From assembly GCA_027311705.1 (NCBI GenBank), contig DAICYJ010000140.1, forward strand, positions 1 to 53,859: a DNA stretch of 53,859 nt. The letters run 5' to 3'. Position numbers and translations under genes: made by a program. Numbering within the stretch: the stretch's first letter is position 1; every line of letters starts with the position of its first letter. This document shows, piece by piece, positions 1 through 53,859 of this stretch. The notes beneath the pieces are model-generated. The model made no database searches and had not been told where the DNA came from. It was given only the letters and a program-made list of their open reading frames with translations. Source of the stretch: Novosphingobium sp. (GTDB taxonomy: Bacteria > Pseudomonadota > Alphaproteobacteria > Sphingomonadales > Sphingomonadaceae).

Positions 1-335
1 CACGCCAGGCTGAACGCGCGGGTGGCATCGCGGATCAGCGGAAACTGCGGAACAAGGTCTTCGGGCGGGGGTGGGCGGTTGGCCTTGTAGTCCTCGTACA
101 TGGCGTTGCGAAAGGTGATCGAACCCTTGTCGAGAATGACCGCCAGATGGGTCGGACCGTCCGCTTTGTGCAGGTCTTCCGCCAGTTTCCACAGCATCGT
201 GGTGTAACCATAGACCGCACCGACGGGCACGCCGCGCGGGTTCGTCAGCGGGGGCAGGCGGTGATAGGCGCGGAAGATATAGGCCGATCCATCGACGAGA
301 TAGAGGTGCCGGTGGGGGGCGCTGCTGGTTTCCAT
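1..335 (-). CDS. polA: DNA polymerase I, N-terminal part (runs off the window)
   Basis: The first 111 codons of DNA polymerase I, which fills gaps and removes RNA primers during replication and repair. The reading frame is open to the left edge, so the ORF track omits it. The translation holds the start of the 5'-3' exonuclease (FEN-like) domain: 'YLVDGSAYIFRAYH' with the metal-binding Asp15, 'AVYGYTTMLWKL', and 'AVILDKGSITFRNAMYEDYK' followed by 'ANRPPPPEDL'. These are hallmark PolA sequences. The start is the ATG complementary to 333-335; no other start fits the conserved N-terminus as well. The polymerase and 3'-5' exonuclease domains lie outside the window. It is divergent from the small lipoprotein gene. 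Confidence 0.93.
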   Translation of the reverse strand, partial: METSSAPHRHLYLVDGSAYIFRAYHRLPPLTNPRGVPVGAVYGYTTMLWKLAEDLHKADGPTHLAVILDKGSITFRNAMYEDYKANRPPPPEDLVPQFPLIRDATRAFSLA

Positions 336-627
336 TTCGCGGTGTTAGCCGCAGACCGGCCCTTGCGAAAGCGCTTCGGAACTTTCTCGCCCCGTCTGGC
401 GTTTTGAACGCTTGGGCGCACCATCAGGGCTGTTTGGCGCAGCCGAAACGGGCCGAAAAAAGCCTTCCGGAACCGTGCGATAGGCAAGCGATGTCGTCAC
501 GGATACGTCTTGTGCTTGCAACCGAGTGAATTGCCGATTAATTGGACCGAGAAGTCTACCGCCAGAGTAGGCTTTGCGGCGGGCTGCGTGCCCGGCGCGG
601 TTCACTTCAATCCAGGGATTGTAACGC
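336..627. other. Divergent intergenic region between polA and the lipoprotein gene
   Basis: About 290 bp with no credible gene; the overlapping track ORFs are arginine-rich frame shadows. It must hold the polA and lipoprotein promoters. One weak candidate for the lipoprotein gene is TTGCAA at 516-521, a 17-base spacer, then TAATTG at 539-544. The match to a sigma-70 promoter is modest, so this is only a suggestion. Confidence 0.4.
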
Positions 628-840
628 ATGCGCAAGCTCATCCTCGCCGCTGTCGCCGGCACCGCTTTCGCCCTCGCGGGCTGCACCGAGAAGGCTCCTG
701 AAGCCACCGAAGCCGCTGTTGAGTCGACCGAAGCTGCTGACGCTTCGGAAATGGCTGCTGACGCTTCGGGTATGGCTGCAGACGCCAGCTCTTCGGCTTC
801 GGAAGCCGCTGCTGACGCGAGCGAAGCCGCCAAGATGTAA
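628..840 (+). CDS. Small acidic alanine-rich lipoprotein
   Basis: A 70-residue protein with a type II (lipoprotein) signal peptide: 'MRKL', a hydrophobic stretch, then the lipobox L16-A17-G18-C19. The predicted mature part is about 52 residues, almost all Ala, Glu, Asp and Ser. It is built from loose repeats of 'AADAS', with four copies of ADAS visible. No known catalytic domain is present. Such a chain would probably be an extended or helical acidic tether in the periplasm, but its role is unknown. A clear Rho-independent terminator follows within about 30 bp, so it is probably monocistronic and well expressed. Similar low-complexity lipoproteins occur in sphingomonads from general knowledge; no specific homologue is claimed. 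Confidence 0.8.
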   Translation: MRKLILAAVAGTAFALAGCTEKAPEATEAAVESTEAADASEMAADASGMAADASSSASEAAADASEAAKM

Positions 841-870
841 TCCTTTCCCTCACGGGAAAGTTACAGAATT

Positions 871-906
871 AAGGGGTGTGGTTCTTCGGAGCCATGCCCC
901 TTTTTC
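871..906 (+). terminator. Rho-independent terminator of the lipoprotein gene
   Basis: The stem 'GGGGTGTGGTTC' pairs with 'GAGCCATGCCCC' over 12 positions, with G-U wobbles, around a TTCG tetraloop. A run of five T follows. The UUCG loop and the T-tract make this a strong intrinsic terminator 30 bp after the stop codon. Confidence 0.88.
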
Positions 907-947
907 TGTGTGTGCCTTCGGGATGAGCGGAGGGTGAAAGACTTCGA

Positions 948-1292
948 ATGCAGATCGATTTCAATGGCCACAGTCTAGATTTTTTCGACTGCATGGAAGT
1001 GGGGCAGGGCGGTCCCAATGCATGTTTTTTGAGCATCAACGGGCAAAAGCTAGCGGACCACAAATTCGATCCGTCCCCGCTGATGTTTGAAGACCACATT
1101 CTGGTGTCGATGCGAAAGATCACGTTCCTTAAATCAGGTTATGTTCTTGCACGAATTGATCCAGAAACCTGTAAAGTTGAGATCATTTCCAAAGTTCATG
1201 AATACATGAAGCTCCGCAAAGTTCAGGGGCGATCAGTGGAATTCTCGACTTCGTCTTGGGGGGACGGCGTCGCACTCTGCCCCATTCCATGA
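948..1292 (+). CDS. Hypothetical protein, AT-richer orphan
   Basis: A 114-residue ORF starting 'MQIDFNGHSLDFFDCM' and ending 'GVALCPIP'. It has no signal peptide, no membrane helix and no motif I recognise. Composition is normal for a small soluble globular protein, with mixed beta-type hydrophobic patterns such as 'HILVSMRKITFLKSGYVLARI'. The codons use A and T in third positions far more often than neighbouring genes, and G+C looks close to half. That suggests recent acquisition or weak expression. A GGAGGG lies rather far (about 13 nt) upstream of the ATG. It sits between a terminator and a repeat-bearing spacer, like an isolated cargo gene. It could be a small immunity-type or phage-derived protein, but nothing proves this. 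Confidence 0.55.
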   Translation: MQIDFNGHSLDFFDCMEVGQGGPNACFLSINGQKLADHKFDPSPLMFEDHILVSMRKITFLKSGYVLARIDPETCKVEIISKVHEYMKLRKVQGRSVEFSTSSWGDGVALCPIP

Positions 1293-1353
1293 CTAGCTGC
1301 CTCTCTGGGCGCGCTTTCTTCTGTCTATTTGAGTGCCACACGGGCCGCATTAA

Positions 1354-1473
1354 CGTCGCCCCGGACTTGATCCGGGGTCCAGCTTGTTGTGGGCGGTGGG
1401 CGACTTCCACATCGCTTCAGCCTGCCGGATGCGTCGAAAGGCAGCGGGATCCCGGATCAAGTCCGGGATGACG
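1354..1473. repeat. REP-like element with 27-bp imperfect terminal inverted repeats
   Basis: The left end 'CGTCGCCCCGGACTTGATCC' and the right end 'GGATCAAGTCCGGGATGACG' are near-perfect reverse complements about 65 bp apart. The ends continue as GGGGTCC and GGGATCCC. This is the familiar dispersed repeat of sphingomonads and other alphaproteobacteria whose chance translation gives 'IPDQVRDDG'. The whole spacer 1293-1740 (about 450 bp) contains no other supported gene. The right half of the spacer (about 1640-1700) is AT-rich and featureless to my eye. The element lies between converging genes and its transcript would fold into long hairpins. Confidence 0.75.
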
Positions 1474-1740
1474 GGTGGTACATACGGGCGAGGATGAGTG
1501 CTTCCGTGCCCACCGCTGAGCTGACCGCCAACTTTCCTACATCACCGAACGCTGCCACAAAGGCGGCCAAGTTCTTTGAAATCGTCGATCAGGCCAGAAA
1601 TGGCGCGACCCGGAAAGTCACGCCACGTGCGAATAAATAATTGTCGCAAAACGATAATAACGAAATGTCACAAGTCGAAACTGTGTCAACTTGGCCATGT
1701 ATCTCGGTGACGGGAGGCAGGACCAAGCCAGCAATACCGC

Positions 1741-2712
1741 TCAGCGGCGCACCATTTCCATCGTCGAGCGGCCCAGCGGCTGGCTGTAGCCATCGTAGAG
1801 CACGCGGGCGACTTGTGAGATAATGCCCGCATGGGCGGTGTGGCCTTCGGGTCCGGTGACGAAAATCGCAATCGCCAGGTGGCGACCGTCGGGCAGGCGG
1901 ACGATGCCGACGTCGTCGGTCACCCCGGCCAGCGTGCCCGTCTTGTGCGCCAGCAGCGTGCCTTCGGGCAGGCCGGCGCGGATGCGGTTGCGGCCGGTGC
2001 TGGTGCGGGTCATCGTATCGAGCAGCACGGCGCGGCTTTGCGGGCTGAGTGCGTTGCCGCGATCAATGGCCGAAAGCAGCGCGATCATCGCGCGCGGCGT
2101 GCTGCTGGTGCGGGTGTCGATCGTGGTGGCGGGATTGATCCGGCCGTCGTCGCGCACCAGCGTCGCCATCGTGTGGTCCAGCCGCTGGCCGGCAATGCCG
2201 TTGCGCGTCAGCCAGCTGTTGACCGTGGCGATGCCGCCCACGGCCGCGATCAGGCCGTCAGTGGCGTGATTGTCGCTGCGCGTGATGCTCAGCTCCATCA
2301 GATTCTGCGCGGCCATGATCGTGCCGGCGCGGACGGGCGCCACCGAAGTGCGCGCCCTGAGCGGCTGGGCCACCGGCATCATCATCGGGAAAGACTGGTC
2401 GAGCCGCAAGCGCCCCTGCTCCACGCCATCGAGGTACGTTGCGGCAATGGCGATCTTGGCGCAACTGGCCATCGGGAACGGCTGATCGCCGTTGATCAGC
2501 ACCATGCCGCCGCCATCGAGGTCCATCGCGGCAACGCCGATTCGTCCGCGACCCTGCGCAACGATGGCTTCGACCTGTTGCTGGATCGCAAGGTCGCGCT
2601 GGTCCTGCAGCGTAACCGGCGCGCGGCTTTGCACCGCAGGCGCCGTGGCGACAACGGCGGGTGCCGTCAGCAGGAAGGCGGCTGCGAAAAGCCTGATCGA
2701 ACGATGAACCAT
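1741..2712 (-). CDS. Class A beta-lactamase-like serine hydrolase
   Basis: A secreted penicillin-recognising protein. The chosen start gives 'MVHRSIRLFAAAFLLTAPAVVA', a Sec signal peptide; the track ORF starts further upstream without one. Class A motifs are present in order: S83-x-x-K86 ('SCAK', nucleophile and base), S146-D147-N148, and K257-T258-G259 ('HKTGT'). Length (323 residues) fits the family. The usual omega-loop motif ExxLN with the deacylating glutamate is not obvious. The nearest stretch is 'DDGRIN' (188-193), with aspartates where glutamate is expected, and the loop seems several residues longer than in TEM. It could therefore be a weak beta-lactamase, a penicillin-binding hydrolase, or a divergent branch of the family. 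It is convergent with the orphan gene, and metK lies 144 bp behind its start on the same strand. Confidence 0.82.
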   Translation of the reverse strand: MVHRSIRLFAAAFLLTAPAVVATAPAVQSRAPVTLQDQRDLAIQQQVEAIVAQGRGRIGVAAMDLDGGGMVLINGDQPFPMASCAKIAIAATYLDGVEQGRLRLDQSFPMMMPVAQPLRARTSVAPVRAGTIMAAQNLMELSITRSDNHATDGLIAAVGGIATVNSWLTRNGIAGQRLDHTMATLVRDDGRINPATTIDTRTSSTPRAMIALLSAIDRGNALSPQSRAVLLDTMTRTSTGRNRIRAGLPEGTLLAHKTGTLAGVTDDVGIVRLPDGRHLAIAIFVTGPEGHTAHAGIISQVARVLYDGYSQPLGRSTMEMVRR

Positions 2713-2856
2713 GCCGACTTTGTACCCCGACCCGTATTTACCCATGGTTACTATGTCTAACGTATTGCTATTCAAGCGCAAAGGGCAAGGTTCCACCGCC
2801 CGTCGCAAGCGCGGGGCGGAATGGCCGAGGGATAGGTAATTGAATCGGCGAGAAAT

Positions 2857-4074
2857 TTACGCAGCGGCTGCCTTCAGCGCGTCCACCAAGTCGATCCGTT
2901 CCCACGGGAACGTCTCACCTTCGGGCGTGCGGCCGAAGTGGCCGTAAGCTGCCGTCACCGCGTAGATGGGCTTGTTGAGGCCCAATCCCACGCGGATGCC
3001 GCGCGGCGTCAGTCCGCCCAACCGGATGCGCGCGACTTCGGTGATCGCCGCTTCCAGCTTCGCGTCGTCGACCTTGCCGGTGCCGTGGGTATCGACATAG
3101 AGCGACAGCGGCTGCGACACGCCAATGGCATAGGCGATCTGGATGGTGCAGCGCGTGGCAAGCCCAGCCGCAACCACGTTCTTGGCAAGGTAGCGGGTGA
3201 CATAGGCGGCCGAGCGATCGACCTTGGTCGGGTCCTTGCCCGAAAACGCGCCGCCACCGTGCGGCGATGCGCCGCCATAGGTATCGACGATGATCTTGCG
3301 CCCGGTAAGCCCGGCGTCGCCGTCAGGCCCGCCGATCTCGAAGCTGCCGGTGGGGTTGATGTGATAGACGGTGTTGGCCGTCAGCATATCGGCCGGAATG
3401 ATGTCGGCGATGGCCGCCTTCACATAGGCCTTCAGCTCGGCATCGCCTGCGCCTTCGTCGTAACCCGGCTTGTGCTGGGTGGAAACGACGATGGCAGTGG
3501 CTTCCACCGGCTTGCCGCCCGCGAAGCGCAGGGTCACCTGGCTCTTGGCGTCAGGTTCAAGGAACGGTGCCGCGCCCGAGTGGCGATCATCCGCAAGCCG
3601 CTGCAGGATCTTGTGGCTGTAATCCAGCGTGGCGGGCATCAGATCGGGCGTCTCGTCACAGGCGAAGCCGAACATGATGCCCTGGTCGCCCGCGCCTTCG
3701 TCCTTGTTGTCGCCGGCATCCACGCCCTGCGCGATATGGGCAGACTGCGGGTGCAGGTTGTTCTCGAAGCGCAAGGTTTCCCAGTGGAAGCCCGCCTGTT
3801 CATAGCCGATCCGCTTCACCGTGGCGCGAACGGCGGCCTCGACTTCGGCTTCGACGCCGGGCGCCCAGTTGCCATCCGTGTCCATGATGCCGGCGCTGCG
3901 GATTTCGCCGGCGAGCACCACGAGCTGCGTGGTCGTCAGGGTTTCGCAGGCGATGCGCGCTTCGGGGTCCTTGGCGAGGAACAGGTCGACGATGGCGTCG
4001 CTGATCTGATCCGCCACCTTGTCCGGATGGCCTTCGGAAACGCTTTCGGACGTGAAGAGATAGTCGCTGCGCAT
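2857..4074 (-). CDS. metK: S-adenosylmethionine synthetase
   Basis: Makes S-adenosylmethionine from methionine and ATP in the cytoplasm. The 405-residue length is typical for an alphaproteobacterial MetK. Family signatures include '[16 protein letters not shown]' (residues 12-27, ATP/Mg binding), '[12 protein letters not shown]', and '[20 protein letters not shown]' (phosphate-binding loop). The start ATG directly precedes the conserved '[18 protein letters not shown]'. It lies 34 bp downstream of lnt on the same strand. A 22-bp inverted repeat fills that gap, so it probably has its own control by methionine-cycle metabolites even if some transcripts read in from lnt. Confidence 0.97.
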
Positions 4075-4083
4075 GGGATTCCC

Positions 4084-4105
4084 GATATAAAGCTTTCTTT
4101 ATGTC
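4084..4105. promoter_or_regulatory. Inverted-repeat operator candidate upstream of metK
   Basis: On the metK strand the arms read GACATAAAG and CTTTATATC around a 4-base spacer; 8 of 9 arm positions are complementary. It sits 9-31 bp before the metK start, inside the short lnt-metK gap. The shape resembles ArsR-family SAH/SAM-responsive (SahR-type) operators reported upstream of methionine-cycle genes in Proteobacteria. That identification is from memory and is unproven. Confidence 0.5.
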
Positions 4106-4108
4106 GCC

Positions 4109-5680
4109 CTAGCGACCTCGCCGCCGCGTGGCAACCAGCGCCAGCAAAAGAAGAACTGCGGCCCAGCAAAGCCCAAGCACGTTGCCGGTGCGCGCGAACA
4201 GCGTGGGCGGGTGCGCCGGCGGCACCCGTCCATCGAGCCGCCCGGCGACGAGGCGCGGCACGTGCTGGCGGACAATGCCATCGGCATCGATCACCGCACT
4301 GATCCCGGTGGTTGTACTCCGCAATACCGGCAGGCCTTCCTCAATCGCGCGCATCCGCGCCTGCGCCAGATGCTGTGGCGGGCCCCACGAACCGAACCAG
4401 CCGTCGTTGGAAGGATTGAAGATGTAGTCGGGCCGATGCGCGCGATCGACGACCTCGCCGGAAAAGATAATCTCGTAGCAGATCTGGAACCCTGCCTTGC
4501 CGAATGGTCCGAAATCGATGGTTCGCGGGCCGGGGCCGGAGAAGAAATCGAGCGTGCCCGCCACAAACCGCGAAAGGCCGACGGGTTCGAGCAGCCCGCG
4601 CATCGGCAGGTATTCTCCATAAGGCACCAGGTGCGCCTTGGCATAGCTGCCCCGGATCGTGCCGGTGCCGTCGATAGCGGTAATCACGTTCCATGCGCCG
4701 GTGATGTCGTGGTTGCCTTGTTGCGCCAGATCGGTCGCGCCGGTGAACAGCAGCGCACCGGGACCGATCACCCGGCCTATGCGCGCACGCGCCACATCGG
4801 GATCGGAGGCATACGTCGTCTGTTCGTACCAGAAGCGCTGGTAGCCGGGGCGCAGATAGTCGGGCACGCCGCCTTCGGGCCACAGCACCAGCCGCTGCTG
4901 CGCCGGATTGTGCGCGAGCGACAGGCCCGCGGTCGTCTGGAACTGGCTTTCGAACTTGCGCGGATCGTTGATTTCGTCCTGCCGGGTATCGGGTTGGACC
5001 AGCGTGTAGGGCAGCGTGCCCTCGCGGTGGTCGCCGGTCAGCGGTAGCAGGAACAGCACAAGCGGGCCGAACGCATAGGCGGCGGCCAGCGGCCATTTCC
5101 GGCCACGCAGAGCGCGCAGGGCGAATAGCCAGTACCCTGCGAGCAGCACGACCAACCCGGAAAGGGCATAAGTGCCCAGCCATGCGGCGGCATGGGCAAG
5201 ACCGGGCCGTGCAAAGGGACCGAGTGTGACCATCGCCAGCGGGTTCCACGCGAATCCGGTGAACACCCAGGCACGTAGCCATTCGGAAACGATCCAGCAT
5301 GCTGCTAGCGCTGGGACAACGGCGGCCTTGAACCGGCGTTGCAGGAACCATGCGCCCAGCGCCGCAAACGCAGGCCACAGCGCGAGGTAAAGCGCCAGAA
5401 GGACGACCGCGATCCAGCCGAGCCATGTGGGCATTTCTGCCTGATAGGTGAAGGCCGTGGCGATCCAGCCGTTGCCGACGGTGAACAGGCCCAGCCCGAA
5501 CAGCCAGCCGCGCCAAAACGCGCTGCGCCAGCTGCGGGCATGCTCGATGCGGTCGATCAGGAAAGCGAGCGTGGCCAGCGTGAGCGGCCAGAGCGCGAGG
5601 GGCTGGAACCCCGTGGCAGCGATGCCGCCGGCCGCGATAAGCGCGATCGCATCGCGCAGATGGGGGCGGTTATCAAGCAT
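4109..5680 (-). CDS. lnt: Apolipoprotein N-acyltransferase
   Basis: Adds the third acyl chain to the N-terminal cysteine of lipoproteins at the periplasmic face of the inner membrane. The 523-residue protein has a multi-helix N-terminal half (residues 10-215, several membrane segments) followed by a nitrilase-type domain. The catalytic triad is visible: E269 in 'LVLWPEGGVPDY', K348 in 'YAKAHLVPYGEYLP', and C401 in 'QICYEIIFSGEV'. Length and topology match the family. It lies directly upstream of metK and about 60 bp downstream of the DUF4167 gene on the same strand. The lipoprotein gene at 628 encodes one plausible substrate. Confidence 0.96.
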   Translation of the reverse strand: MLDNRPHLRDAIALIAAGGIAATGFQPLALWPLTLATLAFLIDRIEHARSWRSAFWRGWLFGLGLFTVGNGWIATAFTYQAEMPTWLGWIAVVLLALYLALWPAFAALGAWFLQRRFKAAVVPALAACWIVSEWLRAWVFTGFAWNPLAMVTLGPFARPGLAHAAAWLGTYALSGLVVLLAGYWLFALRALRGRKWPLAAAYAFGPLVLFLLPLTGDHREGTLPYTLVQPDTRQDEINDPRKFESQFQTTAGLSLAHNPAQQRLVLWPEGGVPDYLRPGYQRFWYEQTTYASDPDVARARIGRVIGPGALLFTGATDLAQQGNHDITGAWNVITAIDGTGTIRGSYAKAHLVPYGEYLPMRGLLEPVGLSRFVAGTLDFFSGPGPRTIDFGPFGKAGFQICYEIIFSGEVVDRAHRPDYIFNPSNDGWFGSWGPPQHLAQARMRAIEEGLPVLRSTTTGISAVIDADGIVRQHVPRLVAGRLDGRVPPAHPPTLFARTGNVLGLCWAAVLLLLALVATRRRGR

Positions 5681-5739
5681 TGCGGCGGCTTATGCCGGGC
5701 ACCGGGGCCGGCCGCAAGCGGCAGGCCCCGGTCTCGGTC

Positions 5740-6723
5740 TCAGCCTTCCGAAGCGGCGACTTCGGGCAACGGGTTCTTGCGGGGGCGGCCACGCTTGCGC
5801 GGAGCGGGTGCCTCTTCCGCAGCCGGGGCCGCTGCAGCTACCGGCGCTTCGACGACTTCGGGTTCCGGACGCACGCCGATGGCGGGGGGCAGGCTGGAAG
5901 GATCGAGCGCGGCAACCGGAGCAGCGGCAGTTTCGTCACGATCGTCGCGGCGGGGGCGGCGATCGGTGCGGGGACGCAGGCCGCGCGTGGGGCGCGCATC
6001 GCGGACGAAGGGATTGTCCGTCACTTCGGCGATCGGCTCGCCTTCGGCGGCATGAATGCCTTCGCCGGGCAGCGTTTCCTCGAGCGCGGCGACCGGTTCG
6101 GGCCGGCGCGGTTCGCGGTCTTCGCGCGGCGCACGATCGGGCCGTGGTTCCCGATCCTGACGTGGTTCCCGGTCCTGACGCGGTTCGCGATCCGGGCGGG
6201 GCGCGCGGTCCTGCCGGGGCTCGCGCTCCTCGCGCTGCTCTCTCGGCTCACGATCCTGACGCGGCTCACGCTGCTGCTGGTCGCGCGGCTGATCGCGCTG
6301 TTGTTGCTCGCGAGGTTCGCGTTCTTCGCGGCGGGGCGGCTGGCGATCGAAGCCGGGGAAATCGGCTTCCATGCCGAAGTCCATGCTTTCCTCTTCGCCG
6401 TCCTGTTCCTGCCAGCGATCCTGGCCGGGCGCGCCGGGCACGCGCTGGCGCTGCTCGTCCTGACGGACGCGCGCATCGGCGAGCACACGGAAATAGTGGT
6501 CCGCGAACTGGAGATAATATTCGGCCTGGACGCGATCGCCGTTGAGATGCGCGTCCTGCGCCATCTTGCGGTATTTCTCCAGCAACTGGGGGGCATTGCC
6601 CCGCGCACGGCTGTCGATCCGGTTCAGTTGCTGGCCACCGCCACCACCGCCGCCTTGCGGGCGGCCATTGTTGTTGCCGCGACCGCGCCTGCGGTTGTTG
6701 TTGCCACGATTATTGTTGTTCAA
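5740..6723 (-). CDS. DUF4167 domain protein with Arg/Glu/Pro-rich repeat tail
   Basis: The conserved DUF4167 block is near the N-terminus: a 'NNNRRRGRGNNNG' stretch, then 'RIDSRARGNAPQLLEKYRK' and 'AEYYLQFADHYFRVLAD' (about residues 35-90). The rest is low complexity, with many copies of 'EPRQDR/APRPDR' and an AT-hook-like 'RKRGRPRKNP' near the C-terminus. Such composition suggests binding to RNA or DNA, but the function is unknown. I place the start at a TTG (complement 6721-6723), giving 'MNNNNRGNNN' as in the family, with AAGGAA about 9 nt upstream. The longer track ORF adds an unrelated glycine-rich leader. About 240 bp of apparently empty spacer (6724-6964) separates it from prmC. Confidence 0.85.
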   Translation of the reverse strand: MNNNNRGNNNRRRGRGNNNGRPQGGGGGGGQQLNRIDSRARGNAPQLLEKYRKMAQDAHLNGDRVQAEYYLQFADHYFRVLADARVRQDEQRQRVPGAPGQDRWQEQDGEEESMDFGMEADFPGFDRQPPRREEREPREQQQRDQPRDQQQREPRQDREPREQREEREPRQDRAPRPDREPRQDREPRQDREPRPDRAPREDREPRRPEPVAALEETLPGEGIHAAEGEPIAEVTDNPFVRDARPTRGLRPRTDRRPRRDDRDETAAAPVAALDPSSLPPAIGVRPEPEVVEAPVAAAAPAAEEAPAPRKRGRPRKNPLPEVAASEG

Positions 6724-6964
6724 CTCAGACACTTCCTTGTCTGGGGCGGCCCTGCCGAAGTTCCGATGAACCGGTGTGCCGCGAAACCCTCCGCCACCGG
6801 ATCGCAACGGGCGAGCCGGGGTTTCCAGCATCTGCGTGTCGCCAGCCCGAATGGCTGGTCATCCCTGCAAATGGTGGAGCTGGCCGCGACGGGAAGCCTT
6901 CATCCGTCGCTATGCCTGATTTCCCAATTAGTGATGCCACCGCCCATTGCCAAGCGAAAACTTG

Positions 6965-7810
6965 CTACGCCCGCCGCATTTCCACAGCCCTTTCACGCTG
7001 GCCCAGATCACAGTGGATGCGCGCGGAAAGCCCGGCAGCATGAGCGAGGGCCGAAACGCCCCTGCCTTGCGCCGATCCGATCTCCACGATGGCCACGCCC
7101 CCGATTGCGAGCAGGGCGGGCAAGGCCGGTACCAGCAGGCGGTAGTCGTCCATCCCGTCTGGCCCGGCAAACAGCGCTTCGTGCGGTTCGTGATCCGCCA
7201 CCATGCGATCGAGCGCCGCGTCGCTTTCCACATAGGGCGGGTTGGCGAGGACCAGGTCGAACGTGCCGAGCGCATCGGCCCAGCGAGGCTGGGTCCAGTC
7301 GCCCGGCAGCCATTCGGCGCGGCTTGCCAGCCCGGTGCGTTCGCCGTTTGCGCGCGCCACGGCCAGCGCATCGGAAGAGCGGTCGATGCCGGTACCGCGT
7401 GATTGTGGAAACATTGAAAGCGCGGCGAGCAGCAAAGCGCCCGATCCGGTGCCAAGATCGAGAATCCGCGCGGGTGGAGCGTTGCAGGCCGACCGCGCGG
7501 CCTCGATCAGCGTTTCGCTGTCTGCGCGCGGGATCAGCACTGCCGGCGTCACGGCAAGGTTCAGGCCATAGAACTCAGTCTCACCGACGATATAGGCGAC
7601 CGGTTCATGCGCGATGCGCCGCGCCAGCAGGAGTTCGAACTCCGGCGGCGCCGCATCGCGCATGGCGCGCAGGATCAGGTCGTTCCGGGAAACGCCCAGC
7701 GCGGCGGCCATCAGCAGCTCAACATCGAGCCGCGCAGTCGTGCTCGCATCGGCCAGCTCCGCAGCCGCAGACCGCAGCCGCTCGCCCACGCTGGGGGCGG
7801 CTTCACGCAT
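6965..7810 (-). CDS. prmC: Peptide chain release factor N5-glutamine methyltransferase
   Basis: Methylates the glutamine of the GGQ motif of release factors using S-adenosylmethionine, which raises termination efficiency. The 281-residue protein has the HemK/PrmC N-terminal helical domain (residues 5-75), then a Rossmann methyltransferase domain. Motif I is '[12 protein letters not shown]' (116-127) and the substrate-glutamine-binding motif is N190-P-P-Y193. The start ATG lies inside the end of prfA (8-nt overlap), so translation is coupled to the gene whose product is its substrate. Its cofactor is made by MetK, encoded nearby on the same strand. Confidence 0.95.
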
Positions 7811-8867
7811 CCAGCGCGGCGAGGCGTTTGGCCTGGTCCTCGGCGATCAGCGCGTCGATCATTTCGCCAAGCCCGGTGCCCTCGAGGATTTCGGGCAAGC
7901 GGTGCAGCGTCAGATTGATGCGGTGATCGGTGACGCGGCCTTGCGGAAAATTGTACGTGCGGATGCGTTCGCTGCGGTCGCCCGATCCGACCATGGCCTT
8001 GCGCGCTTCGGCTTCCGCCCCGTGGGCTTCGGCGCGGCGCAGGTCATACAGGCGCGTGCGCAGCACCTGCATCGCCTTGTCCTTGTTCTTGTGCTGGCTG
8101 CGCTGGTCCTGCTGGATCACCACCAGCCCGGTGGGCAAGTGGGTGAGGCGCACCGCCGAATCGGTGGTGTTCACATGCTGACCGCCCGCGCCCGATGCGC
8201 GGTAGATGTCTATCTTGATGTCGCCGGGTTCGATCTGCACGTCGACTTCGTCCGGCTCCGGCAGCACGGCGACCGTCGCGGCGCTGGTGTGAATGCGCCC
8301 GCCGCTTTCGGTAACCGGCACGCGCTGCACGCGGTGGACGCCGCTTTCGTACTTGAGCTTGGCGAACACGCCCTGCCCGGCAATGTTGGCGACCACTTCC
8401 TTGAACCCGCCAAGGTCGTTGGCGTTGACCGAGACGAGCTCGATGCGCCAGCCCTGCTCGGCGGCATACTTTTCGTACATGCGATAAAGGTCGGCGGCGA
8501 ACAGCGCGGCTTCGTCGCCGCCGGTGCCGGCGCGGATTTCGAGCATGGCCGGCCGCACATCCGCCGAATCGCGCGGCAGCATGGCAATGGCGAGGCGGTG
8601 CTCGGCATCGGGCAACTCGGCGCGAATGCGGGCGATCTCCTCCTCGGCCAGTTCGCGCATTTCGGGATCGTCCAGCGCGGCGAGGCTGGCGAGTTCGCCC
8701 CGCATCTCGCGCACTTCGCCGGCGACGCGGGCGATCGGCTCGAGTTCCGAATAGTCGCGGCTGGCGGCCACGAAGTCCGCGCCTTCGAGCGTGCCGGATG
8801 CCAGCCGCGCCTCAAGTTCGGCAAAGCGCGAGGCGAGTTGGGCAAGGCGGGTGTTGGAAACGCTCAC
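7803..8867 (-). CDS. prfA: Peptide chain release factor 1
   Basis: Recognises UAA and UAG stop codons and triggers peptide release on the ribosome. The 354-residue length is standard. The catalytic GGQ lies at 228-230 ('[16 protein letters not shown]') and is the target of PrmC. The codon-reading tripeptide is P184-V185-T186 in '[14 protein letters not shown]', a PxT-type motif that marks RF1; RF2 would have SPF. It overlaps hisS by 4 nt (ATGA) and prmC by 8 nt, so the three genes form one translationally coupled operon. Confidence 0.97.
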
Positions 8868-10147
8868 TCGGCGCCCATCAAAAAGGCATCGAAAACATCC
8901 TGCGCTTCGACCGAACGAGCAAAACCCTCACCCAGCAGCTTCAGCGCATTGGTCGGCGCGCCATCGCGCAAATCGAGCGAGGCGATCATGGCAGGTTCCA
9001 GCTTGCGCGCGCGGTCGAAGCGCTTGCGCGGGCTGCCGGTGGCGATCACCTCGGCAGAAAATCCGCCGCGACGGAACGCCGTGACCAGGCCGAGCGCGGC
9101 ACTTTCACGGTCGGTATTTTCCGCCACCACCGCGACATCCAGCTTCGCCGGTGCCAGCACGCCCGCATCGGCCACCAACATCGCCAGCCGCTCGATCCCC
9201 GCCGCCCAGCCAACCGCCGGGGTGTGCGACCCGCCCAAAGCCTCGATCAGCCCGTCGTAGCGCCCGCCGCCCAGCACGGTGCCTTGCGCGCCCAGCCGGT
9301 CGGTGACGAATTCAAACGCGGTGTGGCGGTAGTAATCCAGCCCGCGCACCAGCGCCGGTGCGCGGGTCCAGGCCACGCCCGCCGCGTCCAGCCCGCCGGT
9401 CACCTTGGCGAAGAAGTCCGTGGCTTCCGCCGAAAGGTAATCGTCGATCATCGGCGCGTCGGCCACGAACGCCTTGTCGCGCGGGTCCTTGCTATCGAGG
9501 ATGCGCAAGGGGTTGCGCTCCAGCCGGTCCTGCGAATCCTCGCTCAGCTCGCCCTTCACGCTGCGGAAATAGTCGATCAGCGCCAGCCGCCATGCCTCGC
9601 GGCTGGGCGCATCGCCCAGCGTGTTGAGGTGCAGGGTGACGCCATCTGCGATGCCCAGTTCCTTCAGCAACTGGTCCGCCATCACCAGCAGTTCCACGTC
9701 TGCTTGTGGTTCACCCGCTCCGATGATCTCGGCGTCGAGCTGGTGGAACTGGCGATAGCGGCCCTTTTGCGGGCGTTCATAGCGGAACAGCGGGCCGTGG
9801 GTGGCGACCTTCAGCGGTGCATACTGCTGCCAGCCATCGGTGATCCACGCGCGGGCGAGGCCGGCGGTGAATTCGGGACGCAGGGTCAGCGATTCGCCGC
9901 CGCGATCCTCGAAGCTGTACATTTCCTTGGAAACGACATCGGTCGTCTCGCCCAGCGAGCGGCTGAACACCGCGGTTTTTTCGAACACCGGCATTTCCAC
10001 CCGGCGGAAACGATAGAGCTTGCGCACCCGTTCGAAGGTTTCGACCACAAAGCCGAACGCCTCGGCATCGGCGCCGAAGATATCCTGCGTGCCGCGAATG
10101 GCCTGCGGCGTTTCGGGGCGGGGTGGCTTGATTTTGTCGTTGCTCAT
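8864..10147 (-). CDS. hisS: Histidyl-tRNA synthetase
   Basis: Charges tRNA-His. It is a class II synthetase of 427 residues. Visible signatures are 'IRGTQDIFG' (18-25), the motif 2 region '[18 protein letters not shown]' (121-138), the histidine-binding '[13 protein letters not shown]' (268-280), and the motif 3 region '[15 protein letters not shown]'. The C-terminal anticodon-binding domain follows. The start '[19 protein letters not shown]' agrees with the family. It heads the hisS-prfA-prmC operon and is divergent from the M61 peptidase gene across about 100 bp that must contain both promoters. Confidence 0.97.
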
Positions 10148-10246
10148 GATCGCGCGCGCTTAGCGCGGTAACGCGCCGGTGAAAAGGATGGCGAAAAGGT
10201 TTGGGCCCCGGTTGCGGTTGAGACTTGTTCACGGCATGAAACCGGA

Positions 10247-12202
10247 ATGTCGCCAAAAACACTCGCCGCGTCGCTCCTCCCCGTCCTTCTCGCGTCCACA
10301 TCGGCGCTGGCCCAGGTCCAGCCGCCGGGTAATTCGCGGCCCGTGGCGGTGGCGATCGCACAGTCGGTTCCCGATGCGCAGGACATGGCCTTTCCCGGCA
10401 TGATCGCGCTCGATATCGACGCCAGTGACGTGGTGACCGGCGCCTATCGCGTCACCGAAACGATCCCGGTTGTACCCGGCACCACCCGGCTGACGCTGCT
10501 TTATCCGCAATGGCTGCCCGGCAACCACTCCCCGCGCGGCCCGATTGCAGAACTGGTCGACTTGCGCTTCTTTGCCGGCAATGCGCCGCTGGCGTGGAAG
10601 CGCGATCCGGTAGAACCCAATGCGTTCCATGTCGATCTGCCCGCCGGCACTGCGCAAGTCGTGGCGAAGTTCGTCCACACCTCGCCGCTGCGCGAAAGCG
10701 AAGGCCGCGTGACGATGACGCGCGAGATGCTGAACCTGCAGTGGGAGAAGATGAGCCTTTATCCCGCTGGGCATTATGTGCGGCAGATCCGCGTAAAGCC
10801 CACGGTCACGTTCCCTGCGAACTGGTCGGTGTTCACCGCGCTGGATGGCAAGGCGGCGCAGGGCAATCGGGTGACGTGGGGCGTTACCGACTATGAAACG
10901 CTGGTCGATTCGCCGATCTTTGCGGGGCTGCATGCCCAGCGCGTCGATCTCGGCACGGGCGTGTGGCTGGATGTAGTGGCCGACAAACCCGAGCTTCTGC
11001 CGCAAAAATCGCCCAACCTGCAGGCCTATCGCAACCTGGTGACCGAGGGCGATGCGCTGTTCGGCGCGCGGCACTTCGATCATTACGACCTGCTGACGGC
11101 GATGACCGATCGCATGGGCGGCATCGGGCTGGAGCATCACCGGTCCAGCGAAAACCAGATGGAACCGCGCACCTTGGTCGATTGGGCCGATGGCGACTGG
11201 GACCGCAATGTGCTGGCCCACGAATATGTTCATTCGTGGAACGGCAAGTTCCGCCGTCCGGCGCGGCTGTGGACGCCCGATTATCGCCAGCCGATGCAGG
11301 ATGACCTGCTGTGGGTCTATGAAGGGCAGACGCAGTTCTGTGGCTATGTGCTGGCCGCGCGGTCGGGCGTGCAGAGCAAGGACATGGTGCTGGGCCAGAT
11401 CGCCAGCAACGCGGGCGGCTTTACCCAGACGCCGGGGCGCGCATGGCGTTCGGTGGAGGATACCACGGCCGATCCCGTGCTCGGCTATGGCAAGGCCAAG
11501 CCGTTCCCGTCGCTGGCGCGCGGCACCGAATACTACACCGAAGGCGCACTGGTGTGGCTGGAGGCGGACCAGATCATCCGCGACGGCAGCGCCGGCAAGA
11601 AAAGCCTCGACGATTTCGCCCGCGCGTTCTTTGGGCTGCGCAATGGCGATTGGGGTGTAGTGCCCTATGAATTCTCCGATGTCGTCGCCGGCCTGAACGG
11701 GGTCTATCCCTATGACTGGGACACGTTCCTTAAGACGCGGATCATGACGCCGGGGCAGCCGGTGCCGCTGGGCGGGATCGAGCGCGGCGGGTATCGGCTG
11801 GTGTGGAAGGAAGAACCCAATCCCTATGACAAGGCGCGGATGAAGGCGAACAAGTTCCTGTCGCTCAACCATTCGCTGGGCTTTGCGGTGGACAAGGACG
11901 GCAAGGTCACTGGCAGCCGATGGGATAGCCCCGCATTCCGCGCGGGCGTGGTCACCGGCGTGGAGATTCAGGCGGTGAACGGCACGGCCTATGACGCCGA
12001 TGTGCTGAAAACGGCGGTCACTTCGGCCAAGGGCAATGGCAAGGCTGTGGAATTGCTCGTGAAACGCGACGACCGTGTCTACACGGTGACGGTCGACTAC
12101 CACGACGGGCTGCGCTGGCCCTGGCTCGAACGGGCACCGGACGCGCGCATCCCATCGGGGCTGGACCGGCTGCTCGCGCCCAAGGGGGCGGCGATAAAGT
12201 AG
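10247..12202 (+). CDS. Secreted M61 family metallopeptidase with PDZ domain
   Basis: A zinc peptidase of the M61 (glycyl aminopeptidase-like) family, 651 residues, exported by a Sec signal peptide ('MSPKTLAASLLPVLLASTSALAQ'). The N-terminal beta domain spans about residues 35-240. The catalytic domain contains the zinc motif H325-E326-Y-V-H329 in 'LAHEYVHSWNGKFRRP', with the likely third ligand E359 in 'LLWVYEGQTQF'. A C-terminal PDZ domain (about 545-620) shows 'FRAGVVTGVEIQAVNGTAY'. It probably trims peptides in the periplasm; the substrate is unknown. AACCGGA just before the ATG is a weak ribosome site. The DUF1345 gene follows 16 bp later and is likely cotranscribed. Confidence 0.9.
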   Translation: MSPKTLAASLLPVLLASTSALAQVQPPGNSRPVAVAIAQSVPDAQDMAFPGMIALDIDASDVVTGAYRVTETIPVVPGTTRLTLLYPQWLPGNHSPRGPIAELVDLRFFAGNAPLAWKRDPVEPNAFHVDLPAGTAQVVAKFVHTSPLRESEGRVTMTREMLNLQWEKMSLYPAGHYVRQIRVKPTVTFPANWSVFTALDGKAAQGNRVTWGVTDYETLVDSPIFAGLHAQRVDLGTGVWLDVVADKPELLPQKSPNLQAYRNLVTEGDALFGARHFDHYDLLTAMTDRMGGIGLEHHRSSENQMEPRTLVDWADGDWDRNVLAHEYVHSWNGKFRRPARLWTPDYRQPMQDDLLWVYEGQTQFCGYVLAARSGVQSKDMVLGQIASNAGGFTQTPGRAWRSVEDTTADPVLGYGKAKPFPSLARGTEYYTEGALVWLEADQIIRDGSAGKKSLDDFARAFFGLRNGDWGVVPYEFSDVVAGLNGVYPYDWDTFLKTRIMTPGQPVPLGGIERGGYRLVWKEEPNPYDKARMKANKFLSLNHSLGFAVDKDGKVTGSRWDSPAFRAGVVTGVEIQAVNGTAYDADVLKTAVTSAKGNGKAVELLVKRDDRVYTVTVDYHDGLRWPWLERAPDARIPSGLDRLLAPKGAAIK

Positions 12203-12218
12203 GCACGAAGGGGCAGGA

Positions 12219-12884
12219 ATGGCGCGCAGCGGCTGGCAACTCGGCAAGCGGATCGCGCCGCCACGCTTCGTGCTGTTCCTCGTTCTGCTGATCGCCGGCA
12301 GTTATGGCTGGAGCCGGTTTTCCGAAACGCGCGGACTTGCCGATTCGCTGGCGATGGGCTTCGATTTCGCTGCGGTGGGTTTCCTCGTGTCGCTCTGGCC
12401 GCTGCTGCGCGATTGCGATGTTGAAACCATGCGGCGGCATTCGGAAGAAAACGACGCCAACCGCGTGCTGGTGCTCGGCATCACCACGGTGCTCACGCTG
12501 GTGGTGATGGCCGCCATCGCGGGCGAGCTGCCCACCGCGAGCAAGGGCGATCATCTCGCGATGGGCAAACTGATCGGCACCCTGATGCTGACGTGGCTGT
12601 TTGCCAACGTGGTCTACGCGCTCCATTATGCGCACGCCTTCTATCGGTCGGACGAGGATGCGGGCCAAGATTCGGGCGGGCTCGACATTCCGGGCACCGA
12701 CACTCCGGACTACCTTGATTTCGCGTATTTCGCCTTCACGCTGGGCATGACCTTCCAGACATCCGACGTCCAGATCACCTCGCGCCCCATCCGGCGCATC
12801 GCCACGCTCCACAGCTTTGCCGCGTTCATCTTCAATATCGGCGTGATTGCCTTCACCATTAATGCACTCGGCGGCTCGAGTTAA
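12219..12884 (+). CDS. DUF1345 family inner-membrane protein
   Basis: A 221-residue membrane protein with about five hydrophobic segments: 'FVLFLVLLIAGSYGW', 'MGFDFAAVGFLVSLWPLL', 'LVLGITTVLTLVVMAAIAG', 'LIGTLMLTWLFANVVYALHYAHAFY' and 'FAAFIFNIGVIAFTINAL'. The family hallmarks 'HYAHAFY' and 'DFAYFAFTLGMTFQTSDVQI' are present. These resemble the filter region of two-helix channel proteins, and the function of DUF1345 is not established. It lies 16 bp after the M61 peptidase and just before the putative ppa promoter. Confidence 0.87.
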   Translation: MARSGWQLGKRIAPPRFVLFLVLLIAGSYGWSRFSETRGLADSLAMGFDFAAVGFLVSLWPLLRDCDVETMRRHSEENDANRVLVLGITTVLTLVVMAAIAGELPTASKGDHLAMGKLIGTLMLTWLFANVVYALHYAHAFYRSDEDAGQDSGGLDIPGTDTPDYLDFAYFAFTLGMTFQTSDVQITSRPIRRIATLHSFAAFIFNIGVIAFTINALGGSS

Positions 12885-12900
12885 TTCGACACAAGTATTG

Positions 12901-12928
12901 TTGCAGCGCACAAGAGCCGGCGCTAGAG
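12901..12928 (+). promoter_or_regulatory. Candidate promoter of ppa
   Basis: TTGCAG at 12901-12906, a 16-base spacer, then CTAGAG at 12923-12928, about 45 bp before the ppa start. The same arrangement (TTGCAC, 16 bases, CTAGAG) precedes the cytochrome gene at 51206, which supports both. No experimental evidence. Confidence 0.4.
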
Positions 12929-12972
12929 GCTGCCGAAACGACCCGGCCACACGGCCCAACCAAAGGCAGACC

Positions 12973-13521
12973 ATGCGCATCGACATGATTCCGACCGGCG
13001 ACAATCCCCCGGAGAGCCTCAACGTAGTGATCGAGGTGCCATCGGGCGGCGAACCCGTGAAGTACGAATTCGACAAGGCTTCGGGCGCGCTGTTCGTCGA
13101 TCGCATCCTGCACACGCCGATGCGCTATCCCGCCAACTATGGATTCGTGCCGCACACGCTGTCGCCCGATGGTGATCCGCTCGATGCGCTGGTGATCGCC
13201 CGTTCGCCGTTCGTCCCCGGCTGCGTCGTTCGCGCCCGGCCGATTGCGGTGCTCAATCTCGAAGACGAGCACGGCGGCGATGAAAAGCTGGTTTGCGTGC
13301 CGGTCGATTCGACCTTCCCGTATTATTCGGACGTGAAAGAGCGGGAAGATCTTCCCGAAATCGTGCTCCAGCAGATCGAGCACTTCTTCACCCACTACAA
13401 GGACCTGGAAAAGGAAAAGTGGGTTCGCGTTGGCAAGTGGGGCGGCGCTGAAGAAGCAAAGCAGGTCACTCTGGAAGCCATTGCCCGTTACGAAGAAGAC
13501 AAGGCCGCCAACCCCGCCTGA
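12973..13521 (+). CDS. ppa: Inorganic pyrophosphatase (family I)
   Basis: Hydrolyses pyrophosphate released by biosynthetic reactions, pulling them forward. The 182-residue soluble enzyme carries the family I signature D66-G-D-P-L-D71. Other conserved parts are 'EVPSGGEPVKYEFDK', 'TPMRYPANYGFVPHTLS', and 'HYKDLEKEKWVRVGKWGGAEEA'. The start at 12973 is preceded by AAAGGCAG and matches the family N-terminus; the track ORF runs 126 bp further upstream through non-homologous sequence. It is convergent with the mechanosensitive channel gene. Confidence 0.96.
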   Translation: MRIDMIPTGDNPPESLNVVIEVPSGGEPVKYEFDKASGALFVDRILHTPMRYPANYGFVPHTLSPDGDPLDALVIARSPFVPGCVVRARPIAVLNLEDEHGGDEKLVCVPVDSTFPYYSDVKEREDLPEIVLQQIEHFFTHYKDLEKEKWVRVGKWGGAEEAKQVTLEAIARYEEDKAANPA

Positions 13522-13523
13522 TT

Positions 13524-13559
13524 CCTGCGGTCGCAGGCCGTGCCGGTCACTCGACCGGC
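13524..13559. terminator. Two adjacent hairpins between converging ppa and mscS
   Basis: CCTGCG-GT-CGCAGG (13524-13537) and GCCGGTC-ACTC-GACCGGC (13542-13559) are perfect short stems in the 25-bp convergent gap; the second includes the channel gene's stop codon. Neither has a T-tract, so they may be Rho-dependent or 3'-end-stabilising hairpins rather than true intrinsic terminators. Confidence 0.35.
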
Positions 13560-14929
13560 CGGCTTGCGTCCAGCAAGTCGTTGCTTTCATCGTCGGTGGC
13601 GCGTTCGCGCGCCACCATGCGTTCGATGTGATGTTCGGGCGCCACATCTTCGGGCTTGAGATTTTCCGCCGCGATCGTGGCGGGCGGCGGGACCGGAACC
13701 GGTGCAGACCGCGCTGAAGTGTCGTTACCCGAAGGCGCAGCCCGCTCCACCTGAATCTTGTAGCTGCCGTCCGGAATCACGAAGCCGTTGTCGCGCAACG
13801 CGCGGCGCACCGCTTCGAACGCCAGCGTGCGCGCCTTGCCGAAACCGGTCTTGGTCTGGTCGACCCAGCCGGTGAAATGCACCACCTGAGTCGTGCCCGG
13901 CATTTCCGAGATTTCCGCCGTAGGCTCCGGCTTTTTCAGCACGAAATCGAGGGCCAACAGCGTCTCCAGCGCCAGTGTACGCGCCACGCACGGGTCGGAT
14001 GCATGATCGAGCGTCAAGTCGAACGCGAAGCGGCGCGTCGGATTGGTTGAAAAGTTCAGGATCACCGCCTTGAACACGGTCGAGTTCGGAATGCGCAAGT
14101 GGTTGCCGTCGAGCGTCATTAGCACGGTCGCGCGGCTGGTCAGGCGCACCACGCGGCCTTCGTGACTGTCGATGCGCACATGGTCGGTGGCGCGGAACGG
14201 CTGGCGCACCGACAGCATCAGCGACGACACATAGTTGTCGATCGAATCGCGTACTGCAAAACCCAGCGCAATACCGATCACGCCCGCGCCGCCCAGCACC
14301 GCGCCGAGCAAGGCCGTCGCGCCGACGATATCCAGCGCCAGCACGATCCCACCGACCACGAAGGCAAAGCGCAGTGCGGTGGCGACCAGATCGGCGAGGA
14401 ACGGGTTGGGCGCCAGCCGGTGCCACAGCTCGCGCCGCCCGGCGATGAAGTAGCCCAGCATGCCGACAAGGATGGCGACGACCACCGCTACGCCGATCAG
14501 CGGCAGCGCGCGCCACAGCCCCACCGCCTTGCCCGAAACGCCGCTCAGCGCAGGCGTCAGATTGCGATCGACCTCAAGATTGCGGGTCACTTGGTTCTGC
14601 ACCGTGACCACGCCCGCAAGCCGTTCGGCAATGCTGCCCGCCTGGTCGATGGCCTTCTGGTCCGCCACCGTGCCGGACAGGGTGACAACCCCGGCGGAAA
14701 CCTGCACCTGCACCGGCTTCAATGCCGAGATCTGGTCGAAGATCGCCCGTATCCGGCCGGTCAGGCGAGCATCGTCCGCGGCGCTGTTGTCGGCCTGAAT
14801 AGGCGATGGCGATGGCGCCGGAGTTGCGGCTGGGGCGGCGGCCAGCCCGGGTAGCGACTGTGCGGCCGCCACCGGGGCGATGATGGCAATCGACAGCGTA
14901 ACAAAAAGCATGCGCAGGAACTTGGTCAT
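13547..14929 (-). CDS. BON-domain mechanosensitive ion channel (MscS family)
   Basis: A 460-residue protein with an N-terminal signal peptide ('MTKFLRMLFVTLSIAIIAPVAAAQ') and a Pro/Ala linker. A periplasmic BON-like domain follows (about 50-125, with 'VQVSAGVVTLSGTVADQKAI'). Then come membrane helices from about 140, including the pore helix 'TALLGAVLGGAGVIGIALGFAVRDSIDNYVSS'. The MscS beta domain has 'PFRATDHVRIDSHEGRVVRLTSRATVL'. A long C-terminal tail is acidic and disordered. It should open under membrane tension to release solutes. BON domains bind phospholipid or peptidoglycan-associated ligands in other proteins, so the fusion may tether channel gating to the envelope. It is followed by the pmbA-like gene on the same strand. 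Confidence 0.88.
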   Translation of the reverse strand: MTKFLRMLFVTLSIAIIAPVAAAQSLPGLAAAPAATPAPSPSPIQADNSAADDARLTGRIRAIFDQISALKPVQVQVSAGVVTLSGTVADQKAIDQAGSIAERLAGVVTVQNQVTRNLEVDRNLTPALSGVSGKAVGLWRALPLIGVAVVVAILVGMLGYFIAGRRELWHRLAPNPFLADLVATALRFAFVVGGIVLALDIVGATALLGAVLGGAGVIGIALGFAVRDSIDNYVSSLMLSVRQPFRATDHVRIDSHEGRVVRLTSRATVLMTLDGNHLRIPNSTVFKAVILNFSTNPTRRFAFDLTLDHASDPCVARTLALETLLALDFVLKKPEPTAEISEMPGTTQVVHFTGWVDQTKTGFGKARTLAFEAVRRALRDNGFVIPDGSYKIQVERAAPSGNDTSARSAPVPVPPPATIAAENLKPEDVAPEHHIERMVARERATDDESNDLLDASRPVE

Positions 14930-14978
14930 GGCCCCTTAAGCGACCAGCCCCCGACGGGTTCCCGAAAAGGGCGGCGGA

Positions 14979-16325
14979 TCAGTCCCCCGCGATACTCATT
15001 CCGTCTACCCGCAGCGTCGGCACGTCGATTCCGCGATGGATGTCGAGGTCGTTGGCGGCAGTCAGCGCGGCGAACATGTCGATCAGATTTCCGGCGACGG
15101 TGAATTCGGCAATGGGCCCCGCAATCTCGCCACTGACGATGCGGAAACCCGAAGCGCCCCGGCTGTAATCGCCGGTCACGCCATTCACGCCCATGCCGAT
15201 CAGTTCGGTCACATAGATGCCGTCGGCAATGTCGGCCATCAGCGCAGCCGGGCTGACGGTGCCCGGCTGGAGCACCACGTTGCTGGCGGAAATCTGGGGC
15301 GCGCCCGATCCGCCGCGCGCGGCGTGGCCGGTCGGCACCGCGCCCAGCTGGCGGGCGGCGGCCGAATCCATCAGCCAGCCGGTCAACCGGCCATGCTCGA
15401 TCAGTGCGCGCGGGCCGGTTGGCAGGCCTTCTCCGTCGAACGGGCGCGAACGCAGCCCGCGCAGGCGGTGCGGATCGTCGGTAATGGTGATCGAACTGTC
15501 GAAGATCTGTTCGCCATCCTTGCCCAGCAGGAAGCTGGATCGCCGGGCGATAGACGCGCCGGAAATCGCGCCGAGCAGGTGACCGACGAGTGTGCCGCCC
15601 ACGCGCGGATCGAACACCACCGGCATCGCGCCGCTTTTCACTCGCGCAGGATCGAGCCGCGCCACTGCGCGCTCGCCCGCCTTGCGGCCGATTTCGTCGG
15701 GCGAAAGCAGGTCGGCCGCGTGGCGCGTGCTGCGCCAGCTGTAATCGCGCTGCATATTGCCGCCTTCGCCCGCCACGACGCTGGCGGACAAGCTGTGGCT
15801 GGTCGCGGCATAAGCGCCCGAAAAGCCGTGGCTGGTAACCAGTGCGACGACGCCGCGGCCCGCGCTGGCGCTGCCGCCTTCGCTGTTGGTCACGCCCGGC
15901 ACCGCGCGTGCGGCGTCTTCGGCCTCTTCGGCCATCGTGCGCAAATCGCGCGGCGAGGGCTCCACCGGATCGTCGAGATCGAGCGCGGGCGCACCGGCGC
16001 GCAACAGCAGCTCTTCAGGAGCAAGGCCGGCAAACTTGTCGGCAGGGGCCGCCCGCGCCATCGCCACCGCGCGGATCGCCAGCTCGTCCAGCGCATCGTT
16101 GCCGATGTCGGTGGATCCGATCGAGGCCGAAGCTCCGCCCACGAACACGCGCAGCCCGATCTGTTCGGATTCCGATCGCTCCACGTCCTCCAGCGCGCCG
16201 AGCCGCACCTGCACCGATTCCGAAGCGTTGGCGATGTAGACGGCGTCGCCCGCCTCCGCACCCGCACGGGTGGCGCGCTGGATCAGCGCCTGGCAGCGCT
16301 CCTGAGCTTCGGCGGCGGAAAGCAT
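14979..16325 (-). CDS. pmbA: PmbA/TldE-like protein of the TldD/TldE metalloprotease pair
   Basis: A 448-residue cytoplasmic protein of the TldD/PmbA family. In the known pair TldD carries the zinc site and PmbA (TldE) is the partner; together they degrade unfolded peptides and, in some bacteria, mature RiPP antibiotics or antitoxins. Family features here are 'SEQIGLRVFVGGASASIGSTD', 'VPGVTNSEGGSASAGRGVVALVTSHGFSGAY', and 'VIGMGVNGVTGDYSRGASGF'-type C-terminal sequence ('ELIGMGVNGVTGDYSRG'). No HExxxH zinc motif is seen, which fits PmbA rather than TldD. No tldD is in this window. It precedes a small membrane-protein gene's 3' end by about 90 bp on the same strand. Confidence 0.9.
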   Translation of the reverse strand: MLSAAEAQERCQALIQRATRAGAEAGDAVYIANASESVQVRLGALEDVERSESEQIGLRVFVGGASASIGSTDIGNDALDELAIRAVAMARAAPADKFAGLAPEELLLRAGAPALDLDDPVEPSPRDLRTMAEEAEDAARAVPGVTNSEGGSASAGRGVVALVTSHGFSGAYAATSHSLSASVVAGEGGNMQRDYSWRSTRHAADLLSPDEIGRKAGERAVARLDPARVKSGAMPVVFDPRVGGTLVGHLLGAISGASIARRSSFLLGKDGEQIFDSSITITDDPHRLRGLRSRPFDGEGLPTGPRALIEHGRLTGWLMDSAAARQLGAVPTGHAARGGSGAPQISASNVVLQPGTVSPAALMADIADGIYVTELIGMGVNGVTGDYSRGASGFRIVSGEIAGPIAEFTVAGNLIDMFAALTAANDLDIHRGIDVPTLRVDGMSIAGD

Positions 16326-16414
16326 GGGCGGGTCTTTCGGTTCGGGCGCAACCGCACGGACATGCGGAAAGCGGCCGATCTAGCGAGCCTGTGCCCGCAC
16401 GGCAATCGCTGCCA

Positions 16415-16801
16415 TCAGACGAACGCGACGATCACCTTGTACAACCCGGTCAGCAGGAATGGCAGCCCGATGGACAGCAGCCACACCGCCAACTGGTCCC
16501 GTCGGTAAGCGGATCGCAACGATGGATCGGCCGCACGGTCGTTGTCCAGAACTTCCCAGCGCCGTTCATAGCGCCGGTAAAGCGGAATGATCGCGGCGAC
16601 GAGCACCACCAGCCCGACCAGCGGCAACAGCGAACCGCCGCGACCTTCGACCGCGTGCATCGTCACGAAAATCTGCAGGGCAGTATAGACCAAAAGGCCA
16701 TAGGCGACCGTGTCGCTCATCCGCTTTCGCCAGTCGAGCCGGCGCCCCCCCTCGCGCCTGGTGCCAGCAGTTCCATGCGATCCGTCGATGATCTTGTTCA
16801 T
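16415..16801 (-). CDS. Small membrane protein of unknown function
   Basis: A 128-residue protein starting 'MNKIIDGSHGTAG', with a basic region then three hydrophobic segments: 'VAYGLLVYTALQIFVTMHAV', 'LLPLVGLVVLVAAIIPLYRRY' and 'AVWLLSIGLPFLLTGLYKVIVAF'. The start at 16801 is chosen over the track start six codons upstream because it has a G-rich site ('GGGGGAACCCC') just before it. No recognised domain. The segment between the second and third helices is charged ('RRYERRWEVLDNDRAAD'). It is divergent from lptB. The 190 bp between them hold no other gene I can see. Confidence 0.65.
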   Translation of the reverse strand: MNKIIDGSHGTAGTRREGGRRLDWRKRMSDTVAYGLLVYTALQIFVTMHAVEGRGGSLLPLVGLVVLVAAIIPLYRRYERRWEVLDNDRAADPSLRSAYRRDQLAVWLLSIGLPFLLTGLYKVIVAFV

Positions 16802-16994
16802 TGGGGTTCCCCCGGGCATTCTCTCGATTCGACTACATCATGCATTCCTGCGCGTTTCAAGGGATATGCGGCATTCAGGCCGCGCCATGCACAAATCCTG
16901 CCAGATTGGATCGCTGGGCCTTTGCCCCGGCGCGCTACGCGGCTATGGCAATGCCGGACGAACCGGTGACAACGACGAGCGAACCTGCGAACCC

Positions 16995-17789
16995 ATGACG
17001 AGCACCCTTGCCCACAGCGCTGCCGCCGATCTGCACCACGCCGCCGATCCTGCCCATCCGATGGCGCAGGGCGGGCTGGAAGTGGTCTCCATCGCCAAAA
17101 GCTATGACAAGCGGGCGGTGTTGACCGATATTTCGCTGTCGGTCGGCAAGGGCGAAGTGCTGGGCCTGCTGGGGCCGAACGGTGCGGGCAAGACCACCTG
17201 TTTCTATTCGATCATGGGCCTCGTCCGTCCTGATTCGGGTCGTATCCTTTTGGATGGCGTCGATATCACCAAGCTGCCGATGTATCGCCGCGCCGTGCTG
17301 GGGCTGGGCTATCTGCCGCAGGAAACCTCGATCTTCCGCGGAATGACGGTCGAGCAGAACATCGCCACGGTCCTCGAACTGAACGAGCCGGACAAGGAAA
17401 CGCGCGCCGCCGAACTCGAACGCCTGCTCGATGAATTCGGCCTCACCCGTCTGCGCGCCTCGGCCGCGATGGCGCTTTCGGGCGGCGAACGGCGGCGTTG
17501 CGAAATTGCCCGCGCGCTGGCGGCGAAGCCCTCGATCATCCTGCTCGACGAGCCGTTCGCGGGTATCGATCCGCTGTCGATCAACGACATCCGCCACCTC
17601 GTCATCGACCTCAAGAACCGCGGCATCGGCGTGCTGATCACCGATCATAATGTGCGCGAAACGCTCGATATCGTCGACCGCGCCTGCATTATCTATGGCG
17701 GGCAGGTGCTGTTCGCCGGCAGCCCCGAAGCACTGGTGGCCGATCCCAACGTGCGCCGGCTCTATCTGGGCGAGGGCTTCGTGCTGTGA
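16995..17789 (+). CDS. lptB: LPS export ABC transporter ATP-binding protein
   Basis: The ATPase that powers extraction of lipopolysaccharide from the inner membrane by LptB2FGC. The 264-residue protein has Walker A 'GPNGAGKT' (60-67), the Q-loop 'GYLPQETSIFRGMTVEQN', the signature 'LSGGE' (161-165), Walker B 'IILLDEP' (181-187) and the switch 'ITDHNVRETL'. 'LPQETSIFR' and 'DHNVRETL' are specific to LptB. The N-terminal 25 residues before the ABC core are His/Ala-rich and longer than in E. coli; the ATG at 16995 is the best in-frame start. rpoN follows 19 bp later, the classic lptB-rpoN order. Confidence 0.96.
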   Translation: MTSTLAHSAAADLHHAADPAHPMAQGGLEVVSIAKSYDKRAVLTDISLSVGKGEVLGLLGPNGAGKTTCFYSIMGLVRPDSGRILLDGVDITKLPMYRRAVLGLGYLPQETSIFRGMTVEQNIATVLELNEPDKETRAAELERLLDEFGLTRLRASAAMALSGGERRRCEIARALAAKPSIILLDEPFAGIDPLSINDIRHLVIDLKNRGIGVLITDHNVRETLDIVDRACIIYGGQVLFAGSPEALVADPNVRRLYLGEGFVL

Positions 17790-17808
17790 TGCACGTGGGG
17801 GCTTAACG

Positions 17809-19326
17809 ATGGCTCTCGGGCCGAGGCTGGACCTCCGCCAGTCGCAATCGCTGGTGATGACGCCGCAGTTGCAGCAGGCGATCAAGCTGCTCACGCTGTC
17901 AAATCTTGAGGTGGAAGCGTTCATCGGCGATGCGCTCGATGCCAACCCCCTGCTCGAAATCGGCGAATCGGTGCCGGTCGAGGCGCTGGAGATCCCAGCC
18001 GAAGAACTGCGGCGCACGCATCTGGAAAGCTCGCCGGTCGATCAACTCGTCGGGGAAGGGCGCGCGGCGGACGACCGTCCGCTCGATATCGATGCCAGCG
18101 CGCTCGATGGCGATCGCGATACCGGCGATGGCGCGGCGCTGACCAGCTCGCCCGATCTTGGCGACACGCGCGCTGCGTCTTTGGGCGGCGAAGGTCCGGA
18201 TATAGACGAGCGTGCCGGCGCGGGCGAGACGCTGGCCGAACACCTCCACGCGCAAGTGGGCGCCACCTCGTCCGAAGCGCAGCTGTTATTCGTCGCGCGC
18301 TGGCTGATCGACCAGCTGGACGAGGCGGGCTACCTCACCGTGTCGCTGGCCGAAGTGGCGGATGCGCTGGGCCTGCCGATGGCCGTCGCCGAAGCCGCAC
18401 TGGCGCTGGTCCAGTCGCTCGATCCCACCGGCGTCGGGGCGCGCGGCCTGTCCGAATGCCTTGCGCTTCAGGCGAAGGAGGCGGACCGCTACGATCCATG
18501 CATGCAGCGCCTGATCGAGAACCTCGATCTGGTCGCGCGCGGAGAATTCGCACGGCTGAAGCGCATGTGCAGCGTGGACGACGAAGACTTCACCGACATG
18601 CTGAACGAACTACGCGGTTATGATCCGAAACCCGGCCTGCGCTTTGGCCACGGGTCGGCCGAAGCGGTGGTGCCAGACATCCTGATCCGCACCGTACCGC
18701 AAAAGGATGGCAGCATCGGGTGGGACATCGCGCTCAATCAGGCCACGCTGCCGCGCCTGATTGTCAACCGCAGCTATTACGTCGAAATGCGCGGTGCCTG
18801 CGTGGCCAAGGACGCGAAGGCCTGGCTCGGCGAAAAGCTGGCCGACGCCAACTGGCTGCTGAAGGCGCTGGACCAGCGGCAGAAGACAATCCTGAAGGTC
18901 GCGGCGGAGATCGTGCGCCAACAGGACGGCTTCTTTCGCCACGGCGTGTCGCAGTTGAAGCCGCTGACGCTGCGCGCGGTGGCCGAAACGATTGCGATGC
19001 ACGAATCGACCGTCAGCCGCGTCACCTCTAACAAGTACCTCCATTGCGATCGCGGCACGTTCGAGCTGAAATATTTCTTCACCTCAGGCGTCGCCTCGTC
19101 CGATGGGGAGGGCGCAGTTTCGGCAGAGGCGGTGAAGGCATCGATCCGCCAGTTGATCGACGCCGAAGATCCCAAGGCCGTGCTTTCGGACGATGCGCTG
19201 GTCGATCTGCTGAAGGACAAGGGCTTCGACCTCGCTCGGCGAACCGTCGCCAAGTATCGCGAGGCCATCGGGCTGGGCAGTTCGGTGCAGCGGCGGCGGC
19301 AAAAGACGCTCGCGGGAGTGCGCTGA
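17809..19326 (+). CDS. rpoN: RNA polymerase sigma-54 factor
   Basis: Directs RNA polymerase to -24/-12 promoters that need AAA+ enhancer-binding proteins. The 505-residue protein has the glutamine-rich activator-contact region I ('RLDLRQSQSLVMTPQLQQAIKLL'), an acidic region II, the core-binding domain, a helix-turn-helix ('TLRAVAETIAMHESTVSRVTSNKY') and the diagnostic RpoN box 'ARRTVAKYRE' (476-485). The ATG at 17809 follows a GTGGGGG ribosome site; the track ORF starts wrongly inside lptB. It is probably cotranscribed with lptB. Confidence 0.96.
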   Translation: MALGPRLDLRQSQSLVMTPQLQQAIKLLTLSNLEVEAFIGDALDANPLLEIGESVPVEALEIPAEELRRTHLESSPVDQLVGEGRAADDRPLDIDASALDGDRDTGDGAALTSSPDLGDTRAASLGGEGPDIDERAGAGETLAEHLHAQVGATSSEAQLLFVARWLIDQLDEAGYLTVSLAEVADALGLPMAVAEAALALVQSLDPTGVGARGLSECLALQAKEADRYDPCMQRLIENLDLVARGEFARLKRMCSVDDEDFTDMLNELRGYDPKPGLRFGHGSAEAVVPDILIRTVPQKDGSIGWDIALNQATLPRLIVNRSYYVEMRGACVAKDAKAWLGEKLADANWLLKALDQRQKTILKVAAEIVRQQDGFFRHGVSQLKPLTLRAVAETIAMHESTVSRVTSNKYLHCDRGTFELKYFFTSGVASSDGEGAVSAEAVKASIRQLIDAEDPKAVLSDDALVDLLKDKGFDLARRTVAKYREAIGLGSSVQRRRQKTLAGVR

Positions 19327-19396
19327 TCGGCCGGCCTGTCATACTCGTGCAATGCTGCCGTGCACGGTCATGGTCTTTGGGGTGAGGGAAACGATT

Positions 19397-22219
19397 TTGC
19401 CGAAAACGACCATGCTGCCCGGTTTCGCGCGTCCGTTCCTTGCCCTTCTGCTTGCTTCGATTTCCACGCCAGCCTTTGCCGGCGACGTGCCGCTATATCA
19501 GCCTGCACCCGCTTGGATCGCGCCCGCGCCGCCGCTCGATTCGGCGGTCGTGGCCAAAGGCGCCACGGTCGTGCTGCTCGATCAACAGGTGCGCATCGAA
19601 ACAGGCACCGTCACCACCTATGCCGATACCGCCCTTCGCGCCGATACGCCCGAAGCGCTGACCCAACTGGGCACGCTCAGCAGCGTGTGGTCGCCGGACA
19701 AGGGCGATCTCATCGTCCATCGCGCCATCATCGTGCGCGATGGCAATGAGATCGACCTGCTCGCCGGCCGCAAGTTTACGGTGCTTCAGCGCGAACGCGG
19801 GCTGGAACGGCGAATGCTCGATGGCCTGTTCACCGCCACGCTGCCGGTTTCCGGGCTGCAAGTGGGCGATCTGCTGCGCTTCGTCTATTCGGTCACGCGC
19901 AAGGACGCGGCCTTGCGGGGCCACGCGCAGGAACTTCGCCCGCTGATCGCCGCACCCACCGCGGTCGGATTCGGGCGCCTGCGCGTCACCTGGCCGGCAA
20001 CAGAGCGCGTGCGCTGGCAGGCCGGGCCGAAAGTAGTCCTGCCCGCCCCCGTGCGCGGGTCTGGGGGCGACATGGTGCTCACACTGACACTGCCGTTGCC
20101 CAAGCGTGATCCGGTGCCCGATGACGCACCATCGCGCTTTCGCCGGGCGCCGCTGTTTCAGGTGGGCGATTTTGCCGATTGGCCCGAAGTCTCGCGCACG
20201 TTCGCGCCGCTGTTCGCCACCGACGGCCTGATCGCGCCGGATTCGCCGGTGGCGCGCGAAGTGGCGGCAATCATGGCCGCCAGCCCCGATCCGCGCACCC
20301 GCTCCGCCCGCGCGCTCGAACTGGTGCAGTCGCGCATCAGCTACCTTCTGCTGGGTATGAACGGCGGCAATTACCAACCGCAGACGCCGGCGGAGACCTG
20401 GGAAAAGCGCTATGGCGATTGCAAGGCGAAAAGCCTGCTGCTGCTGTCGATGCTGCGCGCGATGGGCATCACATCCGAAGCGGTGCTGGCGCTGCTGAAA
20501 GGCGGCGACGCGCTGTCGGAGGCGCTGCCGATGCCCGCCGATTTCGACCACGTGCTGGTTCGCGCCATCATCGACGGGCAGGACCTGTGGCTCGATGGCA
20601 CGGGCGCGAGCAGCCGGCTGGCCGATATCGCCGATGTGCCGCCACTGTTCCACGTCCTTCCGCTGCGGCCCGCCGGGGCAGACTTGATGGCGCTGGCATG
20701 GCGCAAGCCCGAACGCCCCAACCTGCAAGTCACGCTGACGATGGACGAAAGCGCGGGGATAGACCTGCCGGTGCTGGTCGATGGAACCATGGCGTTCAAG
20801 GGTTCGTCGGCGGCCATGCTGGCGCTGGCCAAGGCGCAGTCCGCCCCGGAAAAGCAGGCCGTTCTGGCCAGCGCGGCGATGTCCGCCTATTTCGAGGACT
20901 TCAACCTTACCGACAGTTCCATATCTGTCGACAGCGCCACCGGCATTTCCACCATCCACGTGCAGGGATTGCTGCCCGCGCCCTGGCGGTTCGTGCGCGG
21001 CGGGGCACGACTGGCGATGGACATGGCCCAGCGCATGGTGAAATACACCCCCGATCGCGCCCGCCCGATGTGGCGCGCGCTGCCGGTGGCGGTCACTGGC
21101 CCCGATACCACCGAGATGACCCTTGCGTTCAAGCTGCCCGATGGCGGCAAGGGCTATCGCATCGAAGGCAATCCGCAATTTTCCGGCGTACTGGCGGGCC
21201 AGATCCTCGATCGCACGATGCGCCTCGAAGGCGATGGCATCGTTCTCCACCTGCGACGGGACGCCCCCGCTGGGGCCGAGGTTGCCCCAGCGGACGTGGC
21301 GACCGAAAAGGCCCGCCTCGCGCAATTCCGTACCCGCGCCCCGATCGTGCGAGCCCCGGTCGATGCCGCGCGATATTGGGAAGATGGCACACCCGGTCGC
21401 GCCCGCTTCGCCGCGCTCGATGCCGCCTATGCGCTGGTGATCGCGCGCAAGCCCGATGAAGCCGATGGCTATGCCGATCGCGCGCGGTTTCGCCGCGCCA
21501 CGTTCGATCGCAAGGGCGCGTTCGCCGATTTCGCGAAAGCCCTGTCGATCGAACCAACGGTTGCGCTCTATCGCGAACGCGCAGCCATGCGTGAGGAGGA
21601 CGGCAAGTACGATGCCGCGATGATCGACGTGCTCGCCGCGCTCGATATCGATCCCGCCAACACCCAACTCGCCGCCGCCCGCGCGCACCTGCTGGTCAAG
21701 CTGGGCCGCAAGGCAGAGGCGCTGGCCGTGCGTCAGGAAGCCCTCGACAATGCGGGCACCGACCGCGCGTTGGTCGTCGCGCGCTTTGCCGAAATGCAGG
21801 CAGAAGCGGGCGAAACCCCCGCTGCTCTCGCCGCGCTCGACGAGGCCGCGCTCGAAAAGCCGGGCAATCCGGAAATCCTGAACTTGCGCTGCTGGCTGCG
21901 CGGCACCCGTCAAGCCGATCCCACCGCCGGGCTGAAGGACTGCACCCGCGCCATCGAACTGGCCGATCTCCCCGGAGAACCACTCGATTCGCGGGCGATG
22001 ATCTATTACCGGCTGGGCCGGATGGACGAGGCGCTGGCCGATCTCGATGCCGCGCTGGAAGGCGCGCCAGGCCAGTCGGGCAGCCTGTTCATGCGCGGCG
22101 TGATCCGCGCCGGGCTGGAACAGCCGGAGAAGGCGCGCAAGGACCTCGCCGCTGCCCGCCGTCTCGCTCCGGCCGTTGACCGCCAGTACCGCGAATTCGG
22201 CATCGTCGCCCCGTTCTGA
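19397..22219 (+). CDS. Secreted DUF3857 / transglutaminase-like / TPR protein
   Basis: A large exported protein (940 residues from the chosen start). After the signal peptide ('FARPFLALLLASISTPAFAG') comes a DUF3857 beta domain (about 45-245). A transglutaminase-like domain then has the triad C342 ('RYGDCKAKSLLL'), H385 ('FDHVLV') and D400 ('LWLDGT'). A linker domain follows, and TPR-like helical repeats run from about 640 to the end ('YRERAAMREEDGKYDAAMIDVLAALDIDP'). The TTG at 19397 has GAGGGA 7 nt upstream and leaves a basic n-region; the ATG at 19412 is the alternative but has no ribosome site. Substrate unknown. Such proteins are thought to act on cell-surface proteins or peptidoglycan-linked peptides. 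It is convergent with the phosphodiesterase gene. Confidence 0.85.
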   Translation: MPKTTMLPGFARPFLALLLASISTPAFAGDVPLYQPAPAWIAPAPPLDSAVVAKGATVVLLDQQVRIETGTVTTYADTALRADTPEALTQLGTLSSVWSPDKGDLIVHRAIIVRDGNEIDLLAGRKFTVLQRERGLERRMLDGLFTATLPVSGLQVGDLLRFVYSVTRKDAALRGHAQELRPLIAAPTAVGFGRLRVTWPATERVRWQAGPKVVLPAPVRGSGGDMVLTLTLPLPKRDPVPDDAPSRFRRAPLFQVGDFADWPEVSRTFAPLFATDGLIAPDSPVAREVAAIMAASPDPRTRSARALELVQSRISYLLLGMNGGNYQPQTPAETWEKRYGDCKAKSLLLLSMLRAMGITSEAVLALLKGGDALSEALPMPADFDHVLVRAIIDGQDLWLDGTGASSRLADIADVPPLFHVLPLRPAGADLMALAWRKPERPNLQVTLTMDESAGIDLPVLVDGTMAFKGSSAAMLALAKAQSAPEKQAVLASAAMSAYFEDFNLTDSSISVDSATGISTIHVQGLLPAPWRFVRGGARLAMDMAQRMVKYTPDRARPMWRALPVAVTGPDTTEMTLAFKLPDGGKGYRIEGNPQFSGVLAGQILDRTMRLEGDGIVLHLRRDAPAGAEVAPADVATEKARLAQFRTRAPIVRAPVDAARYWEDGTPGRARFAALDAAYALVIARKPDEADGYADRARFRRATFDRKGAFADFAKALSIEPTVALYRERAAMREEDGKYDAAMIDVLAALDIDPANTQLAAARAHLLVKLGRKAEALAVRQEALDNAGTDRALVVARFAEMQAEAGETPAALAALDEAALEKPGNPEILNLRCWLRGTRQADPTAGLKDCTRAIELADLPGEPLDSRAMIYYRLGRMDEALADLDAALEGAPGQSGSLFMRGVIRAGLEQPEKARKDLAAARRLAPAVDRQYREFGIVAPF

Positions 22220-22253
22220 CCTCGTGCGCCGAAGCGTTTCGTCGCGCTAAGGC

Positions 22254-23126
22254 TTATTCTGCTGCAATCTGGCCGTCGCTGCCCGGCCGTTCGGACAACA
22301 TGCCCTGGATCATCCCTTGCAGGTTGGCATCATAGCGCGCGAGCACGGTGTGATCCTCGGCGGTCTCCCAATGCGTGATCAGTTCACGTCCGTTCCACCA
22401 ATGCAGGGCATAGCCCGGCGGATCGGCGACGATCAGCGCGCGCTGATCGGGCGTGTCGGGGTCTATGGGCCGCAGGTCCAGCGCCACTTGCGGCGCTGTG
22501 GATGGGCAGGTGGCAACCACCAGGTCTTCCCAATGCGTCGTTACCGCGCGGTGGATGTGGCCACACACCAGCCCGATCACGTTGGTGCGCCCGCGCAGGC
22601 AGGCTGCCAGCATTTCCACCCATGGCTCGGCGGGGTCGGTGTTCATCCACGCGATGCCCACTTCGATGGGCGGATGGTGCTGCACGATCAGCGTCTTGCG
22701 GGTCGTTTCCTCGTCCAGCCGCGCGTTCAGCCAGGCCGCGCGCACATCGCAGAATGCGCCGCCGTGGCGGCCTTCCTCCAGCGTATCGAGCACGATCACC
22801 CGCACGGGCAAGTCCTCGATCACATATTGCAGGAAGCCGTCGGCAAAGGCGACTTCGGGGAAAACGGCCTGAAACGTCGCGCGCTCGTCGTGGTTGCCCA
22901 GCGCATAGCGGACGGGGAAGGGCAGGTCGGCCAGTGCCTCGCGCAACCGGCGGTAGCTGTCGGCATCGCCCCGGTCGATCAGGTCGCCGGTTGCCAGCAG
23001 CAGGTCGGGCTGCGGGTTCATCGCGACAAGTTCGGCCACCACGCGGTCCAGCCGCTGGCGGTTGAATTCGCCGGGGCTATCCGGTTCGAAGCCCAGGTGA
23101 ATATCGGTGATTTGGGCGACCAGCAT
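22254..23126 (-). CDS. Class III cyclic-nucleotide phosphodiesterase-like metallophosphoesterase
   Basis: A 290-residue calcineurin-type phosphoesterase. The two-metal motifs are complete: D8-I-H10, G-D48, G-N78-H79-D80, H150-H151 and G-H190-I-H192. Order and spacing match the CpdA/Rv0805 class, whose members hydrolyse 3',5'-cAMP among other substrates. It has no signal peptide, so it is cytoplasmic. It is the last gene of the redox operon, starting 9 bp after the decahaem gene. The first gene of that operon has two cyclic-nucleotide-binding domains, so this enzyme may remove their ligand. Substrate assignment is inference, since many members of the superfamily act on other phosphodiesters. 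Confidence 0.85.
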   Translation of the reverse strand: MLVAQITDIHLGFEPDSPGEFNRQRLDRVVAELVAMNPQPDLLLATGDLIDRGDADSYRRLREALADLPFPVRYALGNHDERATFQAVFPEVAFADGFLQYVIEDLPVRVIVLDTLEEGRHGGAFCDVRAAWLNARLDEETTRKTLIVQHHPPIEVGIAWMNTDPAEPWVEMLAACLRGRTNVIGLVCGHIHRAVTTHWEDLVVATCPSTAPQVALDLRPIDPDTPDQRALIVADPPGYALHWWNGRELITHWETAEDHTVLARYDANLQGMIQGMLSERPGSDGQIAAE

Positions 23127-23135
23127 GGGCGGGCG

Positions 23136-25016
23136 CTATTTCAGGATGGCCGGGAAGCGCGGCCGGTCCGCCACCGCCGTTTGTAGGGCCGGCGCTTTGC
23201 GCTTGTCGGCCGGTTTCCAGGGAGCATCGCTGTCCATGTGATACGCATGACACATCGCGCAGCCCGAATCGACCGGGTCCTTCACTTTAGCGGTGGCCAG
23301 TTTCGCGCCCGCTTCGCCAACATGGCACGAACGGCATCCGCCCGGCCCGTCCATGCCCGGCACCAGCAGGTCGCTGGCGTCGTTCGAACGCTCGGCCTTC
23401 ACGTGGCACGATGCGCAATCGGTCTTGCGGTGGTCCTTATGGTCGAACCAGCCGACGTGGTAATACCGGTCATTCTGCGCCACCCGCTGCACGGTAAAGC
23501 CGCCGGCCGCCGCGCTTCCGCCGCGATTGACGGTGTGGCAATCGAAGCACATCCCGCCCTTGGAAAATACTTGGGCCACCGCCTGATCGCCCTTGGTCGG
23601 ATAGAACCGCACCGCACGGGCATAATCCGCCGCGGTGGAGCGCAGCGCCGCATCGCCCGGCACCCGGCGGGCAAGGCCCGAAAGGTTGGCGGGCCGCGCC
23701 GGAGCGCCGCCGCGATAGAACGCGCGCAGATCGGCCACCACCTGTTCGGGTTCGCCATGCCGCAGCGTGCGGAACGTGCCGCCCACCTGGTCGAAGGTCA
23801 GGCTGTGGCAGCTTTCGCAGGCCTGCTCCATTTCCACCGGCTTGAACCGCGTGCCGCCGGCCTCGATCTTGTGACAATCCTTGCAGCCCAGCGAGTCATT
23901 GGTGGCGAACTGGCCGGGGCGGCGATGGACCATCTGCGCCACGCCGTTCACCTTGGACAAGTGCTGGCCGTGGGTGAACTTCAAGCCGTTGTTTTCCTTC
24001 AGCGTGTCGGTCCAAACCGCGCGCTGCAACAGCGGCTTTTCGCCGTCCATGCCGACGATCACCGTGGGCCGGAACTGCGGGTGCGCCGTCCCGAAATCGG
24101 CGGCGTCGGAGATCTTCGTATCGGGCAAGCGACCCTTCAATCCATCGTGGCAATCGGTGCAGAACTGTTGCCGGGTTGCGGGCATAGCACCCGCGCCCTC
24201 GTGCTCGGTGTGACAATCGACACACCTGCCCGCCGGACGATTGAACGCGGTCGCCACCGCGCGCTGGAATGCGGCGAAGCCCTGCGGCTCGCCCCGTGCC
24301 TTCAGCAGCCTTGCGCCGTCCTTGATATGCTGGTGCGCATCCTGCGTGTGGCAGGTGAGGCAGGCGTTGTCGCGCACCGCGACGAACGGCTCCACATGGC
24401 AGGCCTGGCAATCGTTCTGCAGCTTGCTGTGCGCAACGCTCAGGTGGCCGGACGACCACGCGGTATCGCCATGAACCCCCGCCGGTCGCCGCGCGTCCTT
24501 TTGAAGCGCCAGCGGCTGGTACGTCGCCCAGCTCCAGATCGGGATCGCCAGGAATGCCACCAGCATCAGCAGCGCAAAGGCCCAGGCCGATCCGCGCTTG
24601 CCCGGCAGCAATCCCTTCAGCGTGAACGCAGTGGAAAGCTCCACGTCGCCGGCGCTTTCCGACACCGCTTCCACGCGGCGGACGGTAAAGGTCGGCGCTC
24701 CGGTTTCGGGATCGGCGGAAAGGGTAATGCGATGGCCGCCGAAAGCCAGTTCGGCCCCGGTCGCCACGTCGAGTTCGCGCCGCGTGGTGCTGCGTCCGTC
24801 GACGTCGAACGGCTGATCGCCGATCGATTCGATCATCAGTTTGCCGCCCGAAAGCGGGCTGATCCGCGCATGGAACGGATCGACCGCCAGGTCGGGCAAA
24901 TGGATATCGCAGGCACCGTCGCGCCCAATGGTGATGGCATCAGCTTCGACGGCAGACGGGCGGACGATCTCTTCGCCGCTCGATTTCAGCGCGATCTGGC
25001 GGATCAGGAAGTTCAT
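23136..25016 (-). CDS. FHA domain - membrane helix - decahaem cytochrome c fusion
   Basis: A 626-residue protein with three parts. Residues 1-115 form an FHA domain (G31-R32, 'CDIHLPDLAV', H49-A50). Residues 144-166 are one membrane helix ('WAFALLMLVAFLAIPIWSW'). From 203 onward are ten CxxCH haem motifs in order: CQACH, CLTCH, CVDCH, CTDCH, CKDCH, CESCH, CFDCH, CASCH, CRSCH, CAMCH. Extra histidines ('THGQHL', 'FDHKDH') could be distal ligands. The expected topology is FHA in the cytoplasm and haems in the periplasm. The FHA serine usually before HA ('VSxxHA') is Asp46, so phosphothreonine binding may be altered or mimicked. The ATG at 25016 has GAGG upstream and starts 10 bp after the membrane-protein gene; the longer track start is less likely. 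Confidence 0.88.
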   Translation of the reverse strand: MNFLIRQIALKSSGEEIVRPSAVEADAITIGRDGACDIHLPDLAVDPFHARISPLSGGKLMIESIGDQPFDVDGRSTTRRELDVATGAELAFGGHRITLSADPETGAPTFTVRRVEAVSESAGDVELSTAFTLKGLLPGKRGSAWAFALLMLVAFLAIPIWSWATYQPLALQKDARRPAGVHGDTAWSSGHLSVAHSKLQNDCQACHVEPFVAVRDNACLTCHTQDAHQHIKDGARLLKARGEPQGFAAFQRAVATAFNRPAGRCVDCHTEHEGAGAMPATRQQFCTDCHDGLKGRLPDTKISDAADFGTAHPQFRPTVIVGMDGEKPLLQRAVWTDTLKENNGLKFTHGQHLSKVNGVAQMVHRRPGQFATNDSLGCKDCHKIEAGGTRFKPVEMEQACESCHSLTFDQVGGTFRTLRHGEPEQVVADLRAFYRGGAPARPANLSGLARRVPGDAALRSTAADYARAVRFYPTKGDQAVAQVFSKGGMCFDCHTVNRGGSAAAGGFTVQRVAQNDRYYHVGWFDHKDHRKTDCASCHVKAERSNDASDLLVPGMDGPGGCRSCHVGEAGAKLATAKVKDPVDSGCAMCHAYHMDSDAPWKPADKRKAPALQTAVADRPRFPAILK

Positions 25017-25026
25017 GGCTCTGACC

Positions 25027-25923
25027 TCACCAGTAGAAGAAGACGCTGACGACATGCGCGGAAAGCGCCGCGATCAGCGCGAAGGTGACCGGCACGTGCA
25101 CGTAGAGCCATGCTTGAAGCCATGATTTCAGCTTCAGATGCCGACGCATCCGCGCCAGCATTGCTTCCTTGCGCGTCAGCAAGGCATCGACCTTCTCGAT
25201 CGGATCGTCGGCTACGCGCGGCTTGTTGGCACGCATCTGGCGCAATCCCGATGCGGCGCTGCGTGTGGCGTCGCGCGGATAGCGGCCCGTCAGGCGGTTC
25301 CAGAAGCTACCGGCAAAGGGGTCTTCCTCAAGGCTGCGATTGACGAGCGCGGCGGCTTCGGAATCGAGCGGCTGCGCGGCATCGTGGATCTGCCGGTCAA
25401 TCGATCGCAGCGCTTCGACCATCTGCTTTTCGGTGATCGCGCCGTCTTCGTCATAGCGGTTGTCGGATAGCGCGCGGGGCAGCGTGGCGTAAACCCAGAT
25501 GCCGAACATGCCGGAAACGATCACCAGCATCATCAGCCCCCAGGCCAGCGTGTGCACATTCCACCCGAATTCAAAACCCGAATGCAGCGTGCCGACCACG
25601 ATCAGCAGCAGGCCCAGATAGACATGCGCCGATGTCCACGCCTTCAGGCTCCAGCGCCCCGGCGTGATCGCCCGCTTGCGCACGCCCAGCATGGTCAGCC
25701 ACAGGATCAGCAGTGCGCCGATGGTGCCCAACGTATAGCCCAGCCACGTCGATCCGAAGTGCTGCCCCGGCAACGGCACGAAAATATACAGCGCGATCAG
25801 TGCCACCGCGAGCAGCGCCGAAATCTTCAGCCAGCGGCCCTTGCGGTGGGTGAGAAACCCCTCGTGCGTGCTGGTCCGTTGGCGGCTGGCACCCGTGCGG
25901 CGCTTTGATGCAATCGTCGCCAC
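25027..25923 (-). CDS. Cytochrome b-like integral membrane protein of the redox operon
   Basis: A 298-residue protein with five predicted membrane helices (about 32-52, 57-80, 96-116, 122-148 and 271-297). A long charged cytoplasmic loop (149-268) lies before the last helix. Histidines sit inside or at the ends of helices: H100 and H114 in 'SAHVYLGLLLIVVGTLHSGF', H124, and H276 and H290 in 'WLYVHVPVTFALIAALSAHVV'. This pattern suggests one or two b-type haems. I do not recognise a named family. Its position fits a membrane relay: it starts 3 bp after the flavoprotein/ferredoxin gene and ends 10 bp before the FHA-decahaem gene. Confidence 0.8.
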   Translation of the reverse strand: MATIASKRRTGASRQRTSTHEGFLTHRKGRWLKISALLAVALIALYIFVPLPGQHFGSTWLGYTLGTIGALLILWLTMLGVRKRAITPGRWSLKAWTSAHVYLGLLLIVVGTLHSGFEFGWNVHTLAWGLMMLVIVSGMFGIWVYATLPRALSDNRYDEDGAITEKQMVEALRSIDRQIHDAAQPLDSEAAALVNRSLEEDPFAGSFWNRLTGRYPRDATRSAASGLRQMRANKPRVADDPIEKVDALLTRKEAMLARMRRHLKLKSWLQAWLYVHVPVTFALIAALSAHVVSVFFYW

Positions 25924-25926
25924 GCC

Positions 25927-28503
25927 TCAGGCCCCCTCGTTCTCAAGTCGCGCGACGGTCAGGAACTCGTCGGGCGAAACGCGGATCGCGGCCCCGGTCG
26001 GGCAGGCGCGCACGCAGCTCGGCCCGCCTTCGATGCCTGCACACATGTCGCACTTGATCGCCTTCTTGCGGTCCAGCGCCTCGTCCACCTGCGGGTCGCC
26101 GGTGTATTTCGTGTTCTTTTTCGACCACTTGTAAGGCGGCTCGCCTGGCCCCGGCCCATTGCCGAACAACAGCCAGTTCAGCAGCGACGGCTTCTTGGGC
26201 GGAACCTTGTCCATGCGGATCACGCCGTAAGGGCAATTGCGCTGACAGTTGCCGCAACCGATGCAGGTATCGTTGATGAACACTTCGCCGTCCGGCCCGC
26301 GATGGATCGCGTTGGGCGGGCAATCGGCCATGCAATGCGGGTGCTCGCAGTGGCGGCAGCTGGTCGGCACATGCAGGTGGGCAAAGCTCTTGCCGGCCTC
26401 GCGGTCCAGCCGCGAAAGGCCGTCGTGGCTGTCGGCGCAGGCCTTTTCGCAATTGTCGCAGCCCACGCAAAGCCGTTCGTCGATCAGCAGCACGTCGGTC
26501 GCTTCGCCCAGCCCCTGCGCGACGAGGAACTTGGCCTGTTCGGAATAGAGGTCGACGACGCCGGAGAACCCGTCCTTCTTCGATTCGATGAAGGCGTTGG
26601 TGCGCCGGCGGCCTTCCATGTCGTTGCGCGCGCGTTCCAGCAGCGCGGGCTTGGCATCCAGCACGCGGCGGAATGCCTCGCCATCGATCCTGATGACCTC
26701 GCTCTTGATCGCGGCGCGCACCGTGGCGGTGCGCTGTCCGCCATCGATCAGCGCCATTTCGCCCACGTAGGAACCGGCCGGCAGGTACGACAGGAACACC
26801 GGCTTCCCGCCGATGTCCTTTTCCACGATCATCGATCCCACGCGGATCACGAACACGTCCTTGTCGTCCGCGCCCTCGGTGATCACCGGCTCGCCCGCGC
26901 GCACCTGCATGATTTTGGCGGTATCGACCACTTCGCGCACGTCGTCGCTGCTCAGCCCCGATCCAAACATCTGCAGCAATTGCCGCTCGGTCGAGATGCG
27001 CTCGATCGCGCGCTTGGCGGTGGGCACCTGGCTCTGCAGCTTGAGCGCGGCGTTGCGGCTGATTTCCACGCAGATGCAGTCTTCGGCCGCCACGATGGTC
27101 GCGCCGCGCCGCCGCCCGGAAATCAGGCCCACTTCGCCGAAGATCGAGCCTTTGGGAATTGGCACGACCTTGCTGGAATCGTTCGGATCGATCCGAACGT
27201 GCACCGATCCATCGGCGATGGCGAACAGCGACGATCCCGGCGCGTTCTTCTCGAAGATCGTCTCGCCCTTCTTGTAGAAGCGCGCGTCCGAATCGAGCAT
27301 GAACTCGCGCATCTGCAGCGCGGTCATGCCATCGAGGATGGCGATATTGCCGCGCAGCAGCTCCAGCCATTCATTGACCGACTTGCGCCCCGGCAGGTCG
27401 GCGAACTTGGCTTCGAGCAAAGGCTCGTCCGCCGGTTTCAGATCGGTGTTGCCCGAAATGAACTCGATGACGTCATAGCCCTGGTTCATGCAGTGCTTGA
27501 TCAGCGGATAGCCCGCCAGCGCACCGATCACGAAAATGCCCGGCGCTGTCGATTCAAAGCTGGGCGAAAGCGTCGGGAAGGCCAGCCGGTCGGCACTGGC
27601 GAACTCGATGCCGCACCCTTCGACAAAGCCGCGCGGCGGGGCAGACCCGATACGCGCGATGATCCGGTCGCAGCGGATGCGTTCTTCGCCATCGCGCGTG
27701 GCCAGCGTGATCCAGCCCGGCTCCACCGCTTTGGTCTCGGTTTCATACCGGATCGCCAGCTTGCCGATGGCGTCGTCTTCCACCAGCGCCTTGGCGTTCG
27801 GCTCCTTCGCCGTCGGAAAGCTTTCGCGCACGTTGGTCGATTTCGGCGCACGGTTCAGCACCGTCACCACGTTGCCCTGCGCCGAATCCTCGGCCAGCCC
27901 GCGCGCGTTCTCGATCCCCGCATCGCCGGTGCCCACCACGATGATATGTTCGTCCAGGATCGCATAGGGATCGTCGAGCTGATACGTCACGTGCGGCAGG
28001 TCGGAACCGGGGCAGCGCATCAGGTTCGGGTTGCCCTGCGTGCCGATGGCCAGCACCACGTTCTCGGCCATCACCGTCTCGCCGCTGGTCAGCTCGATGG
28101 CATAGGGCGGGGCGAAACGCTGCACTTCGGTGGTCGTGCTCGATCCGTCGCGCGCGCGGGTGACGATCTTCTGCACCGAACCTTCGATCGCCGGGCCGGT
28201 GCCGCGAATGGATTTCACCTCGGCATTGTACTTCACGTTCACGCCCAGATCGGCGGTGCGCGCGGTCCATTTGTCGAGGATGTCTTCCTTCTTGCCCGCG
28301 TCGAAATCCTGATCGGACCGCAGGATCAGCTGCGATGGCGTAGCCATCACATGCTTGCCCTTCTGGTACTTGAAGATCGTGTCGGACAAGTGGCCCGATT
28401 TTTCGAGCAGCACGTGGTCCAGCTTGCGCGCAGCGGCACGGCTCGCGGCGCTCATCCCCGCCGGGCCAGAACCGATGATCGCAACCTTATAGACTTCGCT
28501 CAC
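25927..28503 (-). CDS. FAD/NAD(P) oxidoreductase with two cNMP-binding domains and four 4Fe-4S sites
   Basis: An 858-residue modular protein. Residues 5-350 are a pyridine-nucleotide flavoprotein (FAD motif G11-S-G-P-A-G16, NAD(P) motif 'VVGTGDAG' near 190). It lacks the CxxC of thioredoxin reductases. Residues about 395-510 and 520-630 are two cyclic-nucleotide-binding domains. Their phosphate-binding cassettes read 'FGEVGLISGRRRGATIV' and 'VGEMALIDGGQRTATV'. Residues 679-834 hold four ferredoxin cysteine quartets (16 Cys in the order of DmsB/NrfC-type subunits), including CVGCDNC and CIGCGNC. No signal peptide, so it is cytoplasmic. I chose the GTG at 28503 ('SEVYKVAIIGSGPAG', G-rich site 9 nt upstream) over the TTG at 28530. 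It probably passes NAD(P)H electrons to the membrane partner under cyclic-nucleotide control. Confidence 0.88.
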   Translation of the reverse strand: MSEVYKVAIIGSGPAGMSAASRAAARKLDHVLLEKSGHLSDTIFKYQKGKHVMATPSQLILRSDQDFDAGKKEDILDKWTARTADLGVNVKYNAEVKSIRGTGPAIEGSVQKIVTRARDGSSTTTEVQRFAPPYAIELTSGETVMAENVVLAIGTQGNPNLMRCPGSDLPHVTYQLDDPYAILDEHIIVVGTGDAGIENARGLAEDSAQGNVVTVLNRAPKSTNVRESFPTAKEPNAKALVEDDAIGKLAIRYETETKAVEPGWITLATRDGEERIRCDRIIARIGSAPPRGFVEGCGIEFASADRLAFPTLSPSFESTAPGIFVIGALAGYPLIKHCMNQGYDVIEFISGNTDLKPADEPLLEAKFADLPGRKSVNEWLELLRGNIAILDGMTALQMREFMLDSDARFYKKGETIFEKNAPGSSLFAIADGSVHVRIDPNDSSKVVPIPKGSIFGEVGLISGRRRGATIVAAEDCICVEISRNAALKLQSQVPTAKRAIERISTERQLLQMFGSGLSSDDVREVVDTAKIMQVRAGEPVITEGADDKDVFVIRVGSMIVEKDIGGKPVFLSYLPAGSYVGEMALIDGGQRTATVRAAIKSEVIRIDGEAFRRVLDAKPALLERARNDMEGRRRTNAFIESKKDGFSGVVDLYSEQAKFLVAQGLGEATDVLLIDERLCVGCDNCEKACADSHDGLSRLDREAGKSFAHLHVPTSCRHCEHPHCMADCPPNAIHRGPDGEVFINDTCIGCGNCQRNCPYGVIRMDKVPPKKPSLLNWLLFGNGPGPGEPPYKWSKKNTKYTGDPQVDEALDRKKAIKCDMCAGIEGGPSCVRACPTGAAIRVSPDEFLTVARLENEGA

Positions 28504-28613
28504 CGGCGCTTGCCCCCCGCAACACGGCAAAGTGGCGCTTTTTCAGCGCCTGCTCTCCCAACCCGATTTAGTGCGACCCCGGTCTTTCCAGGACTTTACC
28601 CGAAGGAACGCAG

Positions 28614-28642
28614 TTTGCCAGCCGCAAATTGCCAGCCGCGAA
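28614..28642. promoter_or_regulatory. Tandem 14-bp repeat with inverted symmetry in a divergent promoter region
   Basis: TTGCCAGCCGCAAA (28615-28628) is followed directly by TTGCCAGCCGCGAA (28629-28642). The first copy sits in the inverted repeat TTTGC-CAGCC-GCAAA. It lies between the flavoprotein and TPR genes (the spacer 28504-28762 has no gene), where a shared operator would be expected. The binding protein is unknown. Confidence 0.45.
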
Positions 28643-28762
28643 TTGGTGGCCCGGCGCAGGTCGCCTAGCCAAAGGCGTGTGCAGGCTGCTTGCCACGGGC
28701 CGGGCGGGCGGGATATGTCCCCGCGAACAAGGCGATGCGCACGCGTCGTTCAGGAGTTTGCG

Positions 28763-29764
28763 ATGTCCGAGGCCGAAACCACGCCTGCCCCCGCCGCTTC
28801 CCCGGACAAGGCCACGCCGGCCCGCGCGGGTCGGCTGGCGCTGGCCGCCGCTGCGGTCATGGCGGTCGTGGCGGGCGGCGTCGCCGTCTATCGCGGGCAA
28901 AAGGAAGAGGTAGCGATCGTCGCTCCGCCGTCGGTCAGCGAAAGCCAGGCTCCCTCGGTCGACGACGTGATCGCCAAGCTCGAAGCCAAGCTGAAGGACA
29001 AGCCCGACGATGCCGAAGGCTGGCGCATGCTCGGCTGGTCCTATTTCCAGACCGAACGCTATGCCGAAGCCGCCACCGCGTTGAAGCAGGCGACCAAGCT
29101 CGATCCCGAACATGCCGAGACTTTCTCGTTCCTTGGCGAATCGCTGGTGCTGGCCAGCAACGAGGAAGGCCACATCCCGTGGGATGCCAAGGCCGCGTTC
29201 GACAAGGCGCTGAAGCTCGATCCCAAGGACGCCCGCGCCCGTTATTTCAAGGCGGTGGCGATGGATCTGGGCGGGCAGCACCGCAAGGCGATCGCGGCAT
29301 GGTTCGCCCTGCTGGAAGATACGCCCAAGGACGCGCCCTATGCCGACGACATCCGCGAAGTGATCCGCAATGTCGGCACCAAGCACAAGATCGACGTGGA
29401 AAAGCGGCTGGCCGAAGCGCAGTTCGCGCCGCCGGCCAACGGCATGTCCACCGACGGTGGAGCTATCGCCGCTGCCGGCATTCCCGGGCCCTCGTCCGAC
29501 GAGATCAAGGCCGCGCAAGCCCTGCCCAAGGGCCAGCAGGAAGCGATGATCCGCGGCATGGTCGAAGGCCTTCAGGCCAAGCTGGAAAAGAACCCCGCCA
29601 ATGCCGACGGCTGGATCATGCTGATGCGCAGCCGCATGCAACTGGGCGAACCGGCCAAGGCCGGCAAAGCCCTCACCGATGGTCTCGCCGCATTCCGCAA
29701 CGATCAGGCGTCAGCGCGCAAGCTGCGCGAAGCAGCGGTCACAGTGGGCGTTCCGGGCGCCTGA
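28763..29764 (+). CDS. Membrane-anchored TPR protein, CcmI/NrfG-like
   Basis: A 333-residue protein with a single N-terminal membrane helix (about 23-43, 'GRLALAAAAVMAVVAGGVAVY'). Tetratricopeptide repeats follow: 'DDAEGWRMLGWSYFQTERYAEAATALKQATKLDP' is one typical unit, and a second TPR block lies near the C-terminus ('NPANADGWIMLMRSRMQLGEPAKAGKAL'). This resembles the periplasmic TPR part of CcmI/CycH and NrfG, which present apocytochrome c to the haem lyase. Its place beside the decahaem gene supports such a role, but other TPR functions are possible. The ATG at 28763 is preceded by AGGAG; the track ORF begins in the promoter region. It converges on the ScfR-like gene with a 4-bp gap. Confidence 0.8.
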   Translation: MSEAETTPAPAASPDKATPARAGRLALAAAAVMAVVAGGVAVYRGQKEEVAIVAPPSVSESQAPSVDDVIAKLEAKLKDKPDDAEGWRMLGWSYFQTERYAEAATALKQATKLDPEHAETFSFLGESLVLASNEEGHIPWDAKAAFDKALKLDPKDARARYFKAVAMDLGGQHRKAIAAWFALLEDTPKDAPYADDIREVIRNVGTKHKIDVEKRLAEAQFAPPANGMSTDGGAIAAAGIPGPSSDEIKAAQALPKGQQEAMIRGMVEGLQAKLEKNPANADGWIMLMRSRMQLGEPAKAGKALTDGLAAFRNDQASARKLREAAVTVGVPGA

Positions 29765-29768
29765 ACCC

Positions 29769-31175
29769 TTACCGTTCCGCAATCCGATAGGGCACCAGAT
29801 CGCGCTGGCTGGGATCGACGTCGATCGCCTTGTCGCTGGGGGGGAAGGCGCGCTGGTCGCAATCGTCGCGCGGGCAGATGCGGCAACTGGGTCCGATCCG
29901 GGCCACGGCATCCTCGCTGCGCAGGTTCAGCGCGTCGGCATAGACGAATTCGTCCGCCAGATCGGCCTCGCAGCCAAGGGCGACGGCATAGCGGCGCGGC
30001 GGGCGGTAGTAACTGCCGCTGGGCTTCACCAGGCCCTTGGCGATCGAAACATAGCGGATGCCGTCGGGCATTTCGGCCAGCTGCACATGGATGCGGTCGG
30101 GGATCGCCACCGCTTCGTGCACGATCCACAGCGGGCACGCCCCGCCGAACCGGCCGAATTGCAGCCGCGTGGCCGAATGGCGCTTGGTGATGTTGCCCGC
30201 CATGTCCACCCGGCAGAAGAACACCGGAATGCCGCGCGCCTGCGGGCGTTGCAGCGTGGAAAGCCGGTGGCAGGTCTGTTCGAAGCTGGTGTGGAACTGC
30301 TGGCGCAACCGGTCCACATCGTGGCGCATCGCCCGCGCGGCTGTGCGGAACCGTTCATAGGGCATGAGCAGCGCCCCCGCCGCATAGTTGCCCAGCCCCA
30401 CCGTCAGCAGATGGCGCGCCGCCTCGGTCTGCAACGGGGCCTGCGCCACGATGCCCGCGATCTGGTCCGAAAGCGCCAGCGCCGCCAGCTGATAGGCCAG
30501 CTGGAAGCGCCCGCTTTCGATCGGCTGGTTCGAATCGAGCACCAGATGGCGGCGCTCGGCATCGAACCGCCGCATTGGTCCGCCGCTGCGCCACTCCACG
30601 GTCACACCGTGCCGCCGCAACCAGTCCTGCATCGATTTGACGCGAGGGCTGGCCTCGTCACCTGCGATTTCGAGCGCCAGTGCTTCCGCCCCCCGGTCCA
30701 CGGCATCGACATAGTTGTTGGCCAGGTGAAACCAGTCGCGCGTCTCCTCCCACGGCATCCGCCCTCCGGCGGACAGCGTGCTGCCAATGGTCTCGTCCAT
30801 CATCTCCAGCCGCTGTCGTCCGCGCACATACAGCGCATGCAGCGCCACGAAACGGTCGGCAAATTCGGGAAACTGGCGGGCCAGCCGCTCCACCTGCTCG
30901 CCGGGCAGCGCGCCGCCCAGCAACGGATCGCCCAGCGCCTCACGCAGAATGTCGGCAACGCCATCGCGGTCGGTGGGGGCCAGATCGGCCCAGTCCACCG
31001 GAAAGGCGGCGTGCAGCGCGTCGGCCAGCGACGGGGTCAGGTGTCGCTCGTCGTTTTCCAGTTGCGAGAGGTAGGATGCGCTGATGCCCAGCGCGACCGC
31101 CATTTCGGCCTGCCGCACCCCTCGCCTTTGTCGCAGGGCGCGCAATTGCATTCCAGCAAAGAACCGTCGTTTCAT
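29769..31175 (-). CDS. ScfR-family short-chain acyl-CoA regulator (PccR/MccR-like)
   Basis: A 468-residue transcription regulator. Residues 8-60 are an XRE-type helix-turn-helix ('ALGISASYLSQLENDERHLTPS'). A middle region resembles the ImmA/IrrE peptidase fold but has lost its HExxH motif: residues 223-235 read 'RFQLAYQLAALAL'. The C-terminal ScfR domain ends with a cysteine cluster, C431-R-I-C434 and C439. In other alphaproteobacteria such proteins (PccR, MccR) sense acyl-CoA status and control propionyl-CoA and methylmalonyl-CoA genes. This one is divergent from pccB, which supports the same role. The ATG at 31175 gives the normal N-terminus; the 809-residue track ORF extends antisense through pccB and is spurious. 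Confidence 0.88.
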   Translation of the reverse strand: MKRRFFAGMQLRALRQRRGVRQAEMAVALGISASYLSQLENDERHLTPSLADALHAAFPVDWADLAPTDRDGVADILREALGDPLLGGALPGEQVERLARQFPEFADRFVALHALYVRGRQRLEMMDETIGSTLSAGGRMPWEETRDWFHLANNYVDAVDRGAEALALEIAGDEASPRVKSMQDWLRRHGVTVEWRSGGPMRRFDAERRHLVLDSNQPIESGRFQLAYQLAALALSDQIAGIVAQAPLQTEAARHLLTVGLGNYAAGALLMPYERFRTAARAMRHDVDRLRQQFHTSFEQTCHRLSTLQRPQARGIPVFFCRVDMAGNITKRHSATRLQFGRFGGACPLWIVHEAVAIPDRIHVQLAEMPDGIRYVSIAKGLVKPSGSYYRPPRRYAVALGCEADLADEFVYADALNLRSEDAVARIGPSCRICPRDDCDQRAFPPSDKAIDVDPSQRDLVPYRIAER

Positions 31176-31193
31176 TCGCGCGCCGCCACATTC

Positions 31194-31224
31194 TTTGCAA
31201 AGTCCGCCTTTGCAACTTTGCAGA
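31194..31224. promoter_or_regulatory. Triple TTTGCA operator candidate between scfR-like gene and pccB
   Basis: Three same-direction copies occur in 31 bp: TTTGCAAA (31194), TTTGCAAC (31209) and TTTGCAGA (31217). The motif TTTGCAAA is what I recall for PccR-type regulators, which bind paired copies. It sits 18-50 bp upstream of the regulator's own start and within the 114-bp gap to pccB, so it could control both directions. Confidence 0.6.
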
Positions 31225-31289
31225 TTAACATTGGACAGCGCGATTGCAATCGGCCATCGGGCCTCGATTGACCACTTTGGGGCACAGCT

Positions 31290-32816
31290 ATGTCCGCTAA
31301 CATTGCCGAAATGGAAAGTCGCCGTCAGGCAGCCGCGATGGGCGGTGGGCAAAAGCGCATCGATGCGCAGCACGCCAAGGGCAAGCTGACCGCGCGCGAA
31401 CGTCTCGAAGTCCTGCTCGATGAAGGCAGCTTCGAAGAAGTCGATACTTACGTCGAACACAACTGCGTCGATTTCGGCATGCCGGAAACGACCATTCCGG
31501 GCGACGGCGTCGTCACCGGATCGGGCACGATCAACGGCCGGCTGGTCTTCGTGTTCGCGCAGGATTTCACCGTGTTCGGTGGCGCGGTTTCCGAACGGCA
31601 TGCGATGAAGATCTGCAAGATCATGGACAGCGCGATGAAGGTCGGCGCGCCGGTGATCGGGCTCAACGATTCGGGCGGTGCGCGCATCCAGGAAGGCGTC
31701 GCGTCGCTCGGCGGTTATGCCGAAATCTTCCAGCGCAACGTGCTGGCGTCGGGCGTGATCCCGCAACTTTCGCTCATCATGGGGCCTTGCGCGGGCGGCG
31801 CGGTCTACAGCCCTGCGATGACCGACTTCATCTTCATGGTGAAGGACAGCAGCTACATGTTCGTCACCGGGCCGGACGTGGTCAAGACGGTGACCAACGA
31901 GATCGTGACGCAGGAAGAACTGGGCGGCGCGGTAACGCACACCACCAAGACCTCGGTCGCCGATCTCGCCTGCGAGAACGATATCGAAGCGCTGCTGCTG
32001 GCGCGCGATTTCTTCGATTACCTGCCGCTGTCGAACCGCGAGGAAGCGCCCGAACGGCCGACGTCTGACCCCTATGACCGCAGCGAGCCCAGCCTCGACA
32101 CGCTGATCCCGGCATCGGCCAACCAGCCGTACGACATGCACGAAGTGATCCGCAAAACGCTCGACGAAGGCGATTTCTTCGAAGTGCAGCCCAAGCACGC
32201 GGGCAACATCCTGTGCGGTTTCGGCCGGATCGAAGGCAAGACCGTGGGCGTCGTCGCCAACCAGCCGATGGTGCTGGCGGGCTGCCTCGATATCAATTCG
32301 TCAAAGAAGGCCGCGCGGTTCGTGCGCTTCTGCGACGCGTTCAACATTCCGATACTCACTTTCGTCGATGTGCCCGGTTTCCTGCCCGGCACGTCGCAAG
32401 AGCATAACGGCATCATCAAGCACGGTGCCAAGCTGTTGTTCGCCTATGCCGAAGCGACCGTTCCCAAGATCACCGTGATCACCCGCAAGGCCTATGGCGG
32501 CGCGTATGACGTGATGGCATCGAAGCACCTGCGCGGCGATCTCAACTATGCGTGGCCCACCGCCGAAATCGCGGTGATGGGGGCCAAGGGCGCGGTCGAG
32601 ATCATCTTCCGTGGGCTTTCGGCCGAAGGCATCGCGGAAAAGACCAAGGAATACGAGGACCGCTTCGCCAACCCATTCGTGGCGGCGAGCAAGGGCTTTA
32701 TCGACGAAGTGATCTACCCGCATTCGACCCGCCGCCGGATCGCGCTCGGCCTGCGCAAGCTGCGCAACAAGAGCCTTGAGAACCCGTGGAAGATGCACGA
32801 CAACATTCCACTGTGA
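31290..32816 (+). CDS. pccB: Propionyl-CoA carboxylase beta subunit
   Basis: The carboxyltransferase half of propionyl-CoA carboxylase, which makes (S)-methylmalonyl-CoA. The 508-residue protein shows the N-terminal '[27 protein letters not shown]', the oxyanion-hole and substrate regions '[20 protein letters not shown]' and '[18 protein letters not shown]', and '[19 protein letters not shown]'. The C-terminus '[17 protein letters not shown]'-like tail ('[11 protein letters not shown]') is typical. It is the first gene downstream of the ScfR-like operator and works with PccA, encoded 4 kb further on. Confidence 0.96.
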
Positions 32817-32852
32817 TCGGTTCGCGCTAAGCGGACCCCGAAAGGATTGCAC

Positions 32853-34031
32853 ATGACCGACATCTTCATCGTTTCCGGTGCGCGCACCGCCATCGGCACG
32901 TTCGGCGGCTCGCTGGCGTCGTTCCGCCCGGCCGAACTTGGCACCATCGTGATCAAGGAAGCCATCGCCCGCGCCGGCATCACGGCGGACAAGATCGAGA
33001 ACGTGGTGATCGGCACCATCGTCGCCACCCAGCCCAAGGACGCCTATGTCAGCCGCGTCGCAGCGGTGAACGCGGGCATACCGATCACCGCCCCCGCGAT
33101 GAACGTCAACCGCCTGTGCGGTTCCGGCCTGCAGGCGATCGTTTCTGCGGCACAGGCCATTGCGCTGGGCGAAAACGACATTGCCATCGGCGGCGGCTGC
33201 GAAGTCATGTCCAACGCACCGCGCATCATCGAAGGCACGCGCAACGGCCAGAAAATGGGCGACATGGTGCTTCAGGACATGATGCTGGGTGCGCTGCACG
33301 ATCCGTTCGAAGGCATCCACATGGGCATCACGGCGGAAAACATCGCCATCCAGTGCGATATCAGCCGCGAAACGCAGGACGAACTGGCGGTCGAAAGCCA
33401 CAAGCGCGCTGCCGCCGCCACGGCTGCCGGCTATTTCAAGGACCAGATCGTTCCGGTCGAGATCAAGACCCGCAAGGGCGTGACCGTGTTCGACACCGAC
33501 GAGCATTTCCGCAGCGACGCCACGCTTGAGGCGATGGCCGGCCTGAAGCCCGTGTTCAAGAAGGACGGATCGGTCACCGCCGGCAATGCCAGCGGCATCA
33601 ACGACGGCGCGGGGGCGGTCGTGCTGGCCAGCGCCGCAGCTGTGGAAAAGCACGGCCTCAAGCCGATGGCCAAGATCCTTGGCTGGGGCCACGCCGGCGT
33701 CGAACCTTCGGTCATGGGCCTCGGCCCGGTCTATGCCGTTCCTGTGGCGCTCAAGCGCGCCGGGCTGACGCTCGACCAGATCGACGTGATCGAAGCCAAC
33801 GAAGCTTTCGCCGCGCAGGCTTGCGGCGTGGCCAAGGAACTGGGCTTCGATCCCGCCAAGACCAACCCCAACGGCAGCGGCATCTCGCTCGGCCATCCCA
33901 TCGGTGCAACCGGTGCGATCCTCACGATCAAGACCATGTACGAATTGCAGCGCACCGGCGGCAGGTATGGCCTGATCACGATGTGCATCGGCGGCGGCCA
34001 AGGCATCGCCATGGTCATCGAGCGCGTCTGA
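32853..34031 (+). CDS. Acetyl-CoA acetyltransferase (thiolase)
   Basis: A 392-residue thiolase that joins or cleaves acyl-CoAs with CoA. Catalytic residues are C89 ('NRLCGSGLQA'), H348 ('GISLGHPIGATGA') and C378 ('TMCIGGGQG'). In this operon it probably produces or balances acetyl-CoA and propionyl-CoA, for example from odd-chain or branched-chain 3-ketoacyl-CoA. A biosynthetic PhaA-type role is also possible. The ATG at 32853 has AAAGGA 6 nt upstream; the track's earlier TTG start is unlikely. Its stop overlaps the next start by one base (TGATG), so it is coupled to the epimerase. Confidence 0.93.
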   Translation: MTDIFIVSGARTAIGTFGGSLASFRPAELGTIVIKEAIARAGITADKIENVVIGTIVATQPKDAYVSRVAAVNAGIPITAPAMNVNRLCGSGLQAIVSAAQAIALGENDIAIGGGCEVMSNAPRIIEGTRNGQKMGDMVLQDMMLGALHDPFEGIHMGITAENIAIQCDISRETQDELAVESHKRAAAATAAGYFKDQIVPVEIKTRKGVTVFDTDEHFRSDATLEAMAGLKPVFKKDGSVTAGNASGINDGAGAVVLASAAAVEKHGLKPMAKILGWGHAGVEPSVMGLGPVYAVPVALKRAGLTLDQIDVIEANEAFAAQACGVAKELGFDPAKTNPNGSGISLGHPIGATGAILTIKTMYELQRTGGRYGLITMCIGGGQGIAMVIERV

Positions 34032-34468
34032 TGAAACTCGGCCGCCTCAACCACATCGGCGTCGCCACGCCCGATCTCGACGCGAGCATTGCGTTCTATC
34101 GCGATGTGATGGGCGCGGCCGACATTACGGAGCCGTTCGTGCTGGAATCGCAGCAAGTGCGCGTGTGTTTCGTGAACACGCCGGGCGAGGACGGAACTGC
34201 GGGCACGCAGATCGAACTGCTCCAGCCGACCTCGCCAGATAGCGCAGTGGGCAAGTGGCTGGAAAAGAACCCGCTCGGCGGCCAGCACCACCTTTGCTAT
34301 GAAGTGCCCGATATCCTCGCCGCCAAGGCCTGGTTCGAAGGGCAGGGCAAGCGCGTGCTGGGCGAACCGCGCATCGGCGCGCACGGCACGATGATCTTCT
34401 TCGTCCATCCCAAGGACATGGGCGGGCAGCTGACCGAGATCATGGAAACGCCCAAGGGCGCGCACTGA
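34031..34468 (+). CDS. mce: Methylmalonyl-CoA epimerase
   Basis: Interconverts (S)- and (R)-methylmalonyl-CoA, linking the carboxylase to the mutase. It is a 145-residue vicinal-oxygen-chelate (glyoxalase-fold) protein. The likely metal ligands H8 ('LNHIGVATPDLD'), H87 ('GGQHHLCYEV') and E136 ('QLTEIMETPK') are present, as is the typical ending. It is translationally coupled to the thiolase. The length equals the family standard. Confidence 0.95.
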   Translation: MKLGRLNHIGVATPDLDASIAFYRDVMGAADITEPFVLESQQVRVCFVNTPGEDGTAGTQIELLQPTSPDSAVGKWLEKNPLGGQHHLCYEVPDILAAKAWFEGQGKRVLGEPRIGAHGTMIFFVHPKDMGGQLTEIMETPKGAH

Positions 34469-34476
34469 ACTTAAAG

Positions 34477-34544
34477 CCCTCTCCCTTCAAGGGGGGAGGG
34501 TTGGGAGGGGGGCTGGCGCAAGATCCCCCTCTCCAAACCGAGGA
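34477..34544. repeat. REP-like double hairpin between mce and the mutase gene
   Basis: CCCTCTCCCTT pairs with AGGGGGGAGGG around a short loop. It is followed by GGGAGGGGGG and CCCCCTCTCC about 15 bp apart, which can form a second hairpin. GC-rich C-tract/G-tract hairpins of this kind are dispersed repeats in alphaproteobacteria. It fills nearly all of the 84-bp intergenic gap inside the operon. Confidence 0.55.
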
Positions 34545-34552
34545 CCGGAACG

Positions 34553-36691
34553 ATGGCGAATATCGACGACTGGCAGGCAGCGGCAGCGAAAGAGGTCAAG
34601 GGCAAGGACCTGACCTGGAACACGCCCGAAGGCATCGCGGTAAAGCCGCTCTACACGGCGGACGACGTGACCGTGGACCCGGGCCTGCCGGGCTACGCCC
34701 CGTTCACGCGCGGCGTGCGCGCCAGCATGTATGCGGGCCGGCCGTGGACCATCCGCCAGTACGCCGGCTTCTCCACCGCCGAAGCTTCGAACGCCTTCTA
34801 CCGCCGCAACCTCGCCGCCGGGCAAAAGGGCCTGTCGGTCGCCTTCGACCTTGCCACCCACCGCGGCTATGACAGCGACCACCCCCGCGTCGTCGGCGAT
34901 GTCGGCAAGGCCGGCGTCGCAATCGACAGCGTCGAGGACATGAAGATCCTGTTCGACGGCATTCCGCTCGATCAGATGTCGGTCTCGATGACCATGAACG
35001 GCGCGGTCATTCCGATCCTCGCCTTCTTCATCGTCGCGGGCGAGGAACAGGGCGTGCCGCGCAAGCTTCTCGACGGGACCATCCAGAACGACATCCTCAA
35101 GGAGTTCATGGTCCGCAACACCTACATCTACCCGCCCGAACCCAGCATGCGGATCATCTCGGACATCTTCGGCTACACCAGCCGCGAAATGCCCAAGTTC
35201 AACAGCATTTCGATCTCCGGCTACCACATGCAGGAAGCCGGCGCGACGCAGGTTCAGGAACTGGCGTTCACCATTGCCGACGGCCAGGAATACGTGAAGT
35301 ACGGCGTGGCCAGCGGCCTCGATATCGACAAGTTTGCCGGCCGCCTCAGCTTCTTCTTCGCCATCGGCATGAACTTCTTCATGGAAGTGGCCAAGCTGCG
35401 CGCCGCCCGCGTCCTCTGGCACCGCGTGATGACGAACCTCGGCGCGCAGGACGAACGCAGCAAGATGCTGCGCACCCACTGCCAGACCAGCGGCGTTTCG
35501 CTGCAGGAGCAGGACCCCTACAACAACGTGATCCGTACCACGATCGAGGCGATGGCCGCGATGCTGGGCGGCACCCAGTCGCTCCACACCAACGCGCTCG
35601 ACGAAGCCATCGCGCTGCCGACCGACTTTTCCGCGCGCATTGCCCGCAACACCCAGATCGTCATCCAGGAAGAAACCGGGATGACCAAGGTGGTCGATCC
35701 GCTCGGCGGGTCGTATTATATTGAAAGCCTGACCCAGGAACTGGTCGACAAGGCGTGGGAAATCATCGAGCGCGTCGAAGCTGACGGCGGCATGGCCAAG
35801 GCCGTGGCAGCCGGCTGGCCCAAGGCGATGATCGAGGAAGCTGCCGCTGGCCGTCAGGCCCGCGTCGACAAAGGCGACGACGTCATCGTCGGCGTCAACA
35901 AGTACCGCCTCGCCACCGAAGACCACCTCGAAACGCTCGACATCGACAACCATGCGGTCCGCGAAGGCCAGATCGCCCGCCTGAAAACCACCCGCGCCAA
36001 CCGCGACGAGGCCAAGTGCCAGGCTGCGCTGGCCGCGATCACCGCAGGCGCGAAGGGCGACGGCAACATGCTCGAGCTAGCGGTCGAAGCCGCCCGCCAC
36101 CGCGCCACGCTGGGCGAAATCTCCGACGCGATGGAGGCGGTGTTCGGCCGCTATGGCACGTTCCCCACCCCGGTGAAGGGCGTCTACGGATCGGCCTATG
36201 CCGGCGACAACCGCTACCAGCAGGTCGTCGATGGCGTGCAAGCGGTCGGTCGCCGCCTCGGCCGCACCCCGCGCGTGCTCGTCGCCAAGATGGGCCAGGA
36301 CGGACACGATCGCGGCGCGAACGTGATCGCCAGCGCCTTCGGCGACATGGGCTTCGACGTCACCAGCGGCCCGCTGTTCCAGACCCCCGCCGAAGCCGCC
36401 AAGCTGGCGCTTGAAAAGGACGTGGACGCCATCGGCGCTTCGTCGCTGGCGGCCGGCCACAAGACGCTGATTCCCGAACTCATCGGCCACCTGCGCGAAG
36501 CCGGCCGCAGCGACATCAAGGTCGTGGCGGGCGGCGTGATCCCCCCGCAGGACTACGACTACCTGCGCGAAGCCGGCGTGCAGGGCATCTACGGCCCGGG
36601 CACGAACGTGGTCGAAGCAGCGGCGGACATGCTGCGCCTGCTCGGCCACAACATGCCGCCCGCTGGTGAAGAACTGGCTGCTGCTGAGTAA
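34553..36691 (+). CDS. Methylmalonyl-CoA mutase, single-chain catalytic form
   Basis: Converts (R)-methylmalonyl-CoA to succinyl-CoA using adenosylcobalamin. The 712-residue protein has the N-terminal catalytic barrel ('[20 protein letters not shown]', '[15 protein letters not shown]', '[12 protein letters not shown]'). The C-terminal cobalamin-binding domain has D583-G-H585-D-R-G588, where H585 is the lower cobalt ligand. Its length fits the E. coli Sbm/ScpA or MutB type, and no separate small subunit is nearby, so a homodimer is likely. GAGG lies 9 nt upstream of the ATG. A MeaB-type chaperone would be expected elsewhere in the genome. Confidence 0.96.
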
Positions 36692-36701
36692 GCGCATTAA
36701 G

Positions 36702-36812
36702 TCCCCCTCCCGCTTGCGGGAGGGGTTAGGGGTGGGCCTTCCACCTCACATCGTTTTGACCATCGCTTGCGGAGCAAGGCCCACCCCCGGCCTCTCCCGC
36801 AAGCGGGAGGGG
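36702..36812. repeat. Long imperfect inverted repeat (REP/MITE-like) between mutase gene and pccA
   Basis: The left arm starts CCCCTCCCGCTTGCGGGAG and runs through GGGGTGGGCCTT. The right arm starts AAGGCCCACCCCC and ends CTCCCGCAAGCGGGAGGGG. The arms are about 37 bp with a few mismatches, around a roughly 36-bp centre. Each arm itself contains a perfect 16-bp palindrome (CTCCCGCTTGCGGGAG type). Its end supplies the G-rich ribosome site of pccA. Confidence 0.75.
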
Positions 36813-36820
36813 AGCCGCTA

Positions 36821-38842
<2,022 letters not shown>

Positions 38843-38921
38843 TCGGCCTGAAGAAGGTTGAAGTCTGCTTACGTGCCCGATAAGGCACACCGTAAATTGG
38901 TTTACTTTATCCCTCGGGTGG

Positions 38922-38950
38922 TTGACGCTGATGTAAGCGAACCGTATCCG
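38922..38950 (+). promoter_or_regulatory. Candidate promoter of etfBA
   Basis: TTGACG at 38922-38927, a 17-base spacer, then TATCCG at 38945-38950, 32 bp before etfB. The -35 is close to consensus and the -10 is weaker. A separate promoter is expected because 139 bp separate pccA from etfB. Confidence 0.4.
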
Positions 38951-38981
38951 CCTTGGGTGTCAGAATGAAAGGCTGAGCCAC

Positions 38982-39728
38982 ATGAAAGCCCTGGTCTGCG
39001 TCAAGCGCGTGATCGATTACAACGTGAAGCCCCGCGTCAAGGCGGACGGCACGGGTGTCGATCTCGCGAACGTGAAGATGAGCATGAACCCGTTCGACGA
39101 GATCGCGGTCGAGGAAGCCATTCGCCTGAAGGAAAAGGGCGTGGTGACCGAGATCATCGCGGTGTCGGTCGGCCCGCAAAAGGCGCAGGAAACCTTGCGT
39201 ACGGCGCTGGCGATGGGCGCGGATCGTGCCATCCTGGTGATGACCGACGACGAGGTAGAGCCGCTTGCGGTCGCCAAGATCGTCAAGGGCATTGCCGACG
39301 AGGAGGCCCCCGGCCTGATCATCACCGGCAAGCAGGCGATCGACGACGACAGCAACCAGGTCGGCCAGATGGTCGCCGCACTGCTCGGCCGCCCGCAGGG
39401 CACTTTCGCCAACGAGATCACCGTCGAAGGCGATTCGGTCGTCGTGAAGCGTGAGATCGATGGCGGCCTTGAAACCGTCAAGCTCGCGCTCCCGGCTGTG
39501 GTCACCACCGACTTGCGCCTGAACGAGCCGCGCTATGCCTCGCTGCCGAACATCATGAAGGCGAAGAACAAGCCGCTCGCGAACAAGACGCCTGCGGATT
39601 ATGGCGTCGACACCACCCCGCGCCTCAAGACGCTCAAGGTCGGCGAACCGCCGGTCCGCGTCGCCGGCATCAAGGTGGCCGACGTCGACGCACTGGTCGC
39701 CAAGCTCAAGGAAATGGGAGTCGCGTAA
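38982..39728 (+). CDS. etfB: Electron transfer flavoprotein beta subunit
   Basis: The AMP-binding small subunit of ETF, which carries electrons from acyl-CoA dehydrogenases to ETF-ubiquinone oxidoreductase. The 248-residue protein matches the family end to end: '[20 protein letters not shown]', '[18 protein letters not shown]', '[15 protein letters not shown]', and the ETF-beta signature region '[30 protein letters not shown]'. The stop and the etfA start share one base (TAATG), so subunits are coupled one to one. Placement after the propionate genes fits oxidation of odd-chain and branched substrates. Confidence 0.96.
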
Positions 39729-40660
39729 TGGCTAAGGTTCTCGTTTGGGTCGAACACGACAATGCGTCCGTCAAGGACGCCACGCTCGCCGTCGTCACCG
39801 CCGCGTCGCAGATCGGTGAAGTCACCGCGCTTGTCGCCGGGTCCGGCTGCGATGCCGCCGCCGCTGCCGCCGCGCAGATCGAAGGCGTCACCAAGGTGCT
39901 GAAGGCCGACGATGCGGCCTATGCCAATGCACTGGCTGAAAACGTCGCGCCGCTCGTCGCCGGCCTGATGGCCGATTACGACGCCTTCGTCGCACCCGCC
40001 ACCACCACCGGCAAGAACATTGCGCCGCGCGTCGCCGCACTGCTCGATGTGATGCAGGTTTCGGACATCCTTTCGGTCGAAGGCCCCAAGACCTTCACCC
40101 GTCCGATCTACGCTGGCAATGCCATCGCCACGGTCGAATCCACCGACGCCAAACTGGTCATCACCGTGCGCGGCACCGCGTTCGGCAAGGCGGCCGCCAC
40201 CGGCGGTTCGGCTGCGGTCGAAGCCGTGTCCGGTCCGGCCGATTCCGGCCTGTCCAGCTTCGTCGGTTCGGAAATCGCCAAGAGCGAACGCCCTGAACTG
40301 ACCAGCGCCAAGATCATCGTCTCGGGCGGGCGCGCATTGAAGGATGCCGCGACCTTCCAGGAAGTGATCATCCCGCTGGCCGACAAGCTCGGCGCAGGCG
40401 TCGGCGCCAGCCGCGCTGCGGTGGATGCAGGCTATGTGCCCAACGACTATCAGGTCGGCCAGACCGGCAAGATCGTCGCCCCGCAAGTCTACATCGCGGT
40501 CGGCATCTCCGGCGCGATCCAGCATCTGGCCGGCATGAAGGACAGCAAGGTCATCATCGCCATCAACAAGGACGAAGACGCCCCGATCTTCCAGGTGGCA
40601 GACATCGGCCTCGTCGGCGACCTGTTCAAGCTGGTCCCGGAACTGACCGGCAAGCTTTGA
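39728..40660 (+). CDS. etfA: Electron transfer flavoprotein alpha subunit
   Basis: The FAD-holding large subunit of ETF, 310 residues. The C-terminal FAD domain shows '[46 protein letters not shown]' in pieces, and '[23 protein letters not shown]'. The N-terminal domain is slightly short, typical of bacterial ETF alpha. It is coupled to etfB and ends at a strong intrinsic terminator. Confidence 0.96.
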
Positions 40661-40680
40661 TCCGACTTTGACAGTTGACT

Positions 40681-40715
40681 GAAAAGGCCCCGCGAAAACG
40701 GGGCCTTTTCTTTTT
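40681..40715 (+). terminator. Rho-independent terminator after etfA
   Basis: A perfect 11-bp stem AAAAGGCCCCG / CGGGGCCTTTT around CGAAAA, followed by CTTTTT. It lies 20 bp after the etfA stop. Confidence 0.93.
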
Positions 40716-40748
40716 GAACATGCAACACCTTGTCCCTAACATCGCGCA

Positions 40749-41633
40749 ATGCTCCATGACCTTGCGCATCGTTGGCCACTGTTTCCTGTAACTGTCGCGA
40801 TGCTGTTTGCCGCGCCACCGGCGCTGGCGAAGGCCGTTTTGCTCGAACCATCGGGCAAATGGCAGATGATCTATGACGAGGATGGTTGCCGCCTTGGGCG
40901 TTCCTTCGGTGAAGGCAAGAATCTCGTCATCCTTTTCCTTGATCGATACCAGCCAGCGTCCGAACTCATCGTTTCGGTCGTCGGCAAGCCGTTTGCCAGG
41001 CGTGACGTTGCCCACCAACCTATTGCTGTTGATTTTGGGCCGGGGTTGCCGGCGTCGGCCGCGAAGGAATCACTGGTTGGGGTCGTCGGCCCGGACCAAA
41101 CGCCGATGTTGATGCTCGGCTTTCGGGATCTGCTCAATCGCCCGGTCATCGTACATCAGACAGCGGTCATCACTCCTCGGCAGGAGAGCGCGATATCTCA
41201 ACTCACCGTGCGCTCGCGTGGTCAAAGCGATGTCACGTTGCGGACGGGGGAAATGGGCGCGCCAATGGCGGCCATGCGCGCCTGCACCACCGATCTCGTC
41301 CAGCACTGGAAGCTGGATCCGGTGCAGCAGGAACACCGGATGGCAGGCCCGACTCCGATCCACAAACCGGGCGAATGGCTGCGCAGCGGGGACTATCCCA
41401 CCGGTGCGCTGCGGATGGGTGTGAGCGCGGTGATCGATTTTCGCCTGATGGTCGATGCCGCCGGGCAAACGACCGAGTGCCACATTCAGCGGATGACAAA
41501 TAACCCCGAATTCGCGACTCTCACCTGCAAGCTTTTGATGAAGCGAGCAAAGTTTCGCCCCGCTCTCGATTCCGAAGGCAAGCCGATAGCCAGCTATTAT
41601 GTCAGTTCCGTCCGCTGGATCAATGGCAACTAA
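40749..41633 (+). CDS. Secreted protein with TonB-type C-terminal domain
   Basis: A 294-residue exported protein: the signal peptide ends near 'AAPPALAKA', then comes a domain of unknown function. At about 210-290 there is a TonB_C-like fold ('[25 protein letters not shown]...[23 protein letters not shown]'). This domain is shared by TonB and many stand-alone periplasmic proteins. There is no N-terminal anchor like a true TonB, so energy transduction is doubtful. A role in envelope protein-protein contact is a guess. It abuts the GNAT gene tail to tail with no gap. Confidence 0.75.
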
Positions 41634-42101
41634 TCACAACCTCAGCGTCAAACACTGGCTGAACCCGTCCAGCACGTAGTCCGCAAAGGCCCCGCACGGC
41701 ACGAACCCATGCTTGCGATACAGCCCCAGCGCCGGTTCGAACGCCTCGCCGCGCCCGGTTTCCAAGCTCACCCGCGCATAGCCGCGCGCCCGTGCCTCGG
41801 CCAGCAGGTGAAGCAGCATAGCTTCGCCCACGCCGCGCCCACGCCATTCAGGAGCGGCGCGCATGGATTTGAGTTCGCCGTGGTCGTCCGCCAGCCGCTT
41901 CATCGCGCCCATGCCGGCGATGTCCCCGCCCACCCAGGCCGACCAGAACGTCACATCGGGATCGCGCAGCCGCTCCACCGGCATCGCGTGGACGCTGCAG
42001 GCGGGCGAGAACTTGTGCATTTCGGCAAGGTGGAAGGCCACTAGCCCGCGAATGCCCTCGCCTGAAAGATCGTCCTCCACGATCCGCAAACTCTCGACCA
42101 T
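41634..42101 (-). CDS. GNAT family N-acetyltransferase
   Basis: A 155-residue acyl-CoA-dependent acetyltransferase. The CoA-pyrophosphate loop (motif A) is R87-G-R-G-V-G92 ('APEWRGRGVGEAML'), preceded by the beta-strand 'ELKSMRAAP' and followed by 'LYRKHGFVPCGAFADY', all typical of GNAT. I use the ATG at 42101 ('MVESLRIVEDD', with GGGGGAACG upstream) rather than the longer track start. Substrate unknown. It is divergent from the isoaspartyl peptidase gene over 50 bp. Confidence 0.87.
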   Translation of the reverse strand: MVESLRIVEDDLSGEGIRGLVAFHLAEMHKFSPACSVHAMPVERLRDPDVTFWSAWVGGDIAGMGAMKRLADDHGELKSMRAAPEWRGRGVGEAMLLHLLAEARARGYARVSLETGRGEAFEPALGLYRKHGFVPCGAFADYVLDGFSQCLTLRL

Positions 42102-42151
42102 GCCCGTTCCCCCACTGGCCAATCCGGTTTCAACTGCTATCACCTGCCACC

Positions 42152-43105
42152 ATGACAGACACCGATTCAACCCAAAAATGGTCGATCGCCATCCACGGCG
42201 GCGCGGGCTCGATGAAGCCCGAAACCATGGACGCCGCCACCGCCGCCAACCATGAAGCCGCGCTCGCCGCCGCGCTGGATGCGGGCGTCGCGCTGCTGGC
42301 AGCGGGAGGCAGCGCGCTCGATGCCGTCACCGCCGCCGTCGCCGCGCTGGAGGATGATCCCCATTTCAACGCCGGGCGCGGCGCGGTGTTCACCTATCAC
42401 GGCACCAACGAGCTCGATGCCGCCATCATGGAAGGCACGCATCGCAAGGCCGGCGCGGTTTCCGGTGTCACCCACACAAAAAACCCCGTCAAGCTCGCCC
42501 GCACGGTGATGGAAGCCGGCCCGCACGTGTTCCTGTCCGGCCTCGGCGCGGAGGAATTCGCCCGCGATCACGGCGTCGAACAGGTCGATCCCGATTGGTT
42601 CGCCACCCCCGAACGCTGGCGGCAGCTGGAGGAACTGAAGGCGCGCAAGCTCGGCTGGTTCGATGCGGACCTGAAGTACGGCACCGTCGGCGCGGTCGCG
42701 GTGGATGGCGAAGGCCATGTCGCTGCCGCCACCTCCACTGGCGGGCTGACGGGCAAGCGCTGGGGCCGCATCGGCGATTCGCCGGTGATCGGCGCGGGCA
42801 CTTATGCCGATGATCGCGCCTGCGCCATCAGCTGCACCGGATCGGGCGAGCACTTCCTGCGCGTCGTCACCGCGCACGAGATTGCCGCACGTGTCCGCTT
42901 GGGGGGTGAAACCGCGCAGGCCGCCGCCGATGCGGTGATCGCCGAACTCGCGGCGATGGGTGGCGACGGCGGCGTGATCTTTGCCGCGCCCGATGGCACC
43001 ACCGGCTTTGCGTTCAGCACACCGGGCATGTACCGCGCGCGGGCAGACAGCACCGGCCTGTGCGAAACCGCGGTGTTCGGACCGGTTGACTCAACCTCCC
43101 GCTAG
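42152..43105 (+). CDS. iaaA: Isoaspartyl peptidase / type III L-asparaginase
   Basis: An Ntn-hydrolase of 317 residues that cleaves beta-aspartyl peptides and often L-asparagine. It starts with 'WSIAIHGGAGSM', the family hallmark. The autocleavage site precedes T178 in 'KYGTVGAVAVDGEG'; that threonine becomes the nucleophile of the beta subunit. 'TSTGGLTGKRWGRIGDSPVIGAGTYAD' forms the substrate loop. It is cytoplasmic by sequence. It probably recovers aspartate from damaged proteins. Confidence 0.93.
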   Translation: MTDTDSTQKWSIAIHGGAGSMKPETMDAATAANHEAALAAALDAGVALLAAGGSALDAVTAAVAALEDDPHFNAGRGAVFTYHGTNELDAAIMEGTHRKAGAVSGVTHTKNPVKLARTVMEAGPHVFLSGLGAEEFARDHGVEQVDPDWFATPERWRQLEELKARKLGWFDADLKYGTVGAVAVDGEGHVAAATSTGGLTGKRWGRIGDSPVIGAGTYADDRACAISCTGSGEHFLRVVTAHEIAARVRLGGETAQAAADAVIAELAAMGGDGGVIFAAPDGTTGFAFSTPGMYRARADSTGLCETAVFGPVDSTSR

Positions 43106-43155
43106 GCGCAGTTTCCGCCCGCGCAGGGGCCGGTCCGTAATAATGGGTCGCCCGA

Positions 43156-43206
43156 CTCCCAAGCGTGAAACAGGTGGCAAGCCACGCAGCTTGCCCGATT
43201 TGGGAG
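43156..43206 (+). promoter_or_regulatory. Structured 5' leader that can hide a Shine-Dalgarno site
   Basis: CTCCCAA (43156-43162) can pair with TTGGGAG (43200-43206), which contains the GGGAG ribosome site of the gene at 43214. Inside, GGCAAG (43176-43181) pairs with CTTGCC (43190-43195). The nested stems could make translation depend on temperature, ligand or a partner RNA; this is inferred from sequence only. Confidence 0.4.
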
Positions 43207-43213
43207 ACTGCCA

Positions 43214-43666
43214 ATGCAATCCGTTCGTCTTGCGGCTGTTGCCGCCATCGCGCTTGCCTTCGCCTCGCCATTTGCCACAACGGCCACCGCGCAGGAATAT
43301 CCGGTCATCGCCGGGGATTACGTCACCGTCGGCATGATCTCGGTCGATGATGGCCACGATCTCGATTATGCGAAGCACCTCGCCGGCCTGTGGCGCAAGG
43401 GTCAGGATTTCGCGGTGAAGCAGGGCTGGATCACCGGCTACGAAGTCCTCACCAACGAGAACAAGCGCGCGGGCGAGCCTGATTATTACCTGCTCACGCG
43501 CTTCAGCAAGTTCACCGACGCCGCCGAGGAAGACAAGCGCGAAGCCGCCTACAACACCTTCATGGCGACCACGACCACGCAGATGCAGGCCGCTTCGGGC
43601 GAGCGTGCCAAGTATCGCCACCAGATGGGCTCGATGCTGCTGCGTTCGTGGAAATGGCGCAACTGA
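43214..43666 (+). CDS. Small secreted protein of unknown function
   Basis: A 150-residue protein with a clear Sec signal peptide ('MQSVRLAAVAAIALAFASPFATTATAQ'). The mature part of about 123 residues is mixed helix-strand ('VTVGMISVDDGHDLDYAKHLAGLWRKGQDFAVKQGWITGYEVL'). The pattern, with 'PDYYLLTRFSKF' in the middle, is a little like dimeric alpha-beta barrel (ABM/EthD) domains, but no motif confirms it. No cysteines are seen in the mature part. It is convergent with the RDD gene across an 80-bp gap. Confidence 0.72.
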   Translation: MQSVRLAAVAAIALAFASPFATTATAQEYPVIAGDYVTVGMISVDDGHDLDYAKHLAGLWRKGQDFAVKQGWITGYEVLTNENKRAGEPDYYLLTRFSKFTDAAEEDKREAAYNTFMATTTTQMQAASGERAKYRHQMGSMLLRSWKWRN

Positions 43667-43745
43667 TCGCCTGATCGCCAGCGCAATGAAAACGCCGGGC
43701 CGGGCTTAGACTGTATCGACTGTCAGTGCTGAATGTCGATGCAGC

Positions 43746-44699
43746 CTATCCCGCGCCCGGCGTATTCTTGTCCGCCTTGCGCTTGCCGAAGCGCATGCCC
43801 TGTTCCAGCCGCGCGCGCAGCTGGGTGTAATAGGCATCGAGGAACGCCCGCTCGTCACCGCGCCCGGCGCTCCAGCCAATCTTGCGGCAGATCGCCTCGG
43901 CCACGTCGGCCATCGCTTCGGGCCGGTTGTCGCGCAGCACGCGTTCCAGCACCTGCAGCTCATATTCGCCATAGATCGCCAGTTCCGCCTCGCCAAAGCG
44001 GTACTGGGTGCCCGTCGCCGCGCTGCGCCCATTCGCGCCTTCACCCACCGAAAGCGCCTGTTCCAGCTTGCGGCGCGGGGCTTCCACCACCCACGTTCCC
44101 GCGATCACGTCGCCGCAACGCAGCGCGTCGCGATTGAAGAACGGGAACAGCACGAAGATCAGGAACCAGCCGACCCCGGCCCACGCGGCCACATCTACAT
44201 CGTCCCCGCTCATCAGCGCACCGCCGATGAACAGCAGCGGCATGAACAGCTCGATATCGCGCAGCAGGTTGCGCGCGATCACCGCCTCGGTCGTCAGCCG
44301 CTCGCCATGCCGCGCCGCCACGCGGATGCCGACGATGCGCTTGCCCGGCGTCGCCCCGCGCGGCCCCAGTTCGAACAGCAGGAACCACGCATTGCGAAAC
44401 AGGAACATGGCGATGAAATAGAAGATCAGCAGCCCCTGCAACGCGCCGCCGATGGCGGTCTTGTCGTCGATGGAATCGGGCTTCATCCCCAGAACGCCCA
44501 GCCCGATCCACAGCAGGAACGCGGTGGTCGCCACGATGGCGACATAGATCAACAGAAGGTCGAGCAGCAGCGCTGCCGCACGCGCGCCGCGCGAGGCAAT
44601 GGTCAGCGGCAGGCGCACGCCTTCGGGCGTCAGGATCGTGCGGCTGCGGCGATCCTCGTGCGCGTTGAAGCGACCGACGGCACGGATGGCCCGCGCCAT
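43746..44699 (-). CDS. RDD family membrane protein
   Basis: A 317-residue protein with an RDD domain at about 25-215. It has membrane helices 'AALLLDLLLIYVAIVATTAFLLWIGLGVLG', 'ALQGLLIFYFIAMFLFRNAWFLLF' and 'GVGWFLIFVLFPFF'. The family motif 'GPRGATPGKRIVGIRV' is present. A soluble C-terminal tail of about 100 residues follows, rich in charged residues. RDD proteins are of uncertain role; some act in ion or solute exchange. It is the last gene of the MoxR-DUF58 cluster. Its ATG overlaps the SpoIIM-like stop by one base; the track's 578-residue extension is antisense noise. Confidence 0.87.
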   Translation of the reverse strand: MARAIRAVGRFNAHEDRRSRTILTPEGVRLPLTIASRGARAAALLLDLLLIYVAIVATTAFLLWIGLGVLGMKPDSIDDKTAIGGALQGLLIFYFIAMFLFRNAWFLLFELGPRGATPGKRIVGIRVAARHGERLTTEAVIARNLLRDIELFMPLLFIGGALMSGDDVDVAAWAGVGWFLIFVLFPFFNRDALRCGDVIAGTWVVEAPRRKLEQALSVGEGANGRSAATGTQYRFGEAELAIYGEYELQVLERVLRDNRPEAMADVAEAICRKIGWSAGRGDERAFLDAYYTQLRARLEQGMRFGKRKADKNTPGAG

Positions 44700-45796
44700 C
44701 AGGCACCATCCCCTTCGGCGGAGCCAGTCGTGCGCCCGCGTCGCCAAACGAACAGGTACCCGATCCAGAAAATCAGCATCGCCGCGCCCACGATCAGGCG
44801 CGGCGCGGTGGCATCCAGCAATTGCCGCGCGAACGCTTCCAGCACCGCCGCCACGATCAGCATGAACACCACGCCCGCCATCACTTGCGCGGTCCGCCGC
44901 CCCGCCGCCGCCGCTGCATCCAGCACCGATGCCTGCCCCGGAAACGCCATCGCCCGCCCGATATGGATGCCGCTTGCCCCCGCCAGCAGGATCGCGAACA
45001 GCTCGGTCGTGCCATGCACGGAAAGCCAGCCGATCAGCTCGAACGTCAATCCCTGCCCGTGATACAGCCACAACAGCGCACCCAGCAGCGCGGTGTTGTG
45101 CACCAGCAGCAGCACCGATGGCACGCCGAACGCGAACCCCAGCGCATAGGCCATGATCGAAACCTGCGCGTTGTTGTTGAACAGATACGATGCGAACACC
45201 GCCAGCGCCGGCTCGTTCTGGTTGCCGAACAGCGATTTCATCAGCACCTCGCGGCTCGCGCCCGGCACGCGCGGATCGCCGTCGCCGGCCGGCACCAGCG
45301 CGTAATACCAGTCGGGGTTCGACGAAACGAGCAGCCAGCCGACCACCGTGCCGGTCACCATCATCGCCAGCGCGATCAGGATATCGATCCCCAGCGCGCG
45401 CACCGATGCGCCCCAGCCGCCACCCAGAAACCGCCGCAACCAGCCGCCCAGCGTGGCGCGCGGGCCATAGACGATGAACCACGCCCGCTGCGCCAGCCCT
45501 TCAAGATAGGCGATCGTCGCCCGGTCGAGCGATGTCTCGCGCGCAATCGAAAGGCTTGAGGCGACGGTGCGATATAGCGCGGGCAGGGCCAGCAGATCCT
45601 CGTCCGAAATGCGCCGCATCCGCCCCTTCTCGATGCGGGTGACGATGGCATCGAGCCGCTTCCATTCGGGCTCGCGCTCCAGCCGGAACCGATCGGATCG
45701 AAGCGCCGCCACTTCGGCGGCGGCGACCGCCTCTTCCGGGCTGCGGCCCAGCCAGCCAGTCACCCGCTGCGCCAGCGTAGAAGGATTCGTGCTCAT
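44699..45796 (-). CDS. Stage II sporulation protein M-like membrane protein
   Basis: A 365-residue protein of the SpoIIM/DUF95 family. A cytoplasmic helical region (1-125) precedes about five or six membrane helices. The family core is 'LFNNNAQVSIMAYALGFAFGVPSVLLLVHNTALLGALLWLYHGQG' (split here by several small residues) and 'LSVHGTTELFAILLAGASGIHIGRAM'. In this non-sporulating group the SpoIIM relatives occur next to MoxR and DUF58 genes, as here. Its start overlaps the DUF58 stop by 4 nt. Function unknown; the name does not imply sporulation. Confidence 0.9.
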   Translation of the reverse strand: MSTNPSTLAQRVTGWLGRSPEEAVAAAEVAALRSDRFRLEREPEWKRLDAIVTRIEKGRMRRISDEDLLALPALYRTVASSLSIARETSLDRATIAYLEGLAQRAWFIVYGPRATLGGWLRRFLGGGWGASVRALGIDILIALAMMVTGTVVGWLLVSSNPDWYYALVPAGDGDPRVPGASREVLMKSLFGNQNEPALAVFASYLFNNNAQVSIMAYALGFAFGVPSVLLLVHNTALLGALLWLYHGQGLTFELIGWLSVHGTTELFAILLAGASGIHIGRAMAFPGQASVLDAAAAAGRRTAQVMAGVVFMLIVAAVLEAFARQLLDATAPRLIVGAAMLIFWIGYLFVWRRGRTTGSAEGDGA

Positions 45797-47133
45797 CCGA
45801 TCCGTCCCTCTCGCTTCACCGTCAGATAGGCATCGAGCAGCCGGTTGCCGATGCTCTCATATGGCGCCTCCACCACGCGGATGCCGATGTGGCGCAACCG
45901 CTGCAACACCAGCGCGCGCTGGCGCAGCAGAGTGGTGGCAGTGACCGCCATCGCCGCATGTTGCAGGTCGGTAACGGGCGCGGAAACGATGCCGGAAAGT
46001 TCGGCATCGGCCATCACCACGAAGATCACCAGATGCCGCTCCACCAGCCGGCGCAAGTTCTCCACCATCAGTTCGGCACTGGTCGGATCGGTAAAATCGG
46101 AAAACACTACCACCAGCGAGCGCCGCTTCAGCCGGGCGGAAAGCGTGGCGAAGGCCAGCGTAAAGTTCGGCTCCTCGGCATGGTAATCGATCGCCGCCGC
46201 CGCCTTTTGCAACCGGTGAAACTCGCGGCTCGATGTCACGAACGGCGTCATCACCTGCGGCCGCCCGGCAAAGCCATACAGCGCGATGCGGTCCTGCGCC
46301 TTCAGCGCGACCCATGATGTGGTCAGCGCGGCGGTCACCGCCCGGTCGATGCGCGCCAGCCCGGCAATCGGCTCGCTCATCGCCTGCCCGCAATCGAACG
46401 CGAACACGATCTGGTTGTTGCGCTCGGTCTCGTATTCTTTGGCATAGAGCCGCGCGTGACGGGCCGACGATTTCCAGTCGATCCGCCGCCGGTCCATCCC
46501 CGGCTCATACTCCGCCAGCGATTCGAACTCGGTCCCTTCACCGCGAATCCGCCGCGCGACGAGGCCGAATTGCGCATCGCGCAAAAAGATCTGCAACGCC
46601 GGGCTGCGCACCGGGGCGATGTTCGGCCAAACGCGCACTTCGGCATCGACAGCGCGGCTCGCCTGCCGGTGCGCCAGCCCCAGCGGCCCCTGCCAGCGCA
46701 ACCACACGCGTGAAACAGCGCCGGTGCCGCGCCGGTTGGGCACGGTCTCCACCGTCGCCGCCCAAGCGCCGGCATCGTGCGACAGCGTCAGGTCCAGCCG
46801 GCCGCCTGTCGCAAGCCTTGGATCGAGCGCCAATGCCGCATGTGGCGCAGCACCGCGCCCGGCCCTTGCCAGATCGGCCAGCACCGTCACCCGCATCGGC
46901 TCGCCCACTTCGCAATCCGCCGGCGTCATCGCGCGCAAGTCCGAAAGCGTCCCCGCAAACAGCGCATCGAGCACCACCAGCACCAGCAACGCCCCGCCCA
47001 GCGCCGGCGCGACGATCCACGCGGCCGGTGCAATCGCCGCAACCACCAGCGCCACCGGCGCGGCCAATGCCAGCAGCACCGCTGCGCGCGCGGTCGGGTA
47101 GAACGCCGGAAAGGACGGCCTGCGCCATGCCAT
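45793..47133 (-). CDS. DUF58 protein with vWA-like domain
   Basis: A 446-residue protein with two N-terminal membrane helices (about 10-60). A beta-rich region follows. The DUF58 signature lies in the middle ('EGTEFESLAEYEPGMDRRRIDWKSSARHARLYAKEYETERNNQIVFAFD', given only in part here as the family core 'RRIDWKSSARH'). A von Willebrand A-like fold then begins at 'IVFAFDCGQAMS'; a normal MIDAS is DxSxS, here D-C-G, so metal binding may be weak. DUF58 proteins are partners of MoxR AAA+ ATPases. It begins 3 bp after moxR. Confidence 0.9.
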   Translation of the reverse strand: MAWRRPSFPAFYPTARAAVLLALAAPVALVVAAIAPAAWIVAPALGGALLVLVVLDALFAGTLSDLRAMTPADCEVGEPMRVTVLADLARAGRGAAPHAALALDPRLATGGRLDLTLSHDAGAWAATVETVPNRRGTGAVSRVWLRWQGPLGLAHRQASRAVDAEVRVWPNIAPVRSPALQIFLRDAQFGLVARRIRGEGTEFESLAEYEPGMDRRRIDWKSSARHARLYAKEYETERNNQIVFAFDCGQAMSEPIAGLARIDRAVTAALTTSWVALKAQDRIALYGFAGRPQVMTPFVTSSREFHRLQKAAAAIDYHAEEPNFTLAFATLSARLKRRSLVVVFSDFTDPTSAELMVENLRRLVERHLVIFVVMADAELSGIVSAPVTDLQHAAMAVTATTLLRQRALVLQRLRHIGIRVVEAPYESIGNRLLDAYLTVKREGRIG

Positions 47134-47136
47134 GGG

Positions 47137-48092
<956 letters not shown>

Positions 48093-48096
<4 letters not shown>

Positions 48097-49346
48097 GCCA
48101 GTTCCTTCTCGATCTTCTGCAATTCGGCTGCGCGCTTCGTCACGTCATCCCGCCGCCGCGCTGCGCGCAGCCGCGCGGCCACATGCGAAAATGGCGGACC
48201 GGCCAACCCGCGCCGTTCCTGCACGCGGTCTATGGCAGCTTCGCTTTCCTCGCCCGTCCGCCCGCGCGGCAGGCCCAGCGCAGCGACCAGTCGCTCGCGC
48301 GCCGCATCGGCATAAGGCCCCGAAATCAGATGGATGCGCCCCGCACGCCGGATCAGCCCAGCCGAATTTCCCACCAAGGCGGTCTTGCCGGCCGCAATCT
48401 CCCGGGCCCGCACCCGCGCCGGGCCGAACCGGTTGAACGCGCGCCACGCCACCGCGAGCATCGCCAGGAAAAGACTGGCCGTCGCCGCCACGAACGGCGG
48501 TTCGAACGCCAGCGTCAGCAGGTTGCGCGTCGCGCCAAGGCCGTTCAGCGTCATGTCGAACGTGATCGGCTGGCTGCGCCCGTCCGCCGCCGCCAGCATC
48601 AGGTCGCGCGCCATCAGCCCGGTCTGCTCGTCCGCCAGCCCCCGATTGTTGAGCAGGTCCGGCTCGAACACCAGCACCAGCGGATAGATCTCGCTATCGT
48701 CGCCGCCGATATCGTGCACGCCGATGAACTGCTCCAACGCGGGGTAATATCCGTCGTCCGATACCCATGCCGCCAGCACACGCCCGCTGTCGCTGGTCAC
48801 CAGCGGCGCAAGGCCTTTGCCCGAACCGGAAAGCACCGTTTTCCCGTCGGGCAACCGACCCCAGCGACCGCCCCCGTGCCAGCCGCGCGCCCGGCCCAGA
48901 TCGACCGATACGCCGTCCTCGAACCCCGGCCAGTTGGGCAGCGCGGTGCCGACGATCTCGGTCCATCCGCGCTTGGCCTTGGGGTTGTTCTGGATCGGCA
49001 TCGCCGCCCACTTCGGCGTGATCACCATCGTCGGCCCCACATGCCGGTGCGCGTCGACGATCTTGGCAATATCCTCGCCCTTGGCCTCGGCCGGCGGGGT
49101 CAGCACCAGCAGGCCCACGCCGTTCAGCGCAGCCTTGTTGCGCCCGCGGACCACCTCGAACCCGTCGGCCTCCATCATCGCGGCCAGCGCGGCATAGCCC
49201 GTCAGCCCGCGCCCGGCCGCATGCGCCCCGCCGTTGTTGGCATTGCCCCCGCTGTTGCCCAACCAATAGAGCAGCGCGACGAACGCCAGCATCCCGATCA
49301 AGACCATGCCGATCACCGTGCCCCGGCCAAAAGTCGGCGCGTTCAT
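48093..49346 (-). CDS. DUF4350 membrane protein
   Basis: A 417-residue protein with an N-terminal membrane helix ('[18 protein letters not shown]'). A globular region starting '[23 protein letters not shown]' follows, typical of DUF4350, which has a glutamine-amidotransferase-like fold without catalytic residues. A second helix ('[22 protein letters not shown]') leads to a cytoplasmic tail. It is placed outward by two anchors. The start at 49346 ('MNAPTFGRG') overlaps the DUF4129 stop by 4 nt; the track's longer N-terminus is antisense noise. It belongs to the same coupled cluster. Confidence 0.85.
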
Positions 49347-49963
49347 GCAGATGCCTTCAGGTCGGCCAGCGCGAATTCGGCATAAGCCCCGCGCGCTTTC
49401 GCCCAGTCTTCTGCGGTCAGCCCGCGCATCGCGAACAGGCTGCGCTCCACTTCGCGCGCGATCACCGCAAAGGCCTGCTTGGCCTTCCACGGCAATTCGC
49501 CGATGGCACCGATCTCGCGCGCCGTGCTCGAAGGCGTCAGCCAGTCCGGCCGCGCGCTGGCGATATGGTGCACGCTGCGTTGCAGCAGCAAGTGCGCCGC
49601 CTCGCCGAAGCGTCCTTCACCGGCCAGCCGGTCCGCATCCTCCAGCAGCGCCAGCGCCGCCTCGCGCGCCGGTGCCCAGCTTTCAGGCGCGGCCACCTTC
49701 GGCTTGCGGTCGCGCCACAGCGGCCACAACAGCATCCATGCAATCCAGCAGGCCCCAGCTACACCGAGCGCGATCAGCAAGATTTCAACCGCGCTCCAGC
49801 TCTGGCCCAGCAAACGGCCCAGCGGACCAATCAGCCCGCCGAGAAAGTCCGCAAGCGCCGAAAGTCCCTTGCCGAAAAAACGCCCGATGGCCTCCAGCCA
49901 GTCCGGCCAGTCGATCGGCTTGACCTGTACCTTGGGCACCGGCGAATACTGGATATCAGACAT
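49343..49963 (-). CDS. DUF4129 domain membrane protein
   Basis: A 206-residue protein: an N-terminal amphipathic region, one membrane helix ('AVEILLIALGVAGACWIAWMLLW'), then a C-terminal DUF4129-like helical domain. That domain has 'APAREAALALLEDADRLAGEGRFGEAAHLLLQRSVHHI' in family order and 'LTPSSTAREIG'. DUF4129 often sits beside transglutaminase or MoxR-DUF58 genes. It opens the six-gene cluster. I start at 49963 ('MSDIQYSPV'); an upstream alternative start is possible. The 142 bp before it, up to the pheA stop, contain no gene I can support. Confidence 0.82.
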   Translation of the reverse strand: MSDIQYSPVPKVQVKPIDWPDWLEAIGRFFGKGLSALADFLGGLIGPLGRLLGQSWSAVEILLIALGVAGACWIAWMLLWPLWRDRKPKVAAPESWAPAREAALALLEDADRLAGEGRFGEAAHLLLQRSVHHIASARPDWLTPSSTAREIGAIGELPWKAKQAFAVIAREVERSLFAMRGLTAEDWAKARGAYAEFALADLKASA

Positions 49964-50105
49964 CGACCGCGCGGCACGCCACGCAGCCTCGCCGGTTTTG
50001 GCCCCCGTTTCGGCGTTTTCCGGTCCCGCTGCGGCTGTCACGCGGGCTTGGTCGCACGGGGCAGCGCCGCCGACAAGCGGAGATCGCACCGCATGTGCGA
50101 AGACT

Positions 50106-51011
50106 TCAGCCGCGCGTGCGTTCCATCGGATATGTGCCCAGGATGCGCAGGTCCTTGGCGTAATAGGCCAGTTCTTCCATCGCCCGGTCCACCGCCGGTT
50201 CGCCCGGCGCGCCCACGATATCGGAAAAGAACGCCGTCGCGGCAAAGCTCGCCCCGCGCTGATAGCTTTCCAGCTTGGTCATGTTGATGCCGTTGGTCGC
50301 AAACCCGCCCAGCGCCTTGTAAAGCGCGGCGGGAATGTTGCGCACTTCGAACACGAAGGTGGTTATGGCGGGGCCGGTGATCGTCGAAACGTCCAGCGGC
50401 TCGTTCGCCAGCAGCACGAACCGCGTCATGTTGTCGTGCGCGTCTTCCACATTGTTTTCGATGATCGTCAGGCCATAAAGCTCAGCGGCGATTTCAGGGG
50501 CGAGTGCGGCCAGATCGGGGTCACCCAGCTCGGCGATATAGGCCGCCGCCCCCGCCGTGTCGGAATAGCTCAGCGGCACGATGCCCCGTGTCCGCAGATA
50601 ATGCCGTGATTGCCCCAGCGCCTGCGGATGGCTGTACGCCCCGGTGAATTTGCGTTCTCCTGCACCTTCCACAGGAAGCGCCATCAACGCCGCGTGGATC
50701 GGCATGAAATGCTCGCCCACGATGTGCAGGTCGCTTTCGGGCAGCAGGAAATGGATGTCCGCCACGCGCCCATGCTGCGAATTCTCGATCGGGATGATCG
50801 CCTGTCCGGCGCGCCCGTCCTTCACCGCGTCCAGCGCATCCTCGAACGAAAAGCACGGCAAAGGCAGGCAATGCGGCAATGCTTCCAGCGCGGCGCGGTG
50901 CGAATTGGCGCCCGGCGCGCCCTGAAAGGCAACGGCCCGCGCCGGATCGGCCGCAGCGGCGGCAGACATCGATTCGACCAGGCGGAGCGCGGGAAGGGGA
51001 AAGCTTTGCAT
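50106..51011 (-). CDS. pheA: Prephenate dehydratase
   Basis: Converts prephenate to phenylpyruvate in phenylalanine synthesis. The 301-residue monofunctional enzyme has the two-lobed dehydratase domain ('VAFQGAPGANSHRAALEAL', 'AIIPIENSQHGRVADIHFLLPESDL'). The catalytic-site motif T-R-F is in 'HDNMTRFVLLANEPL', and a C-terminal ACT domain has 'ESYQRGASFAATAFF', where the common ESRP phenylalanine-binding motif reads ESYQ. Feedback inhibition by phenylalanine is therefore likely but may be altered. There is no chorismate mutase domain. It starts at 51011; the track extension is not conserved. It is divergent from the cytochrome gene. Confidence 0.94.
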   Translation of the reverse strand: MQSFPLPALRLVESMSAAAAADPARAVAFQGAPGANSHRAALEALPHCLPLPCFSFEDALDAVKDGRAGQAIIPIENSQHGRVADIHFLLPESDLHIVGEHFMPIHAALMALPVEGAGERKFTGAYSHPQALGQSRHYLRTRGIVPLSYSDTAGAAAYIAELGDPDLAALAPEIAAELYGLTIIENNVEDAHDNMTRFVLLANEPLDVSTITGPAITTFVFEVRNIPAALYKALGGFATNGINMTKLESYQRGASFAATAFFSDIVGAPGEPAVDRAMEELAYYAKDLRILGTYPMERTRG

Positions 51012-51116
51012 GGCCGGGGCGATTACGGACCGCGAACGCACGCGGCAAGCCGCATTTGCCAAACCCCCGGTTTCCCGCCTTTTGTCCATAACGCAGCCGC
51101 CATGTTGCAATGGCAC

Positions 51117-51144
51117 TTGCACAGGCGCGGAGCCCTCACTAGAG
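51117..51144 (+). promoter_or_regulatory. Candidate promoter of the cytochrome c gene
   Basis: TTGCAC at 51117-51122, a 16-base spacer, then CTAGAG at 51139-51144, about 60 bp before the start. It has the same layout as the ppa promoter candidate at 12901. Confidence 0.4.
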
Positions 51145-51205
51145 CGACGCGAAATATGCGCGGGGGCCGGCAAGGGTGCCGGCGGTGCGTAGCATGGGGC
51201 TCGGA

Positions 51206-52165
51206 ATGGACGATCGTTTCAACACCATTGCCGGTTGGGCGCTGTTCGGCGGTATCGTGGCGCTCGGGCTCTCCAGCCTGTCCGGCCACTACTTCCTGGC
51301 AGACAAGCACGAACGGCCCGAAACGATGGGCTACGCGATCGAAGGCGTCGAAGCCGAAGGCGGCGACGCTGCCGCTGCGGTCGAACCGATCGCCAACCGC
51401 CTCGCCAAGGGCGACGTGGCCAAGGGCGAAGCGATCTTTGCCAAGTGCAAGGCCTGCCACACCGTCGATCAGGGTGCCGCCAACGGCATCGGCCCGAACC
51501 TGTGGGCGACCGTGGGTGGTGCCATTGCACAGGGCAAGGGCGGCTTCGCCTTCTCCGATGTGCTGAAGGCCAAGGGCGGCAACTGGGATTTCACCGCGCT
51601 CGATAGCTGGCTCGCCAATCCCAAGGCATTTGCGGACGGCACCAAGATGTCGTTCGCCGGTCTGACCAATCCGATGGATCGCGCCGACGTAATCCTCTAT
51701 CTCAACAGCAAGGGTTCCAACCTGCCGCTGCCCGCTCCCGAAGCGGTTCCGGCTGAAGGCGCTGCTCCGGCTGCCGGTGCCGCCGTTGCGGTCGCCGTTG
51801 GCGACGCGGCCAAGGGCGAAAAGGTCTTTGCGAAGTGCAAGGCCTGCCACACCATCGAACAGGGCCAGCCCAACGGCATCGGCCCGAACCTTTATGGCAT
51901 TGCGGGCGAAGGCGTCGCCGGAGACCGCGGTGGTTTCGCCTTCTCGGACGCGCTGAAGGCCCACGGCGGAAACTGGGATCAGGCAACGCTTGATTCGTGG
52001 CTGACCAGCCCGGCCAAGTTCGCCGCCGGCACCAAGATGACCTTCGCCGGCATCACCGACGCCCAGCAGCGCGCCGACGTGATCGCCTACCTCAATTCCA
52101 AGGGCGGCAAGCTCACCCTCGGCGCCCCGGCGGCAGCAGCCCCGGCGGAACCCGCCAAGAAGTAA
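51206..52165 (+). CDS. Membrane-anchored tandem two-haem cytochrome c (CycM-like)
   Basis: A 319-residue protein. An uncleaved N-terminal anchor (about 6-25, 'NTIAGWALFGGIVALGLSSL') is followed by two class I cytochrome c domains joined by an Ala/Pro linker (about 172-198). Haem sites are C81-K-A-C-H85 and C211-K-A-C-H215; likely Met ligands lie in 'TKMSF' (M148) and 'TKMTF'. The two domains are close copies ('GGFAFSDVLKAKGGNWD' versus 'GGFAFSDALKAHGGNWD'). Such proteins shuttle electrons from the bc1 complex to aa3-type oxidase. I start at 51206 ('MDDRFNTIAG'); the ATG at 51194 is the alternative. It ends at an intrinsic terminator. Confidence 0.92.
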   Translation: MDDRFNTIAGWALFGGIVALGLSSLSGHYFLADKHERPETMGYAIEGVEAEGGDAAAAVEPIANRLAKGDVAKGEAIFAKCKACHTVDQGAANGIGPNLWATVGGAIAQGKGGFAFSDVLKAKGGNWDFTALDSWLANPKAFADGTKMSFAGLTNPMDRADVILYLNSKGSNLPLPAPEAVPAEGAAPAAGAAVAVAVGDAAKGEKVFAKCKACHTIEQGQPNGIGPNLYGIAGEGVAGDRGGFAFSDALKAHGGNWDQATLDSWLTSPAKFAAGTKMTFAGITDAQQRADVIAYLNSKGGKLTLGAPAAAAPAEPAKK

Positions 52166-52187
52166 GCTTCCGGCCAAGCCGAACAGC

Positions 52188-52220
52188 AAAGGGGCGCTTC
52201 CGCAAGGAGGCGCCCTTTTT
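52188..52220 (+). terminator. Rho-independent terminator after the cytochrome gene
   Basis: AAAGGGGCGCTTCC pairs with GGAGGCGCCCTTT (one bulged G, one G-U pair) around GCAA, followed by a T-tract. It lies 22 bp after the stop. Confidence 0.88.
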
Positions 52221-52258
52221 CGTTGGAGATGGCTTGCGCGGCATCGGCAGCCGCGTAC

Positions 52259-52287
52259 TTGTCGCGCGCTCCTTGCTTAGCTATATA
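52259..52287 (+). promoter_or_regulatory. vapBC promoter with overlapping palindrome
   Basis: TTGTCG (52259-52264), a 17-base spacer, then TATATA (52282-52287), just before the AAGGAGG ribosome site at 52295. The palindrome CTATATAG (52281-52288) covers the -10 box and is a natural place for autorepression by the antitoxin, as known for VapB/Phd families. Confidence 0.55.
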
Positions 52288-52306
52288 GTTAGCCAAGGAG
52301 GCGTTG

Positions 52307-52540
52307 ATGGCCCAGTTTTCCGTGCACGATGCCAAGACCAATCTGTCCCGGCTCATCGCCGATGCTCTCGCCGGGGGCGACGTGGTGATTGCGCGGGGCA
52401 ACATCCCGGTTGTGCGCCTGGTGCCGGTCAAGCCGGTGGGCCAGCGTTGCTTCGGTGCGCTGAAAGGCAAGATCGCCATCGACGCTCGCTTCGACGATCC
52501 CCTGCCGGAAGACGAGCTCGGCGGCTGGCAGCTTGGATGA
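52307..52540 (+). CDS. Phd/YefM-type antitoxin (VapB role)
   Basis: A 77-residue antitoxin. The N-terminal Phd/YefM DNA-binding domain starts 'MAQFSVHDAKTNLSRLIADALAGGDVVIARGN' in family order and continues 'PVVRLVPV'. The C-terminal part ('FDDPLPEDELGGWQ') is the expected toxin-wrapping tail. The ATG at 52307 has AAGGAGG 5 nt upstream; the track's TTG one codon earlier is unlikely. It overlaps the toxin gene by 4 nt (ATGA), so both are made together. It likely represses its own promoter with the toxin. Confidence 0.93.
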   Translation: MAQFSVHDAKTNLSRLIADALAGGDVVIARGNIPVVRLVPVKPVGQRCFGALKGKIAIDARFDDPLPEDELGGWQLG

Positions 52541-52923
52541 GGCTGCTGCTCGATACCCACACCCTGATCTGGTGGCTGGCCGGCGATGAGGCGCTGAGCC
52601 GTTCCGCGCGCGAAGCGATTGCCGACGAGGCGAACACCATTGCCGTCAGCGCCGCCTCTGCCATGGAAGTTGCCACCAAGTTCCGCATCGGCAAGTTGCC
52701 CGGCGCGGCGCTGCTTGCCCATGATTTCGAAGGCATCGTCGCCGCGCAGGGCTTTGCCGAACTCTCCATCACGGTGCTCCATGCCCGCCTCGCCGGTGCC
52801 ATGAATATCGCGCACAAAGACCCGTTCGACCGCTTGCTGATCGCGCAGGCGCAAGCTGAGGACATGGCGCTCGTCTCGAACGAGGCGCTGTTTGACAGCT
52901 TCGCGGTGAAGCGCATCTGGTAG
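52537..52923 (+). CDS. vapC: PIN-domain ribonuclease toxin (VapC-like)
   Basis: A 128-residue PIN-domain RNase of the Sll0205-like group, inhibited by the antitoxin encoded just upstream. Acidic metal-binding residues are present: D6 ('RLLLDTHTLIWWLAGD'), E44 ('SAASAMEVATKFRIGKL'), D95 and D98 ('HKDPFDRLLIAQA'), and a late D120. All look intact, so the toxin is probably active. VapC enzymes cut tRNAs or rRNA; the target here is unknown. The small module lies between the cytochrome gene and a structured non-coding region. Confidence 0.93.
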   Translation: MRLLLDTHTLIWWLAGDEALSRSAREAIADEANTIAVSAASAMEVATKFRIGKLPGAALLAHDFEGIVAAQGFAELSITVLHARLAGAMNIAHKDPFDRLLIAQAQAEDMALVSNEALFDSFAVKRIW

Positions 52924-52953
52924 CCGTCCGAAGATCAGGCGCTGAACCAAACC

Positions 52954-52982
52954 TTGACAAAACGAACCAATTAGGTTACATG
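52954..52982 (+). promoter_or_regulatory. Consensus-like promoter facing the non-coding region
   Basis: A perfect TTGACA at 52954-52959, a 17-base spacer, then TACATG at 52977-52982. The -10 is weak but the -35 is exact. No ORF follows, so the product is probably an RNA. Confidence 0.5.
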
Positions 52983-52988
52983 CCCACT

Positions 52989-53195
52989 CAGATCGGGAGC
53001 AAGGCACTGGCCGGCCTCGCCTCGCTCTCACGGGGAAACCCGAACGCGACCGGTCGCGGGAGCTGCGGTTATAGGAAGGGGGGTTAGAGAAACCCCCAAG
53101 CCCTGGACCCAGGCATCCAGCGCCTTGCAGCGGAAGATGGATATGGCGTGCCATCAGGCACCGTCTTTGGGCCGTTCGCGAGCCGCCGCCCAAAG
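52989..53195 (+). ncRNA. Candidate structured non-coding RNA, unidentified
   Basis: The 467-bp gap 52924-53390 has no credible gene. Its first half can fold strongly: GCAAGGCACTGG (52999-53010) pairs with CCAGCGCCTTGC (53117-53128) in 11 of 12 positions, closing a domain of about 130 nt. Inside are hairpins CGGG-GAAA-CCCG, the palindrome CGCGACCGGTCGCG, GGGGGTT-AGAG-AACCCCC and CCTGG-ACC-CAGG. GCTCTC and GGGAGC may enclose the first two. Downstream, CTTTGGGC (53165) pairs with GCCCAAAG (53188-53195). A TTGACA promoter points into it. It lacks the RNase P, SRP and tmRNA signatures I know. 6S RNA is possible by size but the fold looks branched. The 3' end is not defined; 53196-53390 is GC-rich with nothing else I can support. 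Confidence 0.45.
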
Positions 53196-53390
53196 CCTCG
53201 CCGTCTTCTATGTGAATACCAGGCTGTGCCGGGTCAGGGGTGCTGTCCCATCCGGCCACTCGCCCAGATGCAGCACAACGCCTCCCCCGCAGCGCCAGCA
53301 GGCGCCGCACCGGTCGCGCGATCTATCGACTGCAAGCGGCGTTATCGTCCGGGCTCGCCGCCGGATGGGTTTCCGCGTGAACCCTATCCC

Positions 53391-53859
53391 TTAATGCACC
53401 GGCGGATCGACCGGCGGTACCGCGCCGATATTGGCCACCGGTTCGCCCTCGGTGCGCGGCGGCATCGCGTCTGGCGGCACGTCGTCGATCAGCATGTCGC
53501 GCGTCGGCACGGCGGCCAGATTGCGCACCTTCACCGTGATTGCGCCATCCGCCAGCGTCAGTTCGTTGAAGCTGGGCGGGGTGGAGCGCACCCGCAGCGA
53601 CAGCGTGCCCGCGCCGGTCATCCGCACCGGCCCGTTCGGCGTCGGGTGGATCAGGTCGAACGCATCGTGGACATGGCCCGAAAGCACAGCCAGCACGCCC
53701 CGGCTCGCGAGTTCGGCCAGCGCATGCGCGCCGCCGCTGGTCAGCGCCTTGCCATGGGTGCCGGCCTCCACCAGCGGGTGATGGCAGGTCACGATGGCCC
53801 GCATTCCCGCAGGCAGTGCGTCGATCGCCGCCAGCGTCGTGCCCAGTCCGCGCCGGCCG
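53391..53859 (-). CDS. Metallophosphoesterase, C-terminal part (runs off the window)
   Basis: The last 156 codons of a calcineurin-type phosphoesterase; the N-terminal metal motifs lie beyond the right edge. Visible are 'RAIVTCHHPLVEAGTHGKALTSGG' with H-H ligands and the final motif G-H-V-H in 'VLAVLSGHVHDAFDLI'. The frame is open upstream of the track's ATG ('RGLGTTLAAIDALPAG' precedes it), so that ATG is internal. A proline-rich C-terminal tail ends 'PPVDPPVH'. It resembles the CpdA-like group, but substrate cannot be told from this fragment. It is not obviously linked to the redox-operon phosphodiesterase at 22254. Confidence 0.85.
   Translation of the reverse strand, partial: GRRGLGTTLAAIDALPAGMRAIVTCHHPLVEAGTHGKALTSGGAHALAELASRGVLAVLSGHVHDAFDLIHPTPNGPVRMTGAGTLSLRVRSTPPSFNELTLADGAITVKVRNLAAVPTRDMLIDDVPPDAMPPRTEGEPVANIGAVPPVDPPVH

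Follow-up and report, generated by a model that had tools for sequence, protein, structure and literature searches.

The window analysed here, a stretch of 53,859 nucleotides from a Novosphingobium sp. genome, carries on its minus strand (23136..25016) a gene for a 626-residue protein in which translation, Pfam matches and a homologue alignment delineate an FHA domain, a transmembrane (TM) helix and a decahaem cytochrome c. We placed the start Met at 25016, where homologues begin; ORF inspection also finds an in-frame ATG upstream, at 25055. The FHA domain spans residues 1-105 (24702..25016, minus strand; Pfam, alignment with GarA and an AlphaFold2 model), with its Pfam core (PF00498), which scores 23.6 bits where 20.7 are required, at residues 28-91. 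Residues 1-115 were modelled as an all-beta fold with pLDDT mostly 83-92, and the best PDB fold matches of this model were the FHA domains of OdhI and GarA, CT664 being also among the fold matches. A chance or marginal Pfam match was ruled out by the fold model together with conservation. The hydropathy scan detected one strong hydrophobic stretch, at residues ~142-165 (24522..24593, minus strand; score 2.17, against 0.63 for the next best 19-residue window), also seen in the model and preceded by PGKR, which by the positive-inside rule suggests an N-in, C-out topology. Haem attachment to c-type cytochromes takes place in the periplasm, so the FHA domain must lie in the cytoplasm.

The predicted periplasmic part (residues 196-600; 23217..24431, minus strand), delimited by alignment, holds ten CxxCH motifs, starting at residues 203, 219, 265, 286, 378, 400, 490, 534, 561 and 586, and ten further His (196, 230, 272, 312, 349, 352, 420, 526, 529 and 593) that are kept in all or all but one sequence. 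Class III/c7-type cytochrome domains were also matched in this protein by Pfam. By count, each of the ten haems has a candidate distal His in a putative pairing, which argues for an electron wire with no open catalytic haem rather than for an enzyme. The AlphaFold2 model of the decahaem part is unreliable (pLDDT mostly <50) and too poor for fold comparison. The sequence-only reading had described a fusion of an FHA domain, a single membrane helix and ten haem sites, and Pfam, hydropathy and the CxxCH count bear this out. No other FHA domain turned up in the source genome, which is 84% complete.

The FHA-cytochrome is the third gene of an operon, after a flavoprotein and a b-type membrane protein, with gaps of about 3-10 bases. 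The flavoprotein (25927..28530, minus strand; Pfam and alignment) is an 867-residue ORF of the FAD/NAD(P) type with two cyclic-nucleotide (cNMP) domains and four [4Fe-4S] motifs; its start is likely at about 28503, because homologues match only from residue ~10. Its FAD/NAD(P) domain is TrxR/YpdA-like according to profile matches. The first cNMP-binding domain (residues 417-498; 27037..27282, minus strand; Pfam and alignment) contains the cassette FGEVGLISGRRRGAT, and the second (residues ~540-625, borders approximate; 26656..26913, minus strand; alignment) the cassette VGEMALIDGGQRTAT. Glu466 and Arg475 of the first phosphate-binding cassette, and Glu591 and Arg600 of the second, are invariant in 55/55 homologues; both domains keep these cassettes intact and are predicted to bind a cyclic nucleotide. 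Four class III cyclase genes are present in the source genome. The polyferredoxin part (residues 683-850; 25981..26484, minus strand; Pfam and alignment) has 16 invariant Cys in four groups. The second gene (25027..25923, minus strand) encodes a cytochrome b561-like membrane protein of 298 residues, recognised from profile matches, helix prediction and alignment, with five predicted membrane helices and a loop of ~115 residues (150-268) that the positive-inside rule would place in the cytoplasm. Besides His124, it has invariant His at 100/114 and 276/290, two pairs spaced 14 that point to two b-haem sites, as in two-haem transmembrane cytochromes b. A Foldseek search with its model retrieved nothing meaningful (best E 0.13).

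Two flanking genes recur with this cassette and were assigned from profile matches and synteny. Downstream lies a SpdA/CpdA-like metallophosphoesterase of the class III phosphodiesterase type (22254..23126, minus strand), and a phosphodiesterase-like gene of this class is found 3' of the cassette in most Sphingomonadales loci; it has the class III metal-ligand motifs, which are invariant, and the SpdA profile (NF050112) scores 129 bits, below its equivalog cut-off of 400. On the other side, a divergent TPR protein with a CcmH/CycH-type TPR domain (28532..29764, plus strand) has its counterpart beside the cassette in most Sphingomonadaceae loci, and is possibly a dedicated maturation factor for the multihaem cytochrome c.

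With one genome scanned per species, homologous loci numbered 15, at 28-80% identity; they lie in Sphingomonadaceae, in MAGs of Alcanivorax and Stagnimonas and in another alphaproteobacterial MAG. In alpha- and gammaproteobacteria alike, the FHA-TM-decahaem architecture is conserved, with identities of about 24-80%. A full-length FHA-cytochrome was present in 15/399 Pseudomonadota genomes sampled, seven of them outside Sphingomonadaceae, and in 118/301 Sphingomonadaceae genomes sampled. The flavoprotein occurs together with it in exactly the same 15 of the 399 genomes, and the order of the three genes is retained in essentially all ~54 loci, from Novosphingobium to the Alcanivorax and Stagnimonas MAGs. 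In two loci of one other Pseudomonadota genus (L066 and L067), the flavoprotein and b protein form one fused ORF, which argues that they work together. These fused ORFs are ~1120 residues long (L066, 3052-6423; L067, 2850-6206), and the FHA-cytochromes that follow them have nine CxxCH motifs, not ten. An orphan cNMP/FAD/Fe-S flavoprotein paralogue was also seen (L083, 8485-10962, on G001:C17), with neither a b protein nor an FHA-cytochrome gene nearby.

A second gene set accompanies the cassette. In the Alcanivorax and Stagnimonas loci, two further loci (G154, G368) and that of one distant alphaproteobacterium, genes A, B and C come after the cassette, with D usually nearby, while in Sphingomonadaceae D-A-B-C is a separate operon, often distant from the cassette. 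A is a lipoprotein with three HbpS-like domains; B, an exported protein of ~600 residues with barrel-like sequence and an aromatic C-terminal residue; C, a large exported cytochrome that combines ten haems with LVIVD repeats; and D, a tetrahaem cytochrome. In the source genome they lie on the minus strand of locus L112 (contig C140), at 13533-14948 (D), 11554-13533 (A), 9581-11557 (B) and 5022-9578 (C). This segment (5022-14948) is unlinked to the window; its D has one CX4CH in addition to the four haem sites, and its C has 1518 residues.

B was found in 12/399 Pseudomonadota genomes, all among the 15 bearing the cassette, and in 119/301 Sphingomonadaceae genomes, comprising 118/118 with the cassette and, among the 183 without it, a single fragmentary MAG that is 67% complete. 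The two loci are >40 kb apart or on different contigs in 30/48 genomes tabulated, so their co-occurrence does not merely reflect linkage; the corresponding hypergeometric values (about 10^-20 and 10^-84) ignore relatedness and are not taken here as probabilities. Three deep-branching genomes (G001, G034 and G153) have the cassette with B absent and D not found, for which reason the cassette may also serve other periplasmic acceptors. Among Sphingobium plasmid records, the FHA-cytochrome is encoded on twelve and B likewise on twelve, almost all demonstrably the same records, and on the conjugative plasmid pMSHV of S. herbicidovorans (NZ_CP020539.1) the two operons are neighbours. The plasmids with cassette and D-A-B-C genes, which include pMSHV and the megaplasmids AP0273xx, are ~1 Mb in size; on pMSHV of Sphingobium herbicidovorans MH, the annotation of the genes goes no further than 'cytochrome c3 family protein', 'hypothetical protein' and the like.

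Taken together, these components suggest a trans-envelope electron route. The FAD of the flavoprotein would take electrons from NAD(P)H in the cytoplasm and pass them along its four [4Fe-4S] clusters; the membrane protein would accept them at its two b-haem sites, and from there they could reach the ten putatively bis-His haems of the FHA protein and continue to tetrahaem D, the decahaem-LVIVD protein C, the outer-membrane-barrel-like B and the HbpS lipoprotein A. The tentative assignment of B as an outer-membrane barrel follows its sequence pattern and C-terminal aromatic residue. C of the source genome matches the MtrC/MtrF domain (PF22113) marginally, at 32.2 bits for a cut-off of 30, and its location on the cell surface is putative.

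Several known systems share parts of this arrangement. With MtrCAB of Shewanella it has in common an inner-membrane supply, a periplasmic decahaem, a putative outer-membrane barrel and an MtrC/MtrF-like cytochrome, and residues 532-594 of the FHA-cytochrome resemble in sequence a chain of PDB entry 6r2q, which we take to be MtrA. In contrast to MtrCAB, the decahaem is tethered to the inner membrane here, and the HbpS lipoprotein, the LVIVD part and the cNMP and FHA domains are additional. The system was not assigned to MtrCAB/Pcc, as B has no detectable homology in Pfam, NCBIfam or PDB sequences. The Geobacter ext cluster (extHIJKLMNOPQS) likewise combines an unconventional porin with several multihaem cytochromes in one cluster (PMC5877670); C is distantly ExtM-like, far below the cut-off, and no counterpart of ExtI, Rieske or ExtKL was identified. 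The Hmc-type transmembrane redox complexes of sulfate reducers also comprise an Fe-S protein on the cytoplasmic side, a membrane protein and a multihaem c in the periplasm, with weak HmcA and HmcB matches here that fall far short of the cut-offs (HmcA 21 against 400), but differ from our system, which has a flavin, cNMP and FHA domains and a dihaem-b-like membrane protein. Membership of the ExtM, SpdA, SctD or HmcA families was rejected throughout on scores below the curated cut-offs. By analogy, the system may operate as porin-cytochrome conduits do, with electrons supplied from the inner membrane.

It is conceivable, though in our view rather unlikely, that the second operon instead handles haem or iron or reduces a metalloid, and that the cassette merely feeds electrons into the periplasm. 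The three HbpS-like domains of A would fit such a role, as would the distant likeness of C to ExtM, which belongs to the cluster whose porin ExtI affects selenite/tellurite reduction; against it, the ExtM profile (NF040943) scores 58-72 bits for an equivalog cut-off of 800, and any substrate is conjectural. We consider it somewhat less probable still that the conduit runs inward, with NAD(P)+ or the quinone pool receiving electrons from a donor in the periplasm or outside the cell. Multihaem chains can in principle run either way and the sequence does not fix a direction, but flavoproteins of the TrxR/YpdA type more often oxidise NAD(P)H, and the genes beside several loci, for an NADP-type glutamate dehydrogenase or for acetolactate synthase and aldehyde dehydrogenase, weakly suggest the disposal of reducing power. 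In L063, L065, L073, L076, L082, L112, L116 and L118, the cassette or D-A-B-C repeatedly has as neighbours genes for NADP-specific glutamate dehydrogenase, for acetolactate synthase plus aldehyde dehydrogenase, or for both, a hint of a tie to NADPH balance or overflow metabolism.

The sequence-only reading had noted Gly31-Arg32, His49 and, in place of the canonical serine, Asp46 (codon at 24879..24881, minus strand), and alignment with GarA indeed sets Asp46 on the serine of VSxxH. Gly31-Arg32 is present in 54/54 FHA-cytochromes and His49 in 51/54, while residue identity at the Asp46 site is among the more variable in the domain (n = 54: D 13, E 13, A 10, T 5, N 5, M 2, G 2, P 2, Q 1, S 1), being acidic in 26/54. 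Asp occurs mainly in Novosphingobium and close relatives, with Glu, Asn, Ala or Thr in other sphingomonads and Gly or Ala in the Alcanivorax and Stagnimonas copies; the sole Ser is in the L067 sequence. The phosphothreonine (pThr)-contacting Asn of the NGT loop is also lost, and its column is not conserved. As a control, other FHA domains of Pseudomonadota matched by the same profile have Ser in 14/14 recognisable VSxxHA motifs and keep the NG loop. Of the residues that read pThr canonically, Ser and Asn are thus lost while Gly-Arg, the structural His and the fold are kept, so the phosphate-reading side appears to be gone and the scaffold retained.

These results agree with the earlier suggestion of weakened phospho-recognition and give no support to the importance that it attached to a Ser-to-Asp exchange: scored as Ser versus Asp across the fusions, as had been proposed, the site lends no support to a shared 'constitutive' switch. 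Asp as a phosphomimetic that makes binding constitutive was likewise rejected, given that the site varies freely and that the phosphate belongs on the ligand, for which reason an acidic pocket residue should repel that phosphate and not mimic it, making the idea mechanistically weak. The direct FHA/multihaem fusion, which that reading called unusual, is real and conserved, and we found no description of one in searchable papers; the reading did not extend to the wider electron-transfer system.

Noncanonical docking by FHA domains has precedents. GarA and OdhI, actinobacterial regulators that are the closest solved FHA domains by sequence and fold, are soluble, keep canonical VSRRH and NGT and are switched by their own N-terminal pThr, whereas the domain studied here has lost the Ser, the VSRR Arg and the Asn and forms part of a membrane cytochrome. 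The unphosphorylated form of GarA binds metabolic enzymes directly (PMC5448819). SctD/YscD/MxiG/CT664 of the type III secretion inner-membrane ring share the layout of cytoplasmic FHA, TM helix and periplasmic domain, and MxiG/SctD, a one-helix inner-membrane protein, uses a noncanonical FHA domain to bind and recruit cytoplasmic MxiK (PMC12358396). Unlike in SctD, the periplasmic part here consists of ten haems and not of a ring domain; Yop-YscD_cpl matched weakly (22.1 against 33.2 bits), which places the protein outside the SctD/YscD family, and there were no secretion genes in the neighbourhoods examined. With MxiG/SctD and GarA as analogous cases of non-phospho FHA docking, the domain is probably a degenerate, phosphorylation-independent docking domain.

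A canonical reader, in which the FHA domain binds a partner pThr, for example at Thr164 or Thr220 of the b-protein loop, through Arg32 and substitute contacts, so that a kinase controls assembly, seems to us distinctly unlikely. Arg32 is invariant, two Ser/Thr kinase-like genes are present in the source genome, Thr replaces Ser in 5/54 homologues, and within Sphingomonadaceae Thr164 is found in 41/41 and Thr220 in 38/41 b proteins. Such a role is nonetheless difficult to reconcile with the single Ser among 54 sequences, the frequent acidic residues and the lost Asn, and neither a family-wide conserved Thr in the cytoplasmic parts of the b protein nor a kinase gene in the neighbourhoods examined was recognised. 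Even more improbable is an inert N-terminal anchor or folding cap with no specific partner, which the variable contact residues and the slightly higher mean entropy of the FHA part (2.09, versus 1.83 for the cytochrome part) would allow, but which fits poorly with a domain that is never lost in >120 homologues from two classes, whose codons are under purifying selection similar to that on the haem part (dN/dS about 0.07-0.32) and whose invariant Gly-Arg is not obviously needed by a mere anchor. Poor conservation or frequent absence of the FHA part, which had been named as evidence against its significance, was not found: it is present in every FHA-cytochrome, with the match split over two pieces in a few.

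We therefore favour, with a probability of roughly 0.6, a reading in which the FHA-cytochrome, anchored in the inner membrane, relays electrons in the periplasm as part of a trans-envelope conduit, with an FHA domain that docks its partner with no need for pThr and with cyclic nucleotides adjusting the process. The FHA domain would assemble the electron path by docking the flavoprotein, the loop of the b protein on the cytoplasmic side, or both; a cyclic nucleotide at the two cNMP domains would tune either activity or docking, a control that the phosphodiesterase encoded alongside may reset. Judging from its domains, the gene set is probably cyclic-nucleotide-controlled. More speculative, and put forward tentatively as something we would not yet expect to hold, is the broader proposition of second-messenger-gated extracellular electron transfer widespread in sphingomonads, in which the cNMP domains and a phospho-blind FHA clamp would switch an NAD(P)H-to-outer-membrane haem wire.

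Sphingomonads are usually regarded as plain aerobes. If the proposition is correct, about 40% of the sampled Sphingomonadaceae genomes would encode a complete route taking electrons of NAD(P)H as far as the outer membrane, cyclic-nucleotide control being built into the enzyme level and not the promoter, and the view of redox balance in aerobic, pollutant-degrading Sphingomonadaceae would change. FHA domains would also gain a role as non-phospho assembly clamps of redox complexes. The main interest of the locus lies in the conserved conduit bearing cNMP domains, above the detail of the FHA Asp. Searching the open-licence PMC literature for FHA, cNMP or LVIVD domains in combination with multihaem proteins, and for multihaem cytochromes of Sphingomonadaceae, turned up no description of this system.

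Beyond the TPR gene, the window also encodes a short-chain acyl-CoA regulator (29769-32198, minus strand; ScfR-type, with an IrrE-like peptidase domain); its neighbour is a gene for a carboxyl transferase (31290-32816).
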